A DNA stretch of 35,954 nt, taken from the NCBI GenBank assembly GCA_024276705.1, contig JAJRWS010000533.1, positions 1 through 35,954 on the forward strand. Direction: 5' to 3'. The notes under the pieces were generated by a model that saw only the letters and a list, made by a program, of their open reading frames with translations, searched no databases and was not told the origin of the DNA. This stretch comes from Planctomycetota bacterium (GTDB lineage: Bacteria > Planctomycetota > Planctomycetia > Pirellulales > Lacipirellulaceae). How positions within the stretch are numbered: position 1 is the stretch's first letter; each line of letters starts with the position of its first letter. Both the position numbers and the translations under genes were made by a program. Shown piece after piece: positions 1 to 35,954 of the stretch.

Positions 1-90
1 CTCAGCGAAGCGGTACTCGTACTCGACGGCCGTAGGATACTCGCCATGCGACTCGAGTACGAGTACCGCCGCAAGCGGCTGAGTACGAGT
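1..90. repeat. Imperfect palindrome built from GTACTCGTACTCG units
   Basis: Bases 1-25 (CTCAGCGAAGCGG followed by TACTCGTACTCG) read as the reverse complement of bases 54-83 (CGAGTACGAGTACC, then GCCGCAAGCGGCTGAG), with a 5-base difference in the middle. The segment could fold on itself. The right half is also the outer end of the long inverted repeat at 52-187. The unit occurs again at the extreme right end of the window, so it looks like a dispersed, multi-copy extragenic element. Confidence 0.6.
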
Positions 91-187
91 ACGAAGGTGC
101 ATTATCAGAACGCCACGATTTACCGAAGTTTTTTTCTTGAATGTTCCCTACAGAAAACCGGATAGTTATTTATCGGCCAAGCCTTAA
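52..187 (+). repeat. Left arm of 136-bp terminal inverted repeat
   Basis: Read on the plus strand, 52-187 matches the reverse complement of 35819-35954 at 134 of 136 positions by eye. The differences are T/C in TTGAATGTTCC and A/G in CCGGATAGTT. There are no gaps, and a run of seven T is kept. The outer 40 bases are GTACTCG-type palindrome; the inner ~95 bases are unique-looking and end in GGCCAAGCCTTAA. No open frame of useful length lies inside. It could be a multi-copy repeat at which the assembly broke, or the ends of a composite element. Confidence 0.85.
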
Positions 188-381
188 AAGGGAGCGAACG
201 TTTCTCGGAGGCCCACGACCAGGTGGTCAAGGCGTGAGTTGCGCGGTTGGTTGACTATCTGAAGCCCCAGGAGATTCCAGGGAATTCTTGTATCCCGACT
301 AGGTGGAGGATACAATCGGGGGAAATCGTAGCGCGTATGGGGGTATGAATGGGATTCAAATCAATTGGAGAGGACCGGTCA
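188..381. other. Intergenic stretch upstream of the DegT-type gene
   Basis: This stretch holds no recognisable gene. A short frame from about 189 to the TGA ending at 236 reads KGSERFSEAHDQVVKA and could be the 3' tail of a gene cut by the repeat, but nothing identifies it. GGAGAGG at 367-373 is a good ribosome-binding site for the start at 382. Confidence 0.35.
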
Positions 382-1758
382 ATGAATAAGTCAAAGAAGA
401 ACCGTCGCGAGTTTCTGGCTACAGTTGGCACTGCGGGTGCCGCGTCGATCGTCGCGAGATCTGCCGGAGCTGCGGTTGGCCTCGGCGTTGACGGCAAGGA
501 GAAGCTTGCAATCGACGGGGGGACGCCGGTACGGAAGATCCCACTACACTATCAGCCCTACGGCCCCCAGTTCTACAACGAGGTCGAGAAGCGTGAAATC
601 CTCGATGTCCTCAAATCGAGGAAGCCTTTCCGCTGGTGGAAGAACGGATCTAAGGTCCTTCAGTTCGAGGAAGCGTACGCGGCCCACATCGGTGTGAAGC
701 ATGCCCTCGGGGTGACCTCGGGAACGACGGCCCTGTCGGTCGCTTTGGCAGCGTTGGAAATCGGCCCCGGTGACGAGGTCATTCTCCCCGCTTGGACATG
801 GTACGCAGACTTCGATACCGTCGTCCTCGCGGGAGCGCTGCCGGTCTTCGCCGAGATCGATGACTCGCTCAATATCGACCCTGAGGATATCGAGGCGAGA
901 ATCACGCCGCGGACGAAGGCGGTCATAGCCGTCAGCCTTCAGGGATGCCCGGCCGATATGACGCCGATCCTCGAAATCGCGCGGAAGCACAAGCTCCGTG
1001 TCCTGGAGGATTTCTCGCAATGCGTGGGAGGACGCTACCGGGGAAAGTACTTGGGCTCGCTGGGCGACATCGGCATTAGCAGCTTCCAGCAGGGCAAGAC
1101 CATCACGGCGGGAGAGGGCGGCGCCGTGGTCACCAACGACCCGGAGCTCTTCGAGCGAGCCATCCGGGCCCACGACGTCGGCTCGCTTCGCTCGCCTTAT
1201 AAGGAGGAGTTCGACGGCGGTTTGCTGGAGGGCTTCGCTGCGTCCAACTTCCGCATGAGCGAATTCACCGGCGCAATCCTCAAAGCGCAGGAGCAGGACA
1301 TCGAGACCATCTGCAACGCAGTTCGGAGCAACACCAGGAAGGTGCGCGAGGGCATCGCCGACCTGCCCGGACTGAAACTGCGGAAGACGCCGGACCTGGA
1401 GGGCGACATCGGCGTGACCGTCTTCCTGGATCTGGAAACACGCGGGCGACGCGATCGGTTCCTGCGGGCGCTGCGGGCCGAAGGAATTGCCGCCTCGGGC
1501 CCCGGAGGTTCGGTGATTCTGCCGATCGATGGGCGGATCGAAAACAAGTTGGTCGTCCACTCCGATTGGCCCAGCTTCAACACGCCGCAGGGAAAGGCCA
1601 TCCGCTACGGCGCGGACTGCTGCCCAAGAACCATCGACATCATCGACCGTATGGGCGGCGTGATCATGGATCCCAATTTCACTGACGACGACGTGAAGGA
1701 CATCGTTGTGGCTATCCGCAAGGTCTATCATGCTTGCCTTTTCCCAATTCGGTCATGA
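382..1758 (+). CDS. DegT/DnrJ/EryC1/StrS-family PLP aminotransferase with Tat signal
   Basis: A 458-residue fold-type I PLP enzyme of the sugar aminotransferase/AHBA-synthase-like family. The start at 382 is preferred over 349 because GGAGAGG lies 8 bases upstream and the protein then opens with MNKSKKNRREFLATVG, a twin-arginine signal. Visible landmarks: the glycine/threonine turn SGTTALSVALAAL (residues ~113-125), the pyridine-ring aspartate in LEDFSQ (D210), and the Schiff-base lysine K239 in QQGKTITAGEGGAVV. The family normally works in the cytoplasm on nucleotide-linked keto-sugars, so an export signal is notable, although Tat-tagged members are common in planctomycetes. The substrate cannot be told from sequence. 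Its last 47 bases overlap, tail to tail, the end of the CotH gene. No pathway partner lies next to it. Confidence 0.85.
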   Translation: MNKSKKNRREFLATVGTAGAASIVARSAGAAVGLGVDGKEKLAIDGGTPVRKIPLHYQPYGPQFYNEVEKREILDVLKSRKPFRWWKNGSKVLQFEEAYAAHIGVKHALGVTSGTTALSVALAALEIGPGDEVILPAWTWYADFDTVVLAGALPVFAEIDDSLNIDPEDIEARITPRTKAVIAVSLQGCPADMTPILEIARKHKLRVLEDFSQCVGGRYRGKYLGSLGDIGISSFQQGKTITAGEGGAVVTNDPELFERAIRAHDVGSLRSPYKEEFDGGLLEGFAASNFRMSEFTGAILKAQEQDIETICNAVRSNTRKVREGIADLPGLKLRKTPDLEGDIGVTVFLDLETRGRRDRFLRALRAEGIAASGPGGSVILPIDGRIENKLVVHSDWPSFNTPQGKAIRYGADCCPRTIDIIDRMGGVIMDPNFTDDDVKDIVVAIRKVYHACLFPIRS

Positions 1759-4700
1759 TTGCATCCACTGGCTCGGGCAAGTCTCCAGGCCAGCTCCCCA
1801 ATAAACGCTTCTCGACAATCACCTTGCTTTCCAATAGTCGCAGGGGTGCCTCAAACACGGAATCTCGCGCCTCCTGGAAAGCATTTCTACGGTAAGTCTC
1901 CGTCACGGCCCATGACACGGCAGACGGATCCGAGAAACGAGTCGGACGGACCAGGCCCAGCATGGATGCGATGGGTGCATCCTGCCACGCTGGCATCTCT
2001 AGCGGTGCGGACACGACTTCCACACCGGAATAGAACGTGGTGGCAACTTCTGGCGAAGCAGCCGAAGCTTGAATCAGGCCGGTGCCACCAAACTGGCCTT
2101 CCCCGCCGAATTGGCTCTCCCAAATAAGCAGGTCTTCGCCGTCGACATCCGCATCATGGTCGGCATCTCCGTCAGCCTGAGTGGCACTGCTCGATTTTCC
2201 GAAGCCGCGTTGCCATGCCAGAAAATCATTCCCATCAATATCCAGATCTTGATCGAAATCGGCCGTGGGAGCAACGAAGGGAACGAGCCCGGGACTCGGC
2301 GGCGCGGCAATCCAGCTCGAAACAAAACCGCCGTAATCGTGTTCGGAGAGACGATGCAAGGAGTCGCCGCCACCGTCGGCCGACAATGGCCATGGGATCC
2401 CCGTGCCATAACGGACCGCATCGACGAGCACATCTCCGGTTGCCAGTGTGACTGGGTCTTCCGGTTTGAGTAGCTTGACCCGCTCACCAGCATTGTCCAG
2501 CCTGCCCGATGCCGGACCGAACAGACGCGGCCCGCTGCCGATTCCAAAGACATTGCGGAACGATACTTCCTTGGCTGGTTCCAGAACCGGATCGAACGTC
2601 ACCAGGACAATCGCCTCGCCCGCCGCGAGGACCGTGCCGGCCGGGAAGACGAAACCGATGCCATCGGTCGTCAGCTGGCTGATGTCCCGAGTTGCGCTGT
2701 CGACATTGACCAACTCTAAGAATTCGAGCTCCTCCAGAGCGATGTTCCCAACCTCGGCCGGTGGAACGGAGGCCGGATGGTAGTGTACTTCACTGATCAA
2801 GAGGTCATCAAACACGGGCCCGCTATTCGCGTAGCCGAATGTCTGGGCCGTCATGGGAAACAGATCGCTCGCCGGATCCGCATTGGCCCAACGGCCCAAC
2901 GAGACGTCGGTGTCGGTCGCATCGAATTTGACGTGGTCCGCGAAGCGAAGCGGCTTGCCGGTGGTTGGATCGGCCTCGAGCAGCCACAGTTCGTCGCCGA
3001 ACTGGCCATCGAGAGCGAAGCCTAGCTGGGACTCATTAAAAACCGTGTATTGGCCCGGAGCCAAAGTCGTGCCGTCAGGAATCTGAAAGAGAAAAAGATT
3101 AGCATCGGTGTCACTCAGAGTCCATTGGCTCAAGTCGATCGGGCTGTCCGTAATGTTGGTCAGTTCGACCAGGTCCGGAGCAGCACCATCACTGTGGGAT
3201 AGCAATTCGTTGATAAACACGTCGTATACCGGTCCGGTTCCCTGCAGCCCCGGCGAACCGCCATACTCATTGCTGCTTCGCCAATTGGCACTTGTTTGGT
3301 AATCTCTGGCCGTGTCGATCACCTCCAGTGAAGAGCCGGTGCCATCCGCCCGCCCAGGCCAATCGCCCAAATCGTCGTATATAAAATCAATGAATGGCGT
3401 GCCATCCGCCAAGGCGACGACAATCGACTCCCCACCATTGCTCAACTGGCCGCTGGCAAATTCCCCGATCACCGCAGGCCCAGAGCCGTATCGCAATTCG
3501 AACGCCACCCTGTCCCTGACCACCACCACGTGTTGGCCGACCGTAAGCTCCACATCGGGAAAGGCAAAGCTCACCCCATCGATAATTTGCACGCCGGCCA
3601 AATTGATGGTCGCGGTACCCGCGTTCACAAATTCGAGAAACTCGAAATCATCGTTATCGAGCCCCGGAATTACGGCCAGCTCGTCCGAGGTCGGATCGGT
3701 TGGATGGTACATAATCTCCGTCAATCGGAGCGACTCCTCGACCGGATTGGGAAGCGTGGTGGTGACGGTGATCGTGTCGCTGGCAACGAGATCGCCCTGG
3801 AAGTTATAAGCTTCCAGCACGATCGGATTGGCTCCCTCCACCAAGGGAACGGCCACCTGCCACGAATGGTCGTCGGTCCACCTGGCCCCCAGAGGCAGAC
3901 TCGATCCGGCCAAACGGATCTCGCGGACATCGATCCAGCCAGCCCCGGCCAGATCGACCGTGTTGGTGGTCACGCCGAAATCGGCCCCGCCATGGGTGGT
4001 GATCGAAAAGGTGACTTCCGGCATTAACTGACCCAGCACGTAGGCTCGCCGTGCCGTTAAGTAATCGGCGATCTCGGTCGAATTGTCCTCCACCGAGCGC
4101 GTTGCAATATGTTCGATCCAAGGAGCGAGATAGTCGAGATTGTAAGTGGTCGAGATGATGTCGAGCAGATGCCCTTGAAAGAGGCGGCGATTGGAGGGAA
4201 TGTTGATGATTTGGGTCAATTCGGAATTGCCATCTCCATAGATTGACGCACTGGTTGACCGATACCACGAGAAATCGAGGTCCCATGGAAGCGCCAGCAC
4301 CCGATTGTCGGCAGGCCGGACATAAAACTGTAAATTGTGGGCCAGGCCTTGATTGTACGTATCGACCATCCCAACCAACGATTCGAATGCAAACAGGCGC
4401 ATCCACTGGTCGACATCGATCGCCTCTTGGGAAGCGACGTCGAGAGGCCCATCGACGGCACTTCCATCCTGACTAAATGCCTTGGCCATGTTGATGATTC
4501 GCGAGTAGTCGTCTTCATCCCGATTGCTGCGAATCAGATAGTTCCAGCGATAAGCATTTGGATCTTCGCCCATATCGACAATATCGACCGCCAGCACGGG
4601 AAACACACCTTCCCGGGCGTAGCCAGGCGGCAGTTTGAAGTCCTCGAGATCCCCCGACTGGGTCCTGGTGGAATAATAAACTAACTCGAACTTGTATCGA

Positions 4701-7700
4701 GTCCCGTCGCTGCCATTCTCGTACTGCGAATCCAAAAAAACATCGTCGTAGCGAGCCGCCAGCAACTGGCCCGTGCCATTGAGGGCTGCGTTGGGTGCGA
4801 CCACATAGATCGCATCATCCATCATCATCGGAATATCCCCGGCATGATTCGCGATGTGCTTAAGGGTCAGTTCGCGGTGGCTTGCCCCGACTCCCCACAC
4901 TCCTCCTTGCCGGTCGATGGATACAATATCATGCACGCCGAATAAGCGGGAATCAGCCGGAAAACGGAGATTGAAACCGGTCGCACCCGATCCGCGACTA
5001 AACCCGCTCCCTTTCAAGCGCACACCAACGTCGTAATAAACCTGCCGGTCATTGAAGACGATCGTCGCTCCCATTCGATGATTGGTCATCACCCGAATCG
5101 GTTCCAGCATCTGGTTGTAATCATCCCCGGTCATGATGATGCGGAAGGTATGTTGTGGGCCATCGGGAACCGTGTTGTTGTCGACTTGATAAAGGGCGCG
5201 AGAATCTTGGCCCTTGGCGGGAAACTGGGAGTTGGCTCCCATCAAGTCGATCCCTTCAACATAAAACTGGACGACATCCTCTCCATGCTGCCCTGGAATG
5301 GTCGCCTCGTAAGTCCCAGCGGCGGAACCAGCCATCACCATGCTTTGGAACGCTCCTTCATTGACCGAATACCACAGCATGACCGCCGCAACACCATTGT
5401 CGTCCGATGCGTGAACTCGAACGGTGACTGGCTGGCCTTCTTGAGGAACGGCTGGCGCATGGGCAAACTGGTCGTAGGTGGGGCCAATGTTTGCCTCGGA
5501 GGTCGAGTTGATTTCTCCGGGGGTGCCGAGCGTATAGGGATCGGGCGTCTGGAGGACCGTTGTGCGGGCCATCCGGTTGAAATAAAAACGGGTGTGCAAC
5601 TGGGGCGACCCGGAAAGCCAGCGAACCCGCATCGAGACTTCGTATTCCCCTCCATCCACGATCGAAGCGCCGCCGGCGAAAGTCGTTTCGACATGATTGC
5701 TCATATGCTCGGTCCCGCCGGTCGCCAGCAGATGCAATACCTGGTTGGTGGGATTGCCGGGCTCGGTGATCACTCCCGAGAGGCCGTGCTGTCCGTGGTT
5801 ACCGACCAGCCGCCAGGCTGCCGGTTCACTCCCCAACGGGTCACTTTCGAAACTGCCATTTTGAATCCGTTCGATCGCCACCCCATCGGGATCCTCGATG
5901 ACCGAAACGTCGTCGACCAGGATTTCCCCCTCGTCGAGCAAGCCAAATATAAATTCCTGCCACTCTTCGGGATTGTTGCTTCCGGGCGGCTCGCTCGCCC
6001 AACCGCGGTAGGTCACCGTTTGCCAGGGAGCTGACTCCACCACGCTGGCGGCCCATGCTTCTCCCTTGCTGTTGTCCGCCCAGGCATCTCGTAATTCCAG
6101 GCTGGAGCCCCTTCCATCGGGTCGCGACGGCCACCGGCCATCTTCGAAGTAATGGACCTGGTCGGCCCGATTGTCGAAACCATCAACCAGGCGGATCAGA
6201 TCACTCTGATTCGATAGCCGACGCTCCAGGCCACCCAACACGTCGATGCCCGGAACTTGCTGAGAAAAGGTTGCGGCATCGTCGGTCAGCACCAGATAGT
6301 CTCCCGGTGCCATCACTGTGCCACTCGGGAAGACGAAGTCGACACCTCCCTCCACACGCCAGCCCGAAAGATCGACCGGTGACCCGCCCCGATGATAAAG
6401 CTCAATCCACTCGAGGGCGTCTTTCTCGAACGGCACGGCCCCGACCGTTTGGCTCGAGATCAACTCCACGCCGAAGACGATGTCGCTGCTCGTGGTGGTT
6501 GCCTGATGGACTTCCACCGAGAGCCGGTTTGTGCCTTGTACGAGTGCCTCCGAGGATATCTCTATTGGCCCCACGGAAACAGCATTCTCTATCCCCGATG
6601 CCGAAAAGGTCCCCGAGGTCACGGCGCCGGTCGGCATATTGAACCGGCTTATTTCCTTGCCATTGAGATAAAAGATGGCCCCATCGTCGATCCAATGGCG
6701 AAGCTTCAAGTCGAGGTCGGGATTACTCGGATCGCCAGAGAAATCGAAGTCCTTCTCGAAATAATAGGTGACTACCGGCGGATTATTCGTTTGAGGATTG
6801 TCCAGTGTCGTCCCGATCGGCGCGCTCAAAAGTGCGCCCTCGTAAGCCAGAAGGCCAGGACCGGAAAACCAATCGGCCCCATTGACCGGATGCATGATTC
6901 GCTGCCACAACGGGCCCAAATCGTCACCCTCCTGGTTGTAACGCCATGGGTCATCCATCGCCACCAGGACCTCCGCAACCAAGTTCCCCGGCCTGGCAAC
7001 TTTCGGTGGCGCGTGATAGAAAATCTCGTTGATGACAATCTCCTCGTGTAGTGAGAAGAGATTTGTGACTCCCGGCGTGGCTGCCGACGGATAGAGCCAC
7101 CTGTCGCCATGATTGGATGACCTCCCTTGCAGGCGGTCCGTGATCTTCCTGGCATCGAGCACGCGTTGGGTGGCCTGTTCCATGAGGAATACGCGATCCG
7201 CATCCGAAGGCAGCCCATTCAACTCGCTGACGTCGTAGGCAACATAATCGCCAGGTGCCAGCACCTGACTTGGAAGTGGATGGTCGGTCTCCGTCACTCC
7301 GAGAGTACGCAAGAAAAAATCGGATGGGTCAAGTGAAGTCTCTCCTTGATTCACCAACTCGATGAAAAAAGTGCCACTTTCGGCCGAGTCGATTTCACTG
7401 AGGGCCAGCCTCGGTTGCGGATTGGGTGGTGCCGGTGTCTCCACCACAAAGAGCTGGGAGCCGAACCAGACGTCCGTATCACCGTCTCCCTGATGCACCT
7501 CGACCGCAAGAACATTATTGCCCGCCACATTCAAGGCATCCCCCGGCAAGATGATGCGCCCGGTCGCCATCGGACTGACCGTATTGGCTGAAGCGATGGT
7601 TGCATAAGTCGTGAGGCCTGCCGGCATATTCTGTCGGTGGACCTCCGTGCCATTGAGATAGAAAATGGCGCCGTCGTCAAACTGGGCGTCCAGCTCGATG

Positions 7701-8437
7701 GTGTGGCTGGCGGCCGGATCGCCCGAATAGGTGAATTCTTGGCGGAAATAATGTGTGTTGGGGCCCTCATCGACCTGAGTATTTCCCAACAGGGGGACCG
7801 CGCTCGAGTCGAACTGAACGTGCAAACCGGATGGATTATCGCTCGTTCCGCTATTGATTAGATTGAACTCCAGGATATTGATTCCTTGCACCCACCCACT
7901 ATGGATGGTGAAGGGTCCTTGGAACGCCCCGAAACCAGCGAAGCTGATGCCCGTCCTCACCCCATTGAGGAGAACCGAACCGAGCGAATTATCGACGGCC
8001 CCCATGATCGAAAGAGTCGCCGTGGAAATATCGTAATCCGACAGATCAAATTGCGTGCTAAACGAATAGTTTCCTGGCGGAACATTCGTGGAGCCGCTCG
8101 AGACGACGCCCGTCCACTGCGAACTGTTGGTCCCGTCGATCCAAGCGGGATTCGGGGCCATCGTCAGAAGAGGATCTCCCGTATCGGTCTCGAACCAATG
8201 CGGATCGGTGGTCCCCGGCGGTAAGGGAACGCCCGCCTCGGAGACGCCCGTGCTGAAAAGCGTATCGATTACCTCCGCCTCCAAACCACTGCCCGGCTCA
8301 TCCCCCGCATGGAACAAAGCTTGCCCGACTTCCCATGAGGAATCGTCAAAGGTCAGTTCCCGCCAGCTGCTGCCCAGATCAGTTCCACTATCCTCGTAAC
8401 GCCAACTCGAGATCCGCTCGATCGGTTCGGTCGTCAC
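1712..8437 (-). CDS. CotH-kinase/lamin-tail-domain surface protein, large C-terminal piece
   Basis: This 2241-residue frame starts at a GTG, but it continues upstream in the same frame through one TAG (8510-8512) into the piece at 8510-8998, so it is probably most of one ~2427-residue protein. By segments: jelly-roll-like regions (~1-330); lamin-tail domains near 340-450, 470-770, 1560-1690, 1690-1800 and 1830-1960, each marked by motifs such as INEIFYHAP or LTEIMYHPT and GDYLVL; and a CotH-type kinase domain (~1080-1420) with RLKGSGFSRG and the metal-binding-type motif LPWDLDFSW near 1385. Close to the C-terminus is a dockerin-like pair of Asp loops (DQDLDIDGNDF and DADHDADVDGEDL, ~2060-2115). 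CotH proteins phosphorylate secreted proteins; LTD and dockerin parts suggest extracellular assembly. This piece alone has no export signal. Confidence 0.85.
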   Translation of the reverse strand: MTTEPIERISSWRYEDSGTDLGSSWRELTFDDSSWEVGQALFHAGDEPGSGLEAEVIDTLFSTGVSEAGVPLPPGTTDPHWFETDTGDPLLTMAPNPAWIDGTNSSQWTGVVSSGSTNVPPGNYSFSTQFDLSDYDISTATLSIMGAVDNSLGSVLLNGVRTGISFAGFGAFQGPFTIHSGWVQGINILEFNLINSGTSDNPSGLHVQFDSSAVPLLGNTQVDEGPNTHYFRQEFTYSGDPAASHTIELDAQFDDGAIFYLNGTEVHRQNMPAGLTTYATIASANTVSPMATGRIILPGDALNVAGNNVLAVEVHQGDGDTDVWFGSQLFVVETPAPPNPQPRLALSEIDSAESGTFFIELVNQGETSLDPSDFFLRTLGVTETDHPLPSQVLAPGDYVAYDVSELNGLPSDADRVFLMEQATQRVLDARKITDRLQGRSSNHGDRWLYPSAATPGVTNLFSLHEEIVINEIFYHAPPKVARPGNLVAEVLVAMDDPWRYNQEGDDLGPLWQRIMHPVNGADWFSGPGLLAYEGALLSAPIGTTLDNPQTNNPPVVTYYFEKDFDFSGDPSNPDLDLKLRHWIDDGAIFYLNGKEISRFNMPTGAVTSGTFSASGIENAVSVGPIEISSEALVQGTNRLSVEVHQATTTSSDIVFGVELISSQTVGAVPFEKDALEWIELYHRGGSPVDLSGWRVEGGVDFVFPSGTVMAPGDYLVLTDDAATFSQQVPGIDVLGGLERRLSNQSDLIRLVDGFDNRADQVHYFEDGRWPSRPDGRGSSLELRDAWADNSKGEAWAASVVESAPWQTVTYRGWASEPPGSNNPEEWQEFIFGLLDEGEILVDDVSVIEDPDGVAIERIQNGSFESDPLGSEPAAWRLVGNHGQHGLSGVITEPGNPTNQVLHLLATGGTEHMSNHVETTFAGGASIVDGGEYEVSMRVRWLSGSPQLHTRFYFNRMARTTVLQTPDPYTLGTPGEINSTSEANIGPTYDQFAHAPAVPQEGQPVTVRVHASDDNGVAAVMLWYSVNEGAFQSMVMAGSAAGTYEATIPGQHGEDVVQFYVEGIDLMGANSQFPAKGQDSRALYQVDNNTVPDGPQHTFRIIMTGDDYNQMLEPIRVMTNHRMGATIVFNDRQVYYDVGVRLKGSGFSRGSGATGFNLRFPADSRLFGVHDIVSIDRQGGVWGVGASHRELTLKHIANHAGDIPMMMDDAIYVVAPNAALNGTGQLLAARYDDVFLDSQYENGSDGTRYKFELVYYSTRTQSGDLEDFKLPPGYAREGVFPVLAVDIVDMGEDPNAYRWNYLIRSNRDEDDYSRIINMAKAFSQDGSAVDGPLDVASQEAIDVDQWMRLFAFESLVGMVDTYNQGLAHNLQFYVRPADNRVLALPWDLDFSWYRSTSASIYGDGNSELTQIINIPSNRRLFQGHLLDIISTTYNLDYLAPWIEHIATRSVEDNSTEIADYLTARRAYVLGQLMPEVTFSITTHGGADFGVTTNTVDLAGAGWIDVREIRLAGSSLPLGARWTDDHSWQVAVPLVEGANPIVLEAYNFQGDLVASDTITVTTTLPNPVEESLRLTEIMYHPTDPTSDELAVIPGLDNDDFEFLEFVNAGTATINLAGVQIIDGVSFAFPDVELTVGQHVVVVRDRVAFELRYGSGPAVIGEFASGQLSNGGESIVVALADGTPFIDFIYDDLGDWPGRADGTGSSLEVIDTARDYQTSANWRSSNEYGGSPGLQGTGPVYDVFINELLSHSDGAAPDLVELTNITDSPIDLSQWTLSDTDANLFLFQIPDGTTLAPGQYTVFNESQLGFALDGQFGDELWLLEADPTTGKPLRFADHVKFDATDTDVSLGRWANADPASDLFPMTAQTFGYANSGPVFDDLLISEVHYHPASVPPAEVGNIALEELEFLELVNVDSATRDISQLTTDGIGFVFPAGTVLAAGEAIVLVTFDPVLEPAKEVSFRNVFGIGSGPRLFGPASGRLDNAGERVKLLKPEDPVTLATGDVLVDAVRYGTGIPWPLSADGGGDSLHRLSEHDYGGFVSSWIAAPPSPGLVPFVAPTADFDQDLDIDGNDFLAWQRGFGKSSSATQADGDADHDADVDGEDLLIWESQFGGEGQFGGTGLIQASAASPEVATTFYSGVEVVSAPLEMPAWQDAPIASMLGLVRPTRFSDPSAVSWAVTETYRRNAFQEARDSVFEAPLRLLESKVIVEKRLLGSWPGDLPEPVDAIMTELGKGKHDRPCG

Positions 8438-8509
8438 TGGCGTCCGATCAGGGACCGGAAAATTCTCCGTCCCAGGCGTCCCCCCAACTTGAAGGCTAGT
8501 TCGCCAATT

Positions 8510-8512
8510 CTA
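8510..8512 (-). other. In-frame amber (TAG) codon splitting the CotH/LTD gene
   Basis: The minus-strand frame reads ...SSEDT, TAG, NWRTSLQVGG... with no shift of frame, and both flanks belong to one LTD unit. One base change (for example from CAG, TGG or AAG) explains it. Options are a true nonsense mutation, a base-call error, or read-through; the first two are likelier. Confidence 0.85.
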
Positions 8513-8998
8513 GGTATCTTCGGAAGACCACTGCTCATCCAGCTTGGCAAGCGTCGAACCGGAACCATCCGGTCCCACGGGCCATTCGACGCCGTCGTCC
8601 CCTTCGCCTCCATCGTTGTAGTCGAGCCGATCCATCCGCCGGCCGCTGTTATTGACCAGCCGCAGTTCTTCGCCCCCATTGGAAAGTGCCCCCGTGTAGG
8701 GGCCCAAGGCATTCGGAATTCCGCTGGCCGATAATCTGGCCGGGTCAGCCGCAACCAACAGATAGCCGTCAGCCGGCATCACCGTGCCGTCGGGAAATAC
8801 ATAATCGACTCCGCCCTCGATGCTCCACCCGGTCAGATCGACATCGAGCGCTAGCTGGCTGTGAACTTCGATCCACTCCAGCGACTGGTCGGAGTCGGCC
8901 GGATGGTACATCAATTCGTTGAAGACAACCGTGCTGTCAAGTACGATTCGCGGTTCGAGCTGCTCAAACTGCAAATGCCTGAGATGATCGTAAAACAT
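8510..8998 (-). CDS. N-terminal piece of the CotH/LTD protein with LEPR-XLL motif
   Basis: 162 residues. The protein opens MFYDHLRHLQFEQLEPRIVLDS, matching the LEPR-XLL motif found near the N-terminus of giant planctomycete surface proteins. A complete lamin-tail domain follows (VVFNELMYHPADSDQSLEW, then GVDYVFPDGTVMPADGYLLVA). The frame stops at TAG 8510-8512. The next codons in the same frame read NWRTSLQVGGTPGTENFP, the usual end of an LTD unit, and then run into the 1712-8437 frame. The start is 6 bases after the stop of the upstream protease gene, so the two are probably co-transcribed and translationally coupled. Confidence 0.8.
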   Translation of the reverse strand: MFYDHLRHLQFEQLEPRIVLDSTVVFNELMYHPADSDQSLEWIEVHSQLALDVDLTGWSIEGGVDYVFPDGTVMPADGYLLVAADPARLSASGIPNALGPYTGALSNGGEELRLVNNSGRRMDRLDYNDGGEGDDGVEWPVGPDGSGSTLAKLDEQWSSEDT

Positions 8999-9004
8999 GT
9001 TTGA

Positions 9005-9895
9005 TCACGCCTGGCCAGAGAATCGTACCATCCGTGTGGGGAGCAGCAGCAAGGCCAGGGCCAGGATACAGGAAACCGGCTCGGGGACGGCGACCGTGAA
9101 GCCCAGGTCGCGCATCGATGCAATCGTTGTGCGGCTTAGGAAGGGTTCGCCGTAGTCGGGGTCGATCGCCCCGGTCATCAGTTCCATCGCGAGGTCGCGG
9201 CCGAGTGGGTCGGTGATGCCGACACGGGGATCGAGGCTCCATGGATCGCTTGGATTGCCCTCCTGGCTACTGCTCCGCATCCGCTGATCCCAATGGCTGT
9301 TTTGCGTACCACTCGAGCCGGCCAGTTCGACAGGGACGAAAGTTGCCAGCGAATCGAATTCATCCCGGTAAGCTGCCACGCCGTATGCTCCCGTGTATTC
9401 TCCCGTTCCGAAAGTGTAGAGACCGTTGCTGAGCCACTGGGTGCCAATCCCCAGCACATGTCCAACTTCGTGAGCGATGAGTTCGTCGATGTAGTTTACG
9501 CCCACGTATTCGGTATTGGGGGGGGTGGGGCCAGATCCGTCCCAACTGCCAAAAAGGTCGATCACGCCCGGATTGATGCGTATCCGGCCCGTTGTGGACA
9601 GTCGAAATCCGCCTTGGTTGACGCTGGAGGTGACATTGGCGTCAGCGAAGCTGGAGCCGGATATCACAGAAATGGAAACGCCGCCAAGGCTGATTCCTGG
9701 CTGATAGCCGGTGATGGCGTTTTCCCAAAGTGATTCGGCGTCGGCGATCGCGTCATCCAGGATCTGAAGCTGGGCTGCAGTGAACGAACCGGGACTGGTT
9801 ATGGTCAGCGACAGATCGAAGCTTGCGCCTGAGGCCGGCATGGCTGCCAACAGGAGGATCGTGGTGGTGCAAAGTTTGATGATCGGTGTTGGCAT
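9005..9895 (-). CDS. Leishmanolysin-like zinc metalloprotease with PEP-CTERM anchor
   Basis: 296 residues from the chosen ATG, which follows GGAAAA and begins a clean signal peptide (MPTPIIKLCTTTILLLAAM, cleavage near ASGA). Alternative starts lie at 9925 (ATG) and 9937 (TTG). The metzincin motif HEVGHVLGIGTQW starts at H142; a third zinc ligand is likely H201 in NSHW, about 55 residues on; M240 in MELMTG fits the Met-turn. This spacing is that of the M8 (leishmanolysin) family rather than the compact HExxHxxGxxH type. The C-terminus carries VPEP (residues 270-273), a hydrophobic stretch and an Arg-containing tail, the PEP-CTERM sorting signal handled by an exosortase (none in the window). 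It lies just upstream of the CotH/LTD gene with 6 bases between. Confidence 0.85.
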   Translation of the reverse strand: MPTPIIKLCTTTILLLAAMPASGASFDLSLTITSPGSFTAAQLQILDDAIADAESLWENAITGYQPGISLGGVSISVISGSSFADANVTSSVNQGGFRLSTTGRIRINPGVIDLFGSWDGSGPTPPNTEYVGVNYIDELIAHEVGHVLGIGTQWLSNGLYTFGTGEYTGAYGVAAYRDEFDSLATFVPVELAGSSGTQNSHWDQRMRSSSQEGNPSDPWSLDPRVGITDPLGRDLAMELMTGAIDPDYGEPFLSRTTIASMRDLGFTVAVPEPVSCILALALLLLPTRMVRFSGQA

Positions 9896-10301
9896 GATCG
9901 GTTTTCCAGCAGGTGCGTCACTCATGCGGTTATTCAATTCGGGTTCGCCGTGCTGATTGGTGGATGGTCGTTGCTGACTGACGGAACGTCCGTGCTGCCG
10001 GCTTCAGTAACACACGATCGATTGGGCGGATAAGCCGCCCGGGCTAAGCGTTCCAAACGACCAGGACGTTCATCGGGTCGGCTTCATCCGCCGGCCTCTA
10101 CTAATTATCTATTCTATTGGAGAACTGGCCAGCAGGCAAAGATTTTGCTTAAATACTGAGGCAATGGATTATCCGGACCGGCGCGGTTGCAGGGAATGTT
10201 TCCCCCGTTTCGAATCCTGGGTATTTCCCCTGCTTTCCCCGCCGACCGGCGCATCATGCCGATGCCCGGCTAACGAAATGTTCAATTCAATCGGGTAAGC
10301 T
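9896..10301. other. Divergent intergenic region between protease and rhomboid genes
   Basis: This region must hold both divergent promoters, but no convincing -35/-10 pair stands out. A small perfect hairpin, GGGCGG (10024-10029), loop ATAAG, CCGCCC (10035-10040), is followed directly by GGGCT; it resembles the REP-like palindromes elsewhere in the window. An AT-rich stretch, TACTAATTATCTATTCTATT, lies around 10099-10118 and could be promoter DNA for the rhomboid gene. Confidence 0.4.
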
Positions 10302-11096
10302 ATGTTTTTTCCCCTTTCCGACGACGACCAGCTGTTGGTCAAACCGGCCTATGTGACTTGGACCCTGGTGGGGCTCAACGTTCTAGTGTTTCTGCTGCAG
10401 ATGTCAAATCCCCAGTTCACGCTTGGGTACGCAGCCATTCCAGCGGAAATTACCAGGGGGCAGGATCTGGTGGGGATGGTGCCGGTCCAAGTGGGGTCGG
10501 TCCAGGATGGGACGGCCCAGATGGTAGAGCTGCCGCAGGCGCCAGGGCCATCGCCCATTCAATTGACGCTGCTCACCGCCATGTTTATGCATGCCGGCAT
10601 CATGCACCTGGGCGGCAATATGCTGTTTTTATGGATTTTTGGCGACAACGTGGAGCACCGTTTCGGCCATCTGCCATTTTTGATATTCTACCTGGCCAGT
10701 GGCCTGGCAGCCAGCCTGGCCCAAATTGCGCTTAATCCCGACAGTGTCATTCCGACTTTGGGCGCTTCGGGCGCGATTGCCGGGGTATTGGGCGCGTATC
10801 TGGTTTTGTTCCCGCGTAATCGGGTTTACGCGTTTTTCCTGTTCACGGTGATTTCGGTTCCCGCCTTCCTGGTGCTGGCGATGTGGGCGGTAACCCAGGT
10901 GATCGGTGGTTATGGGTCGATTTTCGGGGCGGCTGGCGTGAGCCAAACGGGAGGGGTGGCCTACATGGCCCATCTGGGCGGCTTCGTGGCCGGTGTGGTG
11001 GTCGCCATGTTCTATCGCCGCAAATTGCCGGCGGAACCCGACACGGTTTTTGGCCGCCACTATGCGCGGGATCCGCGCACCCGCCGGCTGTGGTAG
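10302..11096 (+). CDS. Rhomboid-family intramembrane serine protease
   Basis: 264 residues, polytopic. The catalytic serine is S156 in the GASGAIAG motif and the catalytic histidine is H224 in YMAHLGGFVAG. The family's HxxxN-type region is seen as MHLGGNMLFLWIFGDNVEHRFG (residues ~101-122). Six or more hydrophobic segments are apparent (about 20-35, 88-115, 125-140, 155-170, 178-200, 220-236). Such enzymes cut single-pass membrane proteins within the bilayer; the substrate here is unknown. The segment between the first membrane span and the HLGGN region (about 40-85) is longer than in GlpG and Gln/Pro rich. The gene is monocistronic by position, convergent with the Gfo/Idh/MocA gene 5 bases downstream. 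The start has only a weak GGGTAAG in front. Confidence 0.93.
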   Translation: MFFPLSDDDQLLVKPAYVTWTLVGLNVLVFLLQMSNPQFTLGYAAIPAEITRGQDLVGMVPVQVGSVQDGTAQMVELPQAPGPSPIQLTLLTAMFMHAGIMHLGGNMLFLWIFGDNVEHRFGHLPFLIFYLASGLAASLAQIALNPDSVIPTLGASGAIAGVLGAYLVLFPRNRVYAFFLFTVISVPAFLVLAMWAVTQVIGGYGSIFGAAGVSQTGGVAYMAHLGGFVAGVVVAMFYRRKLPAEPDTVFGRHYARDPRTRRLW

Positions 11097-11101
11097 GTGG
11101 T

Positions 11102-12355
11102 TTACGACATCCGGATCGATTCCTGTTCGGGATCGAACAGGGCCGTCTTGCTCTGACGATGAGAAAGGATGCCCATCGAAAGGGGAGCCTGCACGCGGAC
11201 CGCCATGGCGATGTTGCATTTGGGTTGCGCTCGAGTTTCGACGCACGTCAGCAGGTCTTGCCAGAGCTTGCTGGTATCCGCCATTCCGTTCCATGGGATA
11301 CGCAGCTCTTTCTTGCCTTTGGCGAAGGGGACGATCCGTACGCCATAATCCTTGCCGCCGGCGATCATGGCCCACGAGATAATCCCATCGGTGCCGCGGA
11401 TGATGGTATCGGATGGGACATGATTCGAGAGTGAACTGGTCATCACCACGCTCGGTCCGTCCGGGTAATCGGCAATAATGTTGCACTGGTCGGGTACTTC
11501 GCGGTTGTACTGGAAGGTTCCGCCGCCGCCAAAGACGCGCTGGGGATAGTCCAGTTCCAAGATGCAGAAGACGGGAGTGAAAACATGGACCAACAGGTCC
11601 GTGGCGGGGCCACCGGCATAGTCCCAGAACATGCGCCACTGGAAGAAACGAGAAACAGAAAAATCCACCTGGGGAGCGTCGCCGAGGAAACGCTTCCAGT
11701 TCAAGTCCGGGCCAGGTTTGGCGTTGGCGTCGGGAATCGGCATCCGCTCCCCCCAATCGCCACGGCGAAAGTAGCCACACTGAACATGGACCGGTTTGCC
11801 AATGATCCCATTTCGGACCATTTCAATCAGTTTTGGGTAGTTCTCGTCGGCCATGTACTGAGTTCCGACCTGGACCAGTTTGCCCTTCTTTGTGGCTAAC
11901 TCTTGGATCTTTTTCGCCTGCTCGAACTGGCTCCAATGCGTGAGCGGTTTCTCGCAATAGATATCTTTGCCCGCATTCAGGGCGTCGATCGTTTGCGGGG
12001 CGTGGAGACGGTCGGGCGTCGCGATGCAGACGACGTCAACGCGCGGGTCGTCCAGCAGGGCTTCGTGTTCCATGTACATCCGCGCCGAGCCCGCCTTCTT
12101 GCTCGCCGCTTCCAGGCGTGGGCGATAGACATCGCAGACAGCCACCGTTTCGGCGATCCCTTGCTCCTTAAAATGTTCAAGGATGTCCAGATGTGCCTGG
12201 GCGCGACCACCGGTGCCAATGAAGCCAACCCCGATGCGTCCATTGGCACTTTTGCCGGGGGCGGCATGGGCTTTCAACACGGGTGTGACAGCGGCTGCTC
12301 CGACAGCCAGGCCCGTACGTAGAAAATCACGACGGTTTTTTCGATCGTTTGACAT
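11102..12355 (-). CDS. Gfo/Idh/MocA-family oxidoreductase with Tat signal
   Basis: 417 residues from the ATG at 12355, chosen because it begins the twin-arginine signal MSNDRKNRRDFLRTG followed by a hydrophobic stretch and AHA. A Rossmann nucleotide-binding motif GVGFIGTGGRAQ (residues 42-53) follows, then ATPDRLHAP (112-120) and the family's catalytic CEKPLTH with K136. The C-terminal part is the usual open beta-sheet substrate domain (WDYAGGPATDLLVH). Members oxidise or reduce sugars, polyols or related compounds with NAD(P), often with tightly held cofactor when exported by Tat. Planctomycete genomes carry many such paralogues, usually for carbohydrate use. It stands alone between the rhomboid gene and a repeat-rich spacer. 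Confidence 0.92.
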   Translation of the reverse strand: MSNDRKNRRDFLRTGLAVGAAAVTPVLKAHAAPGKSANGRIGVGFIGTGGRAQAHLDILEHFKEQGIAETVAVCDVYRPRLEAASKKAGSARMYMEHEALLDDPRVDVVCIATPDRLHAPQTIDALNAGKDIYCEKPLTHWSQFEQAKKIQELATKKGKLVQVGTQYMADENYPKLIEMVRNGIIGKPVHVQCGYFRRGDWGERMPIPDANAKPGPDLNWKRFLGDAPQVDFSVSRFFQWRMFWDYAGGPATDLLVHVFTPVFCILELDYPQRVFGGGGTFQYNREVPDQCNIIADYPDGPSVVMTSSLSNHVPSDTIIRGTDGIISWAMIAGGKDYGVRIVPFAKGKKELRIPWNGMADTSKLWQDLLTCVETRAQPKCNIAMAVRVQAPLSMGILSHRQSKTALFDPEQESIRMS

Positions 12356-12362
12356 GAGAGTG

Positions 12363-12376
12363 TCAGGGTTCAGGAG
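12363..12376. repeat. Heptad repeat TCAGGGT/TCAGGAG before the Gfo gene
   Basis: Two 7-bp units (TCAGGGT at 363-369, TCAGGAG at 370-376 of this kilobase) lie 7 to 20 bases upstream of the Gfo start. The same unit appears at the rrf2 stop codon, before actA and after the nitronate-monooxygenase-like gene. Confidence 0.55.
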
Positions 12377-12411
12377 AAAGAAATGGCAAAGTTCAGGAGG
12401 GCTACGGGTCA

Positions 12412-12568
12412 TAAGCTGCCAGGCAAAGGAACACTAATCTTCGCTTATCCGCACTAATCCTGAATCTCATGAGCGCAGATTAGCGTAGATTAGTGTTCTC
12501 AGCCTTTTTATTTACATTCCGGTTTCCCATCGGTTCTGGTGTAAGCTGCGATGCAAAGGAACACGAAT
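12412..12568. repeat. Direct repeat pair around a long imperfect hairpin
   Basis: 12412-12438 (TAAGCTGC..GCAAAGGAACAC) is repeated at 12542-12568 with about 3 differences. Inside, arms 12429-12455 and 12472-12498 form an inverted repeat, GAACACTAATCT ... AGATTAGTGTTC, with about four mismatches over 27 bases and a ~16-base loop. Nothing codes for protein. It could end transcription coming from the respiratory block, or be a dispersed element. Confidence 0.6.
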
Positions 12569-12749
12569 AGCGTTTGTTCGCGGTTCCATTTGTGACCTGA
12601 CTTAACGCAGTTGTACTAAGCGACTGAGCCTAGCGACAATACGGTCCTATTCCGTTTTTGTTGTCGACTTTCTGCTTATCAAGAGGCGGCAAACATCCAG
12701 TTTTTCGTATATCAGGCCCATGTTATTTCCTTATACAGAAAACAGTTTG

Positions 12750-12874
12750 AACCACGAAATACACGAAAGGACACGAAAAAAGGTGTATTTTGGCTCCATT
12801 TACGGCTTTCAGTTCAGGCTCGCAGTTTCTGTTTACGATACTTAGTTTTCGTTTGTTTCGTGTCTTTCGTGGTT
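12750..12874. repeat. Inverted repeat of ACCACGAAA/TTTCGTGGT type
   Basis: The left arm 12750-12779 (AACCACGAAATACACGAAAG...) and the right arm 12846-12874 (...GTGTCTTTCGTGGTT) pair imperfectly across a ~66-base interior. The arms themselves consist of 7-8-base ACACGAAA-like units, so this is another heptad-like family. No gene is visible between 12569 and 12987. Confidence 0.55.
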
Positions 12875-12980
12875 GCTCTTTTCACTTTGAGTTATTTCGA
12901 TCCCGATAGCGATCCCGGTAATTTTGATGGTGCTAGTAAAAAGCCCTACCCTACACGCCCACGTTCAGGAAAAAGAGGTG

Positions 12981-12997
12981 TCAGGGTTCAGGGTTCC
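12981..12997. repeat. Heptad array overlapping the rrf2 stop codon
   Basis: Two exact TCAGGGT units (12981-12987 and 12988-12994) are followed by TCC. The rrf2 stop codon (12988-12990) is part of the second unit. Confidence 0.6.
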
Positions 12998-13458
12998 TTG
13001 GATTTTTCTTCCTCGGGCGGGGTGATTTGGACGACAGGATTTTCTTCGCAGAGCGGTTTCGAGTCGCCCGATTCGCTCAAGATTTCAGCAAGGGTGCTGG
13101 ATCGAAACGCCACCTCGATTTGCGCAATCGCATTGTCGATCCGTTGATGCAGCGGGCAGAGTTTTGCATGTCCCTCGATCCCGACTGGACATTTGTGGAT
13201 GCGCTCGAGTGGATCGATTGCCTGGGTGACATCCCAGATAGTGATTTCTTCGGGAGATCGCGCCAGCTTGAAGCCACCCCCCAGGCCACGGCGCGATTGG
13301 ACAATTCCAGCACGTACCAGACCTTTCATGATTTTGGAAAGGTACGGCGCGGGGAGCTTGGCGAGATCGGCCATTTCACGTACGGTCATCGATTCGTCGT
13401 ATTGGTTGGCCAAGACGATTACCGCCCGTAGCGAGTATTCAACCGTTTGCGAAATCAT
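12988..13458 (-). CDS. Rrf2-family transcriptional regulator
   Basis: 156 residues. The N-terminal winged helix is typical of Rrf2/IscR/NsrR proteins: MISQTVEYSLRAVIVLA, MADLAKLPAPYLSKIMKGLVRAGIV and the wing SRRGLGGGFKLAR. The ligand region reads HKCPVGIEGHAKLCPLHQRID, giving C90 and C101 only (C-x10-C), with a stray C137 in the tail. Classical NsrR/IscR carry three spaced cysteines, so cluster type and signal (NO, iron-sulfur status or redox) are uncertain. Position favours a role with the block: it is the last minus-strand gene, 63 bases after actF, and could be co-transcribed with nar-act and feed back on it. The long acidic/basic tail (EEEKSKEP) is not informative. Confidence 0.9.
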   Translation of the reverse strand: MISQTVEYSLRAVIVLANQYDESMTVREMADLAKLPAPYLSKIMKGLVRAGIVQSRRGLGGGFKLARSPEEITIWDVTQAIDPLERIHKCPVGIEGHAKLCPLHQRIDNAIAQIEVAFRSSTLAEILSESGDSKPLCEENPVVQITPPEEEKSKEP

Positions 13459-13521
13459 TGGATATTCTCTTTCATAAGAGTTCGCATGGAAAGTAGGTCC
13501 AGCAATAGTACTGAGATTTTG

Positions 13522-14757
13522 CTAACTGCAATGATAGCTGAGACTTTCTCCATAGTAGGGATCATTTTTCGGCGCTGGGGCCGATTTCGTGAGTGCTTTG
13601 AAAAAGAGCAGACCGAATATGCCGATCATGCAACATGCGCCGGAAATTTCCCAGATTCCCAAGACGGGGAGTTTGCCCACGGTGGAGGGAAAGACCATCA
13701 CCGTCAAATCGACCCAGCGGCCAATCAATACGACTACGGCCACTTTCATCATAACATGCTCGCTTCGTTTGCAGGGCTTCGGGAGCAGGACAAAGAAAGG
13801 AATTATCCAGTTCAACAGGACGCTCACCAAAACCACTGGGCCCCAGGGACCGTGCATACGCGCGATGTAATAGGAGGTTTCTTCGGGGATATTAGTATAC
13901 CAGATGAGCATGAACTGGCTGAACCAGATGTACATCCAGAAGCAACTGAAACCCAAAAGCAACTTGCCCAGATCGTGCAGATGATCTGTGCGGAAGATTC
14001 CATAGAGGAGTCTACCAGGGCGGCGCAGGAGGAGTCCCACGATAACGATCGCGGCCAGAGTGGCTTGGATCATGCCCGCGAACTGATAAACGCCCCACAT
14101 CGTGCTGAACCACATCGGTTCCAGGGCCATGATCCAATCGACGCTGGCCAGGGAAAAAGTGATGGAATAGACAACGAGAAACAGGGCCGAGAGGCGTACA
14201 CTCCATTTCATGGAACCGATAGCACGGGGAAGCTCCTGCGGATTCAGACGGTCTTGCCGGCGAGAGAAGGCAACCAGGCTCAGTGCCAATACTGACCACA
14301 ACAAGACATAGATGGCTGCCCGGGCCATCCAGAATGGAGGATCCAGCCAGAGTTGCTTGAACCAGTAGGTTCCGGCGTCGGTTCCCTCGGGAGCCCCCGC
14401 ATGGAGTTGCCAGCCATATTGGTTCATGCGCAGGGCAAGCACTACCAGAATGGCGATTCCCGTTTTAGGTACCAACGAAGCCATGGCCTCGGGGATACGT
14501 CGGAAAGCGACATGCCAACCCGCACCGGTCACGTAAGTCAAGGCAAGAAAGAGTGCCCCTCCCAGGGCCAGGGTCACCAGATAGTAGGCTACCACCAGCA
14601 GGTTGCTCCAGATTCGCAGGGGAGAATAGAACCAGCCAAGGACCAGAACGAGCAGTCCGCCCAGAGCCATCGCCTGCAGCGTGCGAAATGCCTGGGGAGT
14701 AAGAGTCGTCCCGTGCGTGGGGAGTGCCTGCCGCGGAGGATGAGGTGGTGAATTCAT
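13522..14757 (-). CDS. actF: Alternative Complex III subunit ActF (membrane quinol-side subunit)
   Basis: 411 residues from the ATG at 14757, which overlaps the actE stop (ATGA). It is a polytopic membrane protein with about ten hydrophobic segments, belonging to the NrfD-like/ActF group. Recognisable stretches include WLDPPFWMARAAIYVLLWS, YSITFSLASVDWIMALEPMWFSTMWG and FSQFMLIWYTNIPEETSYY. In Rhodothermus and Flavobacterium ACIII, ActC and ActF are the two homologous integral membrane subunits, with quinol oxidation mainly linked to ActC. It is the last act gene here; no ActG/ActH or caa3 oxidase genes follow, whereas many ACIII operons continue into the oxidase. Confidence 0.92.
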   Translation of the reverse strand: MNSPPHPPRQALPTHGTTLTPQAFRTLQAMALGGLLVLVLGWFYSPLRIWSNLLVVAYYLVTLALGGALFLALTYVTGAGWHVAFRRIPEAMASLVPKTGIAILVVLALRMNQYGWQLHAGAPEGTDAGTYWFKQLWLDPPFWMARAAIYVLLWSVLALSLVAFSRRQDRLNPQELPRAIGSMKWSVRLSALFLVVYSITFSLASVDWIMALEPMWFSTMWGVYQFAGMIQATLAAIVIVGLLLRRPGRLLYGIFRTDHLHDLGKLLLGFSCFWMYIWFSQFMLIWYTNIPEETSYYIARMHGPWGPVVLVSVLLNWIIPFFVLLPKPCKRSEHVMMKVAVVVLIGRWVDLTVMVFPSTVGKLPVLGIWEISGACCMIGIFGLLFFKALTKSAPAPKNDPYYGESLSYHCS

Positions 14758-15386
14758 GGTTGATCGGTCTGCGCTTGGGGTGCCGGTGTGGTGCTTGAAT
14801 CGGTTTTGGCTTGCTGTTGCAGGCTGCGAATGTACTGGATGACTTCCCACCGCCGCTCGAGCGTGAGCTGGGCTGCGAAGCTGGGCATGCTGTTTTGACC
14901 ATAGGTGAGAATGTGCACCAGTTGACCATCTTTCATTTGCACCGATTTGCCAGTCAGCAGCGAAGGGGGCGGCGGGAAACCATACTTGGGTACCAGACCG
15001 TCGCCATTCGCCGACCTGCCATGGCAGGCGGTGCAAAGAATTGTGAAAGTTTCGCTGCCGCGTTGGACTGCTGCCTGGCCCAGTGGTTCGGCCAGTTTCA
15101 GTAGTGGATTTTCCAGCTCAGCACCGGCTCGAAGCGCATCGGCGGGTGTGGCTTCGTAGTGCAGAGGCAACGGACCACGGGCAATCGTGCCGGGGACGGG
15201 GGGTTGGAGCGTGCGTCCATTGGGAAAGTTAGGGTTGCGCGCATAGGCACCATAAGCGGGCGAATATTTCATGTCTGGCAGGATTTCAATATTCGGCTTC
15301 GATAAATCCACGCCAGACATCAGCGACAACACGACCGTACAAGCCAGCAAGATGGCCAGAACGAGATTGGTCCGAGAAAGGGTCAC
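14754..15386 (-). CDS. actE: Alternative Complex III subunit ActE (monohaem cytochrome c)
   Basis: 210 residues. The start is a GTG at 15386 with a strong GGGAGGAG seven bases upstream, unusual in this window. An N-terminal hydrophobic segment (NLVLAILLACTVVLSL) could be an anchor or, with LLAC at 13-16, a lipoprotein signal. There is one haem c motif, CTACH (118-122), and M167 in NSMPSFA is the probable axial ligand. The region before the haem (NPNFPNGRTLQPPVPGTIARG) is characteristic of ActE. It would carry electrons from the ACIII core to a soluble or oxidase-bound cytochrome at the outer face of the membrane. The tail is Pro/Thr/Gln-rich. It overlaps actF by 4 bases. Confidence 0.93.
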   Translation of the reverse strand: MTLSRTNLVLAILLACTVVLSLMSGVDLSKPNIEILPDMKYSPAYGAYARNPNFPNGRTLQPPVPGTIARGPLPLHYEATPADALRAGAELENPLLKLAEPLGQAAVQRGSETFTILCTACHGRSANGDGLVPKYGFPPPPSLLTGKSVQMKDGQLVHILTYGQNSMPSFAAQLTLERRWEVIQYIRSLQQQAKTDSSTTPAPQAQTDQP

Positions 15387-15389
15387 CGG

Positions 15390-15461
15390 TTACTCCTCCC
15401 CTTGATACGTGTCGAGTACGGAGCCTCGCGGAAAAATGGGTTGATCGGCTGTTTTTGTCAT
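15390..15461 (-). CDS. Possible 23-residue peptide between actD and actE
   Basis: ATG at 15461 opens a frame reading MTKTADQPIFPRGSVLDTYQ, GEE, stop. The stop lies inside the strong actE ribosome-binding site and 3 bases before the actE GTG, an arrangement that could couple translation. The 157-base actD-actE gap is the only sizeable break among actB-actF, all other junctions overlapping. There is no recognisable homologue and no clear Shine-Dalgarno, so this may be chance. Confidence 0.2.
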   Translation of the reverse strand: MTKTADQPIFPRGSVLDTYQGEE

Positions 15462-15543
15462 GGGTAATTCGGTGATGGGTATGGGTTGCGAATTTTGTGT
15501 TTCGTCGTTGTTGAAATGGTCATGGCAGCCTTCGAGCACGGGA

Positions 15544-16086
15544 TTATTCGCAGCACGATGCCTGGTCCGCCGACAGCCGCTCCTCAATATTTTGTACATG
15601 GTGTTTTTCGAGCAGTTTGACCAGGCTGGGTAGATTAAAGTCTGATCCCGCTTCGTCAAGCACCAGCACGAACTGATCATTGGTGACTCGTATGGAGGGC
15701 GTACGCGCATGCTTGCCCGGATAGAGACGACTTACACCCAGCAGGGCGAAAACAGAGCCAAATCCAGCCAACAGGACCATCATTTCAAATGTGACCGGGA
15801 CGTCCGAAGGCAGCGAGTTCCATGGCTTGCCGCCAACATCCAGCGGCCAACTGGTTGCAGCCGTCCAATGCTGGAACCAGAGAGCCACGAGCGCTCCGGT
15901 CAGGCCGCAGAGAAAACAAACCCAGGTGAGCCGGGAGGGACGCAGGCCCATCGCCCGGTCGAGGCCGTGCACGGCATAGGGTGTGTAGGCATCGACGATC
16001 CGGTAACCCTGGTGGCGCACCTCGTCGGTGGCGGCCAGCAGATCTTCTTCGTAGTCGAACGTTGCGAGCAGGTGTCGATCGGTCAT
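15544..16086 (-). CDS. actD: Alternative Complex III subunit ActD (DUF3341)
   Basis: 180 residues from the ATG at 16086, which overlaps the actC stop by 4 bases; longer upstream frames belong to actC in another frame. The protein has the DUF3341 layout: a cytoplasmic N-terminal ferredoxin-like fold ([42 protein letters not shown]), two membrane spans ([19 protein letters not shown] and [17 protein letters not shown]), then a soluble tail ([22 protein letters not shown]). In ACIII it packs against the membrane core and has no cofactor. It is followed by a 157-base gap before actE. Confidence 0.93.
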
Positions 16087-17516
16087 GCGGCTGTTTCCTG
16101 GGTATCTCTTTCGGGAGCGGGTCGTCGGAATCCCATCACTCCCTTGACCTCCGCCATGGCAATCACTGGGGCGACGCGGCAGAAGAGCAAGAAGCAAGTG
16201 AAGAACAATCCAAAGCTGCCGACCAATGTGGCAACTTCGACGATCGTAGGCGTGTAGTGAGCCCAACTGGAAGGCAGGAAGTCACGATGTAGGCTGGTCA
16301 CAATAATGACAAACCGCTCGAACCACATACCAATGTTGACAACAATCGAGAGCACGAAAACCAGGGCCAGTTTCGAGCGAACCGCGCGAAACCACAGCAG
16401 TTGGGGGATGACGACGTTGCAGCAAACCATCGTCCAGTAGGCCCAGCGCATCGGCCCCAGGGCTCGATTCTTGAAAACAAACTGTTCGTACGGATTGCCA
16501 CTGTAGGCGGCCATGAAAAATTCCGTGGCATAAGCCAGGCCGACGATCGAGCCCATGGCGAGCATCAAACGGCACATCCGATCGATGTGCAGGGGGGTGA
16601 TGTATTGTTCCAGCCGCATGGTCTTCCGGGCTACGAGCATCAAGGTCAATACCATTGCCAGGCCGCTGAAGATGGCCCCCGCGACAAAGTACGGAGGGAA
16701 AATCGTCGTGTGCCAACCGGGAATCACCCCTGTGGCGAAGTCCATGCTGACGATCGAGTGGACCGAGAAGACCAGTGGAGTTGCCAGGCCGGCCAACAGC
16801 AAATAGACCGTTTCGTAACGATGCCAGGTTCGAGCCGAGCCATTCCAGCCCAGGCATAGCAGTCCGGTCAGCTTTTTCCGCAGGCCTGGCAGGGACCGAT
16901 CTCGAATTGTTGCCAGGTCGGGCAGCAGGCCGATGTACCAGAAGACGGCGGAAATCATCAGGTAGGTAGAAATAGCGAATACGTCCCACAACAGGGGCGA
17001 TTTGAAATTCACCCAAAGTGGCCCACGCGTGTTGGGATAGGGGGCCATCCAGAAGGCGAGCCAGGGACGTCCCATGTGAATCAACGGAAACAGGCCTGCG
17101 CACATCACCGCGAACAGGGTCATCGCCTCCGCCGATCGGTTGACGGCAGTCCGCCAGCGCTGACGGAACAAGAACAGCACGGCGGAAATCAGGGTTCCGG
17201 CATGGCCAATGCCAACCCAGAAGACGAAGTTGGTGATGTCAAAGGCCCAGCCAACGGTTTTGTTCAGACCCCAGGTGCCGATGCCGGTGGCAATCTGATA
17301 GGTGACGGCTGTTACGCCAAGAATCAACGCGGTCAGAGAGACGCAAAGCGCCGCGTACCAGAGGCCTGTCGGAGTGGCTTCCAGCGGTTTGCAGATGTCC
17401 CGGGTAACATCTCCCAGGGATTTGTCGCCTTCGACCAGGGGTGGCCTGATCTGGGGCGGCCTGATTTGGGGTTCCCGCAAGGGGGTAGGCAACTTCGTGT
17501 CCAAAGGTTTAGCCAT
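16083..17516 (-). CDS. actC: Alternative Complex III subunit ActC (NrfD/PsrC-like)
   Basis: 477 residues from the ATG at 17516, 8 bases inside the end of actB. It is an NrfD-like integral membrane protein with about ten spans; characteristic parts are [62 protein letters not shown] and [19 protein letters not shown]. ActC binds and oxidises quinol near the periplasmic side and passes electrons to ActB. Its N-terminal tail holds a 15-bp tandem duplication (17443-17472) giving [11 protein letters not shown]. It overlaps both actB and actD, as expected for a tightly coupled operon. Confidence 0.94.
17443..17472. repeat. In-frame 15-bp tandem duplication in actC
   Basis: Two 15-bp copies (17443-17457 and 17458-17472) differ at two positions and encode QIRPP twice near the ActC N-terminus, before the first membrane span. 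Confidence 0.6.
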
Positions 17517-20500
17517 GCGTGGTCTCCTTCGACGGTCCTTCGCTGCCATGGCGGTTGTCCCGTTCGTACTTGCCCATCTCAGGCTCATGGTGATTCGTGT
17601 TAGTCTCTTCGTGGGTATTCTTGACGACACGGAGATAGCCAATCGAGGGGCGGAAGTTGAATTCCTCCAGTACCCGGTAACGTCTCGGGTCGGCAATCGC
17701 CGCGGAAACACGGCTTTCAGGATCGTTCATGTCGCCAAAAACAATCGCCTGGGCCGGGCATGATTGCTGACAGGCGGTCAGGATCTCACCATCGGCAAGG
17801 GGCTTGCCCTGCCGCCGGGCCGCGATTTTTCCTGCTTCGATCCGCTGGACGCACATCGAGCATTTTTCCATCACGCCGCGAGTCCGTACGGTCACTTCGG
17901 GGTTCAATACCAGGTTCTGCAACAGATCGTCATGCGTGTATTTGAACCAATTGAATCGGCGTACTTTGTAGGGGCAGTTGTTGGCACAGTAACGCGTACC
18001 GACACACCGGTTGTAAGCTTGCTCGTTGAGTCCTTCCTCACCATGCACAGTAGCCAGTACCGGGCAGACCGTTTCGCAGGGAGCGTTGTCGCAGTGCTGG
18101 CAAAGCATCGGTTGATGATAGACTTCCAGGTCGCCCTCTTGGGGCACGATGTTGTCCTTTTCGGTGCCGTTCTTTTCGGGGCCACCTTCTGTTGAAGTAG
18201 CACCATTTTCTTTTGAAGTAGCATAGTAGCGATCGATGCGCATCCATTGCATTTCACGTTGGCGATGGACTTCGTCCTTGCCGACCACTGGGACGTTGTT
18301 CTCGGACTGGCAGGCGATTACGCAGGCGGAGCAGCCTGTGCAGGCATTCAAATCGATCATCATGCCCCATGCATGGCCCTTTTTGGGATGATCTTCGGGC
18401 CAGAGTTGGGTATCTCGCGGAGGCTCGTGGGGTTGATCACCCGGCGGATCTTTTGGCGGCTCGACTTGAGGATGAGGTGTCGTCGGGTGATGGACCTCGG
18501 GCGCGCCCGCATGGGGGTCGTGTGCGAAGGCGGCCAGCGAGGTTTCCTGAATGATCTCGCGGCGTTCGGCCCCGTGGGGGGCGACTCGCGCTGGCACGTC
18601 GATCGAGTGGTGCTCCTGCGTGCTGGCCAGCGTCTGCTTGCGCCCCGTCTTCTTGAGAGTAACTCCCTGACGAACGTACTGCAGGGTGCCATCTTTCAGC
18701 GCAATCAAGGGGGCCGCATTTTTGCCCACGGTCTCTCCCGGTTCGACGGTGGGCCGCGATTCCAGCCATTGCGGCCCAACTTTTGCAAACCGATCGGTGC
18801 CTGGGCAGCCATAGGCCAGGGCGATGGCAACGGTTTGCGCATGCTGGCCCGGTTGGATGAAAACCGGAAGTTCCAGCGGCGTTTGGGTGCCGTCTGCCTC
18901 TTCGCCAGCTACCTCAATTCGTACCACATCGCCATCGACAAGCGATTGTTGTCCGGCCAGGGTCTGAGAGACCGATACGTAATTGTCCCAAGTGACTTTT
19001 GTGACCGGATCGGCCAATTCCAGCAGCCACGGGTTGTGGGCGTGCTGGCTGTCGGGCATACCAATCTTCTGGTAGAGCAACAGGGTCAGACCTTCCTGGG
19101 CAGCGGGCGCTGCTGGGTTTTCTGGATCGGCTGGCAGTTGGCTCTTCTGGAATGGCTGGCTGGAGACCGGTTCGCGTTGGAGCTGGACATACCCGTCGTG
19201 TACCGCCTGGTCCCAGAATTGAGAGAAGTCGGTCTGTTGCTGCAGGGGTAGCAGTTGCTTCTGCCAATGGTCGCGCACCAGACTGTACTGCGAAGCGGCC
19301 TGGTCAGACCAGTTGGCCAGGCTTTCCAGGAGCGAACGCGTGTTGTGAATTGGTCGGATGGTGGGTTGGACAACCGAGACAAGTCCGTGGATCGGTTCCG
19401 CATCTCCCCACGATTCGAGTGTGTGATGGTCGGGGCAGACATAGTGAGCTCGAGCCGATAAATCGTCGACTCGGGGAGCAAAGCTGACGACCAGTGGGAC
19501 CTTGTCGATGGCGTCCGCCAATCCCTTGCGGCCGGCCAGGTTGTACGTCAGGTCGGTTCCGGCGACCAGCAGGGCGGCGACCTTACCTTGCCGCAACTGG
19601 TCCACCAGTTCTGCGACCTGGCGGTCATTACCTTGCCGCTGCAGGCTGGGATGCTCGATGTCGAGTGTCTCGCCATAACCTTCCAGTAGATGGTTGATCT
19701 GGTTGATCGCCACTTGCGTGGCAACGTCCTGACTGTCGCAGAGCACCAGGGATTTGCCGCGTGCATCCCACAGTCGCCTGGCCAGGTCCGCCATGTCAGC
19801 CTCGCTCACCGAAGTAGCTGCGGGAGAAGAGCCCTGCTCCGGTTGGTCCGCCAGTTGGGCCAGATGATGGGCCAGGTTGCGGATCACTCGCTGTTGCTCG
19901 CCTGGGCCGATCACCACCCGGCGATCCGCGTTGCTGCCGGAGAGGGACAGGCGGCTTTCCAACTGCACATGGTACGACATCGAAGGGGCCGCTTCGGTAG
20001 GTCGCCGGTTTCGACTCCAGGCTGCCGTGAACTCTACCGGTGCGATCCAGGTACCCAGGAAGTCGGCACCGAAGGAGACGATCACCTGCGCCTTGTCGAA
20101 TTGGTAGTGAGGCAGCAGGCGCACTCCGTGGGTTTTCTCATGCGCATCGAGAATCGCCGAAGAGCTGACCGCATCAAGGGTGATATGCTGGGCATCCTTG
20201 AATTGGCCGAGGAAGTCGGCGATGGTTTTCAGGAGAGTGGGGCTCGTGATGGTGGGGGTCACCAGGCGGACGGCTCCCCCTGCCCTCTTGATTTGGCCCA
20301 ACTGATCGGAAATGTCCAGGTCGATCTGTGTCCATTGAGCCTCTTTTCCACTTTTGAGTGGGCCACGGAGACGCTGGCTGTCGTACAACTCCAACGGCAT
20401 GGCCTGGCCCACCGCGCAGAGTCCGCCTCGGGTGAGGGGATGCTCGGGCATCCCTTCCATCTTCAGCGGTCTGCCGTCACGCGTGCCGACCAGCAGCCCG

Positions 20501-20856
20501 CAGCCCGCGGCGCAGCCTTCGCAGGTCGAGCCATAGTAACGAATCTGGCCTGGCACCATGCCTGCGGGATGCTCGATCATGGGCAGCGCGCCCACCGACG
20601 GCGCTCGGCCACAGCCGGCCACCGTGGCCAGCGAGAGCGAAAATCCGGCAGCTTCAAGGAATCGTCGCCGATTGAGTGACCACAAATCGTGCCCCAGTTC
20701 GCCTTCGGGTTCAACGTTGTCGCGGTGCCCATGGTCAGTCAGAGCGGGCTTCTTTGTCTGAACCAGTTTCCCAGGAGTTTCGCCTGCATGGGCCGGTGCG
20801 CGACTTGCCGGATTGGGAGGCGCTTTCCAGTATGTTTTGGTCGATTCTTGATTCAT
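17509..20856 (-). CDS. actB: Alternative Complex III subunit ActB (molybdopterin-like plus iron-sulfur)
   Basis: 1115 residues from the ATG at 20856; an adjoining ATG at 20859 is equally possible. A twin-arginine motif ([21 protein letters not shown]) lies at ~62-82, preceded by a ~60-residue leader as is normal for ActB, with a lipobox-like Cys at 82. An N-terminal iron-sulfur-type Cys set C112, C115, C119, C147 starts the molybdopterin-oxidoreductase-like domain (to ~750), which in ACIII holds no Mo cofactor. A Pro/His linker ([16 protein letters not shown]) leads to a ferredoxin-like domain with [35 protein letters not shown] and CSMC...CQQSC, enough for three [4Fe-4S] and one [3Fe-4S] cluster. 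It sits at the periplasmic face and links ActC to the haems of ActA/ActE. Confidence 0.95.
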
Positions 20857-21103
20857 CATCCCAATATTCCGTCGTTCCACGGCCAAATCTCCGTGGAGTG
20901 CAAAAGCGGTTAATATTTCTCGGTAGGAAAGTTTCGCTGTCGCCCCTACGGGGCTTTACGGTTCATGCGCCTGTTAACTCAGGGCTTACGCCCTGGGCCA
21001 TTCGCCGCCGTCCCTCCGGGACTAAAAGACGTTTTTCAGTATATTTTGGTCGATACTTGTTCCATAGTTCCACGGCCAAATCTCCGTGGGGTGCAAATCG
21101 GGC
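20828..21103. repeat. Duplicated actB 5' end flanking three perfect hairpins
   Basis: Copy A (20828-20914) covers the first codons and leader of actB. Copy B (21037-21103) repeats it (CAGTAT.TTTTGGTCGAT.CTTG; then TTCCACGGCCAAATCTCCGT), with about 15 bases fewer just upstream of the start. On the minus strand copy B opens ATG at 21065 and reads MEQVSTKIY then TGA, against [12 protein letters not shown] in actB. Between the copies lie three perfect hairpins: GCCCC-TAC-GGGGC (20942-20954), CAGGGC-TTAC-GCCCTG (20980-20995) and GTCCC-TCC-GGGAC (21010-21022). This looks like a REP-like insertion with a long duplication, now forming most of the actA-actB spacer. Confidence 0.8.
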
Positions 21104-21125
21104 AAATTTTGTTATTCAATTCCTA

Positions 21126-21227
21126 AGAGAAATTTTCGAAATTAAAAGGCGGCAACTCAGCGAGTGGATCGCACCCCCTGGACACTCAACGCGTGACAAA
21201 CAAACATGCAATTTCGAAAAATTCTCT
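21126..21227. repeat. 18-bp inverted repeat directly after actA
   Basis: 21126-21143 and 21210-21227 are inverted copies (AGAGAA.TTTTCGAAATT, 17 of 18 positions match) separated by 66 bases. The arm nearest actA includes the actA TAG codon (21226-21228). It could be the ends of a ~102-bp miniature element or a long-loop terminator/processing hairpin between actA and actB. Confidence 0.55.
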
Positions 21228-21879
21228 AATGGTGACAAATGGCACAGTCCGTGGCTGCGTGGACCAGTTTGCCATTGACTCCGTTTTTGTTGGAATCGCG
21301 GTGGCAATTCACACACCATCCCATCGAAAGGCTTTCAAATTGACGCATTCGTTCCATCGATTCCACCGGGCCATGGCAACGTTGGCAGGCGAATCCGGCA
21401 GAGACATGGGCACTATGATCAAAGCAGGCGAAATCGGGCAGGTTATGCACACGCACCCACTCAATCGACTGGGGCTCGTTCCCTCCCACCGGGCTCAGTT
21501 TGTCGTCCAGGCCGAGCGAATCGTATAGCTTTTTAAGCTCGGGAGTGATGATCTGTTGGGGTTTGCGTTTCTCCTCATCCGCCTTCTTTCGTTCTTCGCT
21601 GATAACATCGAAGGAGGCGGTCACCACCTTGTGGCACTTCATGCAGATATCCGACGAAGGGATGCCCGCATAGCGGCTTTCACTGGCCGCCCAGTGGCAG
21701 AATCGACAGTCAATCTGTAGCTTGCCGGCATGCACACGGTGAGAATAGGCGATGGGTTGTTTGGGGGAATATCCTTGTTCGCGGTCTGGCAGACGCCAAG
21801 AGGCCATTCCCGAGACAAGCGTCAACGCGCTAAGGCCCAACGCGATCGAAAGCACGATAGTAATGACACGTTGTTGCAT
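21226..21879 (-). CDS. actA: Alternative Complex III subunit ActA (pentahaem cytochrome c)
   Basis: 217 residues with an N-terminal membrane anchor/signal (ITIVLSIALGLSALTLVSGM). Five CXXCH haem motifs: CRFCH (58-62), CMKCH (79-83), CQRCH (165-169), CVNCH (189-193) and CAICH (212-216), the last almost at the C-terminus. This is the pentahaem ActA of ACIII, which hands electrons from ActB clusters to ActE. A Lys/Glu-rich insertion (residues ~95-130) separates haems 2 and 3. No Shine-Dalgarno is visible; the start is directly preceded by TGAACCC-type heptads. It is normally next to actB; here a 369-base spacer with repeat elements intervenes, so stoichiometry may depend on translation from separate sites. 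Confidence 0.95.
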   Translation of the reverse strand: MQQRVITIVLSIALGLSALTLVSGMASWRLPDREQGYSPKQPIAYSHRVHAGKLQIDCRFCHWAASESRYAGIPSSDICMKCHKVVTASFDVISEERKKADEEKRKPQQIITPELKKLYDSLGLDDKLSPVGGNEPQSIEWVRVHNLPDFACFDHSAHVSAGFACQRCHGPVESMERMRQFESLSMGWCVNCHRDSNKNGVNGKLVHAATDCAICHH

Positions 21880-21880
21880 G

Positions 21881-21942
21881 GTTCAGGGTTCGGTGTTTCA
21901 GTGTTTCGGTGAAATTCCGCAATCCGCAATCCGCAATCCGCA
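21881..21942. repeat. Heptad arrays filling the narK2-actA spacer
   Basis: On the minus strand the spacer begins 5 bases after the second narK stop with TGCGGAT three times and TGCGGAA once (21914-21942). It then has CACCGAA/CACTGAA and GAACCCT units (21881-21911) running up to the actA start. The whole 68-base spacer is therefore repeat DNA. Confidence 0.7.
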
Positions 21943-21947
21943 TTTTT

Positions 21948-23543
21948 TTAACACTTTATCTCCGCTCCCTTGCGGGCGTAAAACCACCAGTTCACTCCCA
22001 GGCAGGTGCCGTAGTAGGCGGCGAAGCCGTAGAGCGCGTATTCGGGGGTCCCTGCTTTGATTTGGGTCGCGAAAATTTTCGGAATAAGGTAGGCGCCATA
22101 GGCGGCAATGGCTGAAGTCCAGCCCAGCACGGGGCCTGCCTGTTCCTTGGAGAAAATGATCGGTATCATCCGGAACGTTGAGCCGTTGCCGATGCCGGTG
22201 GTGGCGAACAGCACGATAAAAGTAATCAAAAATGGGATGAAGTATTGTTCGGGTTTGTCGGACTGGCCGGCGAGCGAAACAATGTAGCCAGCCAGGATCG
22301 TCGAGGCGACCATGATCCAGGTGTCCCACTGCGTCACGCGAGCTCCACCCCACTTGTCGGAGAGCCAGCCTCCCACCGGCCGGATCAAGGCGCCGACCGC
22401 GGCTCCGATCCAGATGTATTTCGAAGTGAGCAGACCATTGGTGGGGGTGACGAATACATCGTCGATCAGCTTGGGGAAGGCGTTGGCGTAGCCGATGAAC
22501 GAACCGAACGTCATCACGTAGAGCCAGGTCATGACCCAGTTGTGCTTGTTTTTGAAGATGGCGAATTGCCGGTTCAAAGGTTCCTGGATGGTCTTGGGAG
22601 TCATGAAACGCATGCTCAGCAAGGTGGTGATCACCGCGACGATCAATACCAGGAAAATTCGTAACAAATCGGGGACGTCAGGCATCGGTACAAAGACCAG
22701 CAGTCCGACACCCACTGCCGCACCGAAAAAGCCGATCATCTGCAGCCACAGGTACTTGCCGATGGCAACCGGGGTGGGACCGCAATCGTGCTGGGGAAGA
22801 TTGTTCATCAACAGCCACGCCAGGACGGCCAATACGGTCATGACCGGTACCCAGACCATCGCCGCGTTTTGAATCCAGAGCTGGTGGACCTGGCCATCCA
22901 CGGTGAATTCCTGAGGGGAACCGCCGATCGTGCCGAACATGCCAAAGGTGATGGCCCAGGGGATCAGAAACTGCATGACGCTGACCCCCGCGTTGCCCAG
23001 GCCGGCATTCAGGCCCAGGGCCAGGCCCTGCATCCGCTTTGGAAAGAAGAAGGAAATATTCGACATGCTCGAAGCGAACGCTCCGCCGCCGACGCCCGAC
23101 AGAGCTGCCAGGATGATGTAGACCCAAAACGGCGTGGTGGGATTCTGCAGCGCCATGCCAGCCAGCACGGCTGGAATGATGAGCATGACGGTGGTCATGA
23201 ATTTCACGTTCCGACCACCGCAGATAGCGATCATGAACGAGTTGGGTATTCGCAGTGTCGCCCCGGCAAGGCCAGCCACGGCGGGGAGCGTGAACAGCAG
23301 GGCCCGGTAGCCAGGCTTGTCGTAGGACCCGCCGTTGTGGTTGAACGTGAAGTCGAACAGATCCGGGTTGGCGAAGTGCAACCGCTGCATGATCTTGATG
23401 ATCATGCCCCAGTAAAGCCAGACGGAAAATCCGCAAAGCAGATTGGGAATGGAAATCCATAAGTTTCGATTGGCAATCGATTTTCCGGTCGATTCCCAAA
23501 AAGCTTCGTCTTCGACGTCCCAATGTTCAGGCGTACTGGCCAT
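21948..23543 (-). CDS. narK: NarK-family nitrate/nitrite transporter (MFS), NarK2/NarU-like
   Basis: 531 residues, 12 predicted spans. The nitrate-signature of the nitrate/nitrite porter family is clear in the fifth span: GGGAFASSMSNISFFFPKRM and then GLALGLNAGLGNAGVSVMQ; the second copy in the C-terminal half is TTGIGNGSTFRMIPIIF. Arginines in LRIPNSFM and ALIRPVGGW fit the paired substrate-binding arginines of NarK. A long periplasmic loop follows span 1 (residues ~57-75, HFANPDLFDFTFNHNGGSYD). This type usually exchanges nitrate for nitrite. It lies 54 bases after the NarK-DoxX gene and upstream of actA. Two NarKs of different types side by side are typical of denitrifiers (separate or fused NarK1-NarK2). 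Confidence 0.93.
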   Translation of the reverse strand: MASTPEHWDVEDEAFWESTGKSIANRNLWISIPNLLCGFSVWLYWGMIIKIMQRLHFANPDLFDFTFNHNGGSYDKPGYRALLFTLPAVAGLAGATLRIPNSFMIAICGGRNVKFMTTVMLIIPAVLAGMALQNPTTPFWVYIILAALSGVGGGAFASSMSNISFFFPKRMQGLALGLNAGLGNAGVSVMQFLIPWAITFGMFGTIGGSPQEFTVDGQVHQLWIQNAAMVWVPVMTVLAVLAWLLMNNLPQHDCGPTPVAIGKYLWLQMIGFFGAAVGVGLLVFVPMPDVPDLLRIFLVLIVAVITTLLSMRFMTPKTIQEPLNRQFAIFKNKHNWVMTWLYVMTFGSFIGYANAFPKLIDDVFVTPTNGLLTSKYIWIGAAVGALIRPVGGWLSDKWGGARVTQWDTWIMVASTILAGYIVSLAGQSDKPEQYFIPFLITFIVLFATTGIGNGSTFRMIPIIFSKEQAGPVLGWTSAIAAYGAYLIPKIFATQIKAGTPEYALYGFAAYYGTCLGVNWWFYARKGAEIKC

Positions 23544-23597
23544 GGTGGTTCACTTTTACGGGTTGTTGGTTGTTCTAAAAAATAAAATAGCCGTTGC

Positions 23598-25406
23598 TCA
23601 CAAGATCACCTCGGGCTCTTTCTCGGCGTCGATGCGTAGCAGGTGATCCACCGAAAGGGGCCCCGAACCTCGCCAGATGAACAGCACCAGCGTGAAGAAG
23701 ACGAATGTCGTGAATTGGAAATCGACGTTGTTGCCAAGCAGGACACCCTCGGTGGCACTGCTGGTAAACGAGATGATCACCGCGCCAAAGAGGATCAGCG
23801 CATTGGCTGCCGAAGCCACACGGGTGACAAAACCCAGCATGAGGCTGGCCCCACCGATCACGTGGGCAAACACAACCGACCAGGCGATCATCGTCTGGCC
23901 CAAGCTGATCTCATGGGGAAGTTCTTTGCCCAGATTTACGGCAGCCTCAAGATCGGCCATGTTCATGATGAAATAAATGCCTTTGAGCACCAGCGCTGCG
24001 CCAAGATAGATTCGCAGTGCATCCATCGGTCGCAGGTGACGGATTCCCGGGATGAGTTCGTGGAGTGGAACACGCTTCTTAGTTTCCTCATGCCGTTTGA
24101 GCATGGCCCGTTGAAGCTCCCGGTCAGCGACCAATTCGTCTTCGGGGCTGAACCGAACCAGTAGACTGAAAAAGGCACAAAAAGAGACCAACCCGCCCAA
24201 GATAAGCAGTGCTTGAGGATAGCTGATACTTTCCGCTCGAAACAGGAAACCTGCCGCCACGGCTCCCATGTTGCCTCCAGCCCCGACGATCCCGGCGACC
24301 GAGCCGAGCGCTTTTTTATTGATAAAAGGCACGATCGAATAGGTGGCCCCTTCGGACATTTGCACGAACAGACTGAAAAGGATCATGGCCGGGATTGCGA
24401 GTGCCAGGACTCGCATCTGAGAGAAAAAAACCAGTGCGATGCCCTCGATCATCAGGGCGATGAACAACCAGCGGACACGTCCTTTCAGTCCGCTCTTTTG
24501 CACGAATTTATCGCTGATGAAGCCGCCGAGTGTTCGCGCGAAGATATTCATCAGGCCAAACAGGCCAGCGACGAGTCCCGCGGTCTTGAGCCCCAGATCG
24601 AAGTAATCCATGTAGTAGATCGCGGCGATATTATTGATGGTCAGTTCAATGCCAAAGCAGGCAGCATAGACAAGGAAGAGTGCCCAGACCCGATAGTCAC
24701 TGGCGGCCAGCCAAAACGATCCCTTGCCCGAATCATCCTGAACCAGCTCACCCGAAGCACGGAGCTCTTTGAAATTTCCGTCTGGCAGGTCGGTAGTGAA
24801 GAAAAAGTAGGCGATTCCGACCAGGAAGCAGACCGCCCCGGCGGCCACCATCGACAGGCGCCACGCGGTCGCGTCGAGATAGCCGAGCCCGACAAAACTC
24901 GCGAAGACCAGCGGCATGATCATCTGCGTCACGCCACCACCCAGGTTACCCCAGCCGGCGCTGGTCGCGTTGGCCGTACCGACCACATTCGGAGCAAACA
25001 TCACCGAGGTGTGGTATTGAGTAATCACAAACGAAGCGCCAATCACGCCAATGCCAAGGCGGAATAGCAGGAAGGTCATGTAGTCGTGCGAGAGTCCGAT
25101 CGCCATAACCGGGATCGAGCCGCCCAGGAGCAGGAAGGTATAGCTTAGCCGGGGGCCAATCCGATCGCAAAGCCAGCCGATGATCAGCCGGGCCACAATC
25201 GTGATCGCGACCGAGGCAATGATCGTATTGCCAATCTGCTCTTTTGTCAGTCCCAGCTCATCACGCACCACCGCCATCAACGGAGCGATGCCAAACCAGG
25301 CGAAGAAGCAGAGGAAAAAGGCAAACCACGACATGTGGAAGGCACGCATTTGGGGCGTCTTCAGCGAGAAGAGATCAATACTTGTGGCTTTGTTGCGAAC
25401 TTCCAT
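23598..25406 (-). CDS. NarK1-type nitrate transporter fused to a DoxX-like domain
   Basis: 602 residues. Residues 20-420 form a complete MFS transporter with the nitrate signature GIGVIGASFVITQYHTSVMF and GWGNLGGGVTQ (~119-160); R73 and R291 are candidates for the substrate-binding pair. A charged linker (~421-455, EDELVADRELQRAMLKRHEE) joins a second membrane domain of four spans (~460-580): LRIYLGAALVLKGIYFIMN, MIAWSVVFAHVIGGASLMLGF, ALILFGAVIISFTSS and TTFVFFTLVLFIW. The RIYLGAALVLKG and HVIGGASLMLG motifs resemble DoxX-family proteins, which are named after a terminal-oxidase subunit and whose role is often unclear. NarK1-type porters are usually nitrate/proton symporters. Genes on both sides are nar genes. 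The fusion is one continuous frame, without a stop or frameshift. Confidence 0.88.
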   Translation of the reverse strand: MEVRNKATSIDLFSLKTPQMRAFHMSWFAFFLCFFAWFGIAPLMAVVRDELGLTKEQIGNTIIASVAITIVARLIIGWLCDRIGPRLSYTFLLLGGSIPVMAIGLSHDYMTFLLFRLGIGVIGASFVITQYHTSVMFAPNVVGTANATSAGWGNLGGGVTQMIMPLVFASFVGLGYLDATAWRLSMVAAGAVCFLVGIAYFFFTTDLPDGNFKELRASGELVQDDSGKGSFWLAASDYRVWALFLVYAACFGIELTINNIAAIYYMDYFDLGLKTAGLVAGLFGLMNIFARTLGGFISDKFVQKSGLKGRVRWLFIALMIEGIALVFFSQMRVLALAIPAMILFSLFVQMSEGATYSIVPFINKKALGSVAGIVGAGGNMGAVAAGFLFRAESISYPQALLILGGLVSFCAFFSLLVRFSPEDELVADRELQRAMLKRHEETKKRVPLHELIPGIRHLRPMDALRIYLGAALVLKGIYFIMNMADLEAAVNLGKELPHEISLGQTMIAWSVVFAHVIGGASLMLGFVTRVASAANALILFGAVIISFTSSATEGVLLGNNVDFQFTTFVFFTLVLFIWRGSGPLSVDHLLRIDAEKEPEVIL

Positions 25407-25473
25407 GGAGGCTTGATTGTTTGGTTTTGTGAATTGGTATGGGGAGTGGACGCCGCCTGGGATTTGTTGTGAT

Positions 25474-26154
25474 TTACTTGCGTCCGTACCAGCGGACTAC
25501 TTGCGGTTTGCGCCACAGGTAAGGATTGGGAATCACCAGCACATGCACCAGTCGCGTAAAGGGGAAGAAGCCGATGGTCAGAAACGCCAGCACCACGTGC
25601 AGCTTGATCATCCATGGCATGGCGGTCACGAAGGTAACATCGGGGGACAGTTTAAGGATCGACCAGAGGTAGGGCGCCATGCTGGTCGCAAACCAGGAGG
25701 AACCCCAGGGGTAGACCAGGGCGTTGGAGATGCCGCTCCCTGTCTGGATCAGCAGCATGGCAAACAGGATCCAGTCGGTCGGTGAGGTGACAATGCGCAC
25801 TTTACTGCTGCTCAGGCGGCGGACGATCACGCCCGTCAGGCCAATGAATGTCAGCAGGCCAAATGCCAGGGCGGTGATTTCCAATACGTAAAGACGCAGC
25901 GGATGGCTGTTCCATGCGAGCAGGGTGCGCGGGATCAGGAAGGCAACAAAATGACCGGCCGTTACGACCAGGATGCCATAGTGAAATGGCACAACGGCCC
26001 AGAAATGATGTTTGTTTTCCAGGAACTGGCTCGACAGGCTCGAGTAGGAGAACGACTGCATCCGGTAACGGTAGATCGTCATCAGAAAAAACGTAAACAG
26101 GCACACGTAAGGGAGTGCCACGAACATGAATTGATCGAGTACGTGTTGACTCAC
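25474..26154 (-). CDS. narI: Respiratory nitrate reductase gamma subunit NarI (cytochrome b)
   Basis: 226 residues, starting at a GTG that overlaps the narJ stop (GTGA). Five membrane spans with the four haem b histidines in expected places: H58 and H68 in FHYGILVVTAGHFVAF, H186 in KLHVVLAF and H204 in RLVHVLV. The length equals that of E. coli NarI (225). It anchors NarGH, oxidises quinol at the periplasmic side and delivers electrons to NarH. The C-terminus (NPYLWRKPQVVRWYGRK) is the usual one, facing the cytoplasm. 67 bases separate it from the NarK-DoxX gene. Confidence 0.97.
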   Translation of the reverse strand: MSQHVLDQFMFVALPYVCLFTFFLMTIYRYRMQSFSYSSLSSQFLENKHHFWAVVPFHYGILVVTAGHFVAFLIPRTLLAWNSHPLRLYVLEITALAFGLLTFIGLTGVIVRRLSSSKVRIVTSPTDWILFAMLLIQTGSGISNALVYPWGSSWFATSMAPYLWSILKLSPDVTFVTAMPWMIKLHVVLAFLTIGFFPFTRLVHVLVIPNPYLWRKPQVVRWYGRK

Positions 26155-27125
26155 GTCTTTCTCCTCGAGGTTTGGCTGCCAGTTGAGTGGGGGCTGCCAG
26201 TTGAGTGGGAGTTGTCAGTCGGGTTGGTTGGTGATTGGCTGGGTTCTGGCTGCACGGCCAAAGGTTCCGACTCGGGGCCCATGGAATCGGGGTTCGCAGG
26301 CGCGGAATAGGTCGTCTGGAGTGGCACCAGCGTGGGCCCGACACCGCAACCCCCGGGGCTCGCCATCGGGAAGGTGCCGGGCATGGGATAAGCTCGCAAC
26401 GGGTCGCCCAGTCCGGGCGGCCGTGGGCCATTCTGGCCCGGATGCGTATCTGCCCGTCGCTTGCTCATGAAAGACTGTTTGCCGGTGGCTTGCTGCGCGG
26501 GCGGCATCAATTCGTCTTCTTCGCTCCACGGTTCGGAAGGTCCGTAAAGTTGCTCCAGAACCAGCACCAGGGAGCGGAGCAAATGCCGGTAGGGCGAATC
26601 CATACCATCCAGGGCACGCTGCATCTTGGCCAGGGCGGGCAGCACGCAGGCGCGGGTCAGTCGTCGTGCCTCATCCTCGGGCATCGCCCCGATGACGGCC
26701 AGGACATGGGTCAGGTGGTCGGGCAGTTCGCTCGATTCGGTAATGCCGTATCGGGCCAACTCGCCCCGCATACGCACCAGGAACTGTCCGCGTACGTAGT
26801 CCTCCCCAAAGAGGTGCCAGCCCACTTCCAGGGCACAGGATGGATTGACATCGAAGGTGCGGGTGTATGCTTCTTCCAGCTCGTACGGGCCACATTGCTC
26901 GACATACCGGCCAAACTCGGAGATGCCGCTCGCGGCCTCGGGCAGTTCTGACTGCAGGATGACGTACAGCAGTTCGGTCAATGAGACATAATGTTCGTCC
27001 GGATAGCCAAGCAGCCGGCTGATGGTACCCAGGGTACGTACTTTCTCCGAGACGGGCGTATCCGCCGCGCTGGCATCCACGATGGGGAGTGGAAAGGTCG
27101 GATTTTCGGGAGGCGATTGGGTCAT
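26151..27125 (-). CDS. narJ: Nitrate reductase assembly chaperone NarJ with long Pro/Ser tail
   Basis: 324 residues from the ATG at 27125; the frame stays open further upstream but only through heptad-repeat DNA. Residues ~25-205 form the NarJ/TorD-type helical chaperone: TISRLLGYPDEHY, EEAYTRTFDVNPSCALEVGWHLFGEDYVRGQFLVRM, ELPDHLTHVLAVIGAMPEDEA, DSPYRHLLRSLVLVLEQLYG. It loads the Mo cofactor into NarG and keeps NarGH from inserting too early. The protein is ~90-130 residues longer than E. coli NarJ (236): the extra tail is Pro/Gly/Ser/Thr-rich and disordered-looking, ending in an 18-bp tandem repeat (HSTGSP, HSTGSQ) and SRRKT. It overlaps narI by 4 bases. No Shine-Dalgarno is visible. Confidence 0.94.
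   Translation of the reverse strand: MTQSPPENPTFPLPIVDASAADTPVSEKVRTLGTISRLLGYPDEHYVSLTELLYVILQSELPEAASGISEFGRYVEQCGPYELEEAYTRTFDVNPSCALEVGWHLFGEDYVRGQFLVRMRGELARYGITESSELPDHLTHVLAVIGAMPEDEARRLTRACVLPALAKMQRALDGMDSPYRHLLRSLVLVLEQLYGPSEPWSEEDELMPPAQQATGKQSFMSKRRADTHPGQNGPRPPGLGDPLRAYPMPGTFPMASPGGCGVGPTLVPLQTTYSAPANPDSMGPESEPLAVQPEPSQSPTNPTDNSHSTGSPHSTGSQTSRRKT
26175..26210. repeat. In-frame 18-bp tandem repeat at the narJ 3' end
   Basis: GGCTGCCAGTTGAGTGGG occurs twice in a row (26175-26192 and 26193-26210), and a partial third copy (AGTTGTCAG) follows. On the minus strand it encodes the HSTGS repeat of the NarJ tail. Confidence 0.65.
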
Positions 27126-27213
27126 GAAGAAGTTGTTAGTTGTGAGACGCGAGTTGGTGCGTGAAAGGTTCCAAACCCCGCCCTCTAGTTGGCTGTATCT
27201 TGTTAGCTCCAAA

Positions 27214-27250
27214 ATTCTGCATTCCGCATTCCGCATTCCGAAATCCGCAT
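27214..27250. repeat. Heptad array in the narH-narJ spacer
   Basis: Plus-strand units ATTCTGC, ATTCCGC, ATTCCGC, ATTCCGA, AATCCGC run from 27214 to 27248. On the minus strand this is (T)GCGGAAT-type DNA starting 2 bases after the narH stop codon. The remaining ~90 bases to narJ show nothing else. Confidence 0.7.
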
Positions 27251-27251
27251 T

Positions 27252-28745
27252 TCAAAGTCCTCTCTGCGGTCCACCGACAAAGCCGAAGCCTGTCTCGGCT
27301 TTGACTTCGTAGGGATCTTTGATCATCTCGATGGCCTGTTCACGATGCATGGGTGGTATGACGAACCGATCTTCAAAAGTGCAGAGCGATGTCAAACGGT
27401 AGATCGCTTCGGCATCTTCCACGGTGAGGTCGGCCTCGTGCAAATAACGGTCGGCCGTGGCCCGATCCACATCGCCTACCGTCTCCGCCCGGCGATGCCA
27501 ACGCACGGCCAACTGTTTGCCCATCGCGTAGCGGACCACACCTTCGTGTCCGGCTCCAAACAGGTTAGCGAAATACTGCATCGGCACCCGCGACTGATCG
27601 ATGCCATGGAACAGGCTGTCCATGGAGTGATTGGCCAGGCCATCTTCGAAATTGGCGATGACCGGGGACATGGGCGGCACGTAAAAAAGCATCGGCAACG
27701 TGCGATACTCGATGTGCGGCGGTAAGGCAATTTTCCAATCCATGACAAACTTGTACACCGGCGACTGCTGGGCCGACTCGATCACGCTGTCGGGAATGCC
27801 CGCCGATTGAGCCCCACGGATCACCTCGGGATCGTGCGGGTTGAGGATCAGTGAACGCTGCCCTTCGACCAACTGGTTGTCCGGCATGTTGGCAACTTCC
27901 TCCAGCCGGTCGGCATCGTAAAGCAACACACCCAGATAACGTATCCGACCGACACAAGAGTGGAAACAGGCCGGTGCTTGACCCGTCTCCAATCTGGGAA
28001 AGCAGAGGATGCACTTTTCGCTTTTTCCGGTGAACCAGTTGAAATAGGTTTTCTTGTAAGGGCAGGCGGCCACGCAACTGCGCCACGCCCGGCACCGTTT
28101 TTGATCGATGAGCACGATGCCGTCCTCACCCCGCTTGTAGAGCGCGCCGGATGGGCAGGAGGCGACGCAACAAGGATTCAAGCAGTGGTTGCAGATACGT
28201 GGCAGATAATAAAAGACCAGTCGTTCGACCGAATTGAGCTGCAGACGTTGTTGCTCGGTAAGTCCAGCCAGGTTGGGGTCGTTGGCGGCGTAGATTTCGG
28301 ATCCCCCCAGGTCATCGTCCCAGTTGGGGCCCGCCTGAATGTCGATATCTTCGCCAGTGATCATCGAGATCGCTTTCGCGATGGGCTGATCGGCTCCCTC
28401 GGGCGCGTTGAACAGGTTTTGATAGTCGTAGGTCCACGGTTCGTAGTAATCGTCCATGCTGGGCATGTGCGGATTGTGGAAAATGTTGGGTACCACCCGC
28501 GCTTTGCCGGTCGACTTGATGACCAACTTGTCCTGGCTATTTTTCTCCCAGCCACCTCGGTACTTATCCTGATCTTCCCATTGGGTGGGATAGCCGGTGC
28601 CCGGCTTTGTTTCCACGTTGTTCCACCACATGTATTCCGCCCCCTTGCGATCGGTCCACACATTTTTGCAGGCAATGCTACAGGTGTGGCAGCCAATACA
28701 TTTATCCAGGTGAAATACCATGGAGACTTGCGAACGGATATTCAT
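27252..28745 (-). CDS. narH: Respiratory nitrate reductase beta subunit NarH (iron-sulfur)
   Basis: 497 residues. Four cysteine groups match NarH: C16, C19, C22, C26 (CIGCHTCSIAC); C185, C188, C193, C197 (CNHCLNPCCVASC); C218, W221, C224, C228 (CRAWRSCVAAC), where Trp replaces one Cys to give the [3Fe-4S] centre; and C245, C248, C260, C264 (CILCFPRLETGQAPACFHSC). It conducts electrons from NarI to NarG at the cytoplasmic face. Segments such as NVETKPGTGYPTQWEDQDKY and RTLPMLFYVPPMSPV are strongly typical. There is no signal peptide. It begins 94 bases after narG; that gap carries heptad repeats. Confidence 0.98.
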   Translation of the reverse strand: MNIRSQVSMVFHLDKCIGCHTCSIACKNVWTDRKGAEYMWWNNVETKPGTGYPTQWEDQDKYRGGWEKNSQDKLVIKSTGKARVVPNIFHNPHMPSMDDYYEPWTYDYQNLFNAPEGADQPIAKAISMITGEDIDIQAGPNWDDDLGGSEIYAANDPNLAGLTEQQRLQLNSVERLVFYYLPRICNHCLNPCCVASCPSGALYKRGEDGIVLIDQKRCRAWRSCVAACPYKKTYFNWFTGKSEKCILCFPRLETGQAPACFHSCVGRIRYLGVLLYDADRLEEVANMPDNQLVEGQRSLILNPHDPEVIRGAQSAGIPDSVIESAQQSPVYKFVMDWKIALPPHIEYRTLPMLFYVPPMSPVIANFEDGLANHSMDSLFHGIDQSRVPMQYFANLFGAGHEGVVRYAMGKQLAVRWHRRAETVGDVDRATADRYLHEADLTVEDAEAIYRLTSLCTFEDRFVIPPMHREQAIEMIKDPYEVKAETGFGFVGGPQRGL

Positions 28746-28841
28746 GAGGGGGATCCTGGGAATTTGATGTCTGATTTATGATTGATGATGGAAGCTTTGG
28801 GCTCAGTTGTAATTTCCGCTTCCCGCTCTCCGCTCTCCGCT
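28746..28841. repeat. Heptad array across the narG stop codon
   Basis: Four 7-bp units TTCCGCT, TCCCGCT, CTCCGCT, CTCCGCT occupy 28814-28841; on the minus strand AGCGGAG, AGCGGAG, AGCGGGA, AGCGGAA. The first unit shares two bases with the narG TAG codon (28840-28842). The rest of the spacer toward narH (TGATGTCTGATTTATGATTGATGATGG region) has a loose TGAT repetition and no clear signal. Confidence 0.65.
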
Positions 28842-31800
28842 AAAATGTTACTACCGGGCACTTGCGAATGATGATGTGCGTGTCCCGGTTACAACCGATG
28901 GGGCCCCAGTAGTTGAAGTGGTAGGTAAATTGTCCGTAGCCGCCGATCATGAAGTTCGGTTTCAGTCGGGTACGGGTCAGGCTGTTATGGCCGCCCGCAC
29001 GGCGATTATTACGGATGGGAGACTTCGGTACGCTGTAAGTCCGTTCGGGAGAGTGGTACTGGATGCAAATGCCTGGCGGGATACGCGAACTGACCGCCGT
29101 CCGAGTTACCACGACACCATTGTCGTTGTAAACCTCGACCCAGTCGTTGTCGTTCACACCAATCTCTTCGGCATCCTGTACGCTGATCCAGATCGGATCG
29201 ACACCACGTGACAACGTAGTCATCCGCTGGGTATCGCCATAGGTCGAGTGGATGTGCCACTTGCCGTGTGGCGTCAGGTAGTTGAGGGTCAACGTTTTCG
29301 AGTCCGCGGGTGCTTCCCCTTCGCTGAAAGTCAGGTCGGCGTACTGAGTTGGCAGCGGTTTGGGTTTGTAGGTGGGGACATGCTCGCCAAACTGGATGTA
29401 GACCGGATGGTCGAGGTAAAAGTGCTGGCGTCCGGTCAACGTTCGCCACGGTACATCCGCTTCGACGTTGTAGGAAAATGCCGTGTAGGTGCGGCCGTTC
29501 TCAATCAGTCCCGACCACATGGGACTGTTGATGAACCGTTGTGGCTGGCACTGCAAGTCCTTGTAGGTGGCGCGAACCGAACGGCTTTTTTCCGCCAGAT
29601 GAACCAGCGGAACCCCCGTTTTTACCTCCATGTTCTTGTACGACCGGTATGCCAGTTCGCCATTGGTTACGGTGGCGAAATGGAGGATCGTTTCGCAGAC
29701 TTCGGTATCGCGACGGAGTGACGGGTACGTCTTGCCGTCCCAGGTCGTGGTGGGATGCGTCGTGAGGTACTCATCGTAAACGTCCTCGATCGCATAGGAG
29801 GTGCCGTGAGCTCCCAGGCCGCCGGCACGGACGTTGGGTCCATAGGAAATAAATTGGTTGAAGAGGTTCTTGTAATCGCGCGTGACGACCTTGAAATTGG
29901 GCATCGTTTTGCCGGGGATTGCCTCCACTCCGCCATCGATCCATTGCTTCATGCTGGACTGGGCGATTTCCGCCGGCGAGTCGTGCGCCAGCGGCGCGGC
30001 GACCAGATCTTCAACCGGTTCGGGAAAATGCTTCTCGGCCAGTTCCGAGAACTTCTGGGCGATCGCCTGAAAAATCTGCCAGTCGCTCTTCGCTTCCCAG
30101 CAGGGAGGCACCGCCTCGGAGAGCGGATGGATGAAGCTGTGCATGTCGGTCGAGTTCAAGTCGGCCTTTTCGTACCAGGTGGCAGCTGGCAGAACGATGT
30201 CGGAGTAGAGGGCCGATGTGTCCATGCGGAAATTCAGGTCGACAACCAGGTCCATTTTTCCCTGGGGGGCTTTTTCATGCCAGACGATTTCCTTCACCGA
30301 GTCGGCGGCCATGTCCTCGTGGACGCAGTTATCGTGGGTGCCGAGGTAATGCCTGAGAAAATATTCATGGCCCTTTGCGCTGGACATCAGCGCGTTGCCT
30401 CGCCAGATAAACCAGACGCGTGGCCAGTTGTCTTCGGCATCGGGATCTTCTACCGAGAATTTCAGGTCGCGGTTCTTAAGCCGCTCAGCAACCCAAGTGG
30501 CAACCTCTTCGGCCGTTTTCGCCCCCGCCTCGCGGGCAGCCGCGGCCACTTCGAGCGGATTTTCCGGGAACTGTGGGTAGAAGGGCAGCCAGCCATTGCG
30601 TACCGCGCGGACCTGCATGTCCATTGCATGGCCCGAGGCCATGTTGTCCTCGCCCTTGGCCCCTCCTCGGGCTTTGGGAACCGTATGGTAGTCGGTAAAA
30701 TCTTTTTCATAACGCCATTGGTCCGAATGGACGTAATGCCAGCTCGGCGCGTTTTGCAGCCGTGGGGTCGAGTGCCAGTCCTTGCCTGACATGATCGATG
30801 CCCAGGATTCGGCCGGAGCCAATTTTTCCTGGCCAACATAGTGGGCGAGGCCACCACCGTTCACGCCCACACAACCGCAGAACATCAGGGCATGAATGCC
30901 GGCCCGGTACATCAAATTGGCATGATACCAGTGGTTGATCCCCGCACCGATGATGATGGTGCATTTTCCTTCGGTCAATTCGGCCGTGTTGCCCCATTCT
31001 CGAGCAAAGCGAATCAGGTCCTCCCGCCCTCGACCGGTGTATTTTTCCGCCCAGGCTGGAGTGTAAGGCGCATCCTCATCGTTGTAATCGGTCGGATAAT
31101 CTCCGGGCAATCCACGCTCGACACCGTATTGGGCCATCATCAGGTCGTGCACCGTGGTGACTTGCACCTTGGTGCCATCGACAGTTTGGAGCGTACGGGT
31201 CGGCACGCCGCGCTGATAGGTCGAGCCCATGCCGAAATTGTCCAGCTCGACCTGGACCACATCGTCGTGCCTGGCCAGGAAGGTGAGTTCCGGATGAATC
31301 TCACTACCATCCTTGCCGTCCTTGAGCAGGAGGTTCCACTTCCCTTTCTCGTCTCCCCAGCGGTGGCCGGAGCTGCCCATCGGCATTTTGGGAGTGCCGG
31401 ATGTCTCGTCCCACATCAGGAATTTCCACTCCCCATGCTGTTGGTCGGCGTACGGTTTCAGCCGTCCCGCCCGGAGTAGTTGACCCGGGCGTGCGATGCC
31501 GTCGTCACCGGAAACCAGCTCCACCAGGTAGGGTGCGTCGGTGAATTTTCGGGTGTAATTCTCAAAGTAGGGAACCTGCCGTTGGTGGTGAAATTCGGTG
31601 AGCAGGACATGGTTGACGGCCATCCACCAGGCGCCATCCTGGCCGGCGTTGATGTCGATCCATTCGTCGGCGTATTTCGATACCTGACTGAAGTCGGGAG
31701 AGAAAACCCACATTTTCGAACCATTGTGCCGTGCTTCCGCCGCGAAGTGGCAGTCCGGGGTGCGAGTCATATTGAGGTTCGACCCCATTACCGCCAGTAG

Positions 31801-32511
31801 CTTGGCATGATACCAGTCGGCACTTTCCGCCACGTCGGTTTGCTCTCCCCAGGTCTCCGGCGAGGCGGTCGGCAGGTCGCAATACCAGTCGTAAAATGAA
31901 AGCGAAACGCCACCCATCAGTTGGAGTAGACGCGAACCGGCGGCGTAGCTGACCATCGACATGGCAGGGATCGGCGAAAAACCGGTAATACGGTCGGGGC
32001 CGTGGGCCTTGATCGTATGGATCAGGGATGCCGAGATAATCTCCAGCACGGTTTGCCAATTGGTTCGACGCAGCCCGCCCTTGCCACGCGCCTGCTGCCA
32101 GTGGCGACGCGCTTCGGGATTCTCAACCATGTTTTTCCAGGCCGCGACCGGGTTTTGATGGTTGGACTTGGCTTTGCGCCACTCGTCCAGCAAAGCTCCG
32201 CGAATGTAAGGGTACTTCACCCGTAACGGGCTGTAGAGATACCAGCTATAGGAAATGCCTCGCTGACAGCCGCGCGGTTCGTACGGCGGAATCCCCGACT
32301 CAAGCAGTGGGTAGTCGAGCCCCTGCATTTCCCAGGTGACAATGCCGTCCTTGACATAGATCTGCCACGTACAGCCACCGGTGCAATTCACACCATGCGT
32401 GCTGCGTACGATCTTATCGTGTTGCCAGCGATTTCGGTAAAACTCTTCCCAGCTTCGGCCTTGCGGATTGAGCTCGTCCCGTACCCAGGAGATGGCATCG
32501 AGTAGATTCAT
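28840..32511 (-). CDS. narG: Respiratory nitrate reductase alpha subunit NarG (molybdenum)
   Basis: 1223 residues from the ATG at 32511, which follows the upstream cytochrome stop by 7 bases. The N-terminus [20 protein letters not shown] lines up with E. coli NarG and has no working Tat signal, so the active site faces the cytoplasm. The FS0 cluster ligands are H39, C43, C47 and C82 ([21 protein letters not shown]). The Mo ligand is D212 in [20 protein letters not shown]. Typical stretches continue to the end ([66 protein letters not shown]). It reduces nitrate to nitrite using quinol-derived electrons; the same fold runs in reverse in nitrite oxidisers, but the NarGHJI context favours reduction. 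Length is close to E. coli NarG (1247). Confidence 0.98.
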
Positions 32512-32518
32512 CAGGTTC

Positions 32519-33430
32519 TCAGTGTTCTTGAGGTGAATTAGGTTTTTTAGCGGTGTACTGCTCGACCAGCGCGCGGCGCACGCCGGTGAACCGCTGCTTC
32601 CAGAGTGAATCGAAGACAAAAATTAATGTGCAGGAGAGGACCAGGCCCAGGAGCAGGAAGGTTACCCGGTTGACTGCGGGGGACGCTGGCTGCTCACTCG
32701 CGTGGGCCTCAAAAAACGCAACCAGCGTGTGAATTTCGTCCGGCTCCAATGGATGGGTTTTAAAAATAGGCTGCATCGTTTCGGTGCCAGGAGCAACGAG
32801 CCAGGCGCTAAGCGATTTGCGTCCTTTTAGCCGTTCGTAGACCTTCGTCAGATCAGGCCCCAGACGGCCACCGCCCAGGGCTGGCAACCCTTGGACACTG
32901 TGGCAGGAAATGCATGCGGTCCCGCCCTTTTTCAATCGCCTGTGGCCGAGAAAAAGCTCGCGTCCCTGCGAGCGATCTTCATCCGTGAAGGGTTTATTCG
33001 AAATTTGCAGCCCTTTGAATTGGGATTTTTCCAGCTTGGATTCTGCTTCGATCAGATCGAGCAATTTTTCTACTCGATCGCGAGTCATCCCAGTCAGGTT
33101 AGGCATGGGGACTTTTCGCGCTTCCTCGAATATTTTCAGGGCGTAAGGGTCGCCACTGTCGATCACCCCACGTGGGTCCATCATGAAGTTCGCCAGCCAT
33201 TCACGCTTTTGGCGTTGGAGAACATTTTTCAAATCAGGACCTGTTAAACGTCCACCACCGATCGTATGGCAACTGACACAATACTGCCGAAAAAAGTCGG
33301 GGGTATCCTGAGCGGAGGCCGTTCCCGATCCCAAAGGCAGCCAATCGAGGAGTGCCAGGCATAATGCTAGCAGTGTCAGGCATAGGGGCTGGAGCCTTAA
33401 TAGGTGCCGTGAGGATTGCCTTGAACTCAT
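32519..33430 (-). CDS. narC: Membrane-anchored diheme cytochrome c heading the nar operon (NarC-like)
   Basis: 303 residues from the ATG at 33430. The frame is open up to 33637, but the chosen start puts the signal peptide ([31 protein letters not shown]) at the N-terminus; start uncertain. Two haem c motifs: CVSCH (51-55) and CISCH (173-177), each in a mono-haem fold with GPDL after the motif ([16 protein letters not shown]) and possible Met ligands M109 and M219. A C-terminal span (~254-274, [19 protein letters not shown]) anchors it with a basic cytoplasmic tail. In Thermus, narC encodes a diheme cytochrome at the head of narCGHJI and acts as an extra subunit; the same position here suggests, but does not prove, the same role. 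It could also receive electrons from ACIII. Confidence 0.85.
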
Positions 33431-33443
33431 CCCTGAATTTGCC

Positions 33444-33497
33444 CGTAGAGGAACAAACGCCCGTAGAGAAACAAACGCTCGTAGAGAAGCAAGGCGT
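33444..33497. repeat. Three 18-bp tandem repeats upstream of narC
   Basis: Units CGTAGAGGAACAAACGCC (33444-33461), CGTAGAGAAACAAACGCT (33462-33479) and CGTAGAGAAGCAAGGCGT (33480-33497). In the frame that continues upstream of the chosen narC start they read as a SLRAFV repeat. They end 14 bases before that start, so they may lie in the leader. Confidence 0.65.
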
Positions 33498-33734
33498 CCG
33501 GGAACCAGCCAGCCTCGATTGGACTCATCTGTGCGCGGCTTGTGAGTCTCAACCGGCGGTTGGTTTCCATGGGACAGGTGAAGAGCGATCTGCCAATAGC
33601 CCCTGTTTGTCGCCCTGAATGGTGTGTTGGGTTCCATGGTGTCGGATATCCCTTAAATCTGGTTATTTACCGAAGAAACCAAGAGATTGTGCGATGACTG
33701 CGTGTCAGATTTTCTAAAGTTAAACAGACTGTAA

Positions 33735-33760
33735 TTAGATAACAAGACCATTTTATCTAA
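33735..33760. promoter_or_regulatory. Candidate operator TTAGATAA-N10-TTATCTAA
   Basis: A perfect 8-bp inverted repeat with a 10-base spacer (33735-33742 and 33753-33760) lies in the AT-rich part of the divergent intergenic region. Its 26-bp span suits a dimeric helix-turn-helix regulator and it overlaps a possible -10-like TTATCT on the minus strand. The identity of the regulator is unknown; chance is possible in AT-rich DNA. Confidence 0.35.
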
Positions 33761-33867
33761 AATAATTAAATTTTTTAGTGGTTTATTCTTGAGTCGGTGT
33801 TTGATAGATAGGTGAGGATGAATAATTGAGTGAGGCATATTGTCGTTTTCAACGCGAGCTCGTTAGG

Positions 33868-33912
33868 GTTTTGTAAGAGTTTTGTATGGGTATTGTAAAG
33901 GTTTTGTAAATG
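33868..33912. promoter_or_regulatory. Four direct 11-bp repeats of TTTTGTAA type
   Basis: TTTTGTAAG (33869), TTTTGTATG (33880), TATTGTAAA (33891) and TTTTGTAAA (33902) begin exactly 11 bases apart, about one helical turn. Direct repeats at 11-bp spacing are how OmpR/PhoB-type response regulators bind. The array lies ~210 bases before the flavoprotein start and ~440 before narC. Confidence 0.45.
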
Positions 33913-34120
33913 GGCGATGAAAGGTCCGCTGGGCCCCCCAGGTTTGACATTTTAGGGTTAAAAATCAGTGGTTTCTCGCCACGCTTTCCCTTGCGGAAGA
34001 TTGCAATTCCTGCTTATCTGAATGGAGTGGCCGGCGCGCCTGTTGGTGGATGGATGGAATTGCCAGCCAGAGCGTGTGTATTGAGCCTGGCAGAGGTGCA
34101 AGGCAAGGGAAGGAATCACG

Positions 34121-35563
34121 ATGGTCTTAGATGAGAAGAATCCGGTCATTATTCAAGGTGGCATGGGAATCGGTGTCTCGGCGTGGCCTTTGGCCAGAGC
34201 TGTCGCCCGGTCCGGACAATTGGGGGTCGTTTCGGGCACTGTGCTCGATGTCGTGCTTGCACGTCGATTGCAGATGGGAGATCCTGGTGGGCACGTCCGA
34301 CATGCACTCGCGGAATTTCCTATTACCTCCATGGCGGACAATATCCTGGATCGTTATTTTGTGCCGGGTGGCAAGCTGGCCGATACTCCCTTTCTTCCAG
34401 TGCCGATGCTCAGCGAACGGCCAACGCGCATGCAGTCGGAGTTGTTGGTGGCGGCCAATTTTGTGGAAGTGATGCTCGCTAAGGAAGGCCATGATGGATT
34501 AGTCGGGATTAACTATCTGGAAAAAGTTCAGATACCCACCTTGCCATCGTTGTATGGGGCGATGATGGCCGGAGTGGATTATGTATTGATGGGGGCGGGA
34601 ATTCCCGCCGCGATTCCCGGCATGTTGGACCGGATGAGCGAAGGGGAAGCGGTTGAACTGTCACTACGAGTGACCGGCGCCGACCGGAATCAAGCGACCA
34701 CGCTACGATTTGATCCGGCGGAGTTTACCGGTGGATTTACACCTTGGCTGACGCGGCCCCGGTTTTTGCCTATTATCGCTTCGTCGACATTGGCTCAGAT
34801 GTTGGTTCGCAAGTCCAACGGTCAAGTCGACGGTTTTATTATCGAAGGTTCCACCGCGGGGGGGCACAATGCACCGCCACGCGGCAAGACCAGGCTGAAT
34901 GGACTGGGAGAGCCTGTCTATGGTCAGCGCGATGTGGTTGACCTGGCCGTGATTCGAGACCTGGGATTGCCATTCTGGCTCGCCGGATCGTATGGCTCGC
35001 CGGAGCAGGTCCAAGATGCACTGGCGACCGGTGCGGCAGGCGTCCAGGTGGGGACCGCTTTTGCATTTTGCGAGGAGTCTGGGATCTCGGCGGAGATTAA
35101 GGAGAGGGTCGTGCAGGGCTGCCGCGCAGGTGAGCTGACGGTCTTCACCGACCCGTTGGCCTCACCGACCGGATTTCCGTTTAAGGTGCTCGGTTTGGAG
35201 GACACTCTATCCGAAGAAGAGGTCTATGAGGCACGCCATCGCACCTGCGACTTGGGATTCCTGCGCGAGGGATACCGACGCGAGGATGGGACCATCGGTT
35301 GGCGTTGCCCGGCGGAACCCGAGGCTGCCTACCTGCGCAAAGGGGGGTTGCGAGAGGAGACGATCGGACGTAAATGCATCTGCAATGGTTTATTGGCCAC
35401 CATCGGCTTGGGACAAGTTCGCATGGACGGACAGCAGGAAAGCCCCGTGGTCACCAGCGGGAACGATGTCAACAGTATTCTCCGATATCTCAAGGAACAA
35501 GACGCGAACAGCTACTCGGCCGGTGATGTGGTGGACTGTTTACTGCAGTTGAGCAAGGTGTAG
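34121..35563 (+). CDS. Nitronate monooxygenase (2-nitropropane dioxygenase)-family FMN protein
   Basis: 480 residues; the start has GGGAAGGA about 8 bases upstream. A TIM-barrel flavoprotein: IIQGGMGIGVSAWPLARAVA (10-29) with LGVVSGT, then the active-site stretch EGSTAGGHNAPPRG with H249, the position of the catalytic base in nitronate monooxygenases, then LAGSYGSPEQVQDALATGAAGVQVGTAFAF (FMN phosphate-binding region, 287-316). The C-terminal ~130 residues include several cysteines (CRAG, RTCDLG, WRCPAEPE, GRKCICNG) and are longer than in simple members. True substrates of this subgroup are not known; nitronate oxidation, releasing nitrite, is only one possibility. It is divergent from the nar-act block and shares its intergenic region. 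Confidence 0.87.
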   Translation: MVLDEKNPVIIQGGMGIGVSAWPLARAVARSGQLGVVSGTVLDVVLARRLQMGDPGGHVRHALAEFPITSMADNILDRYFVPGGKLADTPFLPVPMLSERPTRMQSELLVAANFVEVMLAKEGHDGLVGINYLEKVQIPTLPSLYGAMMAGVDYVLMGAGIPAAIPGMLDRMSEGEAVELSLRVTGADRNQATTLRFDPAEFTGGFTPWLTRPRFLPIIASSTLAQMLVRKSNGQVDGFIIEGSTAGGHNAPPRGKTRLNGLGEPVYGQRDVVDLAVIRDLGLPFWLAGSYGSPEQVQDALATGAAGVQVGTAFAFCEESGISAEIKERVVQGCRAGELTVFTDPLASPTGFPFKVLGLEDTLSEEEVYEARHRTCDLGFLREGYRREDGTIGWRCPAEPEAAYLRKGGLREETIGRKCICNGLLATIGLGQVRMDGQQESPVVTSGNDVNSILRYLKEQDANSYSAGDVVDCLLQLSKV

Positions 35564-35569
35564 GTGTAG

Positions 35570-35611
35570 TTGAGGGTTGAGGGTTGATTTCGTGTACTGA
35601 ACCCTGAACCC
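35570..35611. repeat. Heptad arrays after the flavoprotein gene
   Basis: TTGAGGG, TTGAGGG, TTGATTT (35570-35590) begin 7 bases after the stop codon. TGAACCC twice (35598-35611) follows, then CTTTTTGG. The two arrays are partly complementary (GAGGGTT against AACCCTG) and could pair weakly. Confidence 0.65.
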
Positions 35612-35702
35612 TTTTTGGTTGCGGCCGGAGGCAGTCTTGGGATTAGATATCTTGAGAGGAGCGGAGAACATTAACTCATCCCCCTTGATGTTCTGTAGGA
35701 CT

Positions 35703-35800
35703 CCGATAGCCGCGAAGCGGCGGAATCGTCTAGCCGTGGGCGCTAACCCACGGGCTCCGTGTGCCAGAGCCCCTGAACTGCGTAGCGGTGGCATCAATTT
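35703..35800. repeat. REP-like palindromes near the right end
   Basis: GCCGC-GAA-GCGGC (35709-35721) is a perfect hairpin. AGCCGTGGG, loop CGCTAA, CCCACGGGCT (35732-35756) is near perfect. A third loose palindrome lies at CTGCGTAGCGGTGGC (~35778-35792). The arrangement matches the three-hairpin unit in the actA-actB spacer, though the sequence differs. The 35612-35818 stretch has no supported gene. Confidence 0.6.
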
Positions 35801-35818
35801 TTCCATGGGCATTGTTAC

Positions 35819-35954
35819 TTAAGGCTTGGCCGATAAATAACTACCCGGTTTTCTGTAGGGAACGTTCAAGAAAAAAACTTCGGTAAATCGTGGCGTTCTG
35901 ATAATGCACCTTCGTACTCGTACTCAGCCGCTTGCGGCGGTACTCGTACTCGAG
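35819..35954 (-). repeat. Right arm of 136-bp terminal inverted repeat
   Basis: Reverse complement of 52-187 with two differences in 136 bases. It begins TTAAGGCTTGGCCGATAAATAA and ends, with the window, in the GTACTCG unit (GGCGGTACTCGTACTCGAG). The matching sequence starts exactly at the last base, so the repeat may continue beyond the window. Confidence 0.85.

Follow-up and report, generated by a model that had tools for sequence, protein, structure and literature searches.

A NarK1-type nitrate transporter joined in frame to a DoxX domain was found to be encoded by a single gene in a Planctomycetota bacterium (assembly GCA_024276705.1, contig JAJRWS010000533.1); this NarK1-DoxX fusion is genuine, old, and linked to nitrate respiration. 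The window, i.e. the whole stretch of DNA analysed, was 35,954 nt long. The fusion gene, narK1::doxX, occupied positions 23598–25406 on the minus strand including the stop codon, started with ATG and encoded 602 aa. Its 602 codons formed one frame from 25406 to 23601, and the plus strand of the same interval contained stops; the uninterrupted frame of the preliminary description was thus borne out, but on the minus strand.

Three parts were distinguished in the deduced protein, all encoded on the minus strand: a NarK1/NasA-type nitrate transporter with 12 transmembrane (TM) helices (residues 1–416; 24159–25406), a charged linker (residues 417–459; 24030–24158), and a DoxX domain with four TM helices and polar positions Lys475, His515, and Gln564 (residues 460–588; 23643–24029). 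In the Pfam search, residues 27–384 matched MFS_1 (PF07690, E = 1e-36) and residues 463–545 matched DoxX (PF07681) with 29.6 bits (gathering score, 23.6); when scored alone, the C-terminal part gave 34.1 bits. The linker, 43 residues with 10 K/R and 8 D/E, was faster-evolving and predicted to be cytoplasmic. These matches and the linker composition agreed with the boundaries originally proposed (transporter at about 20–420, charged linker, DoxX at about 460–580), and the profile search that had been suggested as a check placed the C-terminal domain, with its four TM helices, in DoxX above the gathering score. All 32 full-length aligned family members matched both Pfam families. In the genome containing the window (assembly approximately 85% complete), neither a second match to the whole fusion protein nor another PF07681 match was found.

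A total of 46 fused proteins were collected, consisting of 32 complete ones (from the window and the genome collection), 10 from a profile search, and 4 cut by contig ends. The related sequences came largely from metagenome-assembled genomes (MAGs), as would suit an assembly or frameshift artefact that joined two genes. However, all 46 proteins, from many assemblies and one isolate, had the frame and the junction in common, and none was interrupted there by a stop or a frameshift. An artefact is therefore extremely unlikely and was ruled out by the related sequences.

The AlphaFold model matched MFS structures, among them NarK (4u4w). Residues R73 and R291 aligned, via the neighbouring narK2 product, with the substrate-binding arginines of NarK, and these two residues, together with the nitrate signatures AGWGNLGGG and GAGGNMGA, were invariant in 32 fusions. 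The TIGR00886 NarK model was matched end to end with 301.2 bits (curated cut-off, 311.7); the narK2 product scored 279.8 and, despite being below the cut-off, was a clear relative of E. coli NarK (E = 3e-75). With the 12-TM MFS fold, the arginines, and the nitrate signatures all present, the initial assignment to NarK1-type porters was upheld. No second MFS domain was present in the chain, ruling out a NarK1-NarK2 fusion of the Paracoccus type, as had been judged from the outset. From its family, and by analogy to Paracoccus NarK1 and NasA (PMC5217062), the transporter half is expected to take up nitrate together with protons.

The fusion gene lay within a minus-strand respiratory operon in the order cytochrome c, narG, narH, narJ, narI, narK1::doxX, narK2, followed by an alternative-complex-III-like (ACIII-like) cluster. 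The cytochrome c gene heading the operon was located at 32519–33637 and narG at 28840–32619, the true start of the latter probably being near 32514. Genes narG, narH (27252–28745), and narI (25474–26154) exceeded the cut-offs of TIGR01580, TIGR01660, and TIGR00351, respectively, and narJ (26151–27236), which bears a long proline-rich C-terminal tail, fell just short of its cut-off (58.6 versus 59.35 bits). The next gene downstream of the fusion, separated by a 54-bp gap, was the narK2-like gene of E. coli NarK type (21948–23543); compared with E. coli NarK its product has about 70 more residues (about 251–320), including two hydrophobic segments that may be additional TM helices. The ACIII-like cluster (PMC10732223) comprised genes, also on the minus strand, for a multihaem cytochrome c (21226–21879, the first gene), a molybdopterin/4Fe-4S ActB-like subunit (17509–20886), and an NrfD/ActC-like membrane subunit with DsrP/NrfD similarity (16083–17711). 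The order narGHJI-narK1::doxX-narK2-ACIII-like was identical in the window and five relatives, whose fusion proteins shared 81–84% identity with that of the window. At three loci (L052, L055, and L068) the fusion gene directly followed the ACIII-like cluster; narGHJI was absent from the fetched stretch, with narG elsewhere in the genome. Fusions at four others (L059, L062, L069, and L074) had neither nar nor narK2 genes in the fetched stretch, so that a fixed partner for the fusion is not evident.

With the C-terminal domain as query, in a pattern that included the KGIYFI motif, a scan of the genome collection gave 38 loci, at 35 of which DoxX was in frame with NarK1; nar genes were within the fetched stretch at 22 of these 35. 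The ten fusions found by profile instead of the motif scan likewise had Lys475 and His515. Carriers were mostly Planctomycetota and mostly MAGs, including one isolate, Bythopirellula polymerisocia. About five other phyla were also represented, by MAGs of Krumholzibacteriota, Latescibacterota, Dadabacteria, a deltaproteobacterial group (placed in Myxococcota), and Bdellovibrionota; individual cases may be misbinned contigs. Among 392 genomes of the window's phylum, 14 complete fusions were found in addition to that of the window; in about 28 genomes the only match was to NarK1 and ended before DoxX. The 237 genomes of the phylum of L066 contained one fusion and five unfused NarK1. In the plasmid collection, 208 records had matches of the NarK1 type, all of which covered less than 80% of the query; thus, no fusion was found there.

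A tie to respiration, already suspected in the preliminary description, was supported by co-occurrence with narG. This gene (E ≤ 1e-150) was detected in 31 of the 32 unique fusion genomes, in some as contig-edge fragments, versus 2 of 35 genomes in which NarK1 was exclusively unfused and none of 10 chosen for lacking NarK1 (Fisher p = 1e-15, in a test that ignores the relatedness of genomes). At the loci examined, unfused NarK1 copies adjoined assimilatory nitrate/nitrite reductase genes (nas/nirB operons), and in one Dadabacteria genome possessing both forms the unfused copy was in such an operon. Within 20 kb around 12 of the unfused NarK1 copies and about 4 kb around the others, no neighbouring DoxX gene was found. 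Because unfused NarK1 and NasA function in the absence of DoxX, it is unlikely that nitrate transport as such requires this domain; nor is the domain needed for nitrate respiration in general, as two genomes (G039 and G043) had narG and no fusion.

In trees of the transporter half, obtained by quick searches and assessed by SH-aLRT in place of bootstrap, 42 fused and 35 unfused sequences were separated with one change (SH-aLRT 92; 84 in the first tree). The DoxX halves formed one clade (SH-aLRT 86), which was separate from 38 other DoxX proteins and had three standalone proteins of Bacteroidota as its nearest neighbours. These standalone relatives were encoded at L075–L077, the gene at L075 adjoining unrelated genes. 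The simplest reading of the trees would be a single fusion event followed by vertical and some horizontal inheritance. Values of pN/pS were 0.06–0.25 for the DoxX half and 0.20–0.56 for the linker, with synonymous sites near saturation in most pairs; these ratios indicate purifying selection on the DoxX half and weaker constraint on the linker.

When modelled alone, the DoxX half gave a confident four-helix bundle (pLDDT 89). The full-length AlphaFold model was moderate (pLDDT 75.8), and no interface between the two halves was readable in it. The best structural matches among the viral protein models of BFVD were one DoxX and one MauE protein, with weak E-values, and sequence and fold searches of the PDB found no DoxX relative. 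The DoxX scaffold residues R465, G525, and R529 were kept in the fusion, and Asn535, Trp509, and Trp578 occurred almost without exception in the fused proteins. At three positions (window numbering) the fusions differed from other DoxX proteins, having Lys/His/Gln (K475 in 46/46, H515 in 45/46, and Q564 in 46/46) where the latter mostly have His/Glu/Glu; among 43 other DoxX proteins, neither Lys475 nor His515 was observed, and Glu515 and Glu564 were present in 40 and 24, respectively.

The best explanation for the whole is a respiratory nitrate importer with a once-fused, re-specialised DoxX accessory module, a tentative reading with somewhat less than an even chance of being correct. According to this proposal, a NarK1/NasA-type nitrate/proton symporter, its function taken from the family, would be the importer of the respiratory narGHJI operon; it would have been fused, apparently once, to a four-helix bundle of the DoxX superfamily and the fusion kept since. 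In the DoxX half, the polar site within the membrane (Lys475, His515, Gln564, and Asn535) would have become more positively charged, and this half would adapt the importer to respiration. We infer that it does so by tuning or positioning the importer, most likely by keeping NarK1 next to the operon partners NarI and NarK2 and modulating it there, and not by the redox chemistry of canonical DoxX proteins. That the DoxX half serves solely as a structural anchor or a tether for dimerisation, like the Paracoccus NarK1-NarK2 linker, is rather unlikely: the conserved residues of that linker are dispensable and tethering has been proposed for it (PMC5217062), and narK2 often adjoins the fusion gene, but the invariant polar and charged residues K475, H515, N535, and Q564 within the membrane exceed the needs of an anchor.

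The preliminary description had linked the fusion to coupling of nitrate entry to the membrane redox or thiol state, which is unsupported as stated. DoxD is a subunit of thiosulfate:quinone oxidoreductase, and coupling through quinone or thiol chemistry would suit this role as well as the respiratory context and the ACIII-like complex downstream. However, all or nearly all fusions have lost Glu515, which is near-invariant in other DoxX proteins, as well as His475 and Glu564, which are common there, so that a redox role borrowed from other DoxX proteins is unsafe; moreover, the window's DoxX half has no cysteine, and no DoxA or thiol-enzyme gene was recognised among the nar/ACIII operon genes scanned. 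The loss of the usual polar residues makes the redox/thiol link weaker and points to an accessory module that has been re-specialised; redox coupling has lost its main support and is now a possible but unlikely explanation. It is distinctly unlikely, too, that DoxX represents a new kind of functional module in an anion transporter, with nitrate or nitrite bound, or protons relayed, by the Lys/His/Gln site; if true, respiratory nitrate import would differ in its energetics or regulation from import by unfused assimilatory NarK1. Handling of nitrite or nitric oxide by the DoxX half, shielding the importer or passing the product on with a positive site in place of the acidic one, is very unlikely: the conserved site has shifted in charge towards Lys/His and the fusion is confined to genomes whose Nar enzyme makes nitrite, but no linked nir or nor genes were recognised in the loci checked.

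Similarity to several known systems was observed. Paracoccus denitrificans NarK also contains a NarK1 symporter serving respiratory nitrate reductase and fused after its last helix via a variable linker (PMC5217062), but its second unit is a 12-TM NarK2 antiporter instead of a 4-TM DoxX domain, narK2 here being the next, separate gene. The transporter half was 56–71% identical to planctomycete nas-operon copies of the NasA/assimilatory NarK1 type; these differ in ending at about 445–461 aa without DoxX, in belonging to assimilatory operons, and in the rarity of narG in their genomes. With PF07681 (including DoxD and MauE), the fusions share the four TM helices, Arg465, Gly525, Arg529, and a C-terminal Ser/Asp motif; they differ in having Lys/His/Gln for His/Glu/Glu and in forming their own clade. 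A nar plus ACIII-like arrangement has already been reported for Planctomycetota MAGs (PMC10732223), in the same neighbourhood and from a MAG series (OFTM) shared with some of the fusion loci, but the main text of that paper is silent on NarK, on any transporter, and on DoxX. The nar operon of Thermus thermophilus has, as given in the abstract, tandem NarK1- and NarK2-type transporter genes (narK/narT), and the abstract mentions no DoxX fusion (PMC6394727). In the literature searched, composed mostly of papers available without subscription, none treated DoxX together with NarK, and the NarK1-DoxX fusion is apparently undescribed there; an earlier description is possible.

This transporter architecture occurs in several phyla in connection with nitrate respiration. 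It thereby places DoxX, a widespread family whose function is poorly understood, in a defined context. The existence of unfused assimilatory relatives, in some cases within one and the same genome, makes the contribution of the additional domain accessible to direct comparison, and the carriers include the isolate B. polymerisocia.

Elsewhere in the window, an Rrf2-family regulator was encoded at 12988–13458 on the minus strand; in relatives, a homologue is divergent beside the nar operon (L016, 18702–19139). A 2241-aa ORF at 1712–8437, also on the minus strand, contained Lamin Tail Domains and a CotH kinase domain.
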